A stretch of DNA of 64,000 nucleotides from Actinomycetes bacterium (GTDB lineage: Bacteria; Actinomycetota; Acidimicrobiia; Acidimicrobiales; RAAP-2), in NCBI GenBank assembly GCA_021820665.1, contig JAKADK010000006.1, positions 1 to 64,000 of the forward strand. The letters run 5' to 3'. Positions within the stretch are counted from its first letter, which is position 1, and every line of letters begins with the position of its first letter. The position numbers and the translations under genes are program-made. The notes beneath the pieces were generated by a model. That model saw nothing but the letters and a program-made list of their open reading frames with translations, made no database searches and was not told where the DNA came from. Shown here piece after piece: positions 1 to 64,000 of the stretch.

Positions 1-177
1 GGCACCACGGCCACCACAGCGGGGGCCGGAACCTGTGGGAGCGGACGGGAGCGGACGGAGCTCCCCCCGCGGGCGGACCCGGCCGGTGTCGCGCCGGCGC
101 GTCGGGGGCGGTCTGCTCGGGCGGCGGGACGGGCGTCGTCGGGCACCCGGTCGGGCCGCCCCGCCGGTACCGGCCTC

Positions 178-2778
178 GTGAGCGGTGCGGCGCGGCGGGA
201 CGGGCCCCTGGACGCGGCGCGGCTCCGGGCGGCCTTCATCGACTTCTTCGTGGCCAAGGGCCACGTGGCCGTCCCCTCGGCGAGCCTGATCCCCCACGAC
301 CCCTCGGTGCTGTTCACCATCGCCGGGATGGTGCCGTTCAAGCCCTACTTCGTCGGCGAGGAAGCGGCGCCGTGGAAGCGGGCGACCACGGTGCAAAAGT
401 GCTTCCGGACCGTCGACATCGAGATCGTGGGCACGACCGCCAGGCACTGCACCTTCTTCGAGATGCTGGGCAACTTCAGCTTCGGCGACTACTTCAAGTC
501 GGAGGCCATCCCCTTCGCCTGGGAGCTCGTGACCGAGGTGCTCGGCATCGACCCCGACCGGCTGTGGGTGACCGTGCACGAGAGCGACGACGACGCCGAG
601 GAGATCTGGGCCGACGCCATCGGTGTCGAGCGTCGTCGCATCCAGCGCATGGGTGAGGACAACTTCTGGAAGATGGGGGAGACCGGTCCGTGCGGGCCGT
701 CGTCGGAGATCTACTTCGACAAGGGCGCGGCCTTCGGTGAGGACGGCGGCCCGGCCCACGGCGGCGCCGACCGCTTCGTTGAGCTGTGGAACCTGGTGTT
801 CATGCAGTACAACCGGCATGCCGACGGCTCCACCGAGGACCTGCCGCGGCCGAGCATCGACACCGGTGCCGGTCTCGAGCGCATCCTCCCCATCCTCCAG
901 GGGGTGGACTCGATCTTCGAGACGGACCTCTTCGTCCCGATGATCGAGGCGGCCCAGACGGTGACGGGAGCGGTGGCCGGCCGGGACGTGCAGGTCGACA
1001 CCGACCTCCGAGTGCTCGCCGACCACGGGCGGGCGATGGCGATGCTGGTCTCCGACGGCGTGCTCCCCGCCAACGACGGCAGGGGCTACGTGCTCCGCCG
1101 GATCGTGCGCCGGGCGGTGCGCCGGGCCAGGCAGCTCGGGGTCTCGGGCGTGGTGACTCCGGCACTGGTCGACGCGGCGGCGGCCGTGCTCGGCGGCGCC
1201 TACCCGGCGCTCGTCGAGGGAAAGGGCTTCGTGACCGACGTGCTGGTGCGGGAGGAGGAGGGGTTCCTGCGGACCCTCGCCACGGGTTCGGCCCTGCTCG
1301 ACGAGGCCCTGGCTGCCGGCGGCGGTACCATCTCGGGGGAGGCGGCCTTCCGGCTCCACGACACGTTCGGGTTCCCCGTGGAGCTGACGAGGGAGATCGC
1401 GGCGGAGTCCGGCGTCGGCGTCGACATGGCCGGCTTCGAGGTCGCCATGGAGCACCAGCGCGCCCAGGCCCGGGCGGCGGCGCGGGTGGCCCGACCGACC
1501 GGAGGCGACGAGACCTACCGGTCGATCCTGGACGCCGAGGGCCGGACCATCTTCGTGGGGAGCTCCCCCGACCGGTATGCGGTGCCGGCTCGGGTGGTGG
1601 CCGTGGTGCCCATGGCCGACCACCCCGACCGGGTCGAGGTCTTCCTCGACCAGACGCCCTTCTACGCCGAAGGAGGCGGGCAGGTCGGGGACACCGGAAC
1701 GATCGTGACCGAGACCGGGGTGGCCACGGTGGTGGACACCGTGCCCGCGCTTCCGGGGCTCTCGGCCCACCGGGCCACCGTGGCCGGCGAGGTGCACGCC
1801 GGCCAGGACGCGCTGGCCACCGTGGATGCGGTCCGCCGGGAAGCACTCCGACGCAACCATACCGGGACCCACCTCCTCCACGCCGCCCTGCGCACGGTCC
1901 TCGGGGACCACGTCCGCCAGCAGGGGTCCCTCGTGGCCCCCGACCGGCTGCGGTTCGACTTCAGCCACCCCGGAGGGGTTCGTCCCGAAGAGCTGGAGGC
2001 GGTGACCGAGCTCGCCAATGCCGACGTGCTGACCGACGAGCGCGTCACCGTGACCGAGACGTCCAAGGCCGAGGCCGAGGCGATGGGCGCCCTCGCCTTC
2101 TTCGGGGACAAGTACGGTGACCGGGTCCGGGTGGTGCGGGCGGGGTCCCACTCCATCGAGCTGTGCGGTGGCACCCACGTCGACGCCCTGGGGATGATCG
2201 GCCCCATCGTGGTGGTCTCGGAGTCCTCCATCGGCTCGAACACCCGGCGGATCGAGGCGGTGACCGGCCGGGGCGCGCTCGACTATCTCCAGTCGCGCCA
2301 GGCCGTCTTGGACGAGGCGGCAGCGCTGTTGCGCACCGAGCCGGAGCACCTGCCCGAGGCGATCGAGCGCCTCCTCGCCCGCCAGCGGGTGGCGGAGAAG
2401 GACCTGGAGTCGCTCCGGGCCCGCGAGCTGCGCGAAGAGGCTAGGCGGCTCGTCGGCGAGGCGGTCGGCGGGGTGGTCGTGGCGCGACGTGACGGGCTGT
2501 CCGCTGACGGGTTGCGGGCGATGGCGACAGAGGCGTGCCGCGCCGGTCACCTCCGGGCCGTCATCCTGGCAGGGAGCCCGGACGGGCAGCGGGCAGCGGT
2601 TGCCGTGGCGGCCGACGGGTCCGGTGCCGAGCATGCCGGAGACCTGGTGAAGCGGCTCGCCCCCCTCATTGGCGGGGGTGGGGGTGGCTCGAAGGAGGCG
2701 GCGGTGGCTGGCGGCAAGGATCCCTCCGGGCTCGACGCCGTGCTCGGCGACGCACGGCGCGCCCTGCACGGTGGGTGA
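178..2778 (+). CDS. alaS: Alanyl-tRNA synthetase
   Basis: Charges tRNA-Ala with alanine in the cytoplasm. The 866-residue protein has the usual class II order: an N-terminal catalytic core (TIAGMVPFKP, FFEMLGNFSFGDYF, TGPCGPSSEIYF), a tRNA-recognition region, an editing domain with the zinc ligands HTGTH and CGGTH, and a C-terminal glycine-rich tail ending in the DHHA1 region. Length is normal for the family. The GTG at 178 gives the expected N-terminus; there is no clear Shine-Dalgarno. The 177 bases upstream hold no gene I can support. The ruvX start lies inside its last codons, so alaS heads the tightly packed alaS-ruvX-mltG-aroE run that is common in actinobacteria. Confidence 0.97.
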   Translation: MSGAARRDGPLDAARLRAAFIDFFVAKGHVAVPSASLIPHDPSVLFTIAGMVPFKPYFVGEEAAPWKRATTVQKCFRTVDIEIVGTTARHCTFFEMLGNFSFGDYFKSEAIPFAWELVTEVLGIDPDRLWVTVHESDDDAEEIWADAIGVERRRIQRMGEDNFWKMGETGPCGPSSEIYFDKGAAFGEDGGPAHGGADRFVELWNLVFMQYNRHADGSTEDLPRPSIDTGAGLERILPILQGVDSIFETDLFVPMIEAAQTVTGAVAGRDVQVDTDLRVLADHGRAMAMLVSDGVLPANDGRGYVLRRIVRRAVRRARQLGVSGVVTPALVDAAAAVLGGAYPALVEGKGFVTDVLVREEEGFLRTLATGSALLDEALAAGGGTISGEAAFRLHDTFGFPVELTREIAAESGVGVDMAGFEVAMEHQRAQARAAARVARPTGGDETYRSILDAEGRTIFVGSSPDRYAVPARVVAVVPMADHPDRVEVFLDQTPFYAEGGGQVGDTGTIVTETGVATVVDTVPALPGLSAHRATVAGEVHAGQDALATVDAVRREALRRNHTGTHLLHAALRTVLGDHVRQQGSLVAPDRLRFDFSHPGGVRPEELEAVTELANADVLTDERVTVTETSKAEAEAMGALAFFGDKYGDRVRVVRAGSHSIELCGGTHVDALGMIGPIVVVSESSIGSNTRRIEAVTGRGALDYLQSRQAVLDEAAALLRTEPEHLPEAIERLLARQRVAEKDLESLRARELREEARRLVGEAVGGVVVARRDGLSADGLRAMATEACRAGHLRAVILAGSPDGQRAAVAVAADGSGAEHAGDLVKRLAPLIGGGGGGSKEAAVAGGKDPSGLDAVLGDARRALHGG

Positions 2779-3295
2779 CGACGGCGGCAACCGGCAGGAG
2801 CACGCCCTCCCGGTCGGACGCGTGGTCGGTGTGGACCTGGGGCACCACCGGGTCGGCCTGGCGGTCACGGACGCCAGGAGGACGATGGCCGTGCCGCTGG
2901 CCACGCTGATCCAGACGGGAGACCCCCGGCGTGATCGAGAGGCGCTCGTCTCCCGCGTTCGGGAGGAGGAGGCGGTGGCCGTCGTCGTAGGTCTGCCACT
3001 GTCGATGGACGGGAGCCACGGCCCGGCGGCGCGGTGGGCGGCGGCCGAGGCGGCGGCGATCGCCGAGCTCCTGGAGACGGACGGGATCCCCGTGACGCTC
3101 GTCGACGAGCGTCTGACCACCGTGAGCGCTCACGCGGCGCTCCGGCGGGGCGGGATGCCAGGGCGCCGGGGTCGGTCGATCGTCGACCAGACCGCCGCCA
3201 CCGTGCTGCTCCAGGCCTTCGTAGACGGCGGTTCGCAGGTCGACGCCGTCTCGGGCGATCATGCCCGGCATGCCGGTGGGGGCGAGGATGGCTGA
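2771..3295 (+). CDS. ruvX: Holliday-junction resolvase-like protein RuvX (YqgF)
   Basis: RNase H-fold protein of the YqgF/RuvX family, implicated in pre-16S rRNA processing or in resolving Holliday junctions. Family signatures are VVGVDLGHHRVGLAV at the N-terminus (first catalytic Asp), VVGLPLSMDG in the middle, and VDERLTT followed by VDQTAATVLLQ near the C-terminus (later acidic residues). I chose the GTG at 2771, which overlaps the alaS stop by 8 bases and leaves about 15 residues before the first strand; upstream in-frame codons give only low-complexity sequence. It is 174 residues long and is translationally coupled to alaS and mltG. Confidence 0.9.
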   Translation: MGDDGGNRQEHALPVGRVVGVDLGHHRVGLAVTDARRTMAVPLATLIQTGDPRRDREALVSRVREEEAVAVVVGLPLSMDGSHGPAARWAAAEAAAIAELLETDGIPVTLVDERLTTVSAHAALRRGGMPGRRGRSIVDQTAATVLLQAFVDGGSQVDAVSGDHARHAGGGEDG

Positions 3296-4466
3296 GGAGC
3301 CCTCGTCGTGGAGCGGGATCGGATCCCAGGACCACGGCGCGGTCGACGCGCCCGACGGCATCGGACCCGGGCCCCGGCGTCCGGCAGACGAGCCGGACAC
3401 CGGCGTCGGCAGGCCGGTTTGTCCGATGGCGGGCCGGCGGCGCGCCGGCCGCTCCCGGCATCGAGCCCGGTGGCTCCTCCTCGCCGCCGGGCTCCTCCTG
3501 GTCGTCGTCGTCGTCGTCGGCTGGCTGTGGGTCGACGGCCAGGTCCACCCGTCAGGGCCGAGGGGTGCCCAGGTGGTGGTCACGGTGGCGCCGGGAGCGT
3601 CCACGGAGCACACGCTCGACGTGCTCTCGGCCAAGGGTGTCATGGGGAGCCCGCTGGCGTTCCGGTTGTGGACGATCGTCCACGGGTCGGTGGCGATCGA
3701 CGCCGGGACGTACGCCTTCAACCGGAACGACGGGTTCGCCGCCGTCTGGGAGATCTTCAACGGCGGTCCGAACGTCTTCCACCTGGATGTGCGTCCCGGC
3801 CTCACGGTGGCCGAGGTAGCCGGCCAGCTCGGCCTGATGCCGGGGCAGGACGGGGTCGCCTTCGAACGCCTGGCTACGAGCGGCGTCCTGCGGTCCCCCT
3901 ACGAACCGGCGGGATCGAAGAGCCTGGAGGGCCTCCTTGGCACCGGCGTCTACGAGATCCTCCCGGGCGAGACGGACCGGACGCTCCTTGGGCAGATGAT
4001 CGCCCGGTTCGATGCCGAGGCCGCCTCCGCCGGGCTCGCCGCCGGCGCCGCCGCGCTCGGCTACACGCCCTACCAGGTGGTGACCGTGGCCTCGATCGAC
4101 GAGAAAGAGGGGGTCTACGGCCCGAACCTCGGTCCGGTGGCTCGGGTCATCTACAACCGGCTGGCGCGGGGCATGCCCCTCCAGATGGACTCCACAGTGC
4201 TCTACGCCCTCGGACAGGACGGCGGCACCGTGACCCATGCCGACGAAGCGACTCCCTCCCCCTACAACACCTATCTCAACACCGGCCTGACCCCGACACC
4301 GATCTGTTTCCCCTCGACGGCCTCCTTGGCCGCCGCACTGCACCCGCCCGCCGGACAGTGGCTGTACTTCCAGGTCGTCTCGGAGAACGGGACCGAGGCG
4401 TTCGCCGACACGTTCGCCCAACAGCTGGCCAACGAGAAGCTGGCCCAGGAGCGGGGCCTCCCGTGA
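3288..4466 (+). CDS. mltG: Endolytic murein transglycosylase MltG
   Basis: Membrane-anchored lytic transglycosylase that cleaves nascent glycan strands and sets peptidoglycan chain length. The 392-residue protein has a Pro/Gly-rich cytoplasmic leader, a single hydrophobic anchor at about residues 62-80, a LysM-like region (DVRPGLTVAEVAGQL) and the YceG catalytic domain. The family motif reads ASIDEKEGVYG; its last Glu, about residue 274, corresponds to the catalytic Glu of E. coli MltG. RVIYNRL and MDSTVLYALG are further signatures. The ATG at 3288 overlaps the ruvX stop. Together with the SEDS gene downstream it places cell-wall elongation in this cluster. Confidence 0.93.
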   Translation: MAEEPSSWSGIGSQDHGAVDAPDGIGPGPRRPADEPDTGVGRPVCPMAGRRRAGRSRHRARWLLLAAGLLLVVVVVVGWLWVDGQVHPSGPRGAQVVVTVAPGASTEHTLDVLSAKGVMGSPLAFRLWTIVHGSVAIDAGTYAFNRNDGFAAVWEIFNGGPNVFHLDVRPGLTVAEVAGQLGLMPGQDGVAFERLATSGVLRSPYEPAGSKSLEGLLGTGVYEILPGETDRTLLGQMIARFDAEAASAGLAAGAAALGYTPYQVVTVASIDEKEGVYGPNLGPVARVIYNRLARGMPLQMDSTVLYALGQDGGTVTHADEATPSPYNTYLNTGLTPTPICFPSTASLAAALHPPAGQWLYFQVVSENGTEAFADTFAQQLANEKLAQERGLP

Positions 4467-5335
4467 GCGGCGGGCCAGGCGAGCCGGCCTCCTGGATTGG
4501 GCTGTCGGCGGCGACCACCGTGGTCGGGGTGATCGGCCACCCGGTCGCCCACTCGCTCTCCCCGCTCCTCCACAACGCCGCCTTCGAGGCGCTCGGGATC
4601 GACTGGGTGTCGGTTGGGTTCCCGGTCCTCCCCGGGGCGCTGGCCCCGGCGCTGGCCGGGATGCGTGCCCTTGGTGTCCGTGGCCTGTCGGTGACCATGC
4701 CGCACAAGGAAGGCGCCTGGCGGCTCGTGGACCGGCGGACCGCCGTGGCCGACCGCCTGGAGGCGGTCAACTGCGTCACCAACGAGGCCGGCACGCTGAC
4801 GGGGACGAGCACCGACGGGGCCGGGCTGCTCGACGCGCTGGCGACGCGCCTGTCCTTCGACCCCGCCGGGAAGCGATGCCTCGTCGTCGGCGGTGGGGGC
4901 GCGGGGCGGGCGGTCGTCGCCGCCCTGCGAGACGCCGGCGCGGTCGAGATCGTCGTCGTGAACCGGACGCCCTCGGGGGCCGCCCGCGCCGTCGCCCTGG
5001 CGGGTGGGATCGGGCGGCGGGGTGTCCCGGCCGATGCCGACCATGCCGACCTGGTCGTCAACGCCACGCCGATCGGCATGGCCGGGACCACGACCGGGGA
5101 GGCGCCTCCGCTCATCGATGCGGACCGGCTCCACCCGGGCCAGGCGGTCGTCGACCTGGTGTACCACCCCCGCCCGACGGCATGGCTGAAAGCGGCGGGG
5201 GCCCGGGGGGCGGCGACCATGGACGGGTTGGCGATGCTCGTCCACCAGGCGGCCCACCAGCTCGTCCTCTGGACCGGCCAAGAGCCGTCGCTCGAGGCCA
5301 TGTGGCGCGCCCTCGACCGGGCCGAACCGAGGTAG
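4463..5335 (+). CDS. aroE: Shikimate dehydrogenase
   Basis: Reduces 3-dehydroshikimate to shikimate with NADPH in the aromatic amino acid pathway. At 290 residues it has the substrate-binding motif HPVAHSLSPLLHN, the catalytic VTMPHKEGA (Lys), the NADP-binding loop VVGGGGAGRAV with NRT following the second strand, and the closing MDGLAMLVHQ. The GTG at 4463 overlaps the mltG stop (GTGA). The stop codon TAG at 5333-5335 is also the first half of a TAGGAT hexamer in front of the next gene. Confidence 0.94.
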   Translation: MSGGPGEPASWIGLSAATTVVGVIGHPVAHSLSPLLHNAAFEALGIDWVSVGFPVLPGALAPALAGMRALGVRGLSVTMPHKEGAWRLVDRRTAVADRLEAVNCVTNEAGTLTGTSTDGAGLLDALATRLSFDPAGKRCLVVGGGGAGRAVVAALRDAGAVEIVVVNRTPSGAARAVALAGGIGRRGVPADADHADLVVNATPIGMAGTTTGEAPPLIDADRLHPGQAVVDLVYHPRPTAWLKAAGARGAATMDGLAMLVHQAAHQLVLWTGQEPSLEAMWRALDRAEPR

Positions 5336-5356
5336 GATCTGGCCCGGAGCCCCCTG

Positions 5357-6493
5357 GTGAGTTACGCGATCGAGCACAGCATGCGCCCGCCGCGGCGAGC
5401 CGTCCCCCGGTTCGACGTGGTCCTGGTCGGCGCGGCGGGGGCCCTCTCTGCCCTCGGTGTGATCATGGTGTACACGGCCACCAAGGACGCGCTGGCGGCG
5501 GCGGGGGCCGACCCGCGCTCGTACCTCATCCACCAGGCGGTCTTCGTGGTGCTCGGTCTCGGGGTGATGCTCGCCGTGGCGCTGTTCGACTACCGGCAGC
5601 TCGAAGGGGTCTCGACGGTGATGTACGTCGGGATGCTCCTGGCGCTCCTGGCTGTGCTCTCGCCGATCGGGTCACACGCCCTCGGCTCCCAGCGCTGGTT
5701 CTCGCTCGGGATCTTCCAGCTCCAGCCGTCCGAGTTCGCCACACTGGTGCTCGTCATCGCCATCGCCACCTACTGCTCCCGCCGCCCCGAAGGGCTCACG
5801 CTCCGCGACATGGTGCGGCTGCTCCTCCTGACGGGGGTGCCCATGGTCCTCGTCATCAAGCAGCCCGACCTCGGGACCGGCATCGTGCTCGGCGTGATCC
5901 TCGTCGTCATGCTGGCTGGCGCCGGCCTTCCAGGCCGCTACCTCCTGTTCCTGCTGATCGGCACGGCCATCGCCGTGGCGATCGCTCTGCAGGTCGGCCT
6001 GCTCCAGCACTACCAGATCCAGCGTCTCACCAGCTTCATCTCTCCCAACACCGCGTCGCGCAGCGCCACCTACAACGTCGACCAGGCGAAGGCGGCCATC
6101 GGCTCGGGCGGGCTGTTCGGGACGGGGCTGTTCCACGGGATCGCCACCAACCTCTCCTACGTGCCCTCGCAGCAGACCGACTTCATCTTCTCCGCCGTCG
6201 GCGAGCAGCTCGGCTTCGTCGGGTGCAGCATCGTCCTCTTCCTCTACGGCGTCGTGGCGTTCCGCGTGCTCCGGGTGGCACAGCAGGCCAAAGACAACTT
6301 CGGCCGCTACCTGTGCGTCGGGGTGTTCGGCCTCCTCGTGTTCTCCGTGGTCGAGAACGTCGGCATGAACGTGGGGGTCATGCCGGTCGCGGGCATTCCC
6401 CTCCCGTTCCTCTCCTACGGGGGGTCGGCGATCGTCGACTTCTTCGCCGGCATCGGGCTCGTCCTGAGCGTGCACCTGCGGAACACGCGGTGA
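5357..6493 (+). CDS. SEDS-family peptidoglycan glycosyltransferase, RodA-like
   Basis: Polymerises lipid II into glycan strands together with a class B PBP. The 378-residue protein has about ten membrane segments and no long cytoplasmic tails, as in RodA. SEDS signatures are LQPSEFATL, KQPDLGTG, the loop QQTDFIFSAVGEQLGFVG (expected catalytic Asp) and the terminal LPFLSYGGS. The start GTG at 5357 has a GGAG 7 bases upstream. A second SEDS gene ends only about 550 bases further on, in the opposite orientation; I cannot assign RodA versus FtsW with certainty, but the shorter length and the mltG neighbourhood favour elongation. Confidence 0.88.
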   Translation: MSYAIEHSMRPPRRAVPRFDVVLVGAAGALSALGVIMVYTATKDALAAAGADPRSYLIHQAVFVVLGLGVMLAVALFDYRQLEGVSTVMYVGMLLALLAVLSPIGSHALGSQRWFSLGIFQLQPSEFATLVLVIAIATYCSRRPEGLTLRDMVRLLLLTGVPMVLVIKQPDLGTGIVLGVILVVMLAGAGLPGRYLLFLLIGTAIAVAIALQVGLLQHYQIQRLTSFISPNTASRSATYNVDQAKAAIGSGGLFGTGLFHGIATNLSYVPSQQTDFIFSAVGEQLGFVGCSIVLFLYGVVAFRVLRVAQQAKDNFGRYLCVGVFGLLVFSVVENVGMNVGVMPVAGIPLPFLSYGGSAIVDFFAGIGLVLSVHLRNTR

Positions 6494-7038
6494 GCGAGGT
6501 CGGGCCTGCCGACGCATCGAAGGGTGTCCACCCCGACGGCGCCGAAGCCGACGAGCCGCGGTTCGAGGAGGTACCTGGAGCCGACGCGGATCCCCGGAGA
6601 GGCCCTGTCTCCCTCCGCATCGTCGAGGTCGCCTCGGTGTTCGCCGATCTCCCGGGGCAGCGGGGCGTGGTGGTGCTCCAGGAGAGGGACGAGAGCGCCA
6701 GTCGCCAGCTCGCCTTCGCCGTCGGGCTGGCCGACGCATCGGCCCTCGCCCACGCGGTGGCACAGGCCCCGCCGCCCCGCCCCTTCGTCCACGACCTGGT
6801 GGCCCGGGTGACGCGGGCCTTCGACCTGGAGATCACCTCCGTGCGGATCGTCGGGCGCCGGGGCCAGACCTACCATGCCGAACTGGACGTACGAGGATCG
6901 TCGGGTGTCGAGACGTTCCCCTGCCGACCATCGGACGGGCTCGGGCTGGCACTGCGTCAACCGGTCCCGGCGCCGATCCTCGTCGACGAGCGCCTCTTCG
7001 CCGACGGCGACGACGACGACGTGGCATGCTCCCCGTGA
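6490..7038 (+). CDS. DUF151 (bifunctional nuclease domain) protein
   Basis: The 182-residue protein carries a BFN/DUF151 domain over most of its length after an acidic, poorly conserved N-terminal 40 residues. Family marks are the VVVLQERDESRQL-type strand near residues 55-75, the LADASALAHAV helix, and FVHDLVARVTRAFDLEITSVRIV. The family is reported to have nuclease activity in plants and is widespread but poorly understood in bacteria. The GTG start at 6490 overlaps the stop of the SEDS gene (GTGA). It ends in an acidic DGDDDDV stretch, 10 bases from the convergent SEDS gene. Confidence 0.8.
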   Translation: MSEVGPADASKGVHPDGAEADEPRFEEVPGADADPRRGPVSLRIVEVASVFADLPGQRGVVVLQERDESASRQLAFAVGLADASALAHAVAQAPPPRPFVHDLVARVTRAFDLEITSVRIVGRRGQTYHAELDVRGSSGVETFPCRPSDGLGLALRQPVPAPILVDERLFADGDDDDVACSP

Positions 7039-7048
7039 GGAGGGCCGG

Positions 7049-8458
7049 TCAGGTGAGCACCGAGGTCGGGGCCGACGCCGGATCGGGTTCAGTGCCGATG
7101 GTGCGGTGCATCGTCTCGGTCTCGGGACCGGTCCTCCCACCCTCGTCGGAGATGCGCATGAGCAGCGCGATCAGGATGTAGTTCGACAGGAGCGCCGAGC
7201 CACCGTAGGAGACGAACGGGAGGGTGATGCCTGTCTCCGGCACGAGGCGGACGATGCCGCCGATGATGATGAACGCCTGGAGGCCGATGATCACGGTGAG
7301 CCCGGTGGCGGTCAGCTTGGCGAACTGCGAACGAGCTGCCTGGGCGATCCGCATGCCCGCCCCGACGAGGAGGAGGAAGGCGACCACCACCACGGTCGAC
7401 CCCAGGAGCCCCATCTCCTCGCCGATGACGACGAAGATGAAGTCGTCGAGGGCGTTGGGGATCCGCCACGCCTGCCCGAGCCCGAGCCCCACCCCGCCCA
7501 GCCCGCCGCTGCCCAGGGCGAACCAGGACTGGACCAGCTGGTAGCCGCTGGTCTCCGCGTACTTCCACGGGTCGAGCCACGCCTCCACCCGGATGTTGGT
7601 CTGGCGGAAGAGGAAGCCGGCGGCGATGGCGGCCACGGCAAAGCCGACCAGGCCGACGAGGAGGTACATCGACCGCCCGGTCGCCACCCAGAGCATGACG
7701 ACGAACACGGCGAACAGCAGGGCCGCGAACCCGATGTCGTCCTCCAGGCCGATCACGCCGATGGCGAACACCCAGGCCAGGGCGATGGGAATGAGGGGCC
7801 GGGGGTCGACGACCAGGCGGTCGCCGACCCGTGCGGTCGGGATGGACAGCAGCTCGCGGCGCTCGATGAAGTAGGAGGCGAAGAACAGGCACAGCAGGAT
7901 CTCGCCCAGCTCGACCGGTTGGAACTGGAGGCGGCCGATGTGCACCCACAGGCGGGCGCCGCCGATGTCGACCCCGATGCCGGGGACCATGGGCATCACG
8001 AGGAGGCCGATACCGATGGCGAGCAGCAGGTACCGGTAGCGGTCGAGGTCTCGGGATCGCCGTACCACCGTCAGGGTCACGATGTAGGCGGCGACCCCCA
8101 CCGCTGTCCAGATCGCCTGGAGCGAGGCGTAGTTCCCGTGGGTGGCGAGGTCGATCCGGACGATCATGGTGTAGCCGATGCCGTTCAACAAGAAGGCCAG
8201 GGGGAGCACGACGGGATGGGCGTCGGGAACGAGGACCCGGTTGGCGATGTGGGCAGTGGCGGCCAGGAGGAAGAGGACGACGAGGAGGGGGCCGACGTCG
8301 GTGGGGACCTTCGCCGTGCTCCCCAGCACCATCAGGGTGTACATGATGGCGACGATGACCCCGACCCCGACCATGAGGCCCAGCTCGGTCCGGCGGCGGG
8401 GCTTGGGTCCCTTCGGCCGACGGAGCACCTTCGGGGTGCGAAGGGTGGCGAACGCCAT
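7049..8458 (-). CDS. SEDS-family protein, FtsW/RodA type
   Basis: Second SEDS glycosyltransferase of the window, 469 residues, with about twelve hydrophobic segments. Signatures are FQPVELGEILL, LEDDIGFAALL, DDFIFVVIGEEMGLLG and LPFVSYGGSALLSNY. The N-terminal basic tail (LRRPKGPKPRRR) and the longer C-terminus resemble the RodA/FtsW protein that sits next to penicillin-binding proteins in mycobacteria. The ATG at 8458 is preceded by TAGGAT and exactly 6 bases, a leaderless-type promoter whose first three bases are the stop codon of the upstream gene. It is convergent with the DUF151 gene. Confidence 0.85.
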   Translation of the reverse strand: MAFATLRTPKVLRRPKGPKPRRRTELGLMVGVGVIVAIMYTLMVLGSTAKVPTDVGPLLVVLFLLAATAHIANRVLVPDAHPVVLPLAFLLNGIGYTMIVRIDLATHGNYASLQAIWTAVGVAAYIVTLTVVRRSRDLDRYRYLLLAIGIGLLVMPMVPGIGVDIGGARLWVHIGRLQFQPVELGEILLCLFFASYFIERRELLSIPTARVGDRLVVDPRPLIPIALAWVFAIGVIGLEDDIGFAALLFAVFVVMLWVATGRSMYLLVGLVGFAVAAIAAGFLFRQTNIRVEAWLDPWKYAETSGYQLVQSWFALGSGGLGGVGLGLGQAWRIPNALDDFIFVVIGEEMGLLGSTVVVVAFLLLVGAGMRIAQAARSQFAKLTATGLTVIIGLQAFIIIGGIVRLVPETGITLPFVSYGGSALLSNYILIALLMRISDEGGRTGPETETMHRTIGTEPDPASAPTSVLT

Positions 8459-8464
8459 CGACTG

Positions 8465-8470
8465 ATCCTA
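8465..8470 (-). promoter_or_regulatory. -10 hexamer for the FtsW/RodA-type gene
   Basis: TAGGAT on the minus strand followed by 6 bases and ATG (8458), as expected for a leaderless transcript. Its TAG (8470-8468) is also the stop codon of the preceding flippase-like gene. Confidence 0.55.
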
Positions 8471-9712
8471 CCTGGGCTCCCCGCTCGGAGAGGGAACGGG
8501 CTCGTTCGGATCGGACGGCGGTCCGTCGCGACCGCTCCGGCGTTGGTAGCGGTGGAGGAAGAACACGTGGAGCTTGCGGTAGAGGGAACCCCGCTCGAAG
8601 CGCAGGGAGGCGTAGGTGGCGCCGCCGACCGGGATGGGGAGCCAGAAGTTGAGGGCGCGGTAGGCGAGGACGCCGGAGAGCGCCTCGCCGTAGGTGGGCC
8701 CGAAGCCGACGATCATGGACGTGAGGACGACCTCGACGACCCCGAGACCGCTGGGGGTGATGGGGATGGCGGCGAGGATGTTGGCGAGGCCGTAGGCGAC
8801 GAGCAGGTTGAACGGCGAGATGAAGTAGCTGAAGGCGGCAACGAAGACCCACAGGGACGCGGCGTCGAGCAGCCAGTTGGCCGCCGCCCACACCACCGCC
8901 CGGACCAGGAGCTCCCGGTCGTCGAGGAGGGCCGAGAACCGCTTGGCCAGGCGTCCGAGGAGGGCGGTCACGCGCTGGTCGTCGATGAAGCGAAGGTGCG
9001 TGGAGAGCCGGGCGACGACGATCCCGGCGCGCTGCTCGCCTCGGGTGAGGAGGTAGAAGATCCCCCCGAACGCGCCGAGGAGCACCACCCCGAGGGCGGC
9101 GGCGAGGATGACGAAGATGGAGGCCGACGCGGACTGCCCGTGTTGATGGGTGGCAGGGGCGTGGAACCCGTGGAGCACCAGGAACCCCACGAGTGCGAGC
9201 CAGAAAATGACGTTCAGCACGACGGCCGAGCCGATCCCCTGGGTCCCGAGAGCGAACCCGGCATCCGCCCCGGCCACCCCGGACTGGGTGAGGAGGCGGT
9301 AGCCGAGGGCCGCTCCCGGCGCCGTCCCGCCCGGGGAGACGTGGCTGAGGGCCAGGGTGGACATGTTGATGCGGAACAGGCGACGCCGTCTCGGGCTCCC
9401 GGGCGGGAGCACGGCGTGGGTCAACTGGGTGTAGGCGACCAGGGACGCCCCCTCGAACAGGGCACCGAGGATCAGGTACCACGGGTTGATGTGCCCGAGC
9501 GCGGCCACCTCGGAGCGGTGGCTGGCCAGGAGGGGGACGGCGACGTAGAAGACGAAGAGGAACAGGAGGAGGATGCCGACGCTCCAGCGCACCTCCTTCC
9601 GGGCCAGCGGCCCCCGGTGCCACCAGTGACGGCGCTTCGGGATGGCGTCCTCATCGGGCATCCACGCCATGTTGGCACGGTTGGTTGCCACCACCTGCCA
9701 TGCTTGAGCCAT
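8468..9712 (-). CDS. LPG-synthase transmembrane-region (UPF0104) family membrane protein
   Basis: Integral membrane protein of about eight segments, related to the N-terminal half of lysyl-phosphatidylglycerol synthases and to Lta/AglD-type proteins. Family marks are SHVSPGGTAPGAALGYRLL near residue 130 and AIPITPSGLGVVEVVL near residue 320. No aminoacyl-transferase domain follows, so it is probably a lipid transporter or partner; substrate unknown. The ATG at 9712 has GGAAGG 6 bases upstream. This start overlaps the ATG of the divergent AI-2E gene by two bases; ATGs at 9670 and 9661 are alternatives. Length from 9712 is 414 residues. Confidence 0.8.
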   Translation of the reverse strand: MAQAWQVVATNRANMAWMPDEDAIPKRRHWWHRGPLARKEVRWSVGILLLFLFVFYVAVPLLASHRSEVAALGHINPWYLILGALFEGASLVAYTQLTHAVLPPGSPRRRRLFRINMSTLALSHVSPGGTAPGAALGYRLLTQSGVAGADAGFALGTQGIGSAVVLNVIFWLALVGFLVLHGFHAPATHQHGQSASASIFVILAAALGVVLLGAFGGIFYLLTRGEQRAGIVVARLSTHLRFIDDQRVTALLGRLAKRFSALLDDRELLVRAVVWAAANWLLDAASLWVFVAAFSYFISPFNLLVAYGLANILAAIPITPSGLGVVEVVLTSMIVGFGPTYGEALSGVLAYRALNFWLPIPVGGATYASLRFERGSLYRKLHVFFLHRYQRRSGRDGPPSDPNEPVPSPSGEPR

Positions 9713-11027
9713 GGCTGACCTTCCGAGCCAGGCGGGCGACCGGCCTGGCGACGTCCGGGACCCGGCCGGAGGAATGGGGGCGCCGACAGCGGAGACGAAC
9801 GGCGCCGGCGCCGGCGCCGTCCCGAACGGGGCCGCCGCGGGGGACGCCACCGGGGCGGGACAGGGGAGCGAGCCCGTGCAGCCGGGCGCACGCCGGGACC
9901 AGCTCTTTGCCGCGGCGGAGGCCAAGGGCGTCCCGCTGCGCACCATCCTCACCATCGATGCCGTCGTGGTGGCGACCTACGTGCTCTACCGTCTCGTGGG
10001 CCGGCTGCGGGAGATCCTCCTGTGGCTGCTCATCGCCTCGTTCATCTCGCTCATCTTGAACCCGGCGGTCGTCTGGCTCGAACACCACCGCCTGCGCCGG
10101 GCGGCGGCGGTGTCGGTGGTGTTCCTCCTCGCCGTGCTGGCGTTCGCCGGCATCGCCGGCCTGTTCGGCTACCCACTCGTCAACGCCCTCACCCACCTGG
10201 CCGAGCGCATCCCCGAGATGACCCGGCAGCTCAAGAAGGGGCACGGGGGGCTGGCGCGCGCCCTCCAGAGCGTCCACCTTCTGTCCTGGGTCCAGCACAA
10301 CGCCCCGAAGCTGGCCCAGTACGCCCACAGCCTGTCCAAGCCGGCACTGAGCCTCGGTACGAACCTGGGACGGGCCGTCTTCTCGACGATCGTCGCCCTG
10401 CTCACGATCACCTTCCTCACCCTGTTCATCCTCCTCGAGGCGCCGCGGATCCGGGCCGGTGTGCTCGGCACCATGCGACCGGACCGCCGGCAGGTCGTCG
10501 AGGAGACGGCCCGGACCGTCTCCCGGTCGGTGAGCGCCTACGTGCTCGGGACGTTCGGTCTGTCGCTCCTCTTCGGGGTCGTCGTCTACCTGACCCTGCT
10601 CGTCACGGGCGTGCCGTTCGCGTTGCTGATCGGCTTGTGGGTGGCGTTGGTGGCGATGATCCCGCTGATCGGTGGGTTGATCGCCGGCGTCCCCAGCGTG
10701 GTGATCGCCCTCTTGCACTCACCCACCGCCGCCGTGGTCGTGGCGATCGTGTTCGTCGTCTTCCAGCTGACCGAGAACCATTTCCTCTACCCGCTGGTCA
10801 TGAGCAGGACCGTGCGGATGAACCCCCTGTGGGTGCTGCTCGCCGTCCTGATCGGCGCCAATCTCGGCGGGGTCTTCGGCTCGAGCCTGGGAGCGCTGAC
10901 GGGCGCCCTGGTGGGGATCCCCGTCGGCGGCGCCTGCCAGGTCGTCTTCGGCGAGGTCTGGCGTCGCTCCCGTCCGGGAGGGGAGCCCGTCCGGGGCGAG
11001 GAACGTCCCGTAAGCTCTCCGCCGTGA
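9711..11027 (+). CDS. AI-2E family permease
   Basis: Membrane protein of the AI-2E transporter superfamily (438 residues), whose members export autoinducer-2 or act as ion antiporters. After a Gly/Ala/Pro-rich N-terminal 75 residues come paired hydrophobic segments (VVVATYVLYRL, ILLWLLIASFISLILNP), a soluble helical middle, and the conserved C-terminal cluster TGVPFALLIGLWVALVAMIPLIGG and NHFLYPLVMSRTVRMNPLWVLLAVLIGANLGG. The ATG at 9711 forms CCATGG with the divergent gene's start. The CATGCT hexamer at 9699-9704, 6 bases upstream, is only a weak promoter candidate. Confidence 0.88.
   Translation: MADLPSQAGDRPGDVRDPAGGMGAPTAETNGAGAGAVPNGAAAGDATGAGQGSEPVQPGARRDQLFAAAEAKGVPLRTILTIDAVVVATYVLYRLVGRLREILLWLLIASFISLILNPAVVWLEHHRLRRAAAVSVVFLLAVLAFAGIAGLFGYPLVNALTHLAERIPEMTRQLKKGHGGLARALQSVHLLSWVQHNAPKLAQYAHSLSKPALSLGTNLGRAVFSTIVALLTITFLTLFILLEAPRIRAGVLGTMRPDRRQVVEETARTVSRSVSAYVLGTFGLSLLFGVVVYLTLLVTGVPFALLIGLWVALVAMIPLIGGLIAGVPSVVIALLHSPTAAVVVAIVFVVFQLTENHFLYPLVMSRTVRMNPLWVLLAVLIGANLGGVFGSSLGALTGALVGIPVGGACQVVFGEVWRRSRPGGEPVRGEERPVSSPP
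11011..11016 (+). promoter_or_regulatory. -10 hexamer for the polyprenol mannosyltransferase gene
   Basis: TAAGCT, 7 bases before the GTG at 11024. It lies inside the last codons of the AI-2E gene, so the downstream gene may have its own leaderless transcript besides read-through. Confidence 0.45.
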
Positions 11028-11785
11028 ACGTCCTGGTCGTGTTGCCCACGTACAACGAGTCCTCGAACATCGAACGGGTCCTGCGCCAGATCCGTGCCGC
11101 GCTGCCCGAGGCCACGGTGCTCGTCGTGGACGACGGCAGCCCCGACGGTACGGCTGAGATGGCAGAGAAGCTGGGTGTGGAGCTGGGGGCCGTCGAAGTG
11201 GTGCGGCGGCCGTCGAAGGCCGGATTGGGCAGCGCCTACCGGGCCGGCTTCCGCTGGGGCATGGAGCGAGGGTTCGACGCCTGCGTCGAGATGGATGCCG
11301 ACCTCTCGCACGACCCCGACGCGTTGCCCCAGATCGTCGAGCCGTTGTCCGAGGGTTACGAGGTGGTGGTCGGCTCCCGCTACATCCCTGGAGGTGTGAT
11401 CCCGAACTGGTCGTGGCACCGGCGCCTGTTGTCCCGGGGGGGCAACCTCTACGCCTCGGTCCTCCTCGGCCTGGGGATCGCCGACTCCACCTCCGGGTTC
11501 CGGGCGTATGCGACGACCCTCCTCGAGAGGATCGACCTGGAGCGGGTGCGGGCCGACGGGTACGGCTTCCAGATCGAGATGACCTACGTGGCCAAGCAGG
11601 CCGGTGCCCGGATGACCGAGATCCCGATCCGCTTCGTGGACCGGGTCGAGGGTGACTCGAAGATGTCGGGTGCGATCGTGGTCGAGGCGTTGGGACTGGT
11701 CACGTGGTGGGGTGTGCGACGACTGGTCGGGCCGGCACCCGGACGTCGGCTCGGGGCGGCGCGCGTTCCGGGACCGCCGGAGTAG
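11024..11785 (+). CDS. Polyprenol monophosphomannose synthase
   Basis: GT2-family glycosyltransferase that transfers mannose from GDP-mannose to polyprenyl phosphate at the cytoplasmic face of the membrane, giving the lipid-linked donor for lipoglycan or protein mannosylation. The 253-residue protein shows VVLPTYNE at the N-terminus, VVDDGSPDGT, the catalytic region EMDADLSHDP, VVGSRY, and the Dpm1-type GFQIEMTY segment. There is no C-terminal membrane domain and no fused apolipoprotein acyltransferase of the kind seen in some actinobacteria. The GTG start overlaps the AI-2E stop (GTGA). Confidence 0.9.
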   Translation: MNVLVVLPTYNESSNIERVLRQIRAALPEATVLVVDDGSPDGTAEMAEKLGVELGAVEVVRRPSKAGLGSAYRAGFRWGMERGFDACVEMDADLSHDPDALPQIVEPLSEGYEVVVGSRYIPGGVIPNWSWHRRLLSRGGNLYASVLLGLGIADSTSGFRAYATTLLERIDLERVRADGYGFQIEMTYVAKQAGARMTEIPIRFVDRVEGDSKMSGAIVVEALGLVTWWGVRRLVGPAPGRRLGAARVPGPPE

Positions 11786-11853
11786 GGATCGGGAGGTGCC
11801 GCCGACGTGGTCCGTGCTGCCGCGATGAGCTGCCCGCACCTCGGAGGCCGGTG

Positions 11854-12558
11854 ATGAACGGTCGGGAGGGGGAGGCGACGCGCGTCCTGGTCGTCGACGA
11901 CGAGCCGTTCATCACCGATGTCGTGGCGACGGCGTTGCGGTTCGAAGGGTTCGTCGCCGACGTGGCGGCGAGCGGTGCCGAGGCGTTGCGGCTGGCGCGA
12001 GAGGTGGCGTTCGGCATCGTCATCCTGGACGTGATGCTCCCGGACATGGAGGGCATCGAGGTCTGCCGGCGGATGCGAGCGGAAGGCATCGACGTCCCCG
12101 TGCTGTTCCTCACGGCTCGCGACGCGACCGCCGACAAGGTGGAGGGACTCGCCGTCGGCGACGACTACGTGACCAAGCCGTTCAGCCTGGACGAGCTGGT
12201 GGCCCGGGTGCGGGCGGTGCTGCGGCGGACCGCATCAGAGGAGCCCGCCGGCGACGGGCGGATCCGGTTCGCCGACCTCGTGCTCGACGCGGAGACCTTC
12301 GAGGTCTGGCGGACCGGTGAGCTGATCGAGCTCACGGCTACGGAGTTCCGGCTCCTCGAGTACCTGATGATCAACGCTCGCCGCGTGGTGCCGAAGTCGG
12401 AGATCCTCGACGCCGTCTGGGACATCGACTTCGCCGGGGACCCCAACATCGTGGAGACCTACATCAGCTACCTCCGAAAGAAGATCGACTGCTACGACCC
12501 CCCGCTCGTCCACACGGTGCGCCGGGTGGGCTACAGCCTGCGCGAGCCCCGCCGATGA
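11854..12558 (+). CDS. OmpR/PhoB-family response regulator
   Basis: Two-domain regulator of 234 residues. The receiver has the acidic pair VVDDE at about residues 14-16, phosphoacceptor Asp59 in ILDVMLPDMEG, the Thr in FLTARD and Lys in VTKPF. The C-terminal winged helix shows LTATEFRLLEYL and the recognition-helix region VETYISYLRKKI with VHTVRRVGYSL. The segment before the conserved Asp-Tyr reads AVGDDY, one residue shorter than the common AGADDY. The ATG at 11854 has CGGAGG 6 bases upstream, a clear ribosome site. It overlaps the kinase gene by 4 bases and is its presumed partner. Confidence 0.95.
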   Translation: MNGREGEATRVLVVDDEPFITDVVATALRFEGFVADVAASGAEALRLAREVAFGIVILDVMLPDMEGIEVCRRMRAEGIDVPVLFLTARDATADKVEGLAVGDDYVTKPFSLDELVARVRAVLRRTASEEPAGDGRIRFADLVLDAETFEVWRTGELIELTATEFRLLEYLMINARRVVPKSEILDAVWDIDFAGDPNIVETYISYLRKKIDCYDPPLVHTVRRVGYSLREPRR

Positions 12559-14231
12559 GACTGCGACGCCGACTGGTGATCACGATGGTCGTCCTCGTCA
12601 TCGTGGCGTTGGGCACGACGTCGCTCGTGACACTCGGCTCACTCCACTCCTACCTGTACGGCCGGACGGACCAGCAGCTCGAGGAGAGCCAGGTCCAGGT
12701 GGACGATTATGTGCTCCACGCCGACCAGGTCCATGCCCCGGTCTCGGCTGCCGTCATCTCCCTCCGGGTGAGCCCGCTCGTCTACGTCGAGATCCTCGGA
12801 CCCGACGGGCAGCCGGTGGTCGTGCGGCCGTCGGGGACCCGCTCGGCCGCGGACCCGGCACCCCGCCTGCCTGCCGTCCTGCCGACGCGCCCTCCGATGA
12901 CGAGGGCGGAGCTGGACCGTATGCACGGGAGCTACCACCCCGCTGCCGCCTCCATCGACGTCCCCTCGGTGGTGCGGGGAGGCCCGGAGTACCGGCTGCA
13001 AGCCACGGCGCTCCCGGGCGGCACGCTGGTCGTCGCCACGTCGTTGGTGTCGGTGAACGACACGCTCCGGTCGCTGCGCAATGTGGAGCTCGGGATCTCG
13101 GCGGTGGTGCTGGCGGCGCTCATCGCCCTGGTCACCGTGTTCGTCAGCCGCGGTCTCCGCCCGCTCGACGACATGACCGAGACGGCGGGGGCGATCGCCG
13201 CCGGGGATCTCACCCGACGGGTGGACCCCGAAGGGGGGAAGGGGGAGATCGGCCGCCTCGGCACGGCATTGAACGGGATGTTGAGCCAGATCGAGGCGGC
13301 CTTCGTCCAACGCACCCGATCCGAGGAGCGGCTTCGGGAGTTCCTGGCCGACGCCTCCCACGAGCTGAGAACGCCCCTCACGTCGATCCGTGGGTACGCC
13401 GAGCTGATCCGGAAGGACGTGTTGGACGAGGACGGCCGCGAGCGGGCGTTGGAGCGGATCGAGAGCGAGTCGGCGCGCATGGGTCGGATCGTCGAGAACC
13501 TGCTGGCGTTGGCCCGTGCCGACGCTGCACCCGGGGTCGACCTGGCTCCCGTCGACATCGTCCCGGTGGTGGCAGGTGCCGTCGACGATGCCCGGGCGCT
13601 GGACGAGCACCATCCGATCACGCTGGAGGCACCAGCCCCTGTCGTCTGCGAGGCCGACGGCCTCCTGGTCGGGCAGATCGTGCACAACCTCCTCCAGAAC
13701 GCCATGGGGCACACCCCGCCGGCCACACCGATCGAGGTCGAGGTGGCGACGGAGCCGGGCGTCGGTGTCCTCCGTGTCCGCGACCATGGCCCGGGGCTCA
13801 CCCCGGAGCAGGCAGATCGGGTGTTCGAGCGCTTCTACCGGGCCGCTCCGGACAAGGCTCGCCGGGGGACCGGTCTCGGGCTCACGATCGTGGCTGCTCT
13901 GGCCAACCAACTCGGTGGAACGGTCTCGGTCGACAGCGCACCGGGCAGGGGGGCATGCTTCGAAGTTCGCCTCCGGCTCGCACGGGGGCCGGCGGCGGGC
14001 TCCGCTCCGTTGGCCCGGCTCGGGACGCCGGCCGGCTCGGGACGCACGGCGGCTCGGACCACGGGGTCCGACGGTGTCACGGGGTCCGACGGTGTCACGG
14101 GGTCCGACGGTGTCACGGGGTCCGACGGTGTCACGGGGTTCGACGGTGTCACGGGGTTCGACGGTGTCACGGGGTCCGACGGTGCGCGGAGCCATCCCCT
14201 CCCGATGGACGGCGATGTCGCCAGGCGGTGA
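12555..14231 (+). CDS. Sensor histidine kinase with C-terminal GSDGVT repeat tail
   Basis: Membrane sensor kinase, 558 residues. Segments: TM1 about 8-30, an extracytoplasmic region of about 150 residues, TM2 about 180-200, HAMP, the HisKA box DASHELRTPLTSIRGY with phosphoacceptor His269, then HATPase_c with the N-box NLLQNAMGHTPP, DHGPGL and RGTGLGLTIV. It should phosphorylate the adjacent response regulator. After the kinase core a Gly/Ala linker leads into seven copies of a six-residue GSDGVT or GFDGVT unit (from about residue 503), not part of any kinase domain I know. The ATG overlaps the regulator stop; the hydrolase start lies inside its 3' end. Confidence 0.94.
   Translation: MRLRRRLVITMVVLVIVALGTTSLVTLGSLHSYLYGRTDQQLEESQVQVDDYVLHADQVHAPVSAAVISLRVSPLVYVEILGPDGQPVVVRPSGTRSAADPAPRLPAVLPTRPPMTRAELDRMHGSYHPAAASIDVPSVVRGGPEYRLQATALPGGTLVVATSLVSVNDTLRSLRNVELGISAVVLAALIALVTVFVSRGLRPLDDMTETAGAIAAGDLTRRVDPEGGKGEIGRLGTALNGMLSQIEAAFVQRTRSEERLREFLADASHELRTPLTSIRGYAELIRKDVLDEDGRERALERIESESARMGRIVENLLALARADAAPGVDLAPVDIVPVVAGAVDDARALDEHHPITLEAPAPVVCEADGLLVGQIVHNLLQNAMGHTPPATPIEVEVATEPGVGVLRVRDHGPGLTPEQADRVFERFYRAAPDKARRGTGLGLTIVAALANQLGGTVSVDSAPGRGACFEVRLRLARGPAAGSAPLARLGTPAGSGRTAARTTGSDGVTGSDGVTGSDGVTGSDGVTGFDGVTGFDGVTGSDGARSHPLPMDGDVARR
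14061..14186 (+). repeat. Seven tandem 18-bp repeats in the kinase C-terminus
   Basis: Unit ACGGGGTCCGACGGTGTC repeated head to tail: units 1-4 identical, units 5 and 6 with one base change (Ser to Phe), unit 7 diverging in its last two bases. The period of 18 keeps the reading frame, giving the hexapeptide tail. Confidence 0.95.
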
Positions 14232-15030
14232 CCGGGGTGGGCGCCCCCCCGTGCTCCTCCTGCACGGGCAGCCGGGTACCGCCCGGGCGTGGGACGCGGT
14301 CGTTCCCGAGCTCTCGCGCCACCGCCGGCTCCTCGTCCCCGATCGGCCCGGCTACGGGCGCTCGACGCTCGGTCCGGCCGGCCTCGGCGACAACGCTGAG
14401 CTGGCGGCCTCGTGCCTGGTGGCCCGCGACGCCGTACCTGCCACTGTCGTCGGCCACAGTTGGGCGGGAGGGGTGGCCGTTCTCCTGGCGGCACGGCATC
14501 CGGAGCTGGTGCACAGTCTGGTGCTCGTCGGGTCCGTCGGCGCGCCGCGCAGCGTGACGGCGCTGGACCGGTTGCTCGCCCTGCCGGGCGCCGGCGATGC
14601 CCTGACCGCTGCGGGACTGGCCGGCGCCTGGGCAGCAGCGGGCCCGCTCCGGCGGGGTGCGGCGTACCTCCCGCCTCGCTGGGGGAGCCGGCTCGCCGCC
14701 CTGTTGCCGGGCGACGAGCTGGAGGAGGACTGGCGGGCGGTGGTAGGCCGGACCCGTCACGCCTTCGTGGTCGAGCAACGCGCCCTGGTCGACGAGCTGG
14801 GTGACATCCAAGCGGCGCTCCCGGACGTCAGGGCCCCGACGACGGTGGTCTCGGGAACGTGGGACGTGGTCGTCCCACTGGAAGCAAGCCGCTTCCTGGC
14901 CGATGCGATCCCCGGTGCCGAGCTCCGGGTGCTGGACGGGGTGGGCCACTTCGTGGCGCGTGACGCCCCCGAGGCGTTGATCGAGGTGATCACCGCCGCC
15001 GATCGTCGGGGACTCGACACGACGCCGTGA
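14215..15030 (+). CDS. Alpha/beta hydrolase
   Basis: Alpha/beta-fold hydrolase of 271 residues: oxyanion loop LLLHGQPGTARAW, PDRPGYGRS, nucleophile elbow GHSWAGG (Ser), and the late catalytic His in VGHFV; the acid is probably the Asp of GTWDVVVP. The substrate cannot be inferred. The ATG at 14215 lies inside the kinase 3' end (17-base overlap) and just after the repeat block; a GTG at 14182 is an alternative. The gene ends 42 bases from the convergent menF gene, with a short duplicated TCAGGCGGGAG element between them. Confidence 0.85.
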   Translation: MSPGGDRGGRPPVLLLHGQPGTARAWDAVVPELSRHRRLLVPDRPGYGRSTLGPAGLGDNAELAASCLVARDAVPATVVGHSWAGGVAVLLAARHPELVHSLVLVGSVGAPRSVTALDRLLALPGAGDALTAAGLAGAWAAAGPLRRGAAYLPPRWGSRLAALLPGDELEEDWRAVVGRTRHAFVVEQRALVDELGDIQAALPDVRAPTTVVSGTWDVVVPLEASRFLADAIPGAELRVLDGVGHFVARDAPEALIEVITAADRRGLDTTP

Positions 15031-15072
15031 GGCGTGGTCGGGACCGGGTCTCAGGCGGGAGTCAGGCGGGAG

Positions 15073-16401
15073 TCAGGCGGCGCTGTCCCCGGGTCGTCGC
15101 TCCGGCGGCGGGGACAGCGCGGTGAGGACCGACTCCAGCTTGAGCCGGGTCTCCTCGAGCTCGAGGTCGGGGTCGGACCGGTCGACGATCCCCACGCCGG
15201 CAGTGAGCCGGGCGTGCCTGCCGTCGAGCACCGCCGAGCGGATGCCGTACCACCAGGCGCCGTCCCCGGCGCGGTCGACCCAGCCCACCGGGCCGCCGTA
15301 CTGGCCGCGGCCGTGGGCCTCGAGGTGGGCGATGAGCTCGAGCGCATCGGCCGTCGGGACCCCCCCGACGGCGGGAGTGGGGTGGAGGAGCGCGGCGAGC
15401 GCGAGGGCATCCAACGGCTCGCCGGCCTCCCGCAGGGTCCCCGTGATGTCGGTTCCCAGGTGAGAGAGGGTATGGAGGGTGACGAGGCGGGGTTGGTCGG
15501 GGACGTCGAGGTGAGCGCACCACGGGCGGAGTGCGTCGGCGATGGCATCGACGACGAAGCGGTGCTCCGCCCCGTCCTTCTCCGAGGACAGCAGGAAGGA
15601 CCCGTGCCCCCTGCTGGTGCCCGCCAGCGGTCGGCACGCGACGGCGGACGCGCGTCGGGAGACCAGGAGCTCAGGGGTGGCGCCCACGAACCGCCCCCGG
15701 CCCGAGGGGAAGGCGAACACGGCACACCCCGGTTCGAGCGCCCGCCATCGCCGGATCAGTGCCGCCTCGTCCGGGACCTCGGGGAGGAGGGCGTCAGCCT
15801 GTCTGGTCACGACCACCTTGTCGACGGCCCCGGCTCGGATGGCAGCCACCGCCGCTCGTACCATGGCGGTGTAGGCGGCGTCGGACGTCGCCATGGTGAC
15901 GACCGGTCCCCCTTGACGGCGACCGGGCACCCCGCCGTGGGCATGCCCGTCGCCGCGACGGAGCCGATCGACCTCCTGTTCCACCACGTCGAGGGGATCG
16001 CGCTGGCGGGCGCCACCAGCCTGGACCACGGTGGCCCATGTCTCGCCGGTGGAGGCACGGACGAAGAGGAGCTCGGGTACGACCAGCACGGCCGGTTCGG
16101 ATCGACGGAAGGGGAACGCGCCGAAGGCCAGCACACCGCTTCCCCGGAGGCATACGGCGTCGTCGACGTCGAGGGTCTGGAGCCAACGACGGGCGACGGA
16201 GGAGGGACGGCGCGGCGGGCCCGCCTCTCGTCCGGTTCCGCCTGCGAGCTCGTCCAGGGACCCGGTCAGGCGGGCCGCCTCGCCGATCGCTGCCATCTGC
16301 AGCTCGCCGTCGTCGAAGAAGATGCCCCGACCGGCAGCCGCTCCGACGAGGTCGAGCGCGAGGGAGGGCTCGAGCCGCCGGCTGGAGGCGACAAGGGTCA
16401 C
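15073..16401 (-). CDS. menF: Isochorismate synthase
   Basis: Converts chorismate to isochorismate, the first step of menaquinone synthesis. The 442-residue protein belongs to the chorismate-utilising family; the C-terminal catalytic domain has KVVVTRQAD, FVGATPELLV, the conserved CRPLAGTSRG, SEKDGAEHRFVV, HTLSHLGTDI, LHPTPAVGGVP and GPVGWVD. The base Lys of KVVVTR and the GTP-type PAVGG loop match isochorismate rather than anthranilate synthases. The GTG start overlaps the menG stop (GTGA), so menF is the last gene of a merR-menG-menF operon. A siderophore or salicylate role is possible but the methyltransferase neighbour favours quinone synthesis. Confidence 0.88.
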   Translation of the reverse strand: MTLVASSRRLEPSLALDLVGAAAGRGIFFDDGELQMAAIGEAARLTGSLDELAGGTGREAGPPRRPSSVARRWLQTLDVDDAVCLRGSGVLAFGAFPFRRSEPAVLVVPELLFVRASTGETWATVVQAGGARQRDPLDVVEQEVDRLRRGDGHAHGGVPGRRQGGPVVTMATSDAAYTAMVRAAVAAIRAGAVDKVVVTRQADALLPEVPDEAALIRRWRALEPGCAVFAFPSGRGRFVGATPELLVSRRASAVACRPLAGTSRGHGSFLLSSEKDGAEHRFVVDAIADALRPWCAHLDVPDQPRLVTLHTLSHLGTDITGTLREAGEPLDALALAALLHPTPAVGGVPTADALELIAHLEAHGRGQYGGPVGWVDRAGDGAWWYGIRSAVLDGRHARLTAGVGIVDRSDPDLELEETRLKLESVLTALSPPPERRPGDSAA

Positions 16402-17159
16402 GGGCGCCCGACCCGGGTGGCGGTGAGGAGCTGGCTGAGCCCTCCGGAGAGCAGCCGGTGGTTGACCGTCGAGAACCCGGAGCGGAGCAGCATCGAGCGG
16501 AGCTCACGGACCGGGGGGAGGTAGGCGGTGGAACGGGGAAGGTACTCGTAGGCGGCGCGATCCGACAGGAGGCCACCGAGGAGGGGGACGGCACGGCGGA
16601 ACCACAGGCCGTGGCCGATCGCCAGGATCGGGTTGGCCGGCTCGGCGACGTCGAGGAGGCTGATCCGTCCCCCGGGCCGCACGACCCGGGCCAGCTCCAC
16701 GAAGGTGCCTTCGAGGTCGGCGAAGTTCCGGAGGGCGTACCCGCACGTGGCGCCGGCCACCGCCCCGTCGGCCAGCGGGAGTGCCGCCGAGTCCGCCTGG
16801 ACGAGCGGGGCACCGGCGTGGCTGGCACGCAGCATGCCGGCCGAGAGGTCCACACCGAGGACCAGGTGGCCACGGGCGGCCAGGAGGGCGGACAGGTCGC
16901 CGGTGCCGCACGCCAGGTCCAACACGGTCGTCCCCGGGGGCAGGCCCAATGCCGCCACCGTCGTGGCCCGCCAGGACCGATCGAGGCCGAAGGTCATCAC
17001 CCGGTTGACGAGGTCGTACCGGGGGGCGATGGTGTCGAACATCTGCCGCACCCGGGCGGTCTTTGCCGCGCCGACCGGAAGGTCGTCGGCGCCGCGGTCC
17101 GCCCGACGCCACCGCGAGGGTTGCCACCGTCCTCCGGCGCGAGTGCCGAACGCCTTCAC
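16398..17159 (-). CDS. menG: Demethylmenaquinone methyltransferase (UbiE/MenG)
   Basis: SAM-dependent C-methyltransferase for the last step of menaquinone synthesis. At 253 residues it shows the UbiE signature FDTIAPRYDLVNRVMTFGLDR, SAM-binding VLDLACGTGDLS, ADSAALPLAD and RVVRPGGRISLLDV. I set the start at GTG 17159, which overlaps the merR stop (GTGA) and gives a basic N-terminus of about 35 residues before the fold; a later internal start cannot be excluded. Confidence 0.88.
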   Translation of the reverse strand: MKAFGTRAGGRWQPSRWRRADRGADDLPVGAAKTARVRQMFDTIAPRYDLVNRVMTFGLDRSWRATTVAALGLPPGTTVLDLACGTGDLSALLAARGHLVLGVDLSAGMLRASHAGAPLVQADSAALPLADGAVAGATCGYALRNFADLEGTFVELARVVRPGGRISLLDVAEPANPILAIGHGLWFRRAVPLLGGLLSDRAAYEYLPRSTAYLPPVRELRSMLLRSGFSTVNHRLLSGGLSQLLTATRVGRP

Positions 17160-18016
17160 GAGGCGACGGCGGCGCCGGCTACCGGATCGCCACCGAGCCT
17201 GTGCTCGTGGATCGCCTCGAGCTCCGCGCCGGACCCGACGTCTTCGATGTGCTCGAGCGCGGTGCGGACGAGGACCCGCGTGAAGTGGTGGGCCACCAGC
17301 GCGGTCACGGCCGCCAGGAGCTCGGTATAGGCCTGGACGAGGTAGGCAGCGGCCGACACCTCGTCGCCGTGGGCACCAGACGCCTCGCGTGCAGAGGCCC
17401 GGGCTTTCGCGACTCGCCGTACCGACGTAGAGAACAGTCGGACGGCATCGTCGGCCAGGGCCTCGGTGGCGGCGTGGTGGCGCCTGGCCAGGTCGAGGAG
17501 GTCTGGCAGCGGGATCCCCCACTCGAGGAGGGTGAGGGCGTGGCCGGCGACGGCGACGTCCTCGTCGGTGTAGACGTCCCGCGTTCCCATCCGGCGCGGG
17601 ACGAGGAGCCCTTCGGCCTCGATGGCGGCCAGCAGGGGGAGCGGGACCGACGCCCGCGCCGCCAGGTCCGCCAGCGACAGCATCTCGCCGGCCGCTGCCG
17701 GCGTGGCCGGGACAGGCGGGCCAGCCGGCGATGCTCCCGTGGCGCCGGGAAGTCGGGAGATGCCAGAAACCTCGGCCACCAGGGCCTCGTCGGCCGCGTC
17801 GAGGTCACCGGCGACGAGGCGAGCGATGGTGGCAAGGCGGAACCCACGGGCCTGTAGGGAGCGGACCCGGAGGATGCGCTCGAGGTGATGGTCGTCGTAG
17901 AGGGCCACCCGACCCCGTCGACGGGGTGGTGGGATCAGTCGCTTGGTCTGGTAGTAGCGGACGGTGTCCACCGACGTCCCGGCCAGCCGGGCCAGCTCTT
18001 CCACCCGCATCTCCAT
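17156..18016 (-). CDS. MerR-family transcriptional regulator with two helix-turn-helix segments
   Basis: The 286-residue protein starts with a MerR DNA-binding domain (VEELARLAGTSVDTVRYYQ, then RVALYDDHHLERILRV). After a Pro/Ala linker, a second winged-helix-like segment follows (SLADLAARASVPLPLLAAIEAEGLL ... YTDEDVAVAGHALTLLEWG), then a helical C-terminus. No Cys-rich metal site is visible, so the effector is unknown. Being first in the operon with menG and menF, it may control menaquinone synthesis; that is inference. The ATG at 18016 is preceded by TAGAGT plus 6 bases. Confidence 0.83.
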   Translation of the reverse strand: MEMRVEELARLAGTSVDTVRYYQTKRLIPPPRRRGRVALYDDHHLERILRVRSLQARGFRLATIARLVAGDLDAADEALVAEVSGISRLPGATGASPAGPPVPATPAAAGEMLSLADLAARASVPLPLLAAIEAEGLLVPRRMGTRDVYTDEDVAVAGHALTLLEWGIPLPDLLDLARRHHAATEALADDAVRLFSTSVRRVAKARASAREASGAHGDEVSAAAYLVQAYTELLAAVTALVAHHFTRVLVRTALEHIEDVGSGAELEAIHEHRLGGDPVAGAAVAS

Positions 18017-18022
18017 CGCCCC

Positions 18023-18028
18023 ACTCTA
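18023..18028 (-). promoter_or_regulatory. -10 hexamer for merR-menG-menF
   Basis: TAGAGT on the minus strand, 6 bases before the ATG at 18016. This is leaderless spacing. Confidence 0.55.
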
Positions 18029-18144
18029 GGAGCATCCACTCTCAGCGTTCGAGCAACGCGCGCCGGCCCGGCGGCCTGGCCGGCCGACGGGCCCCGTGGT
18101 TGGCCCCTGGTGGCGGCTAGCTCGCCCGTCACCAGGACCTCCTG

Positions 18145-18600
18145 TCAGCGGAAGTAGCGGTACACCACCTGGGCGACGCAGCTCGGTTTCTCGGCCCCCT
18201 CCACCTCGAAGGTGACGTCGAGGACCGACTGCACACCCCCACCCACCTCTTCGACGGAGACGAGCGTCGCCCCGGCGCGCAGGTTGCTCCCCACCGGTAC
18301 CGGCGCAGGGAAGCGGACCCGGTTGCATCCGTAGTTCACGCCCATCGTGATGCCCTCCACGTGGAGCACCTCGGCCAGGAGGACCGGGGCGAGCGAGAGC
18401 GTGAGGTACCCGTGGGCGATGGGTCCACCGAAAGGTCCCGCGGCGGCCCGTTCGGGGTCGACGTGGATCCACTGGTGGTCGCCCGTGGCGTCCGCGAACG
18501 TGTTGACCTGGTCCTGGGTGATCCGGTGCCACTCGCTGTAGCCCAGGTGCTGCCCGACGAGGTCCGTGAAGCCATCGACTCCGTGCACGGTGGTTGTCAT
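18145..18600 (-). CDS. MaoC-like (R)-specific enoyl-CoA hydratase
   Basis: Single hot-dog domain of 151 residues. The catalytic motif FADATGDHQWIHVD holds the Asp and His of (R)-hydratases, followed by FGGPIAHGYLTLSL and NYGCNRVRFPAPVPVG. Such enzymes hydrate trans-2-enoyl-CoA in fatty-acid metabolism or act as dehydratases for unusual acyl chains. It is transcribed alone. The ATG at 18600 follows TAGTCT plus 6 bases. The 128 bases between this gene's end and merR contain nothing recognisable. Confidence 0.9.
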   Translation of the reverse strand: MTTTVHGVDGFTDLVGQHLGYSEWHRITQDQVNTFADATGDHQWIHVDPERAAAGPFGGPIAHGYLTLSLAPVLLAEVLHVEGITMGVNYGCNRVRFPAPVPVGSNLRAGATLVSVEEVGGGVQSVLDVTFEVEGAEKPSCVAQVVYRYFR

Positions 18601-18606
18601 GACCTC

Positions 18607-18612
18607 AGACTA
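18607..18612 (-). promoter_or_regulatory. -10 hexamer for the MaoC gene
   Basis: TAGTCT on the minus strand, 6 bases before the ATG at 18600; leaderless arrangement. Confidence 0.55.
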
Positions 18613-18727
18613 CGGGCGCACCCGGCTGGATGGCGAGTCGACGCCATCGAGCCGTCGATGGACCGGCCGGTCCCGGGAGGCGCGCCTACGGGCGCGACGC
18701 AGTTCTCCCTCACCGGGAGCTTCCCGG

Positions 18728-18733
18728 TACGCT
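18728..18733 (+). promoter_or_regulatory. -10 hexamer for the VIT-family gene
   Basis: TACGCT, 7 bases before the ATG at 18741. Confidence 0.5.
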
Positions 18734-18740
18734 CCGGCCC

Positions 18741-19436
18741 ATGGCTGAGCACCACCACCGCAACATCCACGGTGGCGGGGCACGCGCCGCCGTGTTCGGC
18801 ATCAGCGACGGGCTCGTGTCCAACGTTGCCCTGGTGCTCGGGGTTGCCGGGGCACACTCCTCGGGCGCGGCCGTGCGCCTTGCCGGGCTCGCCGGGCTGA
18901 TCGGGGGAGCGTGCTCGATGGCGGCCGGGGAGTACGTGTCGATGCGTGCGCAGAGCGAACTGCTCGAGCGGGAGCTCGACGTGGAGCGCCGGGCCATCCG
19001 CCGGGACCCGGAGGACGAGCGCAGAGAGCTGGCCTCGATCTACGTGACCCGGGGCGTCGAGCCGGACATGGCCGACGAGCTGGCCACCCGGATGATGAGC
19101 GATCCCGACCTGGCGCTCGCCACCCACGCCCGGGAGGAGCTGGGGATCGATCCCGACCAGCTCGGCAACCCGATCCAGGCCGCCGGGCTCTCCTTCCTGC
19201 TCTTCGCCGTCGGGGCGCTCCTGCCGCTTGTGCCCTGGTTCGTGGCGGCGGGGACCGGCGCCATCCTGGCTTCCGTCGCCATCGCTGCCATGTCGTCGTT
19301 CGGGGTGGGAGTGGCGCTGTCGATCTTCACGGGGCGGTCACTCTGGTGGTCGGCCGGGCGCCAGTTGCTGATCGCCGGCTTCGCCGCCGGAGTGACCTTC
19401 GGAGTGGGACATCTCATCGGTGGTGTGACAGGCTGA
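18741..19436 (+). CDS. VIT1/CCC1-family membrane transporter
   Basis: Membrane protein of 231 residues in the VIT1/CCC1 family, which moves Fe2+ or Mn2+. The N-terminal marks are AAVFGISDGLVSNVALVLG and GGACSMAAGEYVSMRAQSE, the first two membrane helices with conserved Asp, Met and Glu. A charged cytosolic segment (about 75-140, with ERRELASIY and the GVEPDMADELA helix) corresponds to the metal-binding domain, followed by three more helices. The His-rich start AEHHHRNIH may also bind metal. The ATG at 18741 has a leaderless-type hexamer. Confidence 0.87.
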   Translation: MAEHHHRNIHGGGARAAVFGISDGLVSNVALVLGVAGAHSSGAAVRLAGLAGLIGGACSMAAGEYVSMRAQSELLERELDVERRAIRRDPEDERRELASIYVTRGVEPDMADELATRMMSDPDLALATHAREELGIDPDQLGNPIQAAGLSFLLFAVGALLPLVPWFVAAGTGAILASVAIAAMSSFGVGVALSIFTGRSLWWSAGRQLLIAGFAAGVTFGVGHLIGGVTG

Positions 19437-19474
19437 CCGGTGATGGTTCGGCACCAACCGGCCGCTCCGGTGAC

Positions 19475-20527
19475 GTGGTGACGTGGCGCGAGCGGGCCGG
19501 CCGCCGGCAGGCAGTGGTCGTCGTGGCATTGGTGGCGGCGGTGGCACTCTCCGCCTGCAGCGCTCCGGCCTCGTTACGACCGGCCGCAAGGGCATCGGCC
19601 ACGACGGTGCCGGCGACCACCCCCGGCGGCAGCCGGTCAGGGGAAGGCGCGAGAGGGACATCGGCTACGCCCACCCCGACCTGGACGACTCCCGTGACGG
19701 TGGTGGGGACGAGCCGCGTGGACGTGTCCTGTGCCACGGCCAGGTTCTGTGGGGCCGTGGGCGCCGGCGGGCAGGCGTCGGTGTGGAACGGCTCGACGTG
19801 GGCGCGGCCGGTGTCGCTGGGCCCGGCGGTGGCGCCGGGATCGCCCGCCCCGGCGATCGCCTGTGCCGGTCCGGCGTTCTGCCTGGCGGCGATGGGGAAC
19901 AGCGTGATGGCGTGGAACGGGGTCTCGTGGGCGCCCAGCGCCAGCGTGCCGGAGGCGCAGGCCCTGGCGTGCGCCAGCCCCCGCTTCTGCACGGTGGTCA
20001 GCGGGATCGGCAACGCCTACGTGTTCGACGGCGCCACCTGGTCGGGCGCCTTCAATGCGTGGGGCGGGCCGTCCAGCATCTCGTGCACGACCCCGTCGTT
20101 CTGCATGGCCGCCATCGGAGGTGCGTCGGAGTGGGACGGGTCGGCGTGGTCGCGGCCGGTCGACGTCGACCCGGTCGGCGTCATCGACGCCGTCTCGTGC
20201 TCCGGGACCGCCTTGTGCCTGGCGGTGGACAGCGTCGGCAACGTCCTCGTCTGGCGGGGCGCGTCGTGGAGCGCGCCGGTGCCGCTGCACCCGGGGTCGG
20301 GCAGCGCGTCGTCGGCTGCCTTGACGGCCCTGTCGTGCACCAGCACGACGGTGTGCGTGGTGGGTAGCGCCGACGGCGCGGTGTCGAGCTGGAACGGCAC
20401 GGCATGGTCGGCGTTCGACGTCGTCACCGGCGACCATGCCCTCGTGTCGCTCTCGTGTGTCGCCTCGGGCTTCTGCATGGCGGCCGACAGTGCCGGGGGG
20501 GTCGTCTGGTCGTCTGGCGTCACGTGA
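19475..20527 (+). CDS. Lipoprotein with seven CX5C repeats, predicted beta-propeller
   Basis: Secreted lipoprotein of 350 residues: basic N-terminus, hydrophobic segment, lipobox LSAC with Cys28, then a Ser/Thr/Pro-rich stalk to about residue 70. Seven repeats of 36-46 residues follow, each opening with Cys-x5-Cys (SCATARFC, ACAGPAFC, ACASPRFC, SCTTPSFC, SCSGTALC, SCTSTTVC, SCVASGFC) and most running on through a G-x-x-x-x-W-x-G-x-x-W pattern. The last repeat lacks its final strand, while TWTTPVTV just before the first repeat looks like that strand, as in a closed seven-bladed propeller. No catalytic residues or known ligand. Start is GTG 19475 or 19478. Confidence 0.82.
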   Translation: MVTWRERAGRRQAVVVVALVAAVALSACSAPASLRPAARASATTVPATTPGGSRSGEGARGTSATPTPTWTTPVTVVGTSRVDVSCATARFCGAVGAGGQASVWNGSTWARPVSLGPAVAPGSPAPAIACAGPAFCLAAMGNSVMAWNGVSWAPSASVPEAQALACASPRFCTVVSGIGNAYVFDGATWSGAFNAWGGPSSISCTTPSFCMAAIGGASEWDGSAWSRPVDVDPVGVIDAVSCSGTALCLAVDSVGNVLVWRGASWSAPVPLHPGSGSASSAALTALSCTSTTVCVVGSADGAVSSWNGTAWSAFDVVTGDHALVSLSCVASGFCMAADSAGGVVWSSGVT

Positions 20528-20556
20528 GCGGACGGCCGGGCGGCACGGCGCACGCA

Positions 20557-20575
20557 CCGAGCGTTGCCCGCTCGG
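20557..20575. terminator. Stem-loop between convergent genes
   Basis: CCGAGCG, 5-base loop, CGCTCGG: a perfect 7-bp stem in the 49 bases between the lipoprotein gene and mshD. There is no T-run on either side, so a bidirectional terminator is only a candidate. Confidence 0.4.
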
Positions 20576-20576
20576 C

Positions 20577-21524
20577 TCAGGGCTCCGACGCGAGATCGAT
20601 CCGGAGGGCGCGCTGGACGTGGTGGACGGCGAACCCGGCCGACCGGTAGAGCGCCAGCGCCGGTTCGTTGTCCGCCTCGACGTGGAGCATGGCGACGTGC
20701 GCCCCCCGGTCGTGGAGCGAGGTCAGCCCGGCGTCGAGGAGCGCCCGCCCGAGGCCCCGACCGTGGAGCCGAGGATCGACGAAGATGACGTAGATCTCTC
20801 CGAGCGGGGGAGCGCTATCGGGATGGATCTTCGTCCAGCAAGCACCACCGATGCCGTCACCGTCTTCGAGCACGAGGAACCCCTGCGGGTCGAACCAGGC
20901 CTCCTGCTCGCGGGAACGGACCTGGTCGACCGTCCAGTTGCCCTGCTCGGGATGGCCGGCAAAGGCTCGATTGTTGGCCGCGACCCAACTGGCCTCGTCG
21001 GAGCCGGGACGGAAGGCCCTCACCGGGACGCCTGGGCTCCGCCGTACCTCCGGGACGGGGAGCGTGCGGCGCAGCTCGACCAGGCGGCGCTCGGTCGACC
21101 GGAAGGAGGCCGGTGCGATGGCCTCGAGCGGGGGTCCGCCGACGGGTTGCCACAGCATGGCGGTGGTCGCCCCGTGCCGGCACGCGCCGGCACAGGCGTC
21201 GGCGACGAGCCGGGCAACGACCGACGGCGGCAGCCCCGAGGCGGCAGGGGAGACGACCTCGACCGTCCACACCACGTCCGGACCGCCGGGCTCCGGGGGG
21301 CCGACTCCGACGGCGGCGCCGACGAGTGGCCCGCCTGTCCCCGTTCGCACGGCGGAGATGCCACAGGGGGCGCCGGACCCGGCCTGGAGCCGGAGCCGCG
21401 GCCCCTCGCTCAACACGGCGCCGCCCATCGCGTCGGTACCCCTCGCCGCCAACGCCAACGTCTCTTCGGACAGCGAGGGCGTGGCCTCGGCAAAGGGCTC
21501 GAGCACCATTGGAGCGGCATCCAT
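20577..21524 (-). CDS. mshD: Mycothiol synthase
   Basis: Acetyl-CoA:Cys-GlcN-Ins acetyltransferase, the last step of mycothiol synthesis. At 315 residues it has two GNAT domains: a degenerate N-terminal one and an active C-terminal one with VFVDPRLHGRGLGRALLDAGL and LYRSAGF. The segment AANNRAFAGHPEQGNWT is highly typical of MshD. The ATG at 21524 lies 33 bases from the divergent nth start. Its presence indicates a mycothiol-making actinobacterium. Confidence 0.88.
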   Translation of the reverse strand: MDAAPMVLEPFAEATPSLSEETLALAARGTDAMGGAVLSEGPRLRLQAGSGAPCGISAVRTGTGGPLVGAAVGVGPPEPGGPDVVWTVEVVSPAASGLPPSVVARLVADACAGACRHGATTAMLWQPVGGPPLEAIAPASFRSTERRLVELRRTLPVPEVRRSPGVPVRAFRPGSDEASWVAANNRAFAGHPEQGNWTVDQVRSREQEAWFDPQGFLVLEDGDGIGGACWTKIHPDSAPPLGEIYVIFVDPRLHGRGLGRALLDAGLTSLHDRGAHVAMLHVEADNEPALALYRSAGFAVHHVQRALRIDLASEP

Positions 21525-21534
21525 GTCGGCCTCG

Positions 21535-21540
21535 ACGTTA
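21535..21540 (-). promoter_or_regulatory. -10 hexamer for mshD
   Basis: TAACGT on the minus strand, 10 bases before the ATG at 21524; separated by only CCGG from the hexamer of nth, so the two promoters stand back to back. Confidence 0.4.
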
Positions 21541-21544
21541 CCGG

Positions 21545-21550
21545 TAGTGT
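21545..21550 (+). promoter_or_regulatory. -10 hexamer for nth
   Basis: TAGTGT, 7 bases before the ATG at 21558. Confidence 0.5.
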
Positions 21551-21557
21551 CCGCCCC

Positions 21558-22307
21558 ATGACCGCATCCCCGGCGCTGAGCCGGCGTGCCCGCATCGTCA
21601 GATCCCGTCTGGCGACGCTGTACCCCGGTAGCGCCGAGGAGCTCTGCGCGCTCGTCCATGCCAACCCGTTCCAGCTGGTTGTGGCCACGATCCTGTCGGC
21701 CCAATGCACCGACACCCGGGTCAACCAGGTGACGCCCGGGCTGTTCTCCCGGTATCCCGACGCGGCTGCGCTGGCCGGTGCGGAGCCGGGGGTCGTCGAG
21801 GCGCTCGTCCGCCCGACCGGCTTCTACCGGGCGAAGACCCGCCACCTCCTCGGGATGGCACGGCACGTGGTCGAGCGTTTCGACGGGGAGATCCCGTCAT
21901 GCATGGACGATCTGGTGACGCTGCCCGGTGTCGGGCGAAAGACGGCGAACGTGGTGCGCAGCGTCGGGTTCGCGCTCCCCGGCCTGCCGGTCGACACGCA
22001 CGTGGGCAGGGTGGCGCGTCGGCTGGCCCTCACGACGGCGACGGATCCGGTGCGTGTGGAAGAAGACCTCGGTCACCTCGTTCCGCCACCGGAACGGGGC
22101 GTGTTCAGCCTGCGCCTCATCGAGCATGGTCGGGCGGTCTGCCGAGCGCGACGTCCAGCATGCGATCGGTGCGGCCTGTCCGACGTGTGCCCGGCGTGCC
22201 CGCCCGTGCCCGCCGGACGCGGCGGTCGGGGGGATCCGGCGATGCCCGGCGGTGAGGGACCGGGGGGGAAGAGAGCGCCCGGGACGGCTGGCAGGCGGCG
22301 CCCGTAG
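21558..22307 (+). CDS. nth: Endonuclease III
   Basis: Base-excision repair DNA glycosylase/AP lyase acting on oxidised pyrimidines. The 249-residue protein has the helix-hairpin-helix LVTLPGVGRKTANVV with catalytic Lys, the catalytic Asp in VDTHVGRVARRL, and a C-terminal [4Fe-4S] site CRARRPACDRCGLSDVC (C-x6-C-x2-C-x5-C). A Gly/Pro/Arg-rich tail of about 40 residues follows the cluster, longer than in E. coli Nth. The ATG at 21558 fits a leaderless start. Confidence 0.95.
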   Translation: MTASPALSRRARIVRSRLATLYPGSAEELCALVHANPFQLVVATILSAQCTDTRVNQVTPGLFSRYPDAAALAGAEPGVVEALVRPTGFYRAKTRHLLGMARHVVERFDGEIPSCMDDLVTLPGVGRKTANVVRSVGFALPGLPVDTHVGRVARRLALTTATDPVRVEEDLGHLVPPPERGVFSLRLIEHGRAVCRARRPACDRCGLSDVCPACPPVPAGRGGRGDPAMPGGEGPGGKRAPGTAGRRRP

Positions 22308-22485
22308 GAATGAGATGCTTGCACATGAAGTGAAATACATCAACGGAGGGAAAATTTTTCGGGATTTGGGGCGTCGCGAGTGGAACAAAGCGTCAAAACG
22401 TGCTGTTGTAGGGGTCACTCGGAACCGGTTCCCGCCACCTGGTTCCGAAGAGCGGTGCCCGGGATCCGCCGCCCGGCCCGCTCGC

Positions 22486-22513
22486 GCGAAGGCGCCCCTC
22501 GGGGCGCCTTCGC
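22486..22513. terminator. Strong GC-rich hairpin
   Basis: GCGAAGGCGCCCC, two bases, then GGGGCGCCTTCGC: a perfect inverted repeat of 13 bases (12 bp with a 4-base loop). No T-run follows; terminator-like. Confidence 0.5.
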
Positions 22514-22612
22514 CGCGTCCGGGGTGCGAAGCGGTGAGACCCGGTGAGTGCCGGCTCCGGGCTGGCGACCGGATCGCCCCGCGGGAGGTCTGAGCGGAGG
22601 GCGGCGGCGAGG

Positions 22613-22618
22613 TACCGT
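22613..22618 (+). promoter_or_regulatory. -10 hexamer for the antitoxin/PIN-like pair
   Basis: TACCGT, 6 bases before the ATG at 22625; leaderless spacing. Confidence 0.5.
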
Positions 22619-22624
22619 GAGGGC

Positions 22625-22930
22625 ATGGTCATCAAGCGTTCGGTGTCGTTGGCGGACTCGGTGGCCCTGGAGGTGGAGCAGGCGGCGAAGGAGGACGGTG
22701 TCTCGTTCAGCGCCTGGCTGTCGGCGGCGGCCGAACGGCAGCTGGTCCTGAGGGCGGGGCTCCGGGGCGTGGCCGAGTGGGAGCGCGAGGCCGGGGCGCT
22801 CACGCCCGAAGAGATCGCCGAGGGTGAGGCGCTGCTCGGCCGCCTGTTCTCCGGGGTGGCGGCCAAGGTGCGCCCGGGCGTCGCGTCGATGGTGCGTCCC
22901 GGCGTGGGGGCGAAGACGAGGCGACGGTGA
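22625..22930 (+). CDS. Antitoxin-like protein of a PIN-type pair
   Basis: The 101-residue protein begins with a strand and two helices of ribbon-helix-helix type (VIKRSVSLADSVALEVEQAA, then VSFSAWLSAAAERQL), as in VapB-like antitoxins of actinobacteria, followed by a WEREAGALTPEEIAEGEALL segment that would wrap the toxin. The C-terminus is basic (KTRRR). It overlaps the downstream gene by 4 bases (GTGA), the usual toxin-antitoxin arrangement, and probably represses its own promoter. Confidence 0.72.
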   Translation: MVIKRSVSLADSVALEVEQAAKEDGVSFSAWLSAAAERQLVLRAGLRGVAEWEREAGALTPEEIAEGEALLGRLFSGVAAKVRPGVASMVRPGVGAKTRRR

Positions 22931-23358
22931 GCGACCACGGTGTCCTGCGTCCGGGGCCGGGCCGGAGCCACCGGCGCTACGGGTTGGTCTACGGTCCGGC
23001 CGCCCTGCAGGCGGCGGCCCGGGGGGACCGGCTCATCTGGGCGCTGCACCGGGCCGCGCTCGGCCAGGGGTTCGTCCCCGTGGTGCCGGCCGTGGTGGTG
23101 CTGGATGCCGCCCGGGTTGTCGGCACCGACCCCGACCTGGCCAGTTTCCTCGCAGGAACGGAGATCGAGGCGCTCGATGCCGCCCACGCCTTCGAGCTCG
23201 GCGTCCTCGGCCAGGCGGCCGGTGCCGACAACCCGTCGACGATCGCCGTCGTCGAGTGCGCGGCCCGGCGGATGGTGGCGGCGGTCACGGCGCGCTCCCC
23301 GGGGACGGCCGAGCTGGCCGGCGTGCTCGGACACGACCTGGTGCTCCACCCGGTCTGA
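22927..23358 (+). CDS. PIN-domain-like protein lacking the acidic active-site residues
   Basis: The 143-residue protein follows the actinobacterial PIN-toxin layout: an N-terminal strand/helix ending in RGDRLIWAL, VPVVPAVVVL, ALDAAHAFELGVL, a central helix before AARR, and a closing VTARSP...ELAGVLG. Where active PIN toxins have Asp (the LDAGAL strand, the SDVVDA helix and the VTSD loop) this protein has YGPAAL, DNPSTI and VTARS. If the alignment holds it should not cleave RNA. It could be a decayed toxin kept for regulation with its antitoxin, or a different fold with chance similarity. Confidence 0.6.
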   Translation: MSDHGVLRPGPGRSHRRYGLVYGPAALQAAARGDRLIWALHRAALGQGFVPVVPAVVVLDAARVVGTDPDLASFLAGTEIEALDAAHAFELGVLGQAAGADNPSTIAVVECAARRMVAAVTARSPGTAELAGVLGHDLVLHPV

Positions 23359-23421
23359 GCCGGCGGTACCGACGGGTAGAACTGGCCGTCCCTCGCGGCG
23401 CGTTCCCGGAGCGGCTGGGGG

Positions 23422-23649
23422 TCAGCCCCGGGGGAGCGGGCCCGATCCGAGAGGGGAGCGCGTCATCCGGGTCAAGCGCCGGTGGGCGCCGGCCAGGGCC
23501 CGCTCGACGGCGAAGAGCTCGGCGGCGCGCTCGTCGTCGCCGGCCGCCCGGGCGGCCTCCGCATGGGCGGTGATGCGCCGGACCAGGTCGTCGAGGCCGG
23601 TGGCGATGGAGGAGAGCTCTGCGGTGCCGGGGTCCACGGGCCCGATCAT
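23422..23649 (-). CDS. Small helical protein of unknown function
   Basis: A 75-residue frame with a plausible protein composition: a long amphipathic, probably coiled-coil stretch (LSSIATGLDDLVRRITAHAEAARAAGDDERAAEL ... is continuous from about residue 12 to 60) and a basic end. It lies alone, antisense-oriented between the PIN-like gene and hisD, divergent from hisD by 73 bases. No clear ribosome site or -10 was seen, so it may be spurious. Confidence 0.45.
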   Translation of the reverse strand: MIGPVDPGTAELSSIATGLDDLVRRITAHAEAARAAGDDERAAELFAVERALAGAHRRLTRMTRSPLGSGPLPRG

Positions 23650-23707
23650 CGCAGCTGCGCGGACCGGGCTCCAGCCGGAGCCGGCGATCGGCGCGGACCA
23701 GCCCCGC

Positions 23708-23713
23708 TAGCAT
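23708..23713 (+). promoter_or_regulatory. -10 hexamer for the his operon
   Basis: TAGCAT, 9 bases before the hisD ATG at 23723, so the leader would be at most two or three bases. Confidence 0.45.
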
Positions 23714-23722
23714 CGTGCCGTC

Positions 23723-25012
23723 ATGGCTCTCGCACGTCTCGACCTCCGTCGCTTCACGGGCGATCTGGCGTCGGTGCTCCCGCCCCCGGTCGACGAGCAG
23801 GAGCGGTCGTCGGCGTCGGTGGCAGCCATCATCGCCGAGGTGCGTGCGGGGGGCGACCGGGCGCTCGTGGACCTGACCTCCCGGTACGACGGGGTGGAGC
23901 TCGACGGCATCGAGGTTCCCCCGAGCGAGGTGCGCGCCGCTCTCGGCCGGATCGCCGCTCCGGTACGGGACGCGCTCGACCTGGCGCACAGGAGGATCAC
24001 CGCCTACCACGCCCACGAGTCATCCGGGAGCGTTCCCGACTTCCACTCCGACGGGGTCGTGGTCAGGGCGCTGGTCCGGCCGGTGGCCCGTGCCGGCTGC
24101 TACGCCCCGGGTGGGCGGGCCAGGTACCCCTCCACCGTGCTCATGTGCGCGGCGCCGGCGCGCGTGGCCGGCGTGAGGGAGGTCGTCCTGTGCGTGCCAC
24201 CCGGACCCGACGGCACGGTGGACGACGCCTCGTTGGCCGCCGCCGCCATCGCCGGGGTCGACCGGGTCTTCCGGGTCGGTGGAGCCCAGGCCATCGCCGC
24301 CATGGCCTTCGGCACGGAGACGATCCCCGCCGTCGACGTCGTGGTGGGGCCAGGGAACCGCTACGTGGCCGAGGCCAAGCGCCAGCTCTCCGGGGTCGTG
24401 GGCGTGGCGTCGGCGTTCGCGGGACCCTCCGAGGTGGTGGTCGTGGCCGGCCCCGGCACACCCGCAGAGCTGGCGGCCATCGACCTCGTGGTCCAGGCGG
24501 AGCACGGGCCCGATGGGCAGGCTTGGCTGGTCACGTGGTCGCCGGAGCTGGCCGACGCCGTCGATGCCGAGGTCGACCGCATCGTGGCCGGCTCGTCCCG
24601 CCGGGCGGACCTGGAGGCGACATTGCGGTCCGGCGGGTACGCCGTCATCGTCGACGATGTGGTCCAGGCGCTGGCCGTGTCGAACGTCGTGGCCCCCGAG
24701 CACCTCGAGCTGCTCTTCGACGGGGCGGAGGATGCCCTCGACGGCGTCTCCTCGGCCGGGGCCGTCTTCCTGGGCTGGAACGCGCCGGCCAGCATCGGCG
24801 ACTACCTGGCCGGGCCGAACCACGTGCTCCCCACCAACCGGACCGCCAGGTTCGCCAGCCCGCTCCGGGTGGACGACTTCCGCCGGCACCTTCATGCCGT
24901 GTCCCTGGACGGCGCCGCCCTCGACCTGCTCGGACCGGCGGTCGTGACCTTGGCGGAGACCGAGGGGCTCAGCGCCCACGCCCAGTCGGTCCGTGCCCGA
25001 TGGGCCCGGTGA
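23723..25012 (+). CDS. hisD: Histidinol dehydrogenase
   Basis: Zinc enzyme that oxidises L-histidinol to histidine in two NAD-dependent steps. The 429-residue protein contains CYAPGGRARYPSTVLM, GGAQAIAAMAFGT, VVGPGNRYVAEAKR, the catalytic APEHLE (Glu-His) and the zinc-binding GDYLAGPNHVLPT. Length is normal. First gene of the his cluster; hisC starts 13 bases before its stop. Confidence 0.96.
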   Translation: MALARLDLRRFTGDLASVLPPPVDEQERSSASVAAIIAEVRAGGDRALVDLTSRYDGVELDGIEVPPSEVRAALGRIAAPVRDALDLAHRRITAYHAHESSGSVPDFHSDGVVVRALVRPVARAGCYAPGGRARYPSTVLMCAAPARVAGVREVVLCVPPGPDGTVDDASLAAAAIAGVDRVFRVGGAQAIAAMAFGTETIPAVDVVVGPGNRYVAEAKRQLSGVVGVASAFAGPSEVVVVAGPGTPAELAAIDLVVQAEHGPDGQAWLVTWSPELADAVDAEVDRIVAGSSRRADLEATLRSGGYAVIVDDVVQALAVSNVVAPEHLELLFDGAEDALDGVSSAGAVFLGWNAPASIGDYLAGPNHVLPTNRTARFASPLRVDDFRRHLHAVSLDGAALDLLGPAVVTLAETEGLSAHAQSVRARWAR

Positions 25013-26088
25013 CGGCGGTGGGCCCGGTGTCGATCCGGCCGGGTCTGGCCTCCCTGTCGGGCTACCACTCGCCCCAGGTCGACGTGGCCGTGCGCCTGAA
25101 CACCAACGAGTCCCCGCTCCCCCCGCCACCGGAGTTCCGCGCCGCGCTCGCGGAGGCGTGCGGCGCCATCGCCTTCAACCGGTACCCGGACCGGGACGCG
25201 AGGGCGCTGCGGGAGACGATCGCCGCGCACCATGGGGTGGAGCCTTCCCAGGTGTTCTGTGCCAACGGGTCGAACGAGGTGCTCCAGTGCCTCCTCCTCG
25301 CGTACGGGGGACCGGACCGCACGGCCGCGCTTTTCGAGCCCACCTACACGCTCCATGGACACATCGCCCGGGTGACCGGTACCGCGGTGGCGGTCGGGCC
25401 GCGGGCGGCAGACTTCCGGCTGGACCTCCCCGCCGTCCGGCGCGTGCTGGCCGGCTCGTCACCTGTCGTCACGTTCCTGTGCTCTCCGAACAACCCGACG
25501 GGCGTGGTCGACACCCCCGAGGAGATCGAGGCCGTCGTCGACGCTGCCCCCGGGCTGGTGGTGGTGGACGAGGCCTACGGGCAGTTCGCCCGGACGTCGG
25601 GCCTCGACCTGCTGGCCGCCGGGGACGCGAGCGCGGAGCGCGTGGTCGTGGTGCGCACGTTCTCCAAGACCTGGTCGATGGCGGCGTTGCGCCTGGGCTA
25701 TCTCGTCGCCTCCCCGGAGGTGGTGGCCGCCTGCGAGCTGGTCGCCCTGCCGTACCACCTGGACGCGCTCAAGCAGGCCGCCGGCACGATCGCCCTCCGC
25801 TTCGCGGCCGAGATGGCGGAACGGGTCGCCTTCGTCACCGAGGAGCGGGGACGCGTCGCCGCCCGCCTGGCCGCCCTTCCGGTCGAGACGTGGCCGTCGG
25901 AGGCCAACTTCATCCTGTTCCGGCCGGCCACCCGCCACGCCCAGCAGGTCTGGACGGATCTCGTGGAGCGCTCGGTGCTCGTCCGCGACTGCTCGACGTG
26001 GACAGGGACGCCGGGATGCCTGCGCGTCACGGTGGGCACGGCAGCGGAGAACGACGCGTTCCTGGACGCGCTGGAGAAGGTGCTGTGA
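25000..26088 (+). CDS. hisC: Histidinol-phosphate aminotransferase
   Basis: PLP-dependent aminotransferase, 362 residues. Substrate and cofactor motifs are LNTNESPL, FNRYPD, ANGSNEVL, SPNNPTG, VVDEAYGQF and the Schiff-base Lys in TFSKTWSMAALRLGY. I chose the ATG at 25000 inside the hisD end; the mature fold begins about 20 residues later. It overlaps hisB by 4 bases (GTGA). Confidence 0.95.
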   Translation: MGPVTAVGPVSIRPGLASLSGYHSPQVDVAVRLNTNESPLPPPPEFRAALAEACGAIAFNRYPDRDARALRETIAAHHGVEPSQVFCANGSNEVLQCLLLAYGGPDRTAALFEPTYTLHGHIARVTGTAVAVGPRAADFRLDLPAVRRVLAGSSPVVTFLCSPNNPTGVVDTPEEIEAVVDAAPGLVVVDEAYGQFARTSGLDLLAAGDASAERVVVVRTFSKTWSMAALRLGYLVASPEVVAACELVALPYHLDALKQAAGTIALRFAAEMAERVAFVTEERGRVAARLAALPVETWPSEANFILFRPATRHAQQVWTDLVERSVLVRDCSTWTGTPGCLRVTVGTAAENDAFLDALEKVL

Positions 26089-26762
26089 CCGCACAGGACG
26101 ACGCCGGTCCAGGCGGCGGGAGGGCGGAGCCGGTAGGGGGCACCGGCGTTCCCGATGATCCCTCCGGGACCGCCCGGGTGGCGGAGATCACCCGGTCGAC
26201 GAAGGAGACGGCGATCGACATCCGGGTCGACCTGGACGGTGCGGGCGTCGTGGAGGTGACCACCGGGCTCCCGTTCTTCGACCACATGGTGAGCCAGCTC
26301 GGCCGGCACGGTGGCTTCGACCTCTCGGTGCGGGCCACCGGGGACCTGGCCGTCGACGCACACCACACGGTCGAAGACGTCGGCATCTCCCTCGGGACGG
26401 TGCTCGCCCGGGCGTGGGGGGACAAGGCCGGCATCCGCCGGTTCGCGTCGATCTCGCTACCCCTGGACGAAGCCCTGATCGAGGTGGCGCTCGACCTGTC
26501 GGGCCGGCCGTTCCTCGTCTACGAGGTCGATCTCGGCCCGGACGCCCTCCCCCTCGGGACGCCCGGGTTCGACCCCCAGCTGGCCGAGGAGTTCTGGCGG
26601 GCCTTCGTCACGGCGGCAGGGGTCACGCTCCACCTCCGGCAGCGGTCGGGGAAGAACACTCATCACATCGTGGAGGCCACGTTCAAAGGGGTGGCCCGCG
26701 CGCTCCGGGACGCGCTGGTCCGCGAGGGGGACGCCATCCCGTCCACCAAGGGGCTGCTGTGA
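26085..26762 (+). CDS. hisB: Imidazoleglycerol-phosphate dehydratase
   Basis: Manganese enzyme making imidazole acetol phosphate. The 225-residue protein starts with about 30 Gly/Asp/Pro-rich residues and then shows the metal-binding repeats FFDHMVSQLGRHGGFD, DAHHTVEDVGISLG and KNTHHIVEATFKGVARALRDA. It is the monofunctional actinobacterial form with no phosphatase domain. The GTG start overlaps hisC. Confidence 0.95.
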   Translation: MTAQDDAGPGGGRAEPVGGTGVPDDPSGTARVAEITRSTKETAIDIRVDLDGAGVVEVTTGLPFFDHMVSQLGRHGGFDLSVRATGDLAVDAHHTVEDVGISLGTVLARAWGDKAGIRRFASISLPLDEALIEVALDLSGRPFLVYEVDLGPDALPLGTPGFDPQLAEEFWRAFVTAAGVTLHLRQRSGKNTHHIVEATFKGVARALRDALVREGDAIPSTKGLL

Positions 26763-26817
26763 TCGGGGCGGTGCGCCCGGTCCCCGGTGGCCCCGTCGCC
26801 GGCCCGGGAACGCTCCG

Positions 26818-27549
26818 GTGATCGCCGTGGTGGACTATGGCATCGGGAACCTCCGATCGGCCGAGAAGGCGCTCGAGCACCTCGGGGCGGAGGTGGCCCT
26901 GGTCACCGATCCCGACCTCGTCGCCGCCGCCGACGGCGTGGTCCTCCCCGGGGTGGGCGCCTTCGGACCGTGTGCCCGGGCTCTGCGCGCGCGGGGGCTC
27001 GAACCGGCGGTGCGGGACGCCGTCGACCGAGCTGTCCCGTTCCTCGGGATCTGCGTCGGCTACCAGTTGCTCTACGAGGGGTCCGAAGAGGATCCCTCCA
27101 CACCGGGCCTCGGGGTCCTCCCCGGTGTGGTCCGTGCCCTCCCGCCAGGGGAGAAGCGGCCCCAGATGCAGTGGAACGTGATCACGCCGACGCGTCCCGG
27201 CGCTCTGTTGGCCGGCGTCGCCGAGCGGCCGTGGGTGTACTTCGTCCACTCGTTCGCGCCCGAGCTCACCGGGGACACCGTGGCCGTGTGCGACTACGGC
27301 GGCCCGATCGTCGCCGCCGCCGAGCGGGGGAGCCTGTGGGGAACCCAGTTCCACCCCGAGAAGTCGGGCACCACCGGTCTCGCCATCCTCGACACGTTCG
27401 TCACCGCCGTCGGAGTGGCGGGGCGGCGGGCATCTGGTGGCTCCGGTGTTCCTGGTGGCTCCGGTGTTCCTGGTGGCTCCGGTGTTCCTGGTGGCTCCGG
27501 TGTTCCTGGTGGCTCCGGTGTTCCTGGTGGCGGGGCGCGGACCGGCTGA
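26818..27549 (+). CDS. hisH: Imidazole glycerol phosphate synthase, glutaminase subunit, with repeat tail
   Basis: Class I glutamine amidotransferase that feeds ammonia to HisF. Marks: [11 protein letters not shown], oxyanion GVGAFG, nucleophile Cys in [11 protein letters not shown] and the His-Glu pair in [10 protein letters not shown]. The catalytic domain ends near residue 205, the usual family length, but here it runs on through five exact copies of the hexapeptide GGSGVP and ends at residue 243. The GTG start is 55 bases after hisB. It overlaps hisA by one base (TGATG), so HisH and HisA are translationally coupled despite the added tail. Confidence 0.94.
27436..27525 (+). repeat. Five perfect tandem 18-bp repeats in the hisH 3' end
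   Basis: Unit GGTGGCTCCGGTGTTCCT, five identical copies and then a partial GGTGGC. The period preserves the frame and encodes GGSGVP. Confidence 0.96.
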
Positions 27550-28316
27550 TGGACCTCTACCCGGCGATCGACCTGCGGGGTGGGCACGCGGTCCGCCTCC
27601 GCCAGGGAGACTTCTCCCGGGAGACCGACTACGGCGCTCCGCTTGCCCTCGCCCGGCGCTTCATCGACGCCGGAGCATCGTGGATCCACGTGGTCGACCT
27701 CGACGCGGCCCGCACCGGCGTGGCCGGGAACCGGGAGACGATCTTCGCCATCGCCGAGCTGGCGGGCGGCGCGGGCGCCTGCGTCCAGGCCGGCGGGGGG
27801 GTCCGGACAGAGGGGGATGTCGGTACCCTTCTCGACGGGGGAGTGGCCCGCGTCGTCCTCGGAACCGCCGCCGTCGAGGCCCCGGACCTGGTCGCACGGG
27901 TGGCGAGCCGGTACCCAGGGAAGGTTGCCGTTGGACTCGACTATCGGCGGGCGGACGGGCGCAGCGAGGTGGCGGTACGCGGGTGGGAGGCGGGCAGCGG
28001 GCGCAGCGTGACAGACCTCCTCGACGAGCTCCGCCCTCTCGAGCTGGGAGCGGTCGTCGTGACCGCCATCGAGCGCGACGGGACCCTCGAGGGTCCCGAG
28101 ATCGACGGGCTGGTGGAGGTGCTGAGAACCACGAGCCTCCCGGTCGTCGCCTCCGGCGGTGTCGCCACGGTGGCGCACCTGACGGCGCTGGCGCACCTCG
28201 CCGTCGGGGCGGGGGACGGCGTACGCCGGCTGGCCGGAGCCATCACCGGCAAGGCGCTCGCCGACGGCCGGGTGACGATCGAAGAGGCGTTGGCCGCGTG
28301 CACAGCGTCCGGGTGA
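27549..28316 (+). CDS. hisA: ProFAR isomerase HisA
   Basis: Beta/alpha-barrel isomerase opening the ProFAR ring, 255 residues. Marks: [13 protein letters not shown] (catalytic Asp in strand 1), [33 protein letters not shown] (second Asp region) and VVASGGVA. Many actinobacteria have a dual-function PriA here that also does the TrpF reaction; a separate trpF is present at 33603, so this enzyme is probably HisA only. Overlaps hisF by 19 bases. Confidence 0.92.
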
Positions 28317-29068
28317 TCCCCTGCCTCGACGTCGATCGGGGCCGCGTGGTGAAAGGCGTGCGGTTCGTGGACCTCTTCGACGCCGGCGATCCCGTGGAGC
28401 TGGCCGCCCGGTACGACGCGGCGGGCGCCGACGAGCTGGTGTTCCTGGACATCACCGCCTCGGCCGAGGGACGCAGGACGATGGTCTCGGTCGTCCAGCG
28501 GACCGCCGAGCGCGTCTTCATCCCCTTCACCGTCGGTGGAGGCGTCCGCTCCGGGGACGATGCCCGACGCCTGCTCAGGGCGGGTGCGGACAAGGTCGGC
28601 GTCAACACGGCAGCCGTCGAGCGCCCGGAGCTCGTCGGCGAGCTGGCCGGGGAGTTCGGGGCCCAGTGTGTCGTCGTCTCGGTCGACGCCCGGCGCCGGT
28701 CAGCCGGATCGGCGGTGGGCTGGGAGGTCGTGGTCCACGGTGGCCGGACCCGGACCGGTCTGGACGTGCTCGAGTGGGTCGACCGGGCGTGCGGGCTCGG
28801 TGCCGGGGAGATCCTCCTCACCTCGATGGACCGTGACGGGACGCGGCTCGGGTTCGACCTGGAGCTGACCCGGGCGGTGAGCGACCGGTCCCCGGTTCCC
28901 GTCGTGGCTTCCGGTGGGGTCGGGACGCTCGACCACCTCGTCGACGGGGCGCTGGTCGGCAGGGCGGACGCCGTGCTCGCCGCGTCCATCTTCCACCTGG
29001 GCGAGCACACGATCGGCGAGGCGAAGGAGTCGCTGGCCCGGGCCGGGATCTCGGTCCGGCCGGTGTGA
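28298..29068 (+). CDS. hisF: Imidazole glycerol phosphate synthase, cyclase subunit
   Basis: Barrel enzyme forming imidazole glycerol phosphate and AICAR with HisH. At 256 residues it shows [16 protein letters not shown] (catalytic Asp in strand 1), [32 protein letters not shown] (second catalytic Asp) and [13 protein letters not shown]. The GTG at 28298 lies inside the hisA end. Last gene of the tightly coupled hisH-hisA-hisF set. Confidence 0.95.
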
Positions 29069-29118
29069 GGAGGTGCTGGCCGGCGCTGGGAGCGGAACGA
29101 CCGGTAGGCGCCCTGCGG

Positions 29119-29124
29119 TAGCCT
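29119..29124 (+). promoter_or_regulatory. -10 hexamer for the GroES-like gene
   Basis: TAGCCT, 6 bases before the GTG at 29131. It suggests a new leaderless transcript starting between hisF and hisI. Confidence 0.5.
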
Positions 29125-29130
29125 CAGGGG

Positions 29131-29541
29131 GTGCCTCCCGAAGACCGAGCCGGAGCCGGCGACCAGCGGTCGGACGGCGCAGGAGCGCCCGACCGGGAGC
29201 CGGCTGCCCGTCCGACAGGGCGCCCTGTCTCCAAGCAGTCCATCACGGTGCTGGCCGATCGGGTCCTGGTCCAGGTGACCCAGACGGAGGGCGAGCGCCG
29301 GTCGCGTTCGGGGATCCTCATCCCCGCCACGGCCCAGGTGTCCCGGCGGCTGGCATGGGCCGAGGCGGTGGCCATCGGTCCGCATGTGCGGGCGGTGAAG
29401 GTTGGCGACAAGGTCCTGTTCAACCCCGAGGACCGGTTCGAGGTCGAGGTGCAAGGTGAGGAGTTCGTCATCCTTCGTGAGCGGGACATCCACGCCGTGG
29501 CGTCGGATCGGATCGACGGCGGCACCGGCCTGTACCTGTGA
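29131..29541 (+). CDS. GroES-like co-chaperonin homologue
   Basis: The 136-residue protein has about 38 polar N-terminal residues followed by a Cpn10 fold: VLADRVLVQV, a mobile-loop-like SRSGILIPATAQ, GDKVLFNPEDRFEVEVQGEEFVILRERDIHAV. The extension and the position between hisF and hisI, away from any groEL, set it apart from housekeeping GroES; it may be a paralogue with a special client or partner. Function in histidine synthesis is not implied by the sequence. Confidence 0.78.
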   Translation: MPPEDRAGAGDQRSDGAGAPDREPAARPTGRPVSKQSITVLADRVLVQVTQTEGERRSRSGILIPATAQVSRRLAWAEAVAIGPHVRAVKVGDKVLFNPEDRFEVEVQGEEFVILRERDIHAVASDRIDGGTGLYL

Positions 29542-29613
29542 GCGCGCGGGAGCCGGGACGGTCGGGTGCTCGGGGGATGGGTGTGGGGCGGGCGCGGGTC
29601 AGCGGAAGACGAC

Positions 29614-30045
29614 GTGAGCGAGGTCGGGACGATGGGTGAGGCAGGGACGGTGATCGAGGTGGGGACGGAGTTCGTCGCGACGCCGATCCAGGCCGGCGAC
29701 GAGGAGCTGGCCCGTGTGGCCTACAACGCCGACGGGCTCGTGCCCGCCATCGTGCAGCGGCGGGGTGACGGGAAGGTGCTCATGCTCGCCTGGATGAACG
29801 AGACGTCCCTCCGCCGGACGCTCGAGACCGGCCGGACGTGGTTCTGGAGCCGGAGCCGGCAGGAGCTCTGGTGCAAGGGCGAGACGTCCGGTGACCGGCA
29901 GTGGGTGCGCGAGGTCAGCTACGACTGCGACGGAGACACGTTGCTCGTGCTCGTGGACCAGGAGGGCCGTGGCGCTTGCCACACCGGGAACGTGAGTTGC
30001 TTCTACCGGTCGTTCGGCGGGCAGGCCGGTCCGGCAACGTCGTGA
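29614..30045 (+). CDS. hisI: Phosphoribosyl-AMP cyclohydrolase
   Basis: Zinc enzyme opening the adenine ring of phosphoribosyl-AMP. The 143-residue protein carries [37 protein letters not shown], the metal motif YDCDGDTLL and [14 protein letters not shown]. No HisE domain is fused; hisE and hisG are not in the window. Start taken at GTG 29614 (GGAAG upstream); ATG 29632 is possible. It overlaps trpE by 4 bases, linking his to trp. Confidence 0.92.
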
Positions 30046-31670
30046 CCGGCGGCGGCTGCCCGGAGCTGGATCGGGACGGGTTCCATCAGCTGGCTGCCCG
30101 CCACCGCATCGTCCCGGTATGGCGGGAGCTGGTGGCCGACACGATCACCCCGGTGGCCGCGTTCCTCACCCTGGTGGGAGCCGGGGACCGCTCGGGGTTC
30201 CTGTTGGAGTCGGTCGAAGGGGGTGAGCGTTGGGGCAGGTACTCCTTCGTGGGGAGGAACCCGCTGGCCGTGGTGACCGCGTCCGGCGGCCGCGTGACCA
30301 CCGAAGGGTCGCTCGACCTCGGTCCGTTGGTCGAGCGCGCCTCGGGACCGGGCATCCTGGCCGCGCTGGAGTCGATCCTGGCCGAGATGACGGCCCCGGT
30401 CCTGGCTGGTCTCCCGCCCCTCCACTCCGGGCTGGTGGGCTATCTGGGCTACGACGTCGTCCGCGAGGTGGAGCACCTGGGGCCGCCGCCTCCCGACGAC
30501 CAGGGTCATCCGGACGCCGTCGTGACCGTCATCGGGCAGCTGGCGGCGTTCGACCACTGGCGCCAACGGGTCGTCCTGGTGGACAACGTAGCCGTCGACC
30601 CGAGCTGGAACAGCGACGATCTCGACCGGGCCTTCGCGGCCGCCGCCGCCCGGCTCGACGATCTGGAGCGGGACTGCTTCCGCCCGCCCGGCCCGCTCGC
30701 CGTCCGGAGCCCCCCTCACCACGGCCTCCCGGAGGACGTGTCCCACACGATGACGGCCGGCGCCTACCGGGGAGCGGTGGCAGCGGCCAAGGAGCACATC
30801 ACCGCCGGAGACATCTTCCAGGTGGTGCTGTCGCGCCGGTTCGACGTGGAGCGCCTGGGCGTGGACCCCTTCGAGGTGTACCGGGTGCTGCGGCTCGTCA
30901 ACCCCAGCCCCTACCTGTACTTCCTCCGCCTCCCGGCCGTGACCGTGGTCGGAGCATCGCCCGAGCCGATGGTCCGGGTTCGTGACGGCGTGGTCGTCTC
31001 CCGGCCGATCGCCGGCTCGCGTCCCCGGGGAGCCGGCGACGAGCTCGACCGGCTGATGGAGGCGGAGCTGGTGGAGGACCCCAAGGAGCGGGCCGAGCAC
31101 GTGATGCTGGTGGACCTGGCCCGCAACGACGTGGGTCGCGTCGCAGCCTTCGGGACCGAGCGGGTCGACGAGCTCATGGTCGTGGAGCGCTACAGCCATA
31201 TCATGCACCTCACGTCCCAGGTCTCCGGTCGCCTGGCGCCGGGGAAAGGTCCCGTCGACGTCCTGCGAGCCACGCTCCCGGCAGGAACGCTGTCCGGGGC
31301 GCCCAAGGTGCGGGCGATGGAGATCATCGACGATCTGGAGGTGACCAAGCGGGGGATCTACGGCGGGATCGTCGGCTACATCGACTTCTCGGGCAACCTC
31401 GACACGGCGATCGCCATCCGCACGATGACCACGACGCCGGACGGACGGGCGTCGGTGCAGGCCGGGGCCGGGATCGTTGCCGACAGCGATCCGGTCCGGG
31501 AGTACGAGGAGTGTGCCCACAAGGCCGCGGCATTGCTCGATGCCGTGGCCCGAGCCCGTCAGATGGCCGAGTTGGCCGGGCGGGCGGTCGGTGGCACCGA
31601 CACGGTGACCGAGGAGGCACGAGGAACCGGGACGGCCGGGTGGACAGCCGAGGTCGCGAACCGTGACTGA
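30042..31670 (+). CDS. trpE: Anthranilate synthase component I
   Basis: Makes anthranilate from chorismate and ammonia. The 542-residue protein shows the feedback-site segment [50 protein letters not shown], the active-site [28 protein letters not shown] and [16 protein letters not shown]. No glutaminase domain is fused and trpG is not nearby. The GTG start overlaps hisI. A further 30 residues follow the catalytic domain. Confidence 0.95.
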
Positions 31671-32679
31671 GCGGGGCACCGGTAGTGCCGCCTCGGCCGG
31701 TTCCGGCTACGAGGCGATGCTGGCGGGGTGCGCCCGTGTCGAGCTGGCCCGGGACGTGCTGGAGGTGTCCGGGCCCGACGCCGGGACGTTCCTCCAGGGC
31801 CAGTGCAGCCAGGACGTGCTGGCCATACCGGAGGGAGCGTGCGCCGACGCACTGCTCCTCGCACCCGACGGCAGGATCGACGCCCTGGTGCGGGTGACGC
31901 ACCAACCCGGACCGGTCTACCTCGTCGACGTGGAGGGTGGCTACGGCGAGCAGGTGCGCCAGAGGCTCCAGCGGTTCCTGATCCGCACGGCGGCCCGCGT
32001 CACCCCGCTTCCGTGGGCGTCGGTGGGCTTCCGGGGACCCGAGGCGATCGAGGTCGGGACGGTGCGGGCGGGCGGGCCCGGGTCGGACGAGCCCGGAGCG
32101 GTCGTCCTCCCGGTGCACTGGGGATCCATGGTCGGGGTCGACGTCCTGGGCCCGCCGGCTCACGTGGCGTCGTTCGACCCGGGCGCCGCCGTCGTCGTGG
32201 CGACCCCGGCCGAAGTGGAGGCAGTCCGCATCGCTTCGGGCATCCCCCGCATGGGCGCCGAGATCACCGACCGTTCGATCCCCGCCGAGCTCGGGCTCGT
32301 GGCCCGGACCGTGTCGTTCACGAAAGGGTGCTATCTGGGGCAGGAGCTCGTGGCGCGGATCGACGCTCGTGGGTCGAACGTGCCCAAGCGTCTCGTCGTC
32401 CTGAGGATCGACACGCTCGCCGGCGGCCGAGCCGTCGCTTCCGGCACATCGGGTGCGTCATCTCCTCCGCCCCCGGGAGCGGTCATCAAGACGGGGACGG
32501 CGGGAGAGGAACGGGGGGTGGTGACCTCGTCGCAGCCCGTACCCGGGACGTCCTCGGCCGTCGCGCTCGGTCTCCTGCACCGCCGGGTGACCACCCCCGC
32601 ACCAGTGGTCGTCGAGTGGCGGGACGGCGAGGTGGTCCGGAGCGTTCCCGCCCGAGCCACCGATCTGCCCGACGCGTGA
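31663..32679 (+). CDS. ygfZ: Folate-binding YgfZ/GcvT-like protein
   Basis: The 338-residue protein is related to the glycine-cleavage T protein but is of the YgfZ type, which helps maintain iron-sulfur enzymes using tetrahydrofolate. The diagnostic motif KGCYLGQELVARIDARG is present, preceded by GTFLQGQCSQDV and IPAELGL. The GTG start lies 8 bases inside the trpE end. Its place inside a trp run probably reflects operon history. Confidence 0.88.
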   Translation: MTERGTGSAASAGSGYEAMLAGCARVELARDVLEVSGPDAGTFLQGQCSQDVLAIPEGACADALLLAPDGRIDALVRVTHQPGPVYLVDVEGGYGEQVRQRLQRFLIRTAARVTPLPWASVGFRGPEAIEVGTVRAGGPGSDEPGAVVLPVHWGSMVGVDVLGPPAHVASFDPGAAVVVATPAEVEAVRIASGIPRMGAEITDRSIPAELGLVARTVSFTKGCYLGQELVARIDARGSNVPKRLVVLRIDTLAGGRAVASGTSGASSPPPPGAVIKTGTAGEERGVVTSSQPVPGTSSAVALGLLHRRVTTPAPVVVEWRDGEVVRSVPARATDLPDA

Positions 32680-32725
32680 CCGGATCGGTGCGCCGTCCGG
32701 TACCGGACGGTCCGCCACCGCCCGG

Positions 32726-32731
32726 TAGGCT
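32726..32731 (+). promoter_or_regulatory. -10 hexamer for trpCFBA
   Basis: TAGGCT, 8 bases before the ATG at 32740; near-leaderless. Confidence 0.45.
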
Positions 32732-32739
32732 GGCCGGCA

Positions 32740-33606
32740 ATGCCCGCGTACCTGCCCGCCATCCTGGCGTCCCACCGCGCCATGGCGACGGCCGACACCC
32801 GGTCGCGAACAGCGTTGGAGGCGGCGGTGGCGGGCCTGGCACCGGCACGGGGGTTCCGCCGGGCGATCGCGACCCGGTCCCTGGCCGAGGGCATCGCAGT
32901 GATCGCCGAGGTGAAGCGACGCTCGCCGTCGAAGGGCGTGCTCGATCCCGGGCTGGACCCGGCCCAGGTCGCACCGGCCTACGAGGCCGGCGGCGCCACC
33001 TGCCTGTCGGTGCTGACCGACCGTGAGTTCTTCGGGGGGTCCCCCGACGACCTGCGGGCCGCCAGGGAGGCGTGCAGCGTGCCGGTGCTCCGGAAGGACT
33101 TCACGGTCACGCCGGCGGACGTCTACGACGCCCGGGCCATGGGGGCGGATGCCGTCCTGCTCATCGTGGCCGCGCTGGACGAACCGCTCCTCCGGCAGTG
33201 CCTGGAGGTGGCCGGAGAGATCGGGATCGACGCCCTGGTCGAGGTCCACTCGGCACGGGAGCTGGACGCGGCGCTGTCGGCAGGGGCCACCCTGGTCGGG
33301 GTGAACCAACGGGACCTGGAGACCTTCGAGGTCGACCGGGACCTGGCACGGGAGCTCCGGGGCGCCATCCCCAGCCACGTCGTCACGGTGGCGGAGTCCG
33401 GCATCCGGGACGAGTCCGACGTGGCCGCCCTGCGAGCGGTCGGCTTCGACGCCGTGCTCGTCGGTGAGACCTTCGTCCGCTCGGCCGACCGGGCCGTCGC
33501 CGTCGCCGATCTCGTGGAGGCAGGTCGGGGTCGGCGGGAGCCGGTGACGGCCTCATCGGTGGCAGTCGAGCCGGGGTCTTTCGACGGTGTGCGGAGGACC
33601 CCGTGA
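32740..33606 (+). CDS. trpC: Indole-3-glycerol-phosphate synthase
   Basis: Barrel enzyme closing the indole ring. The 288-residue protein has VIAEVKRRSPSKG (catalytic Lys and Glu), CLSVLTDREFFGG, VLRKDFTV, LVEVHSARELDAA, GVNQRDLETFEVD and VAESGIRDESD. A 30-residue tail follows the barrel. First of four genes joined by GTGA overlaps. Confidence 0.95.
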   Translation: MPAYLPAILASHRAMATADTRSRTALEAAVAGLAPARGFRRAIATRSLAEGIAVIAEVKRRSPSKGVLDPGLDPAQVAPAYEAGGATCLSVLTDREFFGGSPDDLRAAREACSVPVLRKDFTVTPADVYDARAMGADAVLLIVAALDEPLLRQCLEVAGEIGIDALVEVHSARELDAALSAGATLVGVNQRDLETFEVDRDLARELRGAIPSHVVTVAESGIRDESDVAALRAVGFDAVLVGETFVRSADRAVAVADLVEAGRGRREPVTASSVAVEPGSFDGVRRTP

Positions 33607-34343
33607 CCGCTGGCATGCCGGACGGGGTATCCGGGGGCGGCGAGGGCGTCGTCGTGAAGATCTGCGGGATCACCAGCGCCACGGACGCCCTTCTGGCCGT
33701 GGGGATGGGCGCCGATGCCGTCGGGTTCATCTTTGCCCCGTCCCCGCGCCAGATGGCGCCCGGCGCCGTCGCCGACATCGTCAAGGTGCTCCCGCACGGG
33801 ATCCTGGCCGTCGGCGTGTTCCGCGACGAGGCGCCTCGGCGGGTGGTGGAGATCACCCACCAGGCCAGGCTCCATGCCGTTCAGCTCCACGGCCGGGAGT
33901 CGGCCGAGGACACGCGGTGGATCCGCGACCGGGTCGGGACGACGATCAAGGCGTTTCCCGCCGGTCACCCCGCTGTCGAGCGGTTCGAGAACTACGGCGC
34001 CGACTACCTCCTCATCGACGGGGCCAACCCGGGGTCGGGCGAGGTCTTCGACTGGCGACTGGCGGAAGGCGTCGCCAACCCCGGGCGGCTCATCGTCTCG
34101 GGTGGGCTCGGGCCCGCCAACGTCGGGCAGGCGATCCGGCGGCTCCGGCCGTGGGGCGTCGACGTGGCGAGCGGGGTCGAGTCGTCGCCCGGCGTGAAGG
34201 ACCCGGGGAAGCTCCGCGACTTCCTGGCTGCCGCTCGTGAGGCCAGCGCGGCGCTGGCAGGGGCGGGCGGGACGACGCCGGCCGCTGACAGTGCGCTCGG
34301 GGGACACCGGCGCGCCGAGCTGTTCGACTGGCAGCGCGAGTGA
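33603..34343 (+). CDS. trpF: Phosphoribosylanthranilate isomerase
   Basis: Barrel isomerase of 246 residues: VKICGITSATDA (catalytic Cys), GADAVGFIFAPSPRQ, AVQLHGRES, YLLIDG (catalytic Asp) and VSGGLGPANVGQAI with VDVASGVESSPGVKDPGK. Its presence argues against a PriA-type dual enzyme in this organism. The C-terminal 30 residues are unrelated low-complexity sequence. Confidence 0.94.
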   Translation: MTAGMPDGVSGGGEGVVVKICGITSATDALLAVGMGADAVGFIFAPSPRQMAPGAVADIVKVLPHGILAVGVFRDEAPRRVVEITHQARLHAVQLHGRESAEDTRWIRDRVGTTIKAFPAGHPAVERFENYGADYLLIDGANPGSGEVFDWRLAEGVANPGRLIVSGGLGPANVGQAIRRLRPWGVDVASGVESSPGVKDPGKLRDFLAAAREASAALAGAGGTTPAADSALGGHRRAELFDWQRE

Positions 34344-35560
34344 CGGCCCGGCCACGGGATCCGGGCCCGACCATGGGTGATCCGGGCCCGACCGGCAGGT
34401 TTGGGGAGTTCGGCGGACGGTTCGTCCCGGAATCGCTGGTTGCCGCCTGTGAGGAGCTGGAGCACGCCTTCCGCCAGGCGTGGGCCGATCCGTCGTTCCA
34501 CCACGCCTTCGAGGCGTTGCTGGCCAGCTACGGAGGGCGGCCTACCCCGGTGACCGAATGCACGCGGCTCTCCGAGGAGCTCGGCGTCCGGCTGCTGTTG
34601 AAGCGCGAGGACCTGGCGCACACAGGCTCGCACAAGCTCAACAACGTCATCGGACAGGCCATGGTGGCCCAGCGGATGGGTAAGCGGCGGCTCATCGCCG
34701 AGACCGGGGCCGGACAGCACGGCGTGGCCACCGCGACCGCGGCAGCCCTCTTCGGGATGGAGTGCGTGGTCTACATGGGCGCGCTCGATACCGAGCGCCA
34801 GGCGCTCAACGTCTTCCGCATGGAGCTGCTGGGGGCAGAGGTGCGCGCGGTTCACAGTGGTGCCCGGACGCTGAAGGACGCGGTCAACGAGGCCATGCGG
34901 GAGTGGGTGGCCACGGTGGGCGATACCCACTACTGCCTGGGCTCGGTCATGGGCCCCCACCCCTACCCGTGGATGGTCCGGGAGCTCCAGCGGATCGTCG
35001 GTGACGAGGCGCGCGTCCAGTGCCGGTCCATCCTCGACGGCAGCGACCCCGACCTCGTCGTGGCATGCGTCGGCGGTGGCTCCAATGCTGCCGGGACGTT
35101 CGCCGGGTTCGCCGATGCCACGGCATCCCAGCTGGTCGGCGTCGAGGCCTACGGCGGGGCCGCACTGACCGTGGGAGTGCCCGGAGTGCTGCACGGCATG
35201 CGGTCCGCGCTCCTCCAGGACGAAGCCGGGCAGATCCGGGAGGCCGAGTCGATCTCGGCCGGGCTGGACTACCCGGGGATCGGCCCCGAGCATGCCCACC
35301 TGGCGGCCATCGGACGGGCCCGGTACGTGACGGCGGGCGACGCCGAGGTGCTCGATGCGTTCCAGCGGCTGTCCCGCGCCGAAGGCATCATCCCGGCGCT
35401 CGAGTCCGCCCATGCCATCGCCTGGGTCCTGGCGCAGGCGGGCAAGGAGATCCCCGACGGATCGACCGTCCTCGTGACCTTGTCGGGTCGGGGGGACAAG
35501 GACGTCGCCCAGGTGCGCGACCTCCTCGGGGCGAGGGCGGGGACGGGGGAGCGGGTGTGA
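34340..35560 (+). CDS. trpB: Tryptophan synthase beta chain
   Basis: PLP enzyme joining indole and serine. At 406 residues it shows the classical TrpB1 order: FGEFGGRFVPESL, GGRPTPVTE, the Schiff-base Lys in HTGSHKLNN, AETGAGQHGVATA, CVGGGSNAAGTF and LSGRGDKD. Overlaps trpF and trpA (GTGA at both ends). Confidence 0.97.
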   Translation: MTARPRDPGPTMGDPGPTGRFGEFGGRFVPESLVAACEELEHAFRQAWADPSFHHAFEALLASYGGRPTPVTECTRLSEELGVRLLLKREDLAHTGSHKLNNVIGQAMVAQRMGKRRLIAETGAGQHGVATATAAALFGMECVVYMGALDTERQALNVFRMELLGAEVRAVHSGARTLKDAVNEAMREWVATVGDTHYCLGSVMGPHPYPWMVRELQRIVGDEARVQCRSILDGSDPDLVVACVGGGSNAAGTFAGFADATASQLVGVEAYGGAALTVGVPGVLHGMRSALLQDEAGQIREAESISAGLDYPGIGPEHAHLAAIGRARYVTAGDAEVLDAFQRLSRAEGIIPALESAHAIAWVLAQAGKEIPDGSTVLVTLSGRGDKDVAQVRDLLGARAGTGERV

Positions 35561-36354
35561 GCCCGCCGCCACCGGTCGCGGGGGTGCTGGCCGACCACCT
35601 GCGACGGCGGCGGGACGACGGAGCGAAGCTCCTGGTCCCCTACGTGACGGCCGGGATGCAGGACGACTGGCTGACCGTGGCCGAGGCCGTGGCCGCGTCG
35701 GGTGCCGACGCGCTCGAGGTCGGCCTCCCGTTCTCGGACCCGATGATCGACGGTCCGGTCATCCAGGCGGCATCGCTCCGTGCGCTCCAGCGCGGCACCA
35801 CCCCCCGGCGGGTCCTCGCCGACCTCGCCCTGGCGGACCTGGGCGTGCCGATCGTGGTGATGACGTACTACAACCTGATCCTGCGGATGGGGCACCGGCG
35901 CATGGCCAGCCTGCTCGCCGAGAGCGGCGTTACCGGCGCCATCGTGCCCGATCTCCCGCTGGAGGAGGTCGGGCCATGGGCGACGGCGGCCGACGAGGCA
36001 GGGGTGGCCACGGTCATGCTGGTGGCACCCTCTACCGGGAGCGAGCGCATGGGCCGGATCATCGAGCGGTCGCGGGGCTTCGTCTACGGGATCGGCCGGA
36101 TGGGCGTGACGGGCGAGCGGGCGGCCGTGGCGGCGTCGGCGGCGCTGGTGGCGGGGGCGGCGAAGGCCCGCACCGACCTCCCGGTGTGCGTGGGGATCGG
36201 GGTCTCCACGCCCGAGCAGGCAGCCGAGGTCTGCCGGGTGGCCGACGGCGTCATCGTCGGGTCGGCGCTCGTGCGGCGGCTCCTCGACGGCGCCGGCCCC
36301 GACGGAGCCGCCGCCTTCACGGCATCGCTGCGCCGGGGAATCGACGGGGGCTGA
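35557..36354 (+). CDS. trpA: Tryptophan synthase alpha chain
   Basis: Cleaves indole-3-glycerol phosphate and channels indole to TrpB. The 265-residue barrel has LVPYVTAG, LEVGLPFSDPMIDGPVIQ (catalytic Glu and Asp), VPDLPLEE, VYGIGRMGVTGER and CVGIGVSTPEQAA. Last gene of the trp run; 30 bases separate it from a convergent membrane-protein gene, with only a weak AGGAC/GTCCT hairpin between. Confidence 0.95.
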   Translation: MSPPPPVAGVLADHLRRRRDDGAKLLVPYVTAGMQDDWLTVAEAVAASGADALEVGLPFSDPMIDGPVIQAASLRALQRGTTPRRVLADLALADLGVPIVVMTYYNLILRMGHRRMASLLAESGVTGAIVPDLPLEEVGPWATAADEAGVATVMLVAPSTGSERMGRIIERSRGFVYGIGRMGVTGERAAVAASAALVAGAAKARTDLPVCVGIGVSTPEQAAEVCRVADGVIVGSALVRRLLDGAGPDGAAAFTASLRRGIDGG

Positions 36355-36384
36355 AGAGGACGGACGTCCTTGGGGCCTTACGCC

Positions 36385-36936
36385 CTACGCCAGTGGGATG
36401 CCTCCCGCCCCTGGCGGCGTCGCCGCCGGAGGCGCGTCACCGGTGGTGGAGCTGGCAGCGCCGTCGCGCCGGGTCACGCGCCGGGTCGAGGCGAAGATGG
36501 GCGAGACGACGGCTGTCAGGAGCAGCACACCGCCCACGACGGCGAAGAACACGCCGTTGGCGGTGACGTAGCCCCAGGACGTGAAGAACGGTGTCGGGCC
36601 GAGGGCGACAACGAGCCCGAATGCCAACAGGATCACGCCGAAGACGGCCATCGTGCCCTTGGCGGCGTCGGGGAACGCGCCCCCGGCGAGGACGATGACA
36701 CCGACGACGAGATCGACGAGGGCGGACAGTGTCGTGAACCCCATCCCCGCGACCATGACGTGCGTGGCGGCGAGATCCCTGAAGTGGAAGCCCGTCCGGC
36801 TCAGGGCAACGCCCCCCAGCACCACGAGGAGCAGGCCGGCCACGATGGCGACGAGCTGTGCCGGGCTCCACGCGCTCCGCACCACCTCGCGCTGGGTGAC
36901 GCCTTCTTCGACCACGCTCTGGCGATAGCGAGCCAT
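36385..36936 (-). CDS. Four-helix membrane protein
   Basis: The 183-residue protein has four hydrophobic segments (about 28-48, 55-87, 93-113 and 120-146) between charged ends. The pattern resembles actinobacterial DUF4383-type proteins, but I cannot confirm the family. The ATG at 36936 is preceded by GGAGG with 4-base spacing, one of the clearest ribosome sites here. Function unknown. Confidence 0.7.
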   Translation of the reverse strand: MARYRQSVVEEGVTQREVVRSAWSPAQLVAIVAGLLLVVLGGVALSRTGFHFRDLAATHVMVAGMGFTTLSALVDLVVGVIVLAGGAFPDAAKGTMAVFGVILLAFGLVVALGPTPFFTSWGYVTANGVFFAVVGGVLLLTAVVSPIFASTRRVTRRDGAASSTTGDAPPAATPPGAGGIPLA

Positions 36937-37101
36937 GATGCCTCCTGGTTCGTCGTTGGTCGGGCGCACTGCCCCACCTGCCCCTTCGGGCGCCGGTCAC
37001 CTACCCGCCACGGGACCCGTGCAAACCTGGCGAGCGGCGGGAGGGCGGCGTTCCCGGACCTGCCGGACGGGTCTCGGGGTGCCGCCCGGTGGGGACCCGG
37101 G

Positions 37102-37857
37102 TCAGGCAGCGGCGCTGGGCGCGCCCAACGCGTCCTCGTCGACCAGCCACAGCACCCGGGGAGCGGTGACCCGGCTGGCGGGCAGGTCGTCGCCGCCGCG
37201 CACGCGAGCCAGGGCGTCGCGCTTCGAGGCGCCACTCACCGTGAAGATGACGAGATCGGCCCGGGCGATGGCGGGAAGGGTGAGCGTGAGGCGGGGGTGG
37301 GGGTTGACCCCGTGGGGGTCGGTGTTGACGACGACCAGCGTCGCCGGGTCGGTGATGGCGGCACCGTCCGAGTCGGGGAACAGGGAGGCGCAATGCCCGT
37401 CGGGTCCGAGACCGAGGTGGACGATGCCGAGCGTCGAAAGGTCGGCGAGGAGCTGCTGGTAGGCGGCGGCCGCCTGCTCCGGGGGCCCGGACTCGTACAT
37501 GGGGTGGACGGGACCGGTCGCTCCGATCCGATCGAGGAGGGACTCGCGGCCCAGCCGGTAGTTGGAGTCGGGGTCGTCGGGGGGCACGCAGCGCTCGTCG
37601 CCCCAGTAGATCTCCACGTCGGACCAGGCCGGTCCCGCCACCCTGGCGCGTCCGGCATCGGGGCCGCCCTCGCCGGCGCCTCGTCCGGACGGGGTCGTGG
37701 TGCTGGCGAGTGCCTGGTAGGCGAGCCGGGCCGTCGGCCCCCCCGACAGGAAGAGCGGGTAGAGCCGACCGTGGCCGGCCCGGGCGCCGAGCTCCTCTGC
37801 GACGACCGTGGCGAAGGCCTCGGCTACCGACGGCACCACCTGGAAGGTGACGCTCAT
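37102..37857 (-). CDS. pgl: 6-phosphogluconolactonase
   Basis: Hydrolyses 6-phosphogluconolactone in the oxidative pentose-phosphate pathway. The 251-residue protein has LFLSGGPTARLAYQAL, the family motif IYWGDERCVPPDDPDSNY, HLGLGPDGHCASLFP and the late Lys in SGASKRDAL. An insertion of about 20 Gly/Pro/Ala residues sits near residue 55-75. The ATG overlaps the tal stop (ATGA), giving a tkt-tal-pgl operon. Confidence 0.92.
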   Translation of the reverse strand: MSVTFQVVPSVAEAFATVVAEELGARAGHGRLYPLFLSGGPTARLAYQALASTTTPSGRGAGEGGPDAGRARVAGPAWSDVEIYWGDERCVPPDDPDSNYRLGRESLLDRIGATGPVHPMYESGPPEQAAAAYQQLLADLSTLGIVHLGLGPDGHCASLFPDSDGAAITDPATLVVVNTDPHGVNPHPRLTLTLPAIARADLVIFTVSGASKRDALARVRGGDDLPASRVTAPRVLWLVDEDALGAPSAAA

Positions 37858-38993
37858 CCCCGCGGCGCCCCCCCGGGGCTCAGCGCCTCGGCCTTGGTGG
37901 CCAACGTCTGCATCAGCTCGTCGAACGAGGCGGCGAAGGATGCCACCCCTTCGGCCTCGAGGGTGTTCGCCACGTCGCCCAGGTCCACGCCGGCGTCGGC
38001 CAGCCCGGCCAGGACGGCGTGGGTGTGGTCGGGATCGGCGTCGACCGTCCGTGCCACCGTGCCGTGGTCCAAGAACGCGTCCACCGTGGCGTCGGGCATG
38101 GTGTTGACGGTGTCGGGACCGATCAAGGTGTCGACGTAGGCCAGGTCGGAATAGGCGGGGTTCTTCGTGGATGTGGACGCCCACAGGGGCCGCTGCACGC
38201 GGGCACCGAGGGCTGTCAGCCGATCCCAGCGCGGTCCGGAGAACTGCTTCGTGAACAGCTCGTAGGCGGATCGGGCCTGCGCCACGGCCGCCTGCCCCTT
38301 CAGCGCCGCCAGGGCGTCGCGGTCGCCGGCACCGCGCTCGATCAAGGTGTCGAGCCGCCGGTCCACCTCCGTGTCGACCCGGCTCACGAAGAACGACGCC
38401 ACGCTGGCGACGCCGGACAGGTCGGTCGCCCCACCGGCGGCGTAGGCCTCGAGCCCGGAGAGGTACGCCTCGATGACGTCCCGGTACCGGTCGAGGCTGA
38501 AGATCAGTGTGACGTTGATGCTCCGTCCCTCGGTGATCATCTGGCGGATCGCCGGGACCCCCTCGGTGGTGGCGGGGATCTTCACGAGGACGTTGGGGCC
38601 GGCGACGCGCTCGTGGAGGCCGCGGGCGGCCGTGATCGTTCCCGTCGTGTCGTGGGCCAGTGACGGGGCGACCTCGACCGAGACGAACCCGTCGGCCCCC
38701 TCGGACGCCGCGTGCACGGGTGCGAGGAGCTCCGAGGCGCGGTCGATGTCGGCGATCACCAACTCCCAGTAGGCGTCTTCGACCGTGGAGTGGCCGATGA
38801 GGGAGGAGAACTGGGCGTCGTAGGTGTCCTGCCCCTCGATGGCCTTGGCGAAGATCGTCGGGTTGGAGGTCACGCCCCGGATACCGCGACCGATGAGGTC
38901 GGCCAGGGTGCCGTCTTCGAGCCAGTCCCTCCGGAGGTTGTCGAGCCAGGGGCTCTGGCCCTGGAGCCGGTAGAGGTCGTCGAGCCTGGTCAT
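37854..38993 (-). CDS. tal: Transaldolase
   Basis: Transfers dihydroxyacetone units between sugar phosphates. The 379-residue actinobacterial type shows GVTSNPTIFAKAIEG, VSVEVAP, the Schiff-base Lys in NVLVKIPATTEGVPAI, INVTLIFSLDRY and STSTKNPAYSDLAYVD. Second in the operon after tkt, with about 130 bases between them containing no gene. Confidence 0.95.
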   Translation of the reverse strand: MTRLDDLYRLQGQSPWLDNLRRDWLEDGTLADLIGRGIRGVTSNPTIFAKAIEGQDTYDAQFSSLIGHSTVEDAYWELVIADIDRASELLAPVHAASEGADGFVSVEVAPSLAHDTTGTITAARGLHERVAGPNVLVKIPATTEGVPAIRQMITEGRSINVTLIFSLDRYRDVIEAYLSGLEAYAAGGATDLSGVASVASFFVSRVDTEVDRRLDTLIERGAGDRDALAALKGQAAVAQARSAYELFTKQFSGPRWDRLTALGARVQRPLWASTSTKNPAYSDLAYVDTLIGPDTVNTMPDATVDAFLDHGTVARTVDADPDHTHAVLAGLADAGVDLGDVANTLEAEGVASFAASFDELMQTLATKAEALSPGGAPRG

Positions 38994-39123
38994 GGCGTGG
39001 TCCTGCCTTTCGTGGAGGGTCCGGCGCCCACCGGGGTGCCGGGTGTCGTCGATGGTCGTCCCGGGGCGATGCCGGTCCGGCCCCCGCCGGGGAGCCGGCC
39101 GAGGGTGGCGGTCCTCTGCCGGG

Positions 39124-41148
39124 TCATGACTGACCGAGCTCGGCGAGCAGCTGGCGCGCCCGGGAGGCGACGGCCTCGGGGTCGAAGCCGAACTCCTTCA
39201 TGTTGCGTGCGCCGGGCGCCGACGCCCCGAAGCGGTCGATCGACACCGAGGCGTCCGCGTACCGCTCCCACCCGAAGGAGCTGGCGGCCTCGACCGAGAG
39301 GCGTGGGATCCCCGGCGGCAGGACGCTGGCCCGGTGCGCCTCGGGGGCTGCGGCGAAGAGGTCCCAGGACGGGAGGGACACCACGGTGGCGGCTGTCCCC
39401 GTCCGGGCCAGGAGGTCAGCGGCAGCGAGGCAGACCGACACCTCGCTTCCGGTGCCGATGAGCACGATGTCACCGTGCACCGCCTCCCCGGTGGCGTCGC
39501 GCAGCACGTAGCCGCCGAGGGGGACGCCGGTCGGCGACCGCTCGGCGGTTCCGGGCAGGACCGGCAGCTTCTGGCGGGAGAGGACGAGGGCCGTGGGCCC
39601 GGGAGAGTCGACGGCGATCCGCCACGCCTGGGCGGTCTCGTTGGCGTCGGCGGGTCGGAGCAATCGCAGCCCGGGCATGGCCCGGAAGGAGGCGAGATGC
39701 TCCACCGGTTGGTGCGTGGGCCCGTCCTCACCGAGCCCGATGGAGTCGTGGGTCCAGAAGTAGACGACGTGCACGTCCGACAGCGCGGCGACGCGCACCG
39801 CGCCCCGCATGTAGTCGCTGAAGACGAAGAAGGTCCCGCCCACGGGGAGGACACCGCCGTGGGCGGCCATACCGGTCATGATCCCCGCCATCCCGTGCTC
39901 CCGGATGCCGTAGTGCACCTGGTCGCCTGCCGGGCTGCCGGCCTCCTGGACGGTGCCGGAGGCCAGGAGCACGCCGGTGTTCCCGGTGAGGTCGGCGCTC
40001 CCGGGCAGGAGCGACGGAACGACCTCGGCCGTGGCGTCCAGGCACACCTTGATGGCTGCCCGGGTGGCGATCGGCTCGTCGTCGGGCGAGAACGTGGGGA
40101 GCTTCGTCTCCCACCCGGGGATCCCGGTTCCCCTCTGGACGGCGTCCCACAGGGACCGGTCTCCCTGCCAGGCGTCGAGACGCTGCTCCCAGGCCCGTCG
40201 GTAACGCTGACCCCGGGGGATGGTGGCGCGGTAGAGCTCGAGCACGTCGTCTGGCACGTAGAACGACTGGTCGGTGGGGAGCCCGAGGATCGACTTCGTG
40301 AGGGCGATCTCCTCATCGGAGAACGGGTCGCCGTGCGCCTTCGCCGTGTCGGTCAGGTGGGGTGAGGGATAGCCGATGTGGCTCCGGAGGATGATGAGCG
40401 ACGGGCGGTCCTCGACGGCGATCGCTCTCCGAAGGGCACCTTCGAGTGCGTCGAGGTCGTTTGCCACCTCGCCGACGGGGTCGACGTCCCACCCGTACGC
40501 CCGGAAGCGGCCGGCCACGTCGTCGGAGTAGGACAGCTCGGTCGGCCCGTCGATGGTGATGTGGTTGTCGTCGTAGACGGCGACGAGCCGCCCGAGCCCA
40601 AGATGGCCGGCAAGGGAGGCGGCCTCGTGGGAGATGCCCTCCTCCAGGCAGCCGTCGCCGGCGATGACAAAGGTGTGGTGATCGCAGATCTCCGGGTCGA
40701 AGCGGGCCCGGAGCCAGCGTTCGGCCAGCGCCATGCCGACGGCGTCGGCCACCCCCTGACCGAGAGGGCCGGTCGTCACCTCGATCCCAGGGGCGGCTCC
40801 GCGTTCGGGGTGGCCCGGCGTGCGGCTACCCCACTGGCGGAACTGGCGGATGTCGTCGAGGGTGAGCCCGTAGCCCGTCAGGTACAGCATGGAGTAGAGC
40901 AGGATCGAGGCGTGCCCGTTGGAGAGAACGAAACGGTCACGGTCCGGCCAGTCCGGCGCGGAGGGGTCGTGGTGCATTACCCGCGTGAAGAGGACATGGG
41001 CGAGCGGGGCGAGTGCCATGGCGGTGCCGGGGTGGCCACTGTTGGCGGCGCGGGGCGCGTCCATGGCGAGGCCGCGGATCACGTCGACGCCGCGCTGCTC
41101 GAGCTCGGCGGTGCCGAGATCTGGCGGAGTGGGTGGTTCGGAGGTCAT
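39124..41148 (-). CDS. tkt: Transketolase
   Basis: Thiamine-diphosphate enzyme of the pentose-phosphate pathway, 674 residues. Marks: AANSGHPGTAMALAPLAHVLF, SNGHASILLYSMLYL, TTGPLGQGVADAVG, the ThDP motif GDGCLEEGISHEAASLAG ... YDDNHITIDG, the catalytic Glu of YGIREHGMAGI, FSDYMR and HDSIGLGEDGPTHQPVEHL. The ATG at 41148 follows TAGGGT by 7 bases. Confidence 0.97.
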   Translation of the reverse strand: MTSEPPTPPDLGTAELEQRGVDVIRGLAMDAPRAANSGHPGTAMALAPLAHVLFTRVMHHDPSAPDWPDRDRFVLSNGHASILLYSMLYLTGYGLTLDDIRQFRQWGSRTPGHPERGAAPGIEVTTGPLGQGVADAVGMALAERWLRARFDPEICDHHTFVIAGDGCLEEGISHEAASLAGHLGLGRLVAVYDDNHITIDGPTELSYSDDVAGRFRAYGWDVDPVGEVANDLDALEGALRRAIAVEDRPSLIILRSHIGYPSPHLTDTAKAHGDPFSDEEIALTKSILGLPTDQSFYVPDDVLELYRATIPRGQRYRRAWEQRLDAWQGDRSLWDAVQRGTGIPGWETKLPTFSPDDEPIATRAAIKVCLDATAEVVPSLLPGSADLTGNTGVLLASGTVQEAGSPAGDQVHYGIREHGMAGIMTGMAAHGGVLPVGGTFFVFSDYMRGAVRVAALSDVHVVYFWTHDSIGLGEDGPTHQPVEHLASFRAMPGLRLLRPADANETAQAWRIAVDSPGPTALVLSRQKLPVLPGTAERSPTGVPLGGYVLRDATGEAVHGDIVLIGTGSEVSVCLAAADLLARTGTAATVVSLPSWDLFAAAPEAHRASVLPPGIPRLSVEAASSFGWERYADASVSIDRFGASAPGARNMKEFGFDPEAVASRARQLLAELGQS

Positions 41149-41155
41149 TGTCGTC

Positions 41156-41161
41156 ACCCTA
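41156..41161 (-). promoter_or_regulatory. -10 hexamer for tkt-tal-pgl
   Basis: TAGGGT on the minus strand, 7 bases before the ATG at 41148. Confidence 0.5.
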
Positions 41162-41231
41162 CCGGCACCAGGGTGCTGAGGGTGGACCGGCGCCGGCGCT
41201 GATCCTGGCTGGTCGGCTCCCGGCCGTGCCC

Positions 41232-42311
41232 CTACCGGAGGCCGAAGCGGATGTCCAGGCTGCGGAGATAGGTGTGGAGCCCTGCGTCCTGGACCGGGAG
41301 GAAGTACGCGGCCCGGCCCGATGTGTTGTGGTGGCTGTGCCACCGGCCAGGTGGGGTGACGAACGCGCCGCCGGGCTCCCAGTCGACCCGGATCGGGTCG
41401 ACGATCCTCCCACCGGCGTCGAGCTCGTCGCCGACCAGTGAGTAGCAGCCGCCTGCACAGGCGACCACGAGGTCGAGGGCGACGCTTTGGTGCCGGTGGG
41501 GCCGTTGTTCGGCACCGGCTGGCAGCACGCCGTACATGGCCCACAACGTGTGGGTCACGGTGCGCGACGACCGCTGGGCGGTGTTGGCGAGTAGCACGGC
41601 GATCCTGCTCCTGGTGGAGGCGTCCGGGTCGGCCAGCGCTGCGTCCAGGTGGGTGCGGATCGTCGCCGCCGGGTGGTGGGTGGGACGGAACCGGGGCTCG
41701 TGGGGACGCGCTCCCAGGTACCGAAGGAGCGGTGCGTCGGTGACGCGGTAGAGCACGGCACCGTCGGCCCCCGCCCCGCCGCCGGCGGTGTGCACGTCCA
41801 CCCCGTCGTCGGCGGTGTGCACCGTGGTGCAGCCGGCCGGGAGGACGAGGACGTCCCCCGGTCCCCAGGGGATCGTCCCTGTGGACTGGTCGTCGGCGCC
41901 CCGTTCGGACGTGAAGACGCTGCGACCCGATCCCTGCAGGCAGAAGTAGAGCTCGCTCGTGGCGTCGGGGGCGGTCGCCACCATCTCGCCGGGACGGAGG
42001 ACCACGAACGACGCCAGGAGCCCCGGGCTCGTCGCCGTGTAGGGGACCCGGAGCTCGGCGGAGAGGTCGAGCGGCACGATCCGGGTCGGTCCGTCCTCGT
42101 GGAGCGAGGCCGGGAACGATCGGACGAGAACCGCGCTGGTGAGGCCGCTCCCGACGGGGTCGGCGGCCCGGGAGTACTCGTGGAACTCGGCGTCCCCGGT
42201 CCAATCCTCCTCGGCAGTCCCGACGCCGAGGGAGCCGGTGTCAGGAACGTCGGGAGCGGCGGCGCCGGGCGTGCCGGTGGCCGTGAGGTGGCCGGTGTCG
42301 GTGGGGTGCAT
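41232..42311 (-). CDS. Bicupin protein, gentisate dioxygenase-like
   Basis: The 359-residue protein has two cupin halves. The first (about 80-190) has LASFVVLRPGEM and SELYFCLQGSGRSVF; the second (about 255-350) has the probable metal site RPHRHQSVALDLV and PPGRWHSHHNTSG. This matches the gentisate 1,2-dioxygenase and 1-hydroxy-2-naphthoate dioxygenase superfamily, which opens aromatic rings with Fe(II). Substrate is uncertain and no other ring-cleavage gene lies nearby. The ATG at 42311 is 41 bases from a divergent thioesterase gene; GATACT lies 6 bases upstream. Confidence 0.72.
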   Translation of the reverse strand: MHPTDTGHLTATGTPGAAAPDVPDTGSLGVGTAEEDWTGDAEFHEYSRAADPVGSGLTSAVLVRSFPASLHEDGPTRIVPLDLSAELRVPYTATSPGLLASFVVLRPGEMVATAPDATSELYFCLQGSGRSVFTSERGADDQSTGTIPWGPGDVLVLPAGCTTVHTADDGVDVHTAGGGAGADGAVLYRVTDAPLLRYLGARPHEPRFRPTHHPAATIRTHLDAALADPDASTRSRIAVLLANTAQRSSRTVTHTLWAMYGVLPAGAEQRPHRHQSVALDLVVACAGGCYSLVGDELDAGGRIVDPIRVDWEPGGAFVTPPGRWHSHHNTSGRAAYFLPVQDAGLHTYLRSLDIRFGLR

Positions 42312-42339
42312 TCCCCCAGTATCGACGACGGACACGGGG

Positions 42340-42345
42340 TAGCGT
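42340..42345 (+). promoter_or_regulatory. -10 hexamer for the thioesterase gene
   Basis: TAGCGT, 7 bases before the GTG at 42353. Confidence 0.5.
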
Positions 42346-42352
42346 CCTGCGG

Positions 42353-42763
42353 GTGTCCGATCCCCGTATCCAGGTGCCCCCGAACTGCGAGCTGACACTC
42401 GGGATGGTGTGCATCGACCACGACGTGCCCGGACGTACCTCGTGGTCGATGCGAGCCGACGAGCGTTTCGCCAACCCCGCGGGGATCGTCCAGGGCGGCA
42501 TCGTGTCGGCCTTCGCCGATTCGGCCATGGGTGCGGCCACGGTCACGTTCGCCAATGCCTCGGGTCGACGGGTCTTCACCGCCAACGTGGAGATGAAGGT
42601 GTCGTTCCTGGCCCCGACCAGGGTGGGGAGCCGGCTCACCTGTGATGCCTCCGTGGTCTCGGGCGGGTCGCGGGTGGCCTTCGCCGAGGCGGAGGTCCGG
42701 GACGACGCCGGCCGGATCGTGGCCCGTGCCAGCTCGACCTACGTGTTGACCCCGCGCCAGTAG
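42353..42763 (+). CDS. PaaI-type hot-dog thioesterase
   Basis: Single hot-dog domain of 136 residues, likely an acyl-CoA thioesterase. Family marks are ERFANPAGIVQGGIVSAFADSAMGAA (the usual HGG is QGG here) and TANVEMKVSFLAPTRVGSRLTCDA. It is divergent from the cupin gene and could share control with it; pairing of a ring-cleavage enzyme with a PaaI thioesterase is suggestive of aromatic catabolism but not proven. Confidence 0.85.
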   Translation: MSDPRIQVPPNCELTLGMVCIDHDVPGRTSWSMRADERFANPAGIVQGGIVSAFADSAMGAATVTFANASGRRVFTANVEMKVSFLAPTRVGSRLTCDASVVSGGSRVAFAEAEVRDDAGRIVARASSTYVLTPRQ

Positions 42764-42798
42764 TCAGGGCCGGGATCGCCCCTGTCCAGGAGCGTCCC

Positions 42799-42804
42799 TA
42801 TAGT
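42799..42804 (+). promoter_or_regulatory. -10 hexamer for the small membrane-protein trio
   Basis: TATAGT, close to the TATAAT consensus. Transcription from about 42811 would give a 5' leader of about 90 bases made largely of repeats. Confidence 0.5.
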
Positions 42805-42850
42805 GTGCGGGCACGGGCGCCCTGCATCGCCGGGCCCAGAGGACCCAGAC

Positions 42851-42895
42851 CCAGCGGGCCCAGAGCCAGCGGGCCCAGAGCCAGAGGACCCAGAG
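42851..42895 (+). repeat. Three tandem 15-bp repeats in a 5' leader
   Basis: CCAGCGGGCCCAGAG twice exactly, then CCAGAGGACCCAGAG; preceded by two related CAGAGGACCCAGAC-like segments. The block ends at the ribosome site of the next gene. Confidence 0.9.
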
Positions 42896-42902
42896 GAGAA
42901 GC

Positions 42903-43274
42903 GTGTTCAGACGCCGCCGAGACAACCGACAGGGAGGGCGCACGAGCCGGTTCGGCGTCCTCGGAGGCGACACCGTGGACCTGGTGGTCGCCTACGTGAA
43001 GCAGGAGACCCTCGAGCCGCTGCGGGGACTGGGACGCTTCGTGGTCTTCGGGGCGGCCGGTTCAGTGGCCCTCGCCACCGGGTTCGTGCTGGGAGAGATC
43101 GGGTTGCTGCGCGTGCTGCAGGGCGAGACGGGCGGGACGTTCTCGGGGAACCTGTCCTGGCTTCCCTACGTGCTCACGGCGGTGGTCGGGGTCGGTGTCG
43201 CTGGTGGATCGGCGGTGGCGATCGGCAAGGGCCAGGCGCGCCGGACCCTACGACGTGACGAGGAGGCGAAGTGA
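42903..43274 (+). CDS. Phage-holin-family-like two-helix membrane protein
   Basis: The 123-residue protein starts with a basic MFRRRRDNRQGG segment, has VDLVVAYVKQETLEPLRGLGRF, and then two hydrophobic helices separated by a short polar loop, ending in a charged tail. This is the layout of the small actinobacterial membrane proteins annotated as putative holin superfamily III; it need not be phage-derived. GTG start with GGAG 4 bases upstream; overlaps the next gene by 4 bases. Confidence 0.68.
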   Translation: MFRRRRDNRQGGRTSRFGVLGGDTVDLVVAYVKQETLEPLRGLGRFVVFGAAGSVALATGFVLGEIGLLRVLQGETGGTFSGNLSWLPYVLTAVVGVGVAGGSAVAIGKGQARRTLRRDEEAK

Positions 43275-43483
43275 GCGAGCAACCGGCCCGGATCACCAGG
43301 GAGGACGTCGAAGCCCGCTTCCGTGCGATCCAGGGCGAGGTGGGCACGGAACTGGAGTCGGCTCGCCCCCGTCTGGTGACGATCGGGGCGGCGACGCTGG
43401 TCGTGATCGTGGCCGCGGCGTTCCTGGCCGGCCGCCGCCGGGGCCGGAGGCGCTCGGCAGTGATCGAAGTGCGCCGGATCTGA
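43271..43483 (+). CDS. Small single-pass membrane protein
   Basis: A 70-residue protein: a charged N-terminal helix (ITREDVEARFRAIQGEVG), one membrane segment (about 36-54) and a very basic end (GRRRGRRR). The GTG start overlaps the preceding gene (GTGA), so the two are probably made together. Function unknown. Confidence 0.65.
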   Translation: MSEQPARITREDVEARFRAIQGEVGTELESARPRLVTIGAATLVVIVAAAFLAGRRRGRRRSAVIEVRRI

Positions 43484-43499
43484 CCCGGTGGGCCCCTTG

Positions 43500-43721
43500 A
43501 TGGACAGGGTGATCAGGACGGGTTTCCGTCGTGGCCTGCGCGGAGGCGACCCGCTCTGGCTCGTCCTCGGGGCGTCGGCGTGGATGGTCCGCCGAGCCCG
43601 CCGGTCGCGCCACGAGGTGGTGTACCGGACCCGGGCCGAACCGGGGGACCGCCTGGAGATCTCCCTCCGGTCGCCGTCGACGGCCGGAACGCGCCGCGAG
43701 AGACGGCGCGTTCGTGCCTGA
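43500..43721 (+). CDS. Small basic hypothetical protein
   Basis: A 73-residue protein (77 from GTG 43488) rich in Arg: RVIRTGFRRGLRGGDPLWLVLGASAWMVRRARRSRHEVVYRTR and onward, with one short hydrophobic stretch. It follows the two small membrane proteins at short distance and is likely their operon partner. No family recognised. The 69 bases to trmI hold nothing clear. Confidence 0.55.
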   Translation: MDRVIRTGFRRGLRGGDPLWLVLGASAWMVRRARRSRHEVVYRTRAEPGDRLEISLRSPSTAGTRRERRRVRA

Positions 43722-43790
43722 CGGGGCGGTGGCCGCGGACACGTCCGAGCGCACCCGACGGGAGCAGATCGCGCCCGGGCCGGCTGGCCG

Positions 43791-44624
43791 ATGAGCGGGA
43801 CGCCATCGGGCGACCGGTCGGTGCTGGCCGCCGGTGAGCGGGTACTGCTGATCGACGCCAAGGACCGCCGTTACCTGCTCACGTTGCGGGCCGGCGTCTC
43901 CTTCCACACCCACATGGGCATCGTCGCCCACGACGACGTCATCGGCGCGGTGGAGGGGTCAACGGTCAACGGGAGCACGGGTCGCCGGTTCGTGGTGGTC
44001 CGACCGACGCTCGCCGACCTCGTGCTCAAGATGCCGCGTGGCGCGCAGGTCATCTACCCCAAGGACCTGGCGGCGATGGTGCTGGCGGCCGACATCGCCC
44101 CGGGTGACCGGGTGCTCGAAGCGGGAGTGGGCTCAGGGGCGCTGTCCATGGCCCTGCTCCGCGCCGGGGCCAGCGTCGTCGGCTACGAGCTTCGCCCGGA
44201 CTTCGCCGAGCGGGCCGAAGAGAACGTGCGCACCTCATCGGGGCCCGACGCGCCCTACCGGGTCGAGATCCGGAGCGCCTACGAGCCGTTCGACGAGCAC
44301 GGCCTCGACCGCATCATGCTCGACCTCCCCGAGCCCTGGCAGGTGATCCCCCATGCGTGCCATGCCCTCCGGCCCGGGGGCTTCCTCTGCGCCTACCTCC
44401 CGACCATCAACCAGACGGCGCAGCTGCGCGCCGCACTCGACGCCAGTGCGTTCGGCATGGCCGAGACGATCGAGGTGCTCCGCCGGACCTGGCACGTCAC
44501 GGACCGGTCGGTGCGTCCCGACCACCGGATGGTCGGGCACACCGGGTTCATCACCACGGCCCGTCTGCTCGTTCCCGCCGGTCCCGCCCATGGCGGTCCG
44601 GGGGAGGGCGGCGCGGGGCCCTGA
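43791..44624 (+). CDS. trmI: tRNA (adenine-58-N1)-methyltransferase
   Basis: Methylates A58 in the tRNA T-loop using SAM. The 277-residue protein has a small N-terminal beta domain (LLIDAKDRRYLLTL, RPTLADLVLKMPRGAQVIYPKDLA), then the Rossmann domain with VLEAGVGSGALSMALLRAGA, VVGYELRPDF, MLDLPEPWQVIPHA and FLCAYLPTINQ. The gene commonly lies beside the proteasome cluster in actinobacteria, as here. Confidence 0.92.
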   Translation: MSGTPSGDRSVLAAGERVLLIDAKDRRYLLTLRAGVSFHTHMGIVAHDDVIGAVEGSTVNGSTGRRFVVVRPTLADLVLKMPRGAQVIYPKDLAAMVLAADIAPGDRVLEAGVGSGALSMALLRAGASVVGYELRPDFAERAEENVRTSSGPDAPYRVEIRSAYEPFDEHGLDRIMLDLPEPWQVIPHACHALRPGGFLCAYLPTINQTAQLRAALDASAFGMAETIEVLRRTWHVTDRSVRPDHRMVGHTGFITTARLLVPAGPAHGGPGEGGAGP

Positions 44625-44655
44625 CACCCGCCGACGGCGTCCCGCTGGGCGGGTG
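44625..44655. terminator. Stem-loop after trmI
   Basis: CACCCGCC immediately after the trmI stop, a 15-base loop, then GGCGGGTG: a perfect 8-bp stem between convergent trmI and ferredoxin genes. No T-run; a bidirectional terminator is plausible. Confidence 0.5.
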
Positions 44656-44714
44656 GTCGGCGCAGGGCTGTGCGACGAGCCGGGCGGGCGCGCGAACCAG
44701 TCCCGCTCGACGAA

Positions 44715-44951
44715 TCAGTCCCGCTCGATGAAGATGCACTCCCCGGGGCACTCCTCGGACGCCTCGACGGCGGCGTCTTCCAGATCGGCCGGCACGACGG
44801 CCATGCCCGCGGAGCCGCCCGGGTCGTCCATCACCTCGGAGCCCTCCTTCACGTAGGCCAGCCCGTCGTCGAGCAAGGTGAACACGGCGGGAGCGATCTC
44901 TTCGCAGAGACCGTCTCCGGTGCAGAGATCCTGGTCGATCCAGACCTTCAT
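44715..44951 (-). CDS. Ferredoxin
   Basis: Small acidic ferredoxin of 78 residues with VWIDQDLCTGDGLCEEIAP at the N-terminus and EECPGECIFIE at the C-terminus. The spacing C-x5-C plus a distal Cys, with the middle Cys of a classical C-x2-C-x2-C missing, fits a [3Fe-4S] or P450-type single-cluster ferredoxin. An in-frame ATG at 44975 would add eight residues; AGGAG lies just inside that extension. Electron partner not in the window. It is divergent from arc. Confidence 0.8.
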   Translation of the reverse strand: MKVWIDQDLCTGDGLCEEIAPAVFTLLDDGLAYVKEGSEVMDDPGGSAGMAVVPADLEDAAVEASEECPGECIFIERD

Positions 44952-45075
44952 CAGTGGTAACTCTCCTGGGGACATGCCTGAGGGCCGGCCGCGGCCACCC
45001 TTCGAGCGCGAGCGAGCACGTGGTCCCGGGGATCGGGCACCGGACGCCTCGACGTCCGGTCACCTGCTCGGCTAC

Positions 45076-45081
45076 AGCTTA
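45076..45081 (-). promoter_or_regulatory. -10 hexamer for the ferredoxin gene
   Basis: TAAGCT on the minus strand, about 125 bases before the start codon, so this would be a leadered transcript. Confidence 0.35.
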
Positions 45082-45178
45082 CCCGGTCGTCGGGCGCCGG
45101 CTGCGGATCGGGAACGCGGCCGGCGTCGTCCAGCGGCGGGTGTCGCCGGCACGGCGCCAACGACGACGGCTCCCGGTG

Positions 45179-45184
45179 TAGGGT
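45179..45184 (+). promoter_or_regulatory. -10 hexamer for arc
   Basis: TAGGGT, 13 bases before an in-frame GTG (45198) and about 120 before the ATG used here (45306). Confidence 0.4.
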
Positions 45185-45305
45185 CGGGCCGCGGGCGGTG
45201 CGAAGGAGGCACGGACCCGGAGATCGGGCCGAGCTCGGGGACGCAACGGATCGGACCCGGGCCCGGCGAGGTTCGAGTGCCGGGCGGGCCGGCGAGCGTG
45301 AGGTG

Positions 45306-47081
45306 ATGGCGACGGCTGATTTCGAGGACCGGGAGCACGGGAAGGGACCTACAGCCGACGACGACGTCGTGGAGCTGCTCTTGAGGGCGAGCGAGGCCGA
45401 AGAGGAGGTCGCCGCGCTACGGCGGCGGCTGGCCGAGCACCCGCGCCGGGTGGAGCTGCTCGAAGAGCGGCTGCTCGAGACGAAGGGCCAGCTCGCCCAG
45501 GCGATCTCGCAGAACGAGAAGCTCACCTTCACCCTGCAGACAGCCAAGGAGCACATCGCCGCGCTCCGCGACGAGGTCGAGAAGCTGACGCAACCGCCGG
45601 CGGCCTACGGGACGTTCCTCGGCAGGAACGACGACGGCACCGTCGACGTCTTCTCCGGGGGACGCAAGATGCGGGTGGCGGTCCACCCGGACATCGACCC
45701 GAGCGAGGTGAGGCGGGGGGACGAGGTGGTGCTGAACGAGTCCCTGAACGTCGTGCTGGCCCGGGAGGGGGAGTCGGCCGGAGAAGTCGTCGTGCTCAAA
45801 GAGGTCCTGGAGGACGGCACGCGGGCCCTCGTCTACGGCCGGGCGGACGAGGAGCGTGTCGTGCAGCTGTCCGATGCGCTGCTCGGAGTGAAGCTGCGCG
45901 CCGGCGACAGTGTTCTCATGGAGGTCCGGACGGGCCTGCTCATCGAGAAGCTGCCGAGGCCGGAGGTCGAGGAGCTGGTCCTCGAAGAGGTGCCCGATGT
46001 GACCTATGGCGACGTGGGCGGGCTCGACGACCAGATCGAGGCGATCACCGACGCGGTGGAGCTCCCGTACCTCTACCGCGGGCTCTACGCCGAGCACCGC
46101 CTCCCTGCTCCCAAGGGCATCTTGCTCTACGGGCCTCCGGGATGCGGCAAGACGCTGATCGCCAAGGCAGTCGCCAACTCGTTGGCTCGGAAGGTGGCCG
46201 AGGTGACCGGGAACACCAATACGCGGAGCTATTTCTTGAACATCAAGGGCCCCGAGCTGTTGAACAAGTACGTCGGCGAGACCGAGCGCCAGATCCGCCT
46301 CGTGTTCCAGCGCGCCCGGGAGAAGTCCGAGGAAGGGGTGCCGGTGATCGTCTTTTTCGACGAGATGGACTCCTTGTTCCGGACCCGAGGCACGGGGATC
46401 AGCTCGGACATGGAGTCCACCATCGTCCCCCAGCTGCTGGCGGAGATCGACGGGGTGGAGGCCCTACGTGACGTCATCGTGATCGGCGCGTCCAACCGGG
46501 AGGACCTGATCGACCCGGCCATCCTGCGACCCGGCCGCCTCGACGTGAAGATCCGCATCGAACGACCCGACGAGGCGGCCGCGGCCCAGATCTTCTCCCG
46601 GTACCTCACGCCGGACCTGCCGCTCGATGCCGGGGAGGTCGCATCGCTCGGGGGAGGCGACCCCTCGAAGGCGACACAGGCGATGATCGAGGCGACGGTG
46701 GGGGAGATGTACCGGAGGGACGACGACAACCGGTTCCTCGAAGTCACCTACCAGAACGGCGACAAGGAGGTCCTCTACTTCCGGGACTTCGCGTCGGGAG
46801 CCATGATCGAGAACATCGTCCGGCGGGCGAAGAAGCTGGCGATCAAGCGGGCCATCAGCGGTGCCGGTCGGGGGATCCGGACCGCCGACCTCCTGGAGTC
46901 GATCCGCCAGGAGTACAAGGAGAACGAGGACCTCCCCAACACGACGAACCCCGACGACTGGGCGAAGATCTCCGGCAAGAAGGGGGAGCGGATCGTCTAT
47001 ATCCGGACGCTCATCAGCGAGGACCGCGAGACCAAGGGGGGGCGGGCCATCGAGCGGGTGGGGACGGGCCAGTACCTCTAG
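45306..47081 (+). CDS. arc: Proteasome-associated AAA ATPase (ARC/Mpa)
   Basis: Hexameric unfoldase that captures pupylated proteins and feeds them to the 20S core. The 591-residue protein has an N-terminal coiled coil (about 20-90) that binds Pup, an OB-fold interdomain, and the AAA module with Walker A GPPGCGKT, Walker [13 protein letters not shown] and arginine-finger region [17 protein letters not shown]. It ends in GQYL, the C-terminal motif that docks into the proteasome ring. The start is uncertain: GTG 45198 would add 36 basic residues; ATG 45306 gives the length usual for mycobacterial Mpa. Confidence 0.96.
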
Positions 47082-47125
47082 GGCAGCGCGCCGCCCCCGG
47101 GGGCAACGTGCGTCCGTTCCCGGGA

Positions 47126-47131
47126 TAGGGT
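47126..47131 (+). promoter_or_regulatory. -10 hexamer for dop
   Basis: TAGGGT, 7 bases before the GTG at 47139. Confidence 0.5.
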
Positions 47132-47138
47132 CGACATC

Positions 47139-48632
47139 GTGGCCATCGAGAAGGTCTGTGGGATCGAGACGGAGTACGGCATCCAGGTGGTCGGGGGCGA
47201 CCCGAACCCCATTGCCGGGTCGTCCGTGCTCATCAACGCCTACGCCCACGAAGTCGTGCACCGCCGGACGGCGTGGGACTTCGACGACGAGTCCCCCGGC
47301 AACGACGCCCGGGGTGAGGCGCAGCCGGGCGCCATGCCACCGGCGATCGAGACCCACCTGGTGAACAGCGTGCTCACCAACGGGGCCCGCTACTATGTCG
47401 ACCACGCCCACCCGGAGTTCTCCACCCCGGAGTGCCTCGACGCCCTCGAGTGCGTCCGCTACGACCGGGCCGGGGAGGAGATCCTGCGACGGTCGGTCGA
47501 GGCGGCGGACCGGCTGACGCACGACGGGCGGCGGTTCTCCGTCTACAAGAACAACTCCGACGGCAAGGGCAACTCCTACGGGTGCCACGAGAACTACCTC
47601 GTCGCCCGGTCGGTGCCCTTCGACCGCATCGTGACGTCGGTGACGCCCCACTTCGTGACCCGTCAGATCTACGCCGGCGCCGGAAAGGTCGGAGCCGAGA
47701 CGGCGGCGTTCGACGGCCAGCGCGTCGACTACCAGATCTCCCAGCGTGCCGAGTTCTTCGAGGAGCGGGTGGGCCTGGAGACCACCTTGAAGCGGCCGAT
47801 CGTGAACACGCGCGACGAGCCGCACGCCGACCCGAGCCGCTACCGGCGCCTGCACGTGATCGTGGGGGACTCGAACCTGTGCGAGGTGGCGACGTTCCTG
47901 AAGGTGGGCACGACGGCGCTCGTCCTCTCCATGATCGAGGACGACGCCACTGGACCGCGCCCGCTCGACTTTGCCGATCCGGTCCGGGCGATGCACGCCG
48001 TCTCTCAGGACCTGACGCTGCGTCGGGCACTGCGGATGGCAGACGGGTCGACGGCGACGGCGCTCGACGTCCAGTGGCACCTCTACGAGCTCGCCCGGAA
48101 GTACGCGATGGACCACGGGACGGCGAGCGTCGGCGGGGCCGACGTGGGGACGCTCATCCTCGACCGCTGGGGTGGTGTGCTCGAGGCGCTCGAGGCGGAC
48201 CCGATGTCGCTGGCCGGGCAGCTCGACTGGGTGGCCAAGCTCCACCTGCTCGAGGGCTATCGCGCCCGGCACGACCTAGCGTGGCAGGACCGGCGGTTGG
48301 CGGCGATGGACCTGCAGTACCACGACCTTCGCCCGGCAAGATCGCTGTTCTCCCGGTTGGGAACGGAGCGCCTCGTGAGCGACGAGGAGGTCGCGCGGGC
48401 CGTGGAGACCCCGCCCCGGGGCACACGGGCGTGGTTCCGCGGGGCGTGCCTCGCCCGGTGGCCCGACGCGGTGGTCACGGCCAACTGGGACTCCCTCGTC
48501 TTCGACTTGGGGCAGGACCCGCTCCGGCGGGTCCCTATGATGGACCCCCTGCGAGGCACCGCGGATCACGTCGAGGAATTACTGCAGAAGAGCTCCACTC
48601 CAGCCGATCTTCTCAGTCGATTGAGCCAGTAG
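47139..48632 (+). CDS. dop: Pup depupylase/deamidase
   Basis: Removes Pup from conjugates and, where Pup ends in Gln, deamidates it. The 497-residue glutamine-synthetase-like protein begins with IEKVCGIETEYGIQVVGG, contains the long flexible Dop loop (about residues 40-80) absent from PafA, the YVDHAHPEFSTPE active-site strand with catalytic Asp, [17 protein letters not shown] and [25 protein letters not shown]. Because Pup here already ends in Glu, only depupylation should be needed. Confidence 0.96.
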   Translation: MAIEKVCGIETEYGIQVVGGDPNPIAGSSVLINAYAHEVVHRRTAWDFDDESPGNDARGEAQPGAMPPAIETHLVNSVLTNGARYYVDHAHPEFSTPECLDALECVRYDRAGEEILRRSVEAADRLTHDGRRFSVYKNNSDGKGNSYGCHENYLVARSVPFDRIVTSVTPHFVTRQIYAGAGKVGAETAAFDGQRVDYQISQRAEFFEERVGLETTLKRPIVNTRDEPHADPSRYRRLHVIVGDSNLCEVATFLKVGTTALVLSMIEDDATGPRPLDFADPVRAMHAVSQDLTLRRALRMADGSTATALDVQWHLYELARKYAMDHGTASVGGADVGTLILDRWGGVLEALEADPMSLAGQLDWVAKLHLLEGYRARHDLAWQDRRLAAMDLQYHDLRPARSLFSRLGTERLVSDEEVARAVETPPRGTRAWFRGACLARWPDAVVTANWDSLVFDLGQDPLRRVPMMDPLRGTADHVEELLQKSSTPADLLSRLSQ

Positions 48633-48652
48633 GGCCCGAGGAGGGTGTACCC

Positions 48653-48850
48653 ATGACCGAACGAGAGCTGAAGAAGAAGCCGACGACCACCGAGCGGGCT
48701 GAGCCGGTGGCCGAGGACGTGCCCGCGCCGTCAGCAAAGGGAGAGAAGCTGAAGGCCGAGCTCGACGACCTCCTGGACGAGATCGACGAGGTCCTCGAGG
48801 ACAATGCCGAGGAGTTCGTCCGTAACTACGTCCAGAAGGGTGGGGAGTAG
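48653..48850 (+). CDS. pup: Prokaryotic ubiquitin-like protein Pup
   Basis: Disordered 65-residue modifier that PafA couples to substrate lysines. The N-terminal half is rich in Lys, Thr and Pro; the Arc-binding helix [23 protein letters not shown] is split here only by normal family variation, and the end reads YVQKGGE. The terminal residue is Glu, encoded by GAG before TAG, not the Gln of mycobacteria, so it is conjugation-ready. ATG 48653 has GAGGAGGG upstream. The GGGGAG near its stop serves as ribosome site for prcB. Confidence 0.96.
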
Positions 48851-48855
48851 CCAGC

Positions 48856-49668
48856 GTGGGCCTTCCCGTGTTCACGGCGGCCGAAGACCCCGGTCCGGAC
48901 TTCGTCGGGCTGCTGCGCAGGACTGGCGTGTCGTCCGGCGTCCCGGCGGGTGGGGCGGCCGGTGGTGAGCCCGGCGTGGGCCCGGTCCGTCACGGCACCA
49001 CCGTCGTCGCCCTGCGCTACGCCGAGGGCGTGGTGATGGCGGGGGACCGCCGGGCGACCGAGGGGCACGCCATCGCCCACCGGGCGATGGAGAAGGTCTT
49101 CGCCGCCGACCGGTTCTCGGCCGTGGCGATCGCCGGTGCCGCCGGACCGGCGGTCGAGATGGTGCGCCTGTTCCAGACGCAGCTTGAGCACTACGAAAAG
49201 GTTGAGGGCGTGGTGCTCAGCCTCGAAGGAAAGGCGAACCAGCTGGGGCAGATGGTGAGGGAGCACCTGCCGATGGCGATGCAGGGGCTCGCCGTCGTCC
49301 CGCTGTTCGCCGGCTACGACCTCGACCGGCAGCGGGGAAGGATCTTCAACTACGACGTGACCGGCGGTCACTACGAGGAGACCGAGCACAGCGCCACCGG
49401 GTCGGGCGGACGTGACGCCCGCACCACCGTGAAGCTCGGCTACCGGGTGGGCATGCCCAGGGACGAGGCCGTCGAACTGGCGATCGAGGCGCTCTACGAG
49501 GCGGCGGACGAGGATTCGGCGACTGGGGGCCCCGACCTCGTCCGCGGGATCTACCCGCTCGTGGCCACGGTGACCGCGCTCGGCTTTGCGTCGGTTCCGG
49601 AGACCGAGGTGGCCGAACGGTTCGCCACGCTCATCGACCGCCGACGGTCGGAGGGGCGCCAGCCATGA
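48856..49668 (+). CDS. prcB: 20S proteasome beta subunit
   Basis: Catalytic subunit of the 20S core. Of the 270 residues, a Gly/Ala/Pro-rich propeptide of 47 is removed at [11 protein letters not shown], leaving Thr48 as nucleophile. The expected Asp (AGDRRAT) and Lys ([10 protein letters not shown]) of the active site are present. GTG start, with the ribosome site in the pup 3' end, and an ATGA overlap with prcA. Confidence 0.96.
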
Positions 49669-50342
49669 CCATGCCTTATTACGTCGCGCCCGAGCAGGTG
49701 ATGAAGGACCGGGCGGAGTACGCCCAAAAGGGCATCGCCCGGGGCCGGTCGCTGGTGGCGACCACCTTTGACGACGGCATCCTCGTGGTGGCGGAGAACC
49801 CGTCGCGCTCGCTCCACAAGGTGAGCGAGATCTACGACCGGATCGCCTTCGCTGGCGTGGGGAAGTACAACGAGTTCGACCAGCTCCGGGTGTCGGGAGT
49901 CCGCCACGCCGACACGAAGGGGTACGCGTACAGCCGCGACGACGTCGACGCCCGGTCGCTGGCGAACCTCTACGCCCAGTACCTGGGCCAGGTGTTCACC
50001 CACGAGATGAAGCCGCTCGAGGTCGAGATCCTCGTGGCGGAGCTGGGCACCGACCGGAAGCCGGACCAGCTGTACCACATCGCCTATGAGGGGACCATCA
50101 CCGACGAGGACCGCTACGCCGTGCTCGGAGGTGAGACCCAGGCGATCGCCGACCGGATGGAACGGGTGTGGCACGACGGGTGGGGGATCAGCGAGGCCAC
50201 CCGCGCCGTGGTAGGAGCCCTCGGGGGCCCGGATCGGGTGTTGGAGCCAAAGGACCTCGAGGTGGCCGTCTTGGCCAGGGGCAACGGGCGGCGGACGTTC
50301 AGGCGGATCGAGGATGCCGAGCTCGACTCGCTGCTGGCTTGA
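49665..50342 (+). CDS. prcA: 20S proteasome alpha subunit
   Basis: Outer-ring subunit of the 20S core, 225 residues. It starts with [23 protein letters not shown] (the gate-forming N-terminus and H0 helix) and continues with [32 protein letters not shown] and the family strand order. No catalytic Thr, as expected. Its last codons and stop are duplicated in a 24-bp direct repeat. Confidence 0.96.
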
Positions 50343-50382
50343 ACGGGACGGCACCGGGTGGCTTGAACGGGACGGCACCGGG
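50335..50382 (+). repeat. 24-bp perfect direct repeat across the prcA stop codon
   Basis: A 24-base unit starting TGGCTTGAACGG occurs twice in tandem (50335-50358, 50359-50382). The first copy contains the prcA stop TGA, the second repeats the same codons beyond it. Confidence 0.95.
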
Positions 50383-50390
50383 GCCGTCCC
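50369..50390 (+). terminator. Hairpin between prcA and pafA
   Basis: GGGACGGC, 6-base loop, GCCGTCCC: perfect 8-bp stem formed partly by the second copy of the direct repeat. No T-run; may attenuate read-through into pafA, which has its own promoter hexamer. Confidence 0.4.
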
Positions 50391-50438
50391 CGGGCTGCCG
50401 GGCCCGGCGGTGGTTCCCCCCAGGCGCTGAGGGGGCGG

Positions 50439-50444
50439 TACGGT
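50439..50444 (+). promoter_or_regulatory. -10 hexamer for pafA
   Basis: TACGGT, 7 bases before the ATG at 50452. Confidence 0.5.
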
Positions 50445-50451
50445 GGGACCG

Positions 50452-51810
50452 ATGGACCGGCGCATCTTCGGGTTGGAGAACGAGTACGGCGTGACCTGCA
50501 CGCTGCGCGGCCAGCGTCGGCTCAGCCCCGACGAGGTGGCCCGGTACCTGTTCCGGAGGGTGGTGAGCTGGGGTCGGTCGTCAAACGTCTTCCTCGAGAA
50601 CGGGGCGCGGCTGTACCTCGACGTCGGCAGCCATCCGGAGTACGCCACGCCAGAGTGCGACGACATCGCCGAGCTGGTCGTGCACGACAAGGCCGGGGAA
50701 TGGATCCTGTCCCATCTCGTCGAAGGGGCGGAGAGCCGGCTTCGTGAGGAGGGGATCCGTGGGGACATCTATTTGTTCAAGAACAACACGGACTCGGCGG
50801 GGAACTCGTATGGCTGCCACGAGAACTATCTGACTAGCCGGCAGGACGACCTCGGCCACTACGCCGAGGTCCTCATCCCGTTCCTCGTCTCCCGGCAGAT
50901 CTACGCCGGGGCGGGAAAGGTCCTCCAGACGAACCGCGGTGCGTCGTTCTGCCTCTCCCAGCGGGCCGAGCACATCTGGGAGGGGGTGTCGTCGGCGACG
51001 ACGCGTAGCCGGCCGATCATCAACACCCGGGACGAGCCCCATGCCGACGCGGAGAAGTACCGGAGGCTTCACGTCATCGTGGGGGACTCGAACATGAGCG
51101 AGTACGCCACGTTCTTGAAGGTGGGGGCGACGAGCATCATCCTCCGGATGCTGGAGGACCCGGCAACCGTCCTGCGCGATCTCACGCTGGAGAACCCGAT
51201 CCGTGCGATCCGGGAGATCAGCCACGACCTCACCTGCCGCCGAGCGGTGCGGCTGGCCAACGGTCGCGAGATGAGCGCGCTCGACATCCAGTCGGAGTAC
51301 CTCCATCGGGCCCTGCGCTACCGGGACACGAAGGGGCTCTCGGTCCAGGAGTCCCGAGCCCTCGACATGTGGGAGCACTGCCTGAAAGGATTGGAGTCCG
51401 ACCCGATGACCCTGCACCGTGAGTGCGATTGGGTGGCCAAGTACCGTCTCATCGAGCACGTCCGGGCCCGGCACGACCTGGCGTTGGGGAGCCCCCGGGT
51501 GGCCCTGGTCGACCTGCAGTACCACGACGTCGACCGGCGGCGCGGGTTGTTCTACCGGCTCCAGGCCCACGACGAGGTCGAGCGGATCTGCGACGACACC
51601 GACATCGCCGCCGCCATGTCCACGCCGCCCCAGACCACACGGGCCCGGTTGCGGGGCGACTTCGTCCGACGGGCCAAGGAACGGCGCCGGGACTTCACCG
51701 TGGACTGGGTCCACCTCAAGCTGAACGACCAAGCCCAGCGGACGGTGCTTTTGAAGGACCCGTTCCGCTCGCACGACGAACGGGTCGAGAAGCTCATCGC
51801 CAGCCTGTGA
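50452..51810 (+). CDS. pafA: Pup ligase
   Basis: ATP-dependent ligase joining the C-terminal Glu of Pup to substrate lysines. It is 452 residues, the standard length: [31 protein letters not shown] with catalytic Asp, [41 protein letters not shown]. It lacks the Dop loop. I prefer ATG 50452 over GTG 50443 because of length and the leaderless-type hexamer. pafB and pafC do not follow; tatA does. Confidence 0.96.
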
Positions 51811-51851
51811 GGCACCGCCCACTCGCTGGTCTTTCCCGACCTCGCTGCCGG

Positions 51852-51857
51852 TAGACT
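51852..51857 (+). promoter_or_regulatory. -10 hexamer for tatA
   Basis: TAGACT, 6 bases before the GTG at 51864. Confidence 0.55.
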
Positions 51858-51863
51858 GGCTCC

Positions 51864-52334
51864 GTGCTCGACCTGAGTCCCGAGAAGCTGTTGATCATCC
51901 TGGTCGTCGCCGTGATCGTGCTCGGCCCCGACAAGCTGCCGCGGGTGGCCCGCCAGGTCGGAAGCCTCTGGTCCGACCTCCAACGACTGCGCCAGCGCTT
52001 GGAGTCCGAGGTGCGGGGCACGTTTCCCGACCTGCCGTCGACCGACACCATCACCCGGGCCGTGCGGTCGCCGATGGCGTTCCTGGACCAGCTCGGCGGT
52101 GATGGGCCGGCGGACAGCCCTTCCGCCGGCCCATCCGTCGTCGCCGGTGGCGCCGAAGAACGGCGTGACGACGGGACGCAGACGACGATCGGGCCGGATC
52201 TGAGCGGCGGATCGACCGCCGGAGAGGAGTGGTTCGACGCCGCGGTGCACGACACCGCCGGGCGGGGCCGAGGGATGGGCCGGGAGGTCCGGGTTCCCGA
52301 CGCTGCGGTGCCCGACGACCCGTCCATGAACTGA
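51864..52334 (+). CDS. tatA: Twin-arginine translocase subunit TatA/TatB
   Basis: Single-helix Tat component that assembles the pore with TatC. The 156-residue protein has the helix at residues 6-20, LGPDKLPRVARQVGSLWSDL as hinge and amphipathic helix, then a long disordered tail. The length and LGPDKLP hinge are closer to TatB than to short TatA proteins. tatC follows after 78 bases. Confidence 0.88.
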   Translation: MLDLSPEKLLIILVVAVIVLGPDKLPRVARQVGSLWSDLQRLRQRLESEVRGTFPDLPSTDTITRAVRSPMAFLDQLGGDGPADSPSAGPSVVAGGAEERRDDGTQTTIGPDLSGGSTAGEEWFDAAVHDTAGRGRGMGREVRVPDAAVPDDPSMN

Positions 52335-52412
52335 TCGCGCCGCCCCGGCCCGCCCGCGCCGCCCCGGCGCCGGCTGACACGGTGGCGCCGGAGGAGCCCG
52401 AGGACACCGACC

Positions 52413-53162
52413 ATGCCCCCGACCGCTACGAACACGAAGCGAGGGAAGGCGTCGCCCGACGCCATGACCTTGGTCGAGCACTTGGCCGAACTGCGCCGCC
52501 GGGTGACCATCTGCGCCGTCATGTTCGTCGTGGCCGGCACGTTCGCCTTCGTCGTCTACAACCCGATCCTCGACTTCCTCAAGCACCCGTACTGCGAGGT
52601 GGCTGCCCAGCACTGCGAGTTCTTCGTGACGGGACCGCTGGACGGCCTGGCCATCCGGGTGAAGATCGCCGCCTACGGCGGGCTGTTCTTGACCTTCCCG
52701 GTCCTCCTGTGGGAGTTCTGGCGCTTCATCACACCCGGCCTCAGGCCGACCGAGAAGAAGTACATCGTTCCGTTCGTCTCGGCGTCGATCGTGCTCTTCG
52801 GCTTCGGCTGCCTCGTCGCCTACGTGATCTTCCCTCACGCTCTGCGGTGGCTGGGGGACATCGGAGGACCCAGCCTGCGCGAGATCTACAGCCCGGAGAA
52901 CTACCTGAGCCTGGTGCTCCTCATGATGGTGGTCTTCGGCATCACGTTCGAGTTTCCGGTCGTCGTGGTGTCCCTGGAGATCGCCGGGATCATCACCCCC
53001 CGCCAGCTCTCGTCCTGGCGGCGGTGGGCGATCGTCATCATCGTCGTGGTCGCCGGGGTGGTGACCCCCAGCTCGGACCCGTTCTCCATGCTGGCGATGG
53101 CCGTCCCGCTCTACGTCTTCTACGAGCTGTCGATCATCGTGGGGAGGGTGTTGCGCCGGTGA
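52413..53162 (+). CDS. tatC: Twin-arginine translocase subunit TatC
   Basis: Six-helix receptor for twin-arginine signal peptides, 249 residues. Conserved marks are LVEHLAELRRRV at the N-terminus (signal-peptide binding), FPVLLWEFWRFITPGLRPTEKK and FGITFEFPVVVV. Start at ATG 52413; the following helicase starts 53 bases after the stop. The pafA-tatA-tatC-helicase order resembles mycobacteria minus pafBC. Confidence 0.95.
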   Translation: MPPTATNTKRGKASPDAMTLVEHLAELRRRVTICAVMFVVAGTFAFVVYNPILDFLKHPYCEVAAQHCEFFVTGPLDGLAIRVKIAAYGGLFLTFPVLLWEFWRFITPGLRPTEKKYIVPFVSASIVLFGFGCLVAYVIFPHALRWLGDIGGPSLREIYSPENYLSLVLLMMVVFGITFEFPVVVVSLEIAGIITPRQLSSWRRWAIVIIVVVAGVVTPSSDPFSMLAMAVPLYVFYELSIIVGRVLRR

Positions 53163-53214
53163 TCGGGATGCCCGGAGGACGTCCCGCCCCGACCGGCCGC
53201 GGCCCGGGGCGGGG

Positions 53215-55227
53215 GTGACCTCGACGGCGGGAGAGCCGTTCCCGCTCGACCCGTTCCAGGTCCGCGCCATCGACGCGCTCGACGCCGGGCGCTCCGTCCT
53301 CGTCTCGGCACCCACGGGCTCCGGGAAGACGGTGGTCGGCGTGCACGCCGTGGCGCGGGCGCTGGCGGCAGGGAAGCGGGCCGTCTACACGACGCCGATC
53401 AAGGCCCTCTCGAACCAGCAGTTCGGCCACCTCTGCCGGCGGTTCGGGGCGGAGCGGGTCGGGCTCATCACCGGAGATGCCTCGATCCGTCCGCACGCGG
53501 CGGTGGTGGTGGCGACGACGGAGATCCTCCGGAACATGCTCTTCGCCCGCTCACCGGTCATCGACGAGCTCGGGGCCGTCGTCCTCGACGAGGTCCACTA
53601 TCTCCAGGACCGGGCTCGCGGATCGGTCTGGGAGGAGGTGATCGTGGTCACGCCACCAGCCGTCCAGTTCGCCTGTCTGTCGGCGACCGTCGGGAACGCC
53701 GAGGAGTTCGGCGCCTGGCTGGACTCGGTCCGCGGGGCGACGACGACGGTCGTCGAGACGGTCCGGCCGGTCGTGCTCGACCACCACTTCCTCTACGCCA
53801 GGCAGGGGGCCGAGGGTGTGCGCGAGCTGCCGCTGCTCGTGGCCGACGGCACCAACCCCGATGGCCGTGCACTCGACCAGCACGTGCGACGGACCGCCCG
53901 GCACCGGATCCGGACGCCCCGGCGGATCGAGGTCGTCGACTTCCTGGAGCACCGGGCGCTGCTCCCGGCCATCGTGTTCATCTTCTCCCGTGCCGCCTGC
54001 GATGGTGCCGCGCTCCGCTGCCTCGAGGCCGGCGTGCGTCTGACCACGCCGGCGGAGCGGGCGAGCATCCGGGAGCTCACCGAGGCGGCCGTGGCCCACC
54101 TCGCCGACGACGATCTCCATGCCCTCGGGTTCGGTCCGTGGTCGGCCGCCCTGGAGGCTGGCGTCTCCTCCCACCACGCCGGGATGATCCCGGCCTTTCG
54201 GGAGCTCGTCGAACGGTGCTTTGCCGACGGGTTGGTGAAGCTGGTCTACGCCACCGAGACGCTGGCACTCGGGATCGACATGCCGGCGCGCACGGTCGTG
54301 ATCGAGAAGATGACCAAGAGGCGGGGTGCTGCCTCGAGCCCTCTCGACAGCGGGGAGTACCGGCAGCTCACCGGACGAGCCGGGCGGCGGGGCCGGGACC
54401 GGGAGGGTCATGCGGTCGTGTTGTGGTCTCCGGGCGTGTCGTTCACCCGGACGTCGGAGATCGTCCAGGCACCACCACCCGATCTGACGAGCGCGTTCGT
54501 CCCCACCTACAACCTGGCGGTGAACCTGGTCCTGGCATGGACGCGCGACGGGGCCCACGCCCTGCTCGGCGCCTCGTACGCTCAGTGGAACGCCCGCCCG
54601 GGCACCACCGCCTTGGTGGATGCCCTCGACGCCCGGCTGGAGGTCCTCGCCGCCTTCGGCATGGTGGCGGGATGGCAGGTGACGCCGCCCGGCAGGATCG
54701 TGGCCGACATCTACCACGAGCGGGACCTGGTGCTCGCACTGGTGCTGGAGCGTGGCGTCCTGGATGGCTGCGGACCGCTGGAGGTCGCCGCCCTGGCGTC
54801 GCTCCTCACCTACGAACGTCGGAGCGGGCGTGGCGCGCCGTCGGGCCTGGCCCTCTCGGCAGCCCGGGTGCTCGGCGACCGCGCCGCCCGCGTGGAGGAG
54901 ATCGTGGGCGACGTGCGGGTGAGAGAGCACGCCGCCGGTGTGCCGCTCGCCCGGAGCTGCGAGCCCGGCCTGGCCGGCGCCGTCCTTGCATGGGCCGGTG
55001 GCGCCCCGCTCTCGGCGGTGCTGGCCGGCGGGGTGATGGCGGCGGGCGACCTGGTCCGGAACCTGCGCCAGGAGGTCGACCTCCTGGCGCAGATCGAACG
55101 GGTGGCGGCCGACCCGCCGCTCGCCGCCGCGGCGGGCGAGGCGGTCGCCCTGCTCCGCCGAGGCATCGTCCTGGACGAGACCGCCGGCGCCGAGGCATCC
55201 GCCAACCCGGCACCACCGCCGTCGTAG
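53215..55227 (+). CDS. helY: Ski2/Mtr4-like DEVH-box helicase (HelY type)
   Basis: ATP-dependent RNA helicase of the Ski2 family, 670 residues. Motifs: Q/I region APTGSGKTVVG, Ia TTPIKALSNQQF, Ic VATTEILRNML, II LDEVHYLQD, III LSATVGN, IV IVFIFSRAACD, V VYATETLALGIDMPARTVV and VI QLTGRAGRRGRD. It is about 200 residues shorter than mycobacterial HelY, mainly in the C-terminal stalk and helical region. Likely an RNA-decay or surveillance helicase. The stop TAG doubles as the start of the -10 hexamer of the next gene. Confidence 0.9.
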   Translation: MTSTAGEPFPLDPFQVRAIDALDAGRSVLVSAPTGSGKTVVGVHAVARALAAGKRAVYTTPIKALSNQQFGHLCRRFGAERVGLITGDASIRPHAAVVVATTEILRNMLFARSPVIDELGAVVLDEVHYLQDRARGSVWEEVIVVTPPAVQFACLSATVGNAEEFGAWLDSVRGATTTVVETVRPVVLDHHFLYARQGAEGVRELPLLVADGTNPDGRALDQHVRRTARHRIRTPRRIEVVDFLEHRALLPAIVFIFSRAACDGAALRCLEAGVRLTTPAERASIRELTEAAVAHLADDDLHALGFGPWSAALEAGVSSHHAGMIPAFRELVERCFADGLVKLVYATETLALGIDMPARTVVIEKMTKRRGAASSPLDSGEYRQLTGRAGRRGRDREGHAVVLWSPGVSFTRTSEIVQAPPPDLTSAFVPTYNLAVNLVLAWTRDGAHALLGASYAQWNARPGTTALVDALDARLEVLAAFGMVAGWQVTPPGRIVADIYHERDLVLALVLERGVLDGCGPLEVAALASLLTYERRSGRGAPSGLALSAARVLGDRAARVEEIVGDVRVREHAAGVPLARSCEPGLAGAVLAWAGGAPLSAVLAGGVMAAGDLVRNLRQEVDLLAQIERVAADPPLAAAAGEAVALLRRGIVLDETAGAEASANPAPPPS

Positions 55228-55230
55228 TGT
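55225..55230 (+). promoter_or_regulatory. -10 hexamer for the ThyX-like gene
   Basis: TAGTGT, 9 bases before the ATG at 55240; its TAG is the helicase stop codon. Confidence 0.4.
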
Positions 55231-55239
55231 AGAGCGGCC

Positions 55240-56976
55240 ATGTTCCCCTACCTCCCCGAGCGGTTCACCGCCGACGAGCAAGACGTGCTGCGCCGGTACT
55301 TCACGAACCTGGACCGGCCGGTCTTTGCCCTCGTGAACCTGCCCGAGGTGGTGAAGGGTGCGCTCTTCGCCCGGTACTCCCGGTCGCCCAAGAGCTTGAG
55401 GCGCCTCTTCCTGGACGAGTTCGTGGGCGAGCTCGACATCCGGGGTGACGCCACGGTCGATGCAACGGTCGGTCTGTCCCGGGCCGAGGACCTCTACTCC
55501 CGGGTGTTCGTGGAGTACGGGGACGATTCGGTGGCACAGCTCGGGGGGGTGCACCTGGCCTGTGAGCAGGCGTCGAACCTCCTCACGAAGATCCTCGAGC
55601 GGGGACGGCTCATGGCCTATCTCGAGCAATCGACCCGGTACATCGCCTACGACAACCGGCTCCCCAACGGGCACTACCGGTACCACCGGCCCTCCGACGT
55701 GCTGGACTCGTCGCTCGGCGCCCGGTACGTGGGCGACATGGACCGGCTCTATGACACCTACGCCGATCTGCTCGCCCGCGTCCACGCCGATCTCCAGGGC
55801 CGCTACCCGAAGAAGGCGGGCGACTCGGACCTGGTGCACCGCCAGGCGGTGCGGGCAAAGGCACTGGACGCCACCCGAGGGCTCCTGCCGGCGGCGGCGC
55901 TGTCGAACGTCGGCATGTACGGGACGGGACAGTCCTACGAGCTCCTTCTCGTGCGCATGCGCGCCCATCCCCTTCCCGAGGCGCGTCACTATGCCGATCT
56001 GATGCTGGAGGAGCTCCGCAAGGTGATCCCGTCTTTCGTCCAGCGGGTCGACCGGACGGATCGGGGCGTGGCGTGGTCCGAGTACTTCGCGTCGAACCGC
56101 CAGACGACCGCAGCCATCGTGGACCGGTTGGTGGGCCGGTCCGCAGGGATGTCGGGCCACGGTGGTGAGACGAGGGCGGGGGGCCGGGGAGAGGGTCCCG
56201 ACGGGGAGGGAGGTGGTGGAGCGCGTGTCGGCGGGGGAGAGGGAGAGGGAGAGGGAGAGGGAGAGGGGCGGCCGGAGGTGCGGCTCGTCGACTTCGATCC
56301 CGATGGGGAGCGGAAAGTCATCGCCGCCATCTGCTACGCCTATAGCGACGCCTCGGAGGACGAGTTGGCCCGCCGGGTCGACCTCCTCGGCACTGACGAG
56401 CGGCGCGCCATCCTGGCCGCCTACGTGGGCGAGCGCACCAACCGGCGCCACCGGCCGGGGCGGGCGTTCGAGCGGACTGGTTACCGGTTCGACCTCCTGA
56501 CCGACTACGGGGCGTTCAGGGACCTCCAGCGGCACCGGATGGCGACGGTGGAATGGCAGGACCTCGGTCCCGTCCACGGCTTCGCCGTGCCCGAGGCGGT
56601 CGTAGACGCCGGCCTCGACGGGGCGTACCGCTCCTCGCTCGAACGCTCGGCAGAGCTCTATGGCGCGCTGGTGGACACGTTTCCGGTGGCTGCGCCCTAC
56701 GCTGTCGCCCTGGCGTTCCGGATCCGTTACGTGATCCAGTGCAACGCCCGCGAGGCGATGCACCTCATCGAGCTCCGCTCGGGCACCCAGGGCCACCCCT
56801 CGTACCGGAGCGTGGCGCACCAGATGCACCGGCTCATCGCCGAGCAGGCCGGACACCGCCTGATCGCCGAGGCGATGCGCTTCGTGGACCACCAGGACGA
56901 CGGGCTCGGCCGGCTCGAGGCGGAGCGCCGGTCCGAGGAACGCCGTGTGGCGAGCGGAGCTGGGGAAATCCTCTAA
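55240..56976 (+). CDS. Duplicated ThyX-like protein (FAD-dependent thymidylate synthase fold)
   Basis: The 578-residue protein contains two ThyX-like domains, about 1-300 and 345-560, joined by a Gly/Glu linker. In canonical ThyX the signature is RHR-x-x-S-x-x-E-x-S-x-R-Y. The first domain has RGRLMAYLEQSTRY (R121, E129, S131, R133; the His is Gly). The second has LQRHRMATVEWQDLG (R431-H432-R433) without the later Ser/Arg. The late ThyX helix appears in both, as SYELLLVRMRAHPLPEARHYADL and NAREAMHLIELRSGTQGHPSYRSV. A dimer-like fold in one chain is likely; thymidylate synthase activity is uncertain. Confidence 0.8.
   Translation: MFPYLPERFTADEQDVLRRYFTNLDRPVFALVNLPEVVKGALFARYSRSPKSLRRLFLDEFVGELDIRGDATVDATVGLSRAEDLYSRVFVEYGDDSVAQLGGVHLACEQASNLLTKILERGRLMAYLEQSTRYIAYDNRLPNGHYRYHRPSDVLDSSLGARYVGDMDRLYDTYADLLARVHADLQGRYPKKAGDSDLVHRQAVRAKALDATRGLLPAAALSNVGMYGTGQSYELLLVRMRAHPLPEARHYADLMLEELRKVIPSFVQRVDRTDRGVAWSEYFASNRQTTAAIVDRLVGRSAGMSGHGGETRAGGRGEGPDGEGGGGARVGGGEGEGEGEGEGRPEVRLVDFDPDGERKVIAAICYAYSDASEDELARRVDLLGTDERRAILAAYVGERTNRRHRPGRAFERTGYRFDLLTDYGAFRDLQRHRMATVEWQDLGPVHGFAVPEAVVDAGLDGAYRSSLERSAELYGALVDTFPVAAPYAVALAFRIRYVIQCNAREAMHLIELRSGTQGHPSYRSVAHQMHRLIAEQAGHRLIAEAMRFVDHQDDGLGRLEAERRSEERRVASGAGEIL
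56235..56264 (+). repeat. Five GGGAGA units in the ThyX-like linker
   Basis: Hexanucleotide GGGAGA repeated five times, giving an alternating Glu-Gly stretch inside the interdomain linker. Confidence 0.9.
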
Positions 56977-57030
56977 CGTCCTGACCAGGAAGTATGTATG
57001 TAATCCCTGGTAGAACGGGGGACAAGGCAG

Positions 57031-57061
57031 TTGACGACCCCCCCCGCACCCGACCTATCGT
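57031..57061 (+). promoter_or_regulatory. Sigma-70-like promoter upstream of the RNA candidate
   Basis: TTGACG (57031-57036), 19-base spacer containing a run of C, TATCGT (57056-57061). It is the only clear two-box promoter I found in the window. Confidence 0.55.
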
Positions 57062-57140
57062 GCGGCCAGTCCCGGACGCCCTTCACCGACCCGCTCAGCG
57101 GCGGTCGTCGAAGGGGGGGATGCCGTGAGAGGCGGAGGAA

Positions 57141-57230
57141 GGTCCAGGGGGTTCGAGTAGAGAACGTTTCCCGGGTGTCGCGGCGTTCGTCGTGGCGCGT
57201 GGGAAGCGGCGCCAAAGACCCCCCTGGGCC
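57141..57230 (+). ncRNA. Candidate structured RNA (leader or small RNA)
   Basis: GGTCCAGGGGG (57141-57151) pairs with CCCCCTGGGCC (57220-57230): 11 bp with one G-U. Inside it CGTTTCCC (57165-57172) pairs with GGGAAGCG (57201-57208): 8 bp with one G-U. The two helices are separated by a 13/11-base internal loop and capped by 28 bases. Long-range nested pairing behind a promoter suggests a functional RNA. I do not recognise a known family; GAGGAAGGTCC resembles the RNase P 5' core but its 3' partner is absent. Confidence 0.45.
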
Positions 57231-57392
57231 CCGCCGCCCGTTCCATTCGGTCGGTCAGTCGGTGTCCCACCGTTCCCGCGTGCCCGCGTGCCGGAACCCT
57301 CGTCGCAGGGCAGGCGGGGACAATGGTGTCGGTCCGCCACGACCGCCCCACGTGCCCCGGACCCTGGTGCACGATGTCGGCATCGGAGCGTC

Positions 57393-57398
57393 TATGCT
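57393..57398 (+). promoter_or_regulatory. -10 hexamer for the acidic zinc-ribbon gene
   Basis: TATGCT, about 42 bases before the ATG at 57441, so a short leader. Confidence 0.4.
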
Positions 57399-57440
57399 CC
57401 CGGCCAACCGACCGTGGAAGGGCCGACTCGAAGGGCCGAC

Positions 57441-57932
57441 ATGCCTCAGGACCTGGACGAAGTAGACGAACCGGACGTGCTCGCCGACGACGATCTCGAC
57501 GATCTCGCCGACGACGTCGTGGACCCCGAGGAAGACCTGGACGAGGTCGTCCTCGGAGAGGACGACGACGTCCTTGACGAAGACGAAGTGGACGCCGTCG
57601 ACGACATCACGCTCGAGGAAGTGATCGTCCCCGGCGTCGGAGTGGCGAAGGCCGTGCCGGCGGCGACCGAGGACGCCGACGAGGAGGACGAGGAGGACGA
57701 GGAGGACGAGGACGTCGAGGCCAGCCTGGACATGATCCTGAAAGAGCGTCTGGTCGTCGAGGAGCCCGAGGAGGACGAAGACGACGTCCTCGAGGTGGAC
57801 GACCGCACCGACGGCGTCGAGCGGGTCCTCCCCAAGCAGCCCGACGAGTTCGTGTGCCGTTCGTGCTTCCTCGTCAAGCACCCGAGCCAGCTGGCGGACA
57901 AGGAGCACCTGTTGTGCCGGGACTGCGTATGA
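57441..57932 (+). CDS. Very acidic DUF4193-like zinc-ribbon protein
   Basis: The 163-residue protein is mostly Asp and Glu through about residue 125, including an EEDEEDEEDED stretch, and ends in a small zinc ribbon: FVCRSCFLVKHPSQLADKEHLLCRDC (two CxxC knuckles). This matches the actinobacterial DUF4193 family in its C-terminal part, although the acidic region here is longer than I would expect. DNA- or RNA-polymerase binding is possible; function unknown. Overlaps the next gene by 4 bases (ATGA). Confidence 0.75.
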   Translation: MPQDLDEVDEPDVLADDDLDDLADDVVDPEEDLDEVVLGEDDDVLDEDEVDAVDDITLEEVIVPGVGVAKAVPAATEDADEEDEEDEEDEDVEASLDMILKERLVVEEPEEDEDDVLEVDDRTDGVERVLPKQPDEFVCRSCFLVKHPSQLADKEHLLCRDCV

Positions 57933-58591
57933 CGGGGGGTGCTGCCGGGCCTGAGGCGAACCGGGAGCCGGGTCCGTCGCTCGAGCAGCGGCTCCTGGAC
58001 CTCGCCGTCTATGCCCCGGTGGGTCTGGTGGTCGCCGTGGGCGAGACCCTCCCGAGGCTGATCGCCGACGGTCGCCGCCGGCTCGGTCCCGGCGTCGCCT
58101 CCGCCCAGGTCGTGGGCCGTCTTGCCACCGGTGCCGGCTACGGTCTCCTCCGCCGCCGCCTCGAAGGACTGTGCCGGCTCGAGGCCAGGGAGCCCGGGCC
58201 GGTGGCGGCGCCGTCTCACGGGACCCCCGAGGTGAGGGGAGGGGAGGACTCGGGAGGTACGGGCGTTGCCCGCGCCCGGAGAGGTCGTGCGGCCGGTGGG
58301 CCTGGCGGCGGACCGGCCACCGCTCAGCCGGCTGGGTCCGCCGTCCGCCCGTCCCGGAGCGATGCCCGTCGATCGATGGAGACGACGGGCGGGTCCGACA
58401 CCGGGAGCGGCCCGACCCCGCCCGTCGATGCGTTGGCCATCCCCGGGTTCGCCTCGCTCTCCGCGTCCCAGGTGGTCCAGCGGCTGGACGGCCTGACCGA
58501 GAGCGAGCTGCGGGAGCTCCGGGCCTTCGAGGCCGGGACCCGTCACCGGCGCACCATCCTCAACCGGGTCGACCAGCTGCTCGGCACGTGA
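57929..58591 (+). CDS. Conserved actinobacterial protein with a C-terminal helical motif
   Basis: The 220-residue protein has an N-terminal amphipathic region (LEQRLLDLAVYAPVGLVVAVGETLPRL is split here across residues 15-42), a low-complexity Gly/Arg middle, and a conserved C-terminus LSASQVVQRLDGLTESELRELRAFEAGTRHRRTIL. The last segment occurs at the ends of many actinobacterial proteins, often membrane- or lipid-associated. No enzymatic motif. ATG overlaps the zinc-ribbon stop. Confidence 0.65.
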   Translation: MTGGAAGPEANREPGPSLEQRLLDLAVYAPVGLVVAVGETLPRLIADGRRRLGPGVASAQVVGRLATGAGYGLLRRRLEGLCRLEAREPGPVAAPSHGTPEVRGGEDSGGTGVARARRGRAAGGPGGGPATAQPAGSAVRPSRSDARRSMETTGGSDTGSGPTPPVDALAIPGFASLSASQVVQRLDGLTESELRELRAFEAGTRHRRTILNRVDQLLGT

Positions 58592-58630
58592 GCAGGCTCT
58601 CCCCGGTCCGGCGTCCGATGGGGAGGTGGC

Positions 58631-59119
58631 ATGGAGGGTGTGCGAGCCGCCGAGCCGGGTGACGCCGTCCGGTTCGCCGAGCTGGTCTGGGCGCTGAGGA
58701 GCGCCGTCGTCTCCCAGCGGGGAGGTGAGCAGCTCGTCGCCCGGTCGGTCCCGGCGACGCCGGGCGTCTTTGACGTCGAGCGCTTCGAGGCGATCCTGCG
58801 CGACGAGACCCGCGTCGTCCTCGTCGGGACGATCGACGGGACGGTGGTTGGCGTGGCGGTGGGCCGGGCGGACCCGATCGCCGGCGGGAGCCAGGTGGGC
58901 CACCTGGAGGCGTGCTATGTCGAGCCCGGCGCCCGCGGGGTCGGTGTAGGCCGGCTCCTGCTCGATTCGGTGGTGGCGTGGTGCGACGAGCGAGGGTGCC
59001 GGGGTATCGACGGCGTCGCGCTCCCCGGCGACCGGTCGGCCAAGCAGTTCTTCGAGTCCGCGGGGTTCAAGGCTCGCCTGCTCGTGATGCACCGGCCGGC
59101 GCCGGGCCCGGAGGGTTGA
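58631..59119 (+). CDS. GNAT-family N-acetyltransferase
   Basis: Single GNAT domain of 162 residues. The acetyl-CoA-binding motif is YVEPGARGVGVGRLLLDSVVAW, followed by FFESAGF. Substrate unknown. ATG 58631 is preceded by GGGGAGGTGGC. The gene converges on an unrelated gene, with GGGCG/CGCCC able to form a small hairpin between them. Confidence 0.85.
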   Translation: MEGVRAAEPGDAVRFAELVWALRSAVVSQRGGEQLVARSVPATPGVFDVERFEAILRDETRVVLVGTIDGTVVGVAVGRADPIAGGSQVGHLEACYVEPGARGVGVGRLLLDSVVAWCDERGCRGIDGVALPGDRSAKQFFESAGFKARLLVMHRPAPGPEG

Positions 59120-59146
59120 ACCGCGGGCGGTCGCCCGGGCGCGTGC

Positions 59147-60523
59147 TCAGCGGCGGGGACCGCCACCGCCCCTCTGGGCCACCGGGCGTCGGGGACCGGG
59201 CGGCGGTGGGATGGGAATGCCGAGCAGACCGGCCAGGGCGGGGACGTACCCGGCGGCCTTGCGGGCGGCCGCCGTCAGCTCCTCGCTCATCTCGGCGGGA
59301 AGGCCGGAGGGTCTCACCGTCCGGCGTACCGGTGAGTCGACGACGGCGTCGAGGAGATCGGCCCAGAGCGTTGCCGGGGTGTCGGCCGCCATGGCGGCGC
59401 CGGCCCGCTGGGCGAGGGTCACCGCCAGCTCGGCCGAGAGGCGGGTCCCCGGCTCGGGCGGGCGCGACGCCGTCCGGAGGGCGTCGGCGACCCGACCGGA
59501 GTCGAGCGCCGCGGTGATCCTGCGGACCCAGTCGTCCCGGAGTGCCTTCACCCGCTGGTCGAGGGCGCCCCGGATCGCTGCGGCGAATTCGCGCCCTTCC
59601 TCGTCGAGGGTGACCGTGGAGGCCGAAGCGGCGATCGAGCGCAGCTCGCGTAGGGGCACGTCCTTGCCGGCCACCCGGGCGGCAGCGGCGCGGTCCTTCC
59701 AGGCTGCGAGGTTGACGACCGGTCGCAGCGCCTCGGCCATGGCGATGAGGGGGACCGGGTTCACCTCGGCCCGGCCGTCGGCGCGTGCTCGAGCGTTCTG
59801 CTCGTCGATGGCGGCGCGCACGGCGGGAATCCCTCCCCGCAACAGCTGCTCCGCCACGGGGAGCTCCTCGGGCTTCAACGACGCCAGAGCCGCGTTCCGG
59901 TAGGTCGTGGACGTCGCCAGCCGTCTCCCGCCCTCCCGGCGTCCCTGCCCGCCTACCCGCTCCCGCTCCCCGCCGGCTCCCGTTCCCCGGGCGCCGGCCG
60001 CGCCCGGGGGGCCACCCGGGCGCATGCCCCGTCCGGGACCCCCGCGGGAACCTCCGGAGGAGGCGTCGGTGCTCCGCACCGCTCCCGCCGGCGTCCGGGA
60101 TCGCCGCTCGTCCGGGCCGGGCCGGGTGCCGGTGGCCGAGCGCTGCCGCGACGCTCCAGTCGTGGACTCCTCACGGGGGGCTCGGGAACGTCCCGGCCCT
60201 CCGTCGCGCCGATCGGGACGCGACGAGCGACCCCTGCCGGCGAAGATGACGTTCACGTCCGGACCAGCCTTGGGCGGGCCGATGAGCTCGATGCGCTCGA
60301 CGACCTTCGGTTCGCTCTTCCGCTTCGGGGGTGCCAGCGTGAGGATGGTCATCCCGTCGAGCCCCGACTCGATGTCGGCCCGGAGCACGGACCCCACCGA
60401 TGCGCCGACCGGCACCAGCGCTCCGGGGACGGTCCCGCGCGGTTGCTTGGCACCGGCAGCGCGCCACGTCCACGTGCCGTCGGAGGCCGTGCTGGTCAGT
60501 TCGACTTCGATTCGGTGAGACAT
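59147..60523 (-). CDS. Conserved hypothetical protein with disordered middle
   Basis: The 458-residue protein has three parts: an N-terminal beta-rich domain (about 1-85, HRIEVELTSTASDGTWTWRAAG), a disordered Arg/Gly/Pro/Ser-rich segment of about 110 residues, and a helical C-terminal half (about 200-430, starting YRNAALASLKPEELPVAEQLL). The C-terminal half has heptad-like spacing and many Arg and Ala. No catalytic motif or known family recognised. I use ATG 60523; TAGCGT lies 10 bases upstream on the same strand. Confidence 0.6.
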   Translation of the reverse strand: MSHRIEVELTSTASDGTWTWRAAGAKQPRGTVPGALVPVGASVGSVLRADIESGLDGMTILTLAPPKRKSEPKVVERIELIGPPKAGPDVNVIFAGRGRSSRPDRRDGGPGRSRAPREESTTGASRQRSATGTRPGPDERRSRTPAGAVRSTDASSGGSRGGPGRGMRPGGPPGAAGARGTGAGGERERVGGQGRREGGRRLATSTTYRNAALASLKPEELPVAEQLLRGGIPAVRAAIDEQNARARADGRAEVNPVPLIAMAEALRPVVNLAAWKDRAAAARVAGKDVPLRELRSIAASASTVTLDEEGREFAAAIRGALDQRVKALRDDWVRRITAALDSGRVADALRTASRPPEPGTRLSAELAVTLAQRAGAAMAADTPATLWADLLDAVVDSPVRRTVRPSGLPAEMSEELTAAARKAAGYVPALAGLLGIPIPPPPGPRRPVAQRGGGGPRR

Positions 60524-60662
60524 ACCGGGCGCCACGCTATCGCCGCTGCGCCCCCCTCACGACACAGAGCGTCCCCGAGGTCGGTCGGCAGGGCGCGCGG
60601 TGGCGCCGCAGGGGGTGCCGGAGGCCCCTGGCGTGTGCCGTCGGCGATGGGCGCGCCGGCGG

Positions 60663-60893
60663 TCACCAGCGATGCCGGGCGGCCAGCGGTGGGCCGTACC
60701 CGGCTGCCTGCGCACACGGACCGCACAGGTCGATCCGGTGCGCGCCGGGGCGGCCCGACGCCGGGACCCGCCGCCAGCCCATGCGGCGGGCGTCCTCCAG
60801 GCTGGCGGCCAGTGACCAGTGGGGTGCGGTCTGACAGCCGCAGTGCGCGCACGTGCGCACGATGGCGTCCTCGTCGAAACGGTTGGCTCGCAT
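60663..60893 (-). CDS. Small zinc-ribbon-like protein
   Basis: The 76-residue protein has CAHCGCQ near residue 15 and LCGPCAQAAGYGPP near residue 57, a four-Cys zinc-binding pattern with CxxC knuckles. Between them is LEDARRMGWRRV. An in-frame GTG at 60935 would add 14 residues; there is no ribosome site at either. Function unknown. It may be cotranscribed behind the desaturase gene. Confidence 0.6.
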   Translation of the reverse strand: MRANRFDEDAIVRTCAHCGCQTAPHWSLAASLEDARRMGWRRVPASGRPGAHRIDLCGPCAQAAGYGPPLAARHRW

Positions 60894-60950
60894 CCCGGCG
60901 TCAGGCCTGATGACCTCGCGCGCCCATGACTGCACGATACCGCTGCCGCC

Positions 60951-62090
60951 TCAGCGGTCCGGTCGCGCCCGAGCCGCCGCGCCCACCCGATGGAGGTACG
61001 TCAGGGTCTCTGCGTAGGACTGACGGAGCGTCCGCTCCCGATAGGGGATGCCGTGCTCGGCGCACAGGGCTCGAACGGCGGGTTGGGCAGCGTGGAGGTT
61101 GCCCATCGGCATGGCGGGGAAGAGGTGGTGCTCGATCTGGTAGTTCAGGCCTCCGAGGCCGAGGTCGACCAGACGGCCACCCCGGACGTTGCGCGAGGCC
61201 AGGACCTGGCGGCGCAGGAAGTCGGCCCGATCGCGGGGGCCGACGAGCGGCATCCCCTTGTGGTTGGGCGCGAAGGCGCCGCCGAGGTACACCCCGAGCA
61301 GCCCCTGCAGGACGAGCAAGAAGACCACGGCCCGCAGGGGCGAGAGCACGAGGAAGGCCACGAAGACCAGCGCGACGGCATGGAGGGCGAGCAGGGCGAT
61401 CCCGGTCCTCCGGAAGCGGAGCGCCGGGTTGGCGAAGGCCCGTACGCTCGACACATGGAGGTTGAGGGCCTCGAGGAAGAGCAGGGGGACGAAGGCCCAC
61501 GCCTGGTATCGGGCCAGCAGGCCCAGGGCGGGGAGCCTGGCCGAGGCCTGGTCGACCTGCTCGGGTGTCCAGGCGATCGCCCCCAGGACGACGTCGGGGT
61601 CGCGGCCGAGCTCGTTGGGATGGCCGTGGTGCCGGTTGTGCTTGTCAACCCACCAGCCATAGCTCAGCCCGATCGCCAGGTTACCGGCCAGGAGACCGAT
61701 CACGTCGTTGTGACGGCGCGACGGGGAGAGCTGGCGGTGACCGGCGTCATGGGCCAGGAAGCCCGCCTGGCCGAAGCCGGCCGCCAGGAGCACGGCCGTG
61801 GCCACCTGCCACCAGGAGTCGCCCAGGAGACCGAAGACGACCCAGCCGCTGGCGAGCAGGACGGTTCCCAAGGCGACCCGGGCGACCTCTGTGCGCACAG
61901 GTCGTTCGAGGAGGCCCTCTGCCCGGACCTGCTCGACGAGAGATAGGTAGGCGGCGTCTGGCCCGTCCTCCGGTCGGATGGCGAGATCGCCGGCGCCCGG
62001 CACCGGTGGGCCGACCCGGGTCGCCGGTGGGCCGACCCGGGCCGACGGGCCGTCGGGGGGCGCGGGGGTGTCCAGCGGGCGCGCTGTCAC
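60951..62090 (-). CDS. Membrane fatty acid desaturase
   Basis: Diiron acyl desaturase of 379 residues, probably introducing double bonds into membrane lipid chains. The three histidine boxes are HDAGHRQ, HNRHHGHP and the more distant QIEHHLFP; the last is the form seen in front-end (delta-5/6-like) desaturases. Four hydrophobic segments are visible. The N-terminal 40 residues are Pro/Gly rich and contain a short repeat (RVGPPATRVGPPV). GTG start at 62090 with GGAGAGGA upstream. Confidence 0.9.
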   Translation of the reverse strand: MTARPLDTPAPPDGPSARVGPPATRVGPPVPGAGDLAIRPEDGPDAAYLSLVEQVRAEGLLERPVRTEVARVALGTVLLASGWVVFGLLGDSWWQVATAVLLAAGFGQAGFLAHDAGHRQLSPSRRHNDVIGLLAGNLAIGLSYGWWVDKHNRHHGHPNELGRDPDVVLGAIAWTPEQVDQASARLPALGLLARYQAWAFVPLLFLEALNLHVSSVRAFANPALRFRRTGIALLALHAVALVFVAFLVLSPLRAVVFLLVLQGLLGVYLGGAFAPNHKGMPLVGPRDRADFLRRQVLASRNVRGGRLVDLGLGGLNYQIEHHLFPAMPMGNLHAAQPAVRALCAEHGIPYRERTLRQSYAETLTYLHRVGAAARARPDR

Positions 62091-62190
62091 CGTCGGTCCT
62101 CTCCGCTGGGCTGGCCCACGTGCGTCCCTCTCTGCTCGGTCGGGACGCTACGGCGCTGTCGGCGACGTCTCCGGGTTCGGAGATGGCTCC

Positions 62191-62196
62191 ATTCTA
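62191..62196 (-). promoter_or_regulatory. -10 hexamer for the desaturase gene
   Basis: TAGAAT on the minus strand, one base from consensus, inside the palindrome-containing TACCGGTAGAAT. Confidence 0.4.
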
Positions 62197-62267
62197 CCGG
62201 TAGGGAGCGGCGGGGCGGGGCGCACCGGGGTCGGGCGTCCGCCGGGGTCGCGGAGGGCCACGGATGA

Positions 62268-62295
62268 ACCGCCGATAAGGTCCATTATGTCAAGT
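62268..62295 (+). other. dif: dif-like XerC/XerD recombination site
   Basis: 28 bases with the arm-spacer-arm layout of Xer sites: ACCGCCGATAA (XerC-like arm), GGTCCA (6-base centre), TTATGTCAAGT (XerD-like arm). The arms match E. coli dif at the inner positions, ATAA next to the centre and TTATGT-AA-T on the other side. The site is intergenic and AT-richer than its surroundings. It may mark the replication terminus, or be a secondary Xer site used by an integrated element. Confidence 0.7.
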
Positions 62296-62431
62296 AGTGG
62301 TTGCGAGCGGGCCGCCGGTGGGCTCCGGGCTCCGGCCTGCCGCCGGCGGCGTCGGGCACGATCGCCGCCTCCCCCGGTGCGGATCCGGGCTCCTACGGTC
62401 CGCCCACGTTCCGGATCCGGTCCGGCCACGG

Positions 62432-62437
62432 TAGGGT
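62432..62437 (+). promoter_or_regulatory. -10 hexamer for apt
   Basis: TAGGGT, 6 bases before the GTG at 62444. Confidence 0.55.
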
Positions 62438-62443
62438 CACGCC

Positions 62444-63001
62444 GTGGCCCCGAGCACCGCCGGCGACGACCCGTTCGGGCTGGCCGCCGCCATCCGCACG
62501 ATCGCCGACTTCCCCCGGCCCGGTGTTCGGTTCCGCGACGTGACGACGCTGTGGGCCGACCCCGTGGCCTCTCGGACGGCGGTCCTCGCCCTCGTGGACG
62601 GAGCCGCCGGCCAGCAGGTCACGAAGGTGGTCGGACCCGAGTCCCGGGGGTTCATCTTCGGGGGCGTCCTGGCCCACGTGCTCGGTGCCGGGTTCGTCCC
62701 GCTGCGCAAGGGCGGGAAGCTCCCCGGAGACGTCGTCGAGGTTGCCTACGAGTTGGAGTACGGCTCGGCGACGCTGGCCGTCCACGCCGGAGCGGTCGGA
62801 CCTGGCGACCGCGTGCTCGTCCACGACGACCTCCTGGCCACCGGCGGCACGGCCCTGGCGGCCGTCGAGCTGGTCCGCCGGCTCGGAGCCACCGTCGTGG
62901 GGGCGTCGTTCGTGGTCGACCTGCCCGACCTCGGCGGGGCGCGCCGGCTCGAGGCCGCCGGTGTCCGGGTGTCCCGCCTCGTCGAGTTCCGGGGCCACTG
63001 A
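62444..63001 (+). CDS. apt: Adenine phosphoribosyltransferase
   Basis: Salvages adenine to AMP with PRPP. The 185-residue protein shows IADFPRPGVRFRDVT, GPESRGFIFGGVLAHVLGAGFVPLRKGGKLPG, EYGSATLAVHAGAVGPGDRVLVHDDLLATGGTA (the last part is the PRPP loop, given here as separate known segments) and VVDLPDLGGARRL. Length is normal for the family. GTG start in leaderless context. Confidence 0.93.
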   Translation: MAPSTAGDDPFGLAAAIRTIADFPRPGVRFRDVTTLWADPVASRTAVLALVDGAAGQQVTKVVGPESRGFIFGGVLAHVLGAGFVPLRKGGKLPGDVVEVAYELEYGSATLAVHAGAVGPGDRVLVHDDLLATGGTALAAVELVRRLGATVVGASFVVDLPDLGGARRLEAAGVRVSRLVEFRGH

Positions 63002-63063
63002 CGGCTGCGTCGGGCCTGGTGACTACGGCGGGGAGCCGCCGAGCGGGCGCCGGGCCCGAGCCG

Positions 63064-63069
63064 TAGACT
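63064..63069 (+). promoter_or_regulatory. -10 hexamer for the class II aldolase gene
   Basis: TAGACT, about 72 bases before the ATG at 63142; here a Shine-Dalgarno (AAGGAG) is present, in line with a leadered transcript. Confidence 0.4.
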
Positions 63070-63141
63070 CCGGGCGCGGCGCCCGTCTCCCGGATGTGAG
63101 GGGGCGGGCGTGTCGTGGACGCCGGAGCGAAGGAGCACCCC

Positions 63142-63906
63142 ATGACCGAGATCCTGCAGTTGCCACCGACGAAGCAGTTTGACTCCCCCGCCGACGAGCG
63201 TCTCTACCGGAAGCAGCGTCTGGCGGCCGGCTTCCGGCTCTTCTCCGCCTTCGGGTTCGACGAGGGTGTGGCCGGCCACATCACGGCGCGGGATCCCGAG
63301 CGGGAGGACCACTTCTGGGTGAACCCGTTCGGCATGCATTTCGGCCACATCCGGGTCTCGGACCTCATCCTCGTGAATGCCGAGGGCGAGGTGGTCGCCG
63401 GCGACCGGCCGGTCAACCGGGCGGCCTTCGCCATCCACAGCCAGGTGCACGCCGCCCGGCCCGACGTGGTGGCGGCCGCCCACGCCCACTCGGTCCACGG
63501 GAAGGCGTTCTCGTCGCTCGGTCGCCTGCTGGACCCGATCACCCAGGACGTCTGCGCCTTCTACGAGGACCACGCGCTGTTCGACGACTACACCGGTGTC
63601 GTGATCGACGTCGAGGAGGGGAAGCGCATCGCCCACGCCCTTGGTGGGAACAAGGCCGTGATCCTTCGCAACCACGGGCTGCTGACCGTGGGGCACTCCG
63701 TCGACGAGGCCGCCTGGTGGTTCATCACGATGGAACGTTCCTGCCAAGCCCAGCTCCTGGCCTCGGCGGCGGGTACGCCGGTCCTCATCGACCCGGAGAT
63801 GGCCCGCCGGACCCACGGGCAGGTCGGCACCCACGGCGGCGGGCACTTCAGCTTCCAGCCCCTCTTCGACCGGATCGTCCGGGAGCAGCCCGACCTCCTG
63901 GACTGA
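63142..63906 (+). CDS. Class II aldolase/adducin-family protein
   Basis: The 254-residue protein belongs to the AraD/FucA/adducin superfamily of zinc-dependent aldolases and epimerases. Metal and fold marks are DEGVAGHITARDPE, FWVNPFGMHFGHIRVSDLILVN, AAHAHSVHGKAFSSL (His-x-His) and ILRNHGLLTVGHSVDEA (third His). The adducin-like long form without a sugar-specific signature does not let me name the substrate. I prefer ATG 63142 (AAGGAG 7 bases upstream) to GTG 63115. The remaining 94 bases contain only a small CGGGA/TCCCG hairpin. Confidence 0.85.
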   Translation: MTEILQLPPTKQFDSPADERLYRKQRLAAGFRLFSAFGFDEGVAGHITARDPEREDHFWVNPFGMHFGHIRVSDLILVNAEGEVVAGDRPVNRAAFAIHSQVHAARPDVVAAAHAHSVHGKAFSSLGRLLDPITQDVCAFYEDHALFDDYTGVVIDVEEGKRIAHALGGNKAVILRNHGLLTVGHSVDEAAWWFITMERSCQAQLLASAAGTPVLIDPEMARRTHGQVGTHGGGHFSFQPLFDRIVREQPDLLD

Positions 63907-64000
63907 CGGGAGCAGTCCCGACCCGATCCGTGCCCATCCGGTGGGAGCGGCCCCGGCGGACCCGTCCGCGGCGGGCATTCACGGATGTCTCGGCGGGCGT

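Follow-up and report, generated by a model that had tools for sequence, protein, structure and literature searches.

Does the 28-bp sequence in the gap between a desaturase-like gene and apt represent the chromosomal dif site of this actinobacterium, or does it serve some other role? dif is the site at which XerC and XerD separate two joined chromosomes before cell division. A first-pass annotation of the 64,000-nucleotide stretch analysed here (the window) had described a 28-mer with two arms at 62268-62295, and both its sequence and its coordinates were confirmed. The 28-mer, ACCGCCGATAA-GGTCCA-TTATGTCAAGT, is arranged as 11-6-11 on the + strand and sits within a divergent gap of 353 bp (62091-62443). 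We consider it to be dif with a probability of about 97%. The features discussed below are the following:

1..62267, + strand: left flank, with GGGGGAG 20 times on the + and 5 times on the - strand, pointing to dif
60951-62090, - strand: fatty-acid-desaturase-like gene, left neighbour of the site
62268..62278, + strand: predicted XerC-binding arm ACCGCCGATAA, with the inner 8 bases (GCCGATAA) conserved and the outer 3 variable
62279..62284, + strand: central region GGTCCA, positioned by homology with XerCD sites
62285..62295, + strand: predicted XerD-binding arm TTATGTCAAGT, identical to the corresponding arm of the Frankia alni dif
62296..64000, - strand: right flank, continuing to the contig end at 71861, with GGGGGAG once on the + and 4 times on the - strand over 9.5 kb, pointing back to dif
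62444-63001, + strand: apt, right neighbour of the site

The length of 28 bp, the 11-bp arms and the 6-bp centre match the dif of the phylum. No second copy with up to 3 mismatches was detected in the window, where shuffled sequences gave an expectation of 0, and the genome-wide search proposed in the first-pass annotation likewise showed the site to be single: no further copy of the 28-mer was found in the draft genome (3,196,341 bases in 173 contigs), which is 94% complete, so that a second one may still lie in the missing part. A looser pattern matched one extra place in this draft, with 3 mismatches and a chance-like appearance. The window contains no tRNA gene, and no Rfam families were detected in or around the gap.

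The site is widely conserved. It is present in 31 of 36 relatives of the same genus or family, 30 of which carry exactly one, so that a single copy per chromosome is seen both in the 94% complete draft and in its relatives. Of 197 genomes of the class, 121 gave a match, which was a single one in 111 of them, while backward control patterns match far more rarely; some of the other genomes probably carry sites that have diverged further. Each of 120 loci from other Actinomycetota also holds exactly one site. In an alignment of 37 sites, taken from the genome under study and from relatives, positions 4-11 of the XerC arm are near invariant and positions 1-3 variable, and the central six bases vary save for the last two. 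The XerD arm is near invariant in those sites of relatives that were retrieved with up to 3 mismatches, and its identity across the 120 actinobacterial loci follows by construction from a search pattern that fixed these bases. Within the site each position carries 1.49 bits of information on average, a figure due partly to the retrieval of the sites by pattern, as against 0.19 and 0.16 bits in the flanks.

It had also been suggested that the site would be conserved between unrelated genes. Conservation of the site itself was borne out, but its gene setting is conserved as well: throughout the family, one side is formed by a conserved protein (59147-60535 in the window), a GNAT gene, thyX and a helicase gene, and the other by a class II aldolase-family gene and glycine cleavage genes. 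Only the desaturase gene and apt differ, neither of them being seen next to the site in the 20 relatives examined. This bears on the notion that the match arose by chance, or that it belongs to a divergent promoter or regulatory region shared by these two genes, as its location in a divergent intergenic gap might suggest. Chance matches have an expected number of 0, and the same sequence occurs in relatives in which the neighbouring genes include neither desaturase nor apt. Because the conservation of the site is independent of its neighbours, we regard this explanation as refuted and give it practically no weight.

A separate observation concerns the thyX region of the window, where positions 55240-56976 encode a ThyX-like protein of 578 aa; the ThyX model, with 211 positions, is less than half as long. 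This protein scores below the ThyX cut-off and has a low-complexity Gly/Glu-rich stretch in its middle part.

In the 20 relatives the site is flanked by neither desaturase nor apt, a local difference that could also be expected if the 28-mer were the attachment scar of an integrative element that exploits the Xer system (IMEX), or a docking site for one, rather than the dif of the host. Such elements usually target dif, and the exact motif occurs on six of 2.9 million viral contigs. An IMEX, however, leaves two sites, and only one copy is present in the draft genome; a pair of dif-like sites bounding a mobile element was found neither in the window nor in the rest of the draft. Moreover, the neighbouring genes are of housekeeping type and have a host-like composition, the site is kept in the same chromosomal neighbourhood in relatives, and a polar motif flips there (see below). 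The suggestion of a docking site for Xer-using phages or plasmids, made in the first-pass annotation, thus lacks support, because no second site was found; with the site conserved in relatives, we take this rival to dif as refuted and judge an origin of this kind to be very improbable.

Several records with additional sites were encountered in the course of this survey. In genome G017 a second site lies on a 6.6-kb contig (C28; locus L246) that along 3 kb shares 99.9% identity with a contig of G035 (L143). These two genomes represent different genera; contig C28 of G017 was therefore probably mis-binned, and one of the two bins is probably contaminated. Genome G056 carries four dif-like sites (L248, L249 and L251, with the fourth on L250), three of which share bases downstream, beyond the core (TTGATAT...). 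One of the four is placed on a contig that also carries an excisionase-like gene and another is adjacent to repeat-rich RHS-like proteins; these sites may mark Xer-using mobile elements. The six IMG/VR contigs with the exact actinobacterial dif motif (L254-L259) include one, L254, on which GGGGGAG flips (8:2, then 0:4); this record, though filed as viral, may consist of host DNA.

If the site is dif, then the replication terminus should lie within the window, as the first-pass annotation had pointed out. The genome under study is too fragmented for its position relative to the origin to be determined, and two relatives of the same order with one-contig chromosomes were used instead. In G038 (4,576,919 bases) dnaA is found at 1326 and the site at 2,320,402, approximately 31 kb (0.7%) from the antipode, while in G042 (4,775,416 bases) the respective positions are 4,680,926 and 2,225,811, the latter approximately 67 kb (1.4%) from the antipode. 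The site therefore lies opposite the origin in both chromosomes; in its own genome, the local motif flip alone speaks for the terminus.

This flip concerns the heptamer GGGGGAG, which stood out as strongly polar when the 400 kb surrounding the site in G038 were searched for words, and which was then tried in data not used for picking. In G038 itself, binned counts on the two strands are approximately 98:19 to the left and 10:80 to the right, the flip coinciding with the bin boundary located at the site. Among 20 relatives from the family the counts are 57:6 on the left versus 4:71 on the right (Fisher, 9e-27), the best switch point falls 50-250 bp from the site, and the word ranks first of 4,524 7-mers. 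The 120 actinobacterial dif loci (L002-L121) gave 192:8 versus 2:239, with GGGGGAG again ranked first, of 6,441 7-mers. Sparse sampling of G042 placed the reversal between 2.18 and 2.64 Mb, an interval that includes the site at 2.23 Mb. On the contig analysed here the difference between 20:5 and 1:4 has p = 0.02, with just 5 motifs to the right of the site, the first two of them at 62369 and 63183; the site falls inside the switch interval (56239-62368). Two other words were also considered: CCTGGCC, a further polar word from G038, was not replicated in the family, and GGGNAGGG, the KOPS of E. coli, did not as such show a clear switch in the sampled bins.

The GC skew was far less informative, being weak and noisy in the window, in its own contig, in 20 relatives and, at 20 sampled points, in the two chromosomes that consist of one contig. 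On the contig analysed here it is 0.043 in the left 9.5 kb and 0.046 on the right, with no sign change at the site over the 9.5 kb of right flank available. In the relatives there is a weak shift, in the expected sense in 13 of 16 (p = 0.03), and the left-right difference is small. Since only 9.5 kb of the contig extends beyond the site and the skew is weak in this group, this check cannot place the terminus.

The genome also encodes the proteins required for recombination at dif, the Xer proteins being recognized by their best hits. Two Xer-type recombinases score 155 and 142 bits, whereas other tyrosine recombinases reach at most 77. For the recombinase encoded on C136, XerD is the better match of the two equivalog models, and for that on C122 the best match is XerC; the gene of the latter precedes one for a WhiG-type sigma factor (assigned by reading the sequence). 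As judged from best hits and gene neighbourhood, these proteins are probably XerD and XerC, respectively; the labels are probable because both score below the NCBIfam equivalog cut-offs. One protein with an FtsK-gamma domain is encoded as well (C55).

By analogy with known systems, these components would act as follows. Homologous recombination would join sister chromosomes into a dimer, and FtsK at the septum would pump the DNA along polar motifs of the GGGGGAG type until the two copies of dif meet. XerC would be bound to the left arm and XerD to the right arm, the FtsK gamma domain would activate XerD, and recombination between the two dif sites by XerCD, with strand exchange presumably inside GGTCCA, would yield two monomers.

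To conclude, the identification of the 28-mer as dif, proposed in the first-pass annotation, is supported by its single copy, its conservation, the near-antipodal position in two relatives, the presence of XerC, XerD and FtsK genes, and the flip of the polar motif, the last of which, with the position in G038 and G042, also argues for a terminus within the window. The site is an ordinary landmark of a known kind, which an actinobacterial chromosome is expected to have. It nevertheless fixes the terminus of a fragmented genome and orients the contig from origin to terminus, left to right, up to 62 kb. The flip of GGGGGAG is of greater interest, as it suggests a candidate FtsK guide sequence for the phylum. 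On balance we favour the view that this word is the FtsK-orienting (KOPS) motif across Actinomycetota, this class included, and that it would be read by FtsK. A literature search yielded no relevant paper mentioning GGGGGAG with FtsK, nor any mention of it with the replication terminus; it may have been described before. In high-GC Actinomycetota it is a stronger marker of the terminus than GC skew and, if its role is confirmed, it could serve to locate the terminus and dif wherever GC skew fails in high-GC drafts.

The closest comparison is with the dif site of Frankia alni, CACGCCGATAATGCACATTATGTCAAGT (Kono et al. 2011, PMC3025954). Both sites are 28-bp sequences of 11-6-11 layout with identical XerD arms and an identical inner part of the XerC arm (CACGCCGATAA in F. 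alni), and the differences between them are confined to outer bases on the left of the XerC arm and to bases of the centre. These differing positions also vary among the 37 sites of this genome and its relatives and among the 120 sites of other Actinomycetota, all retrieved by a pattern that fixed the remaining positions. A single copy and a location at the terminus are further features shared with actinobacterial dif sites. A switch of a polar motif at dif is a hallmark of KOPS (PMC13342612), and such a switch, of the type expected of an FtsK-guiding motif, is seen here with GGGGGAG. While the KOPS of E. coli has the sequence GGGNAGGG and GGGGGAG, the best word here, is a candidate only, both are G-rich and polar, point to dif from both sides, and flip there.
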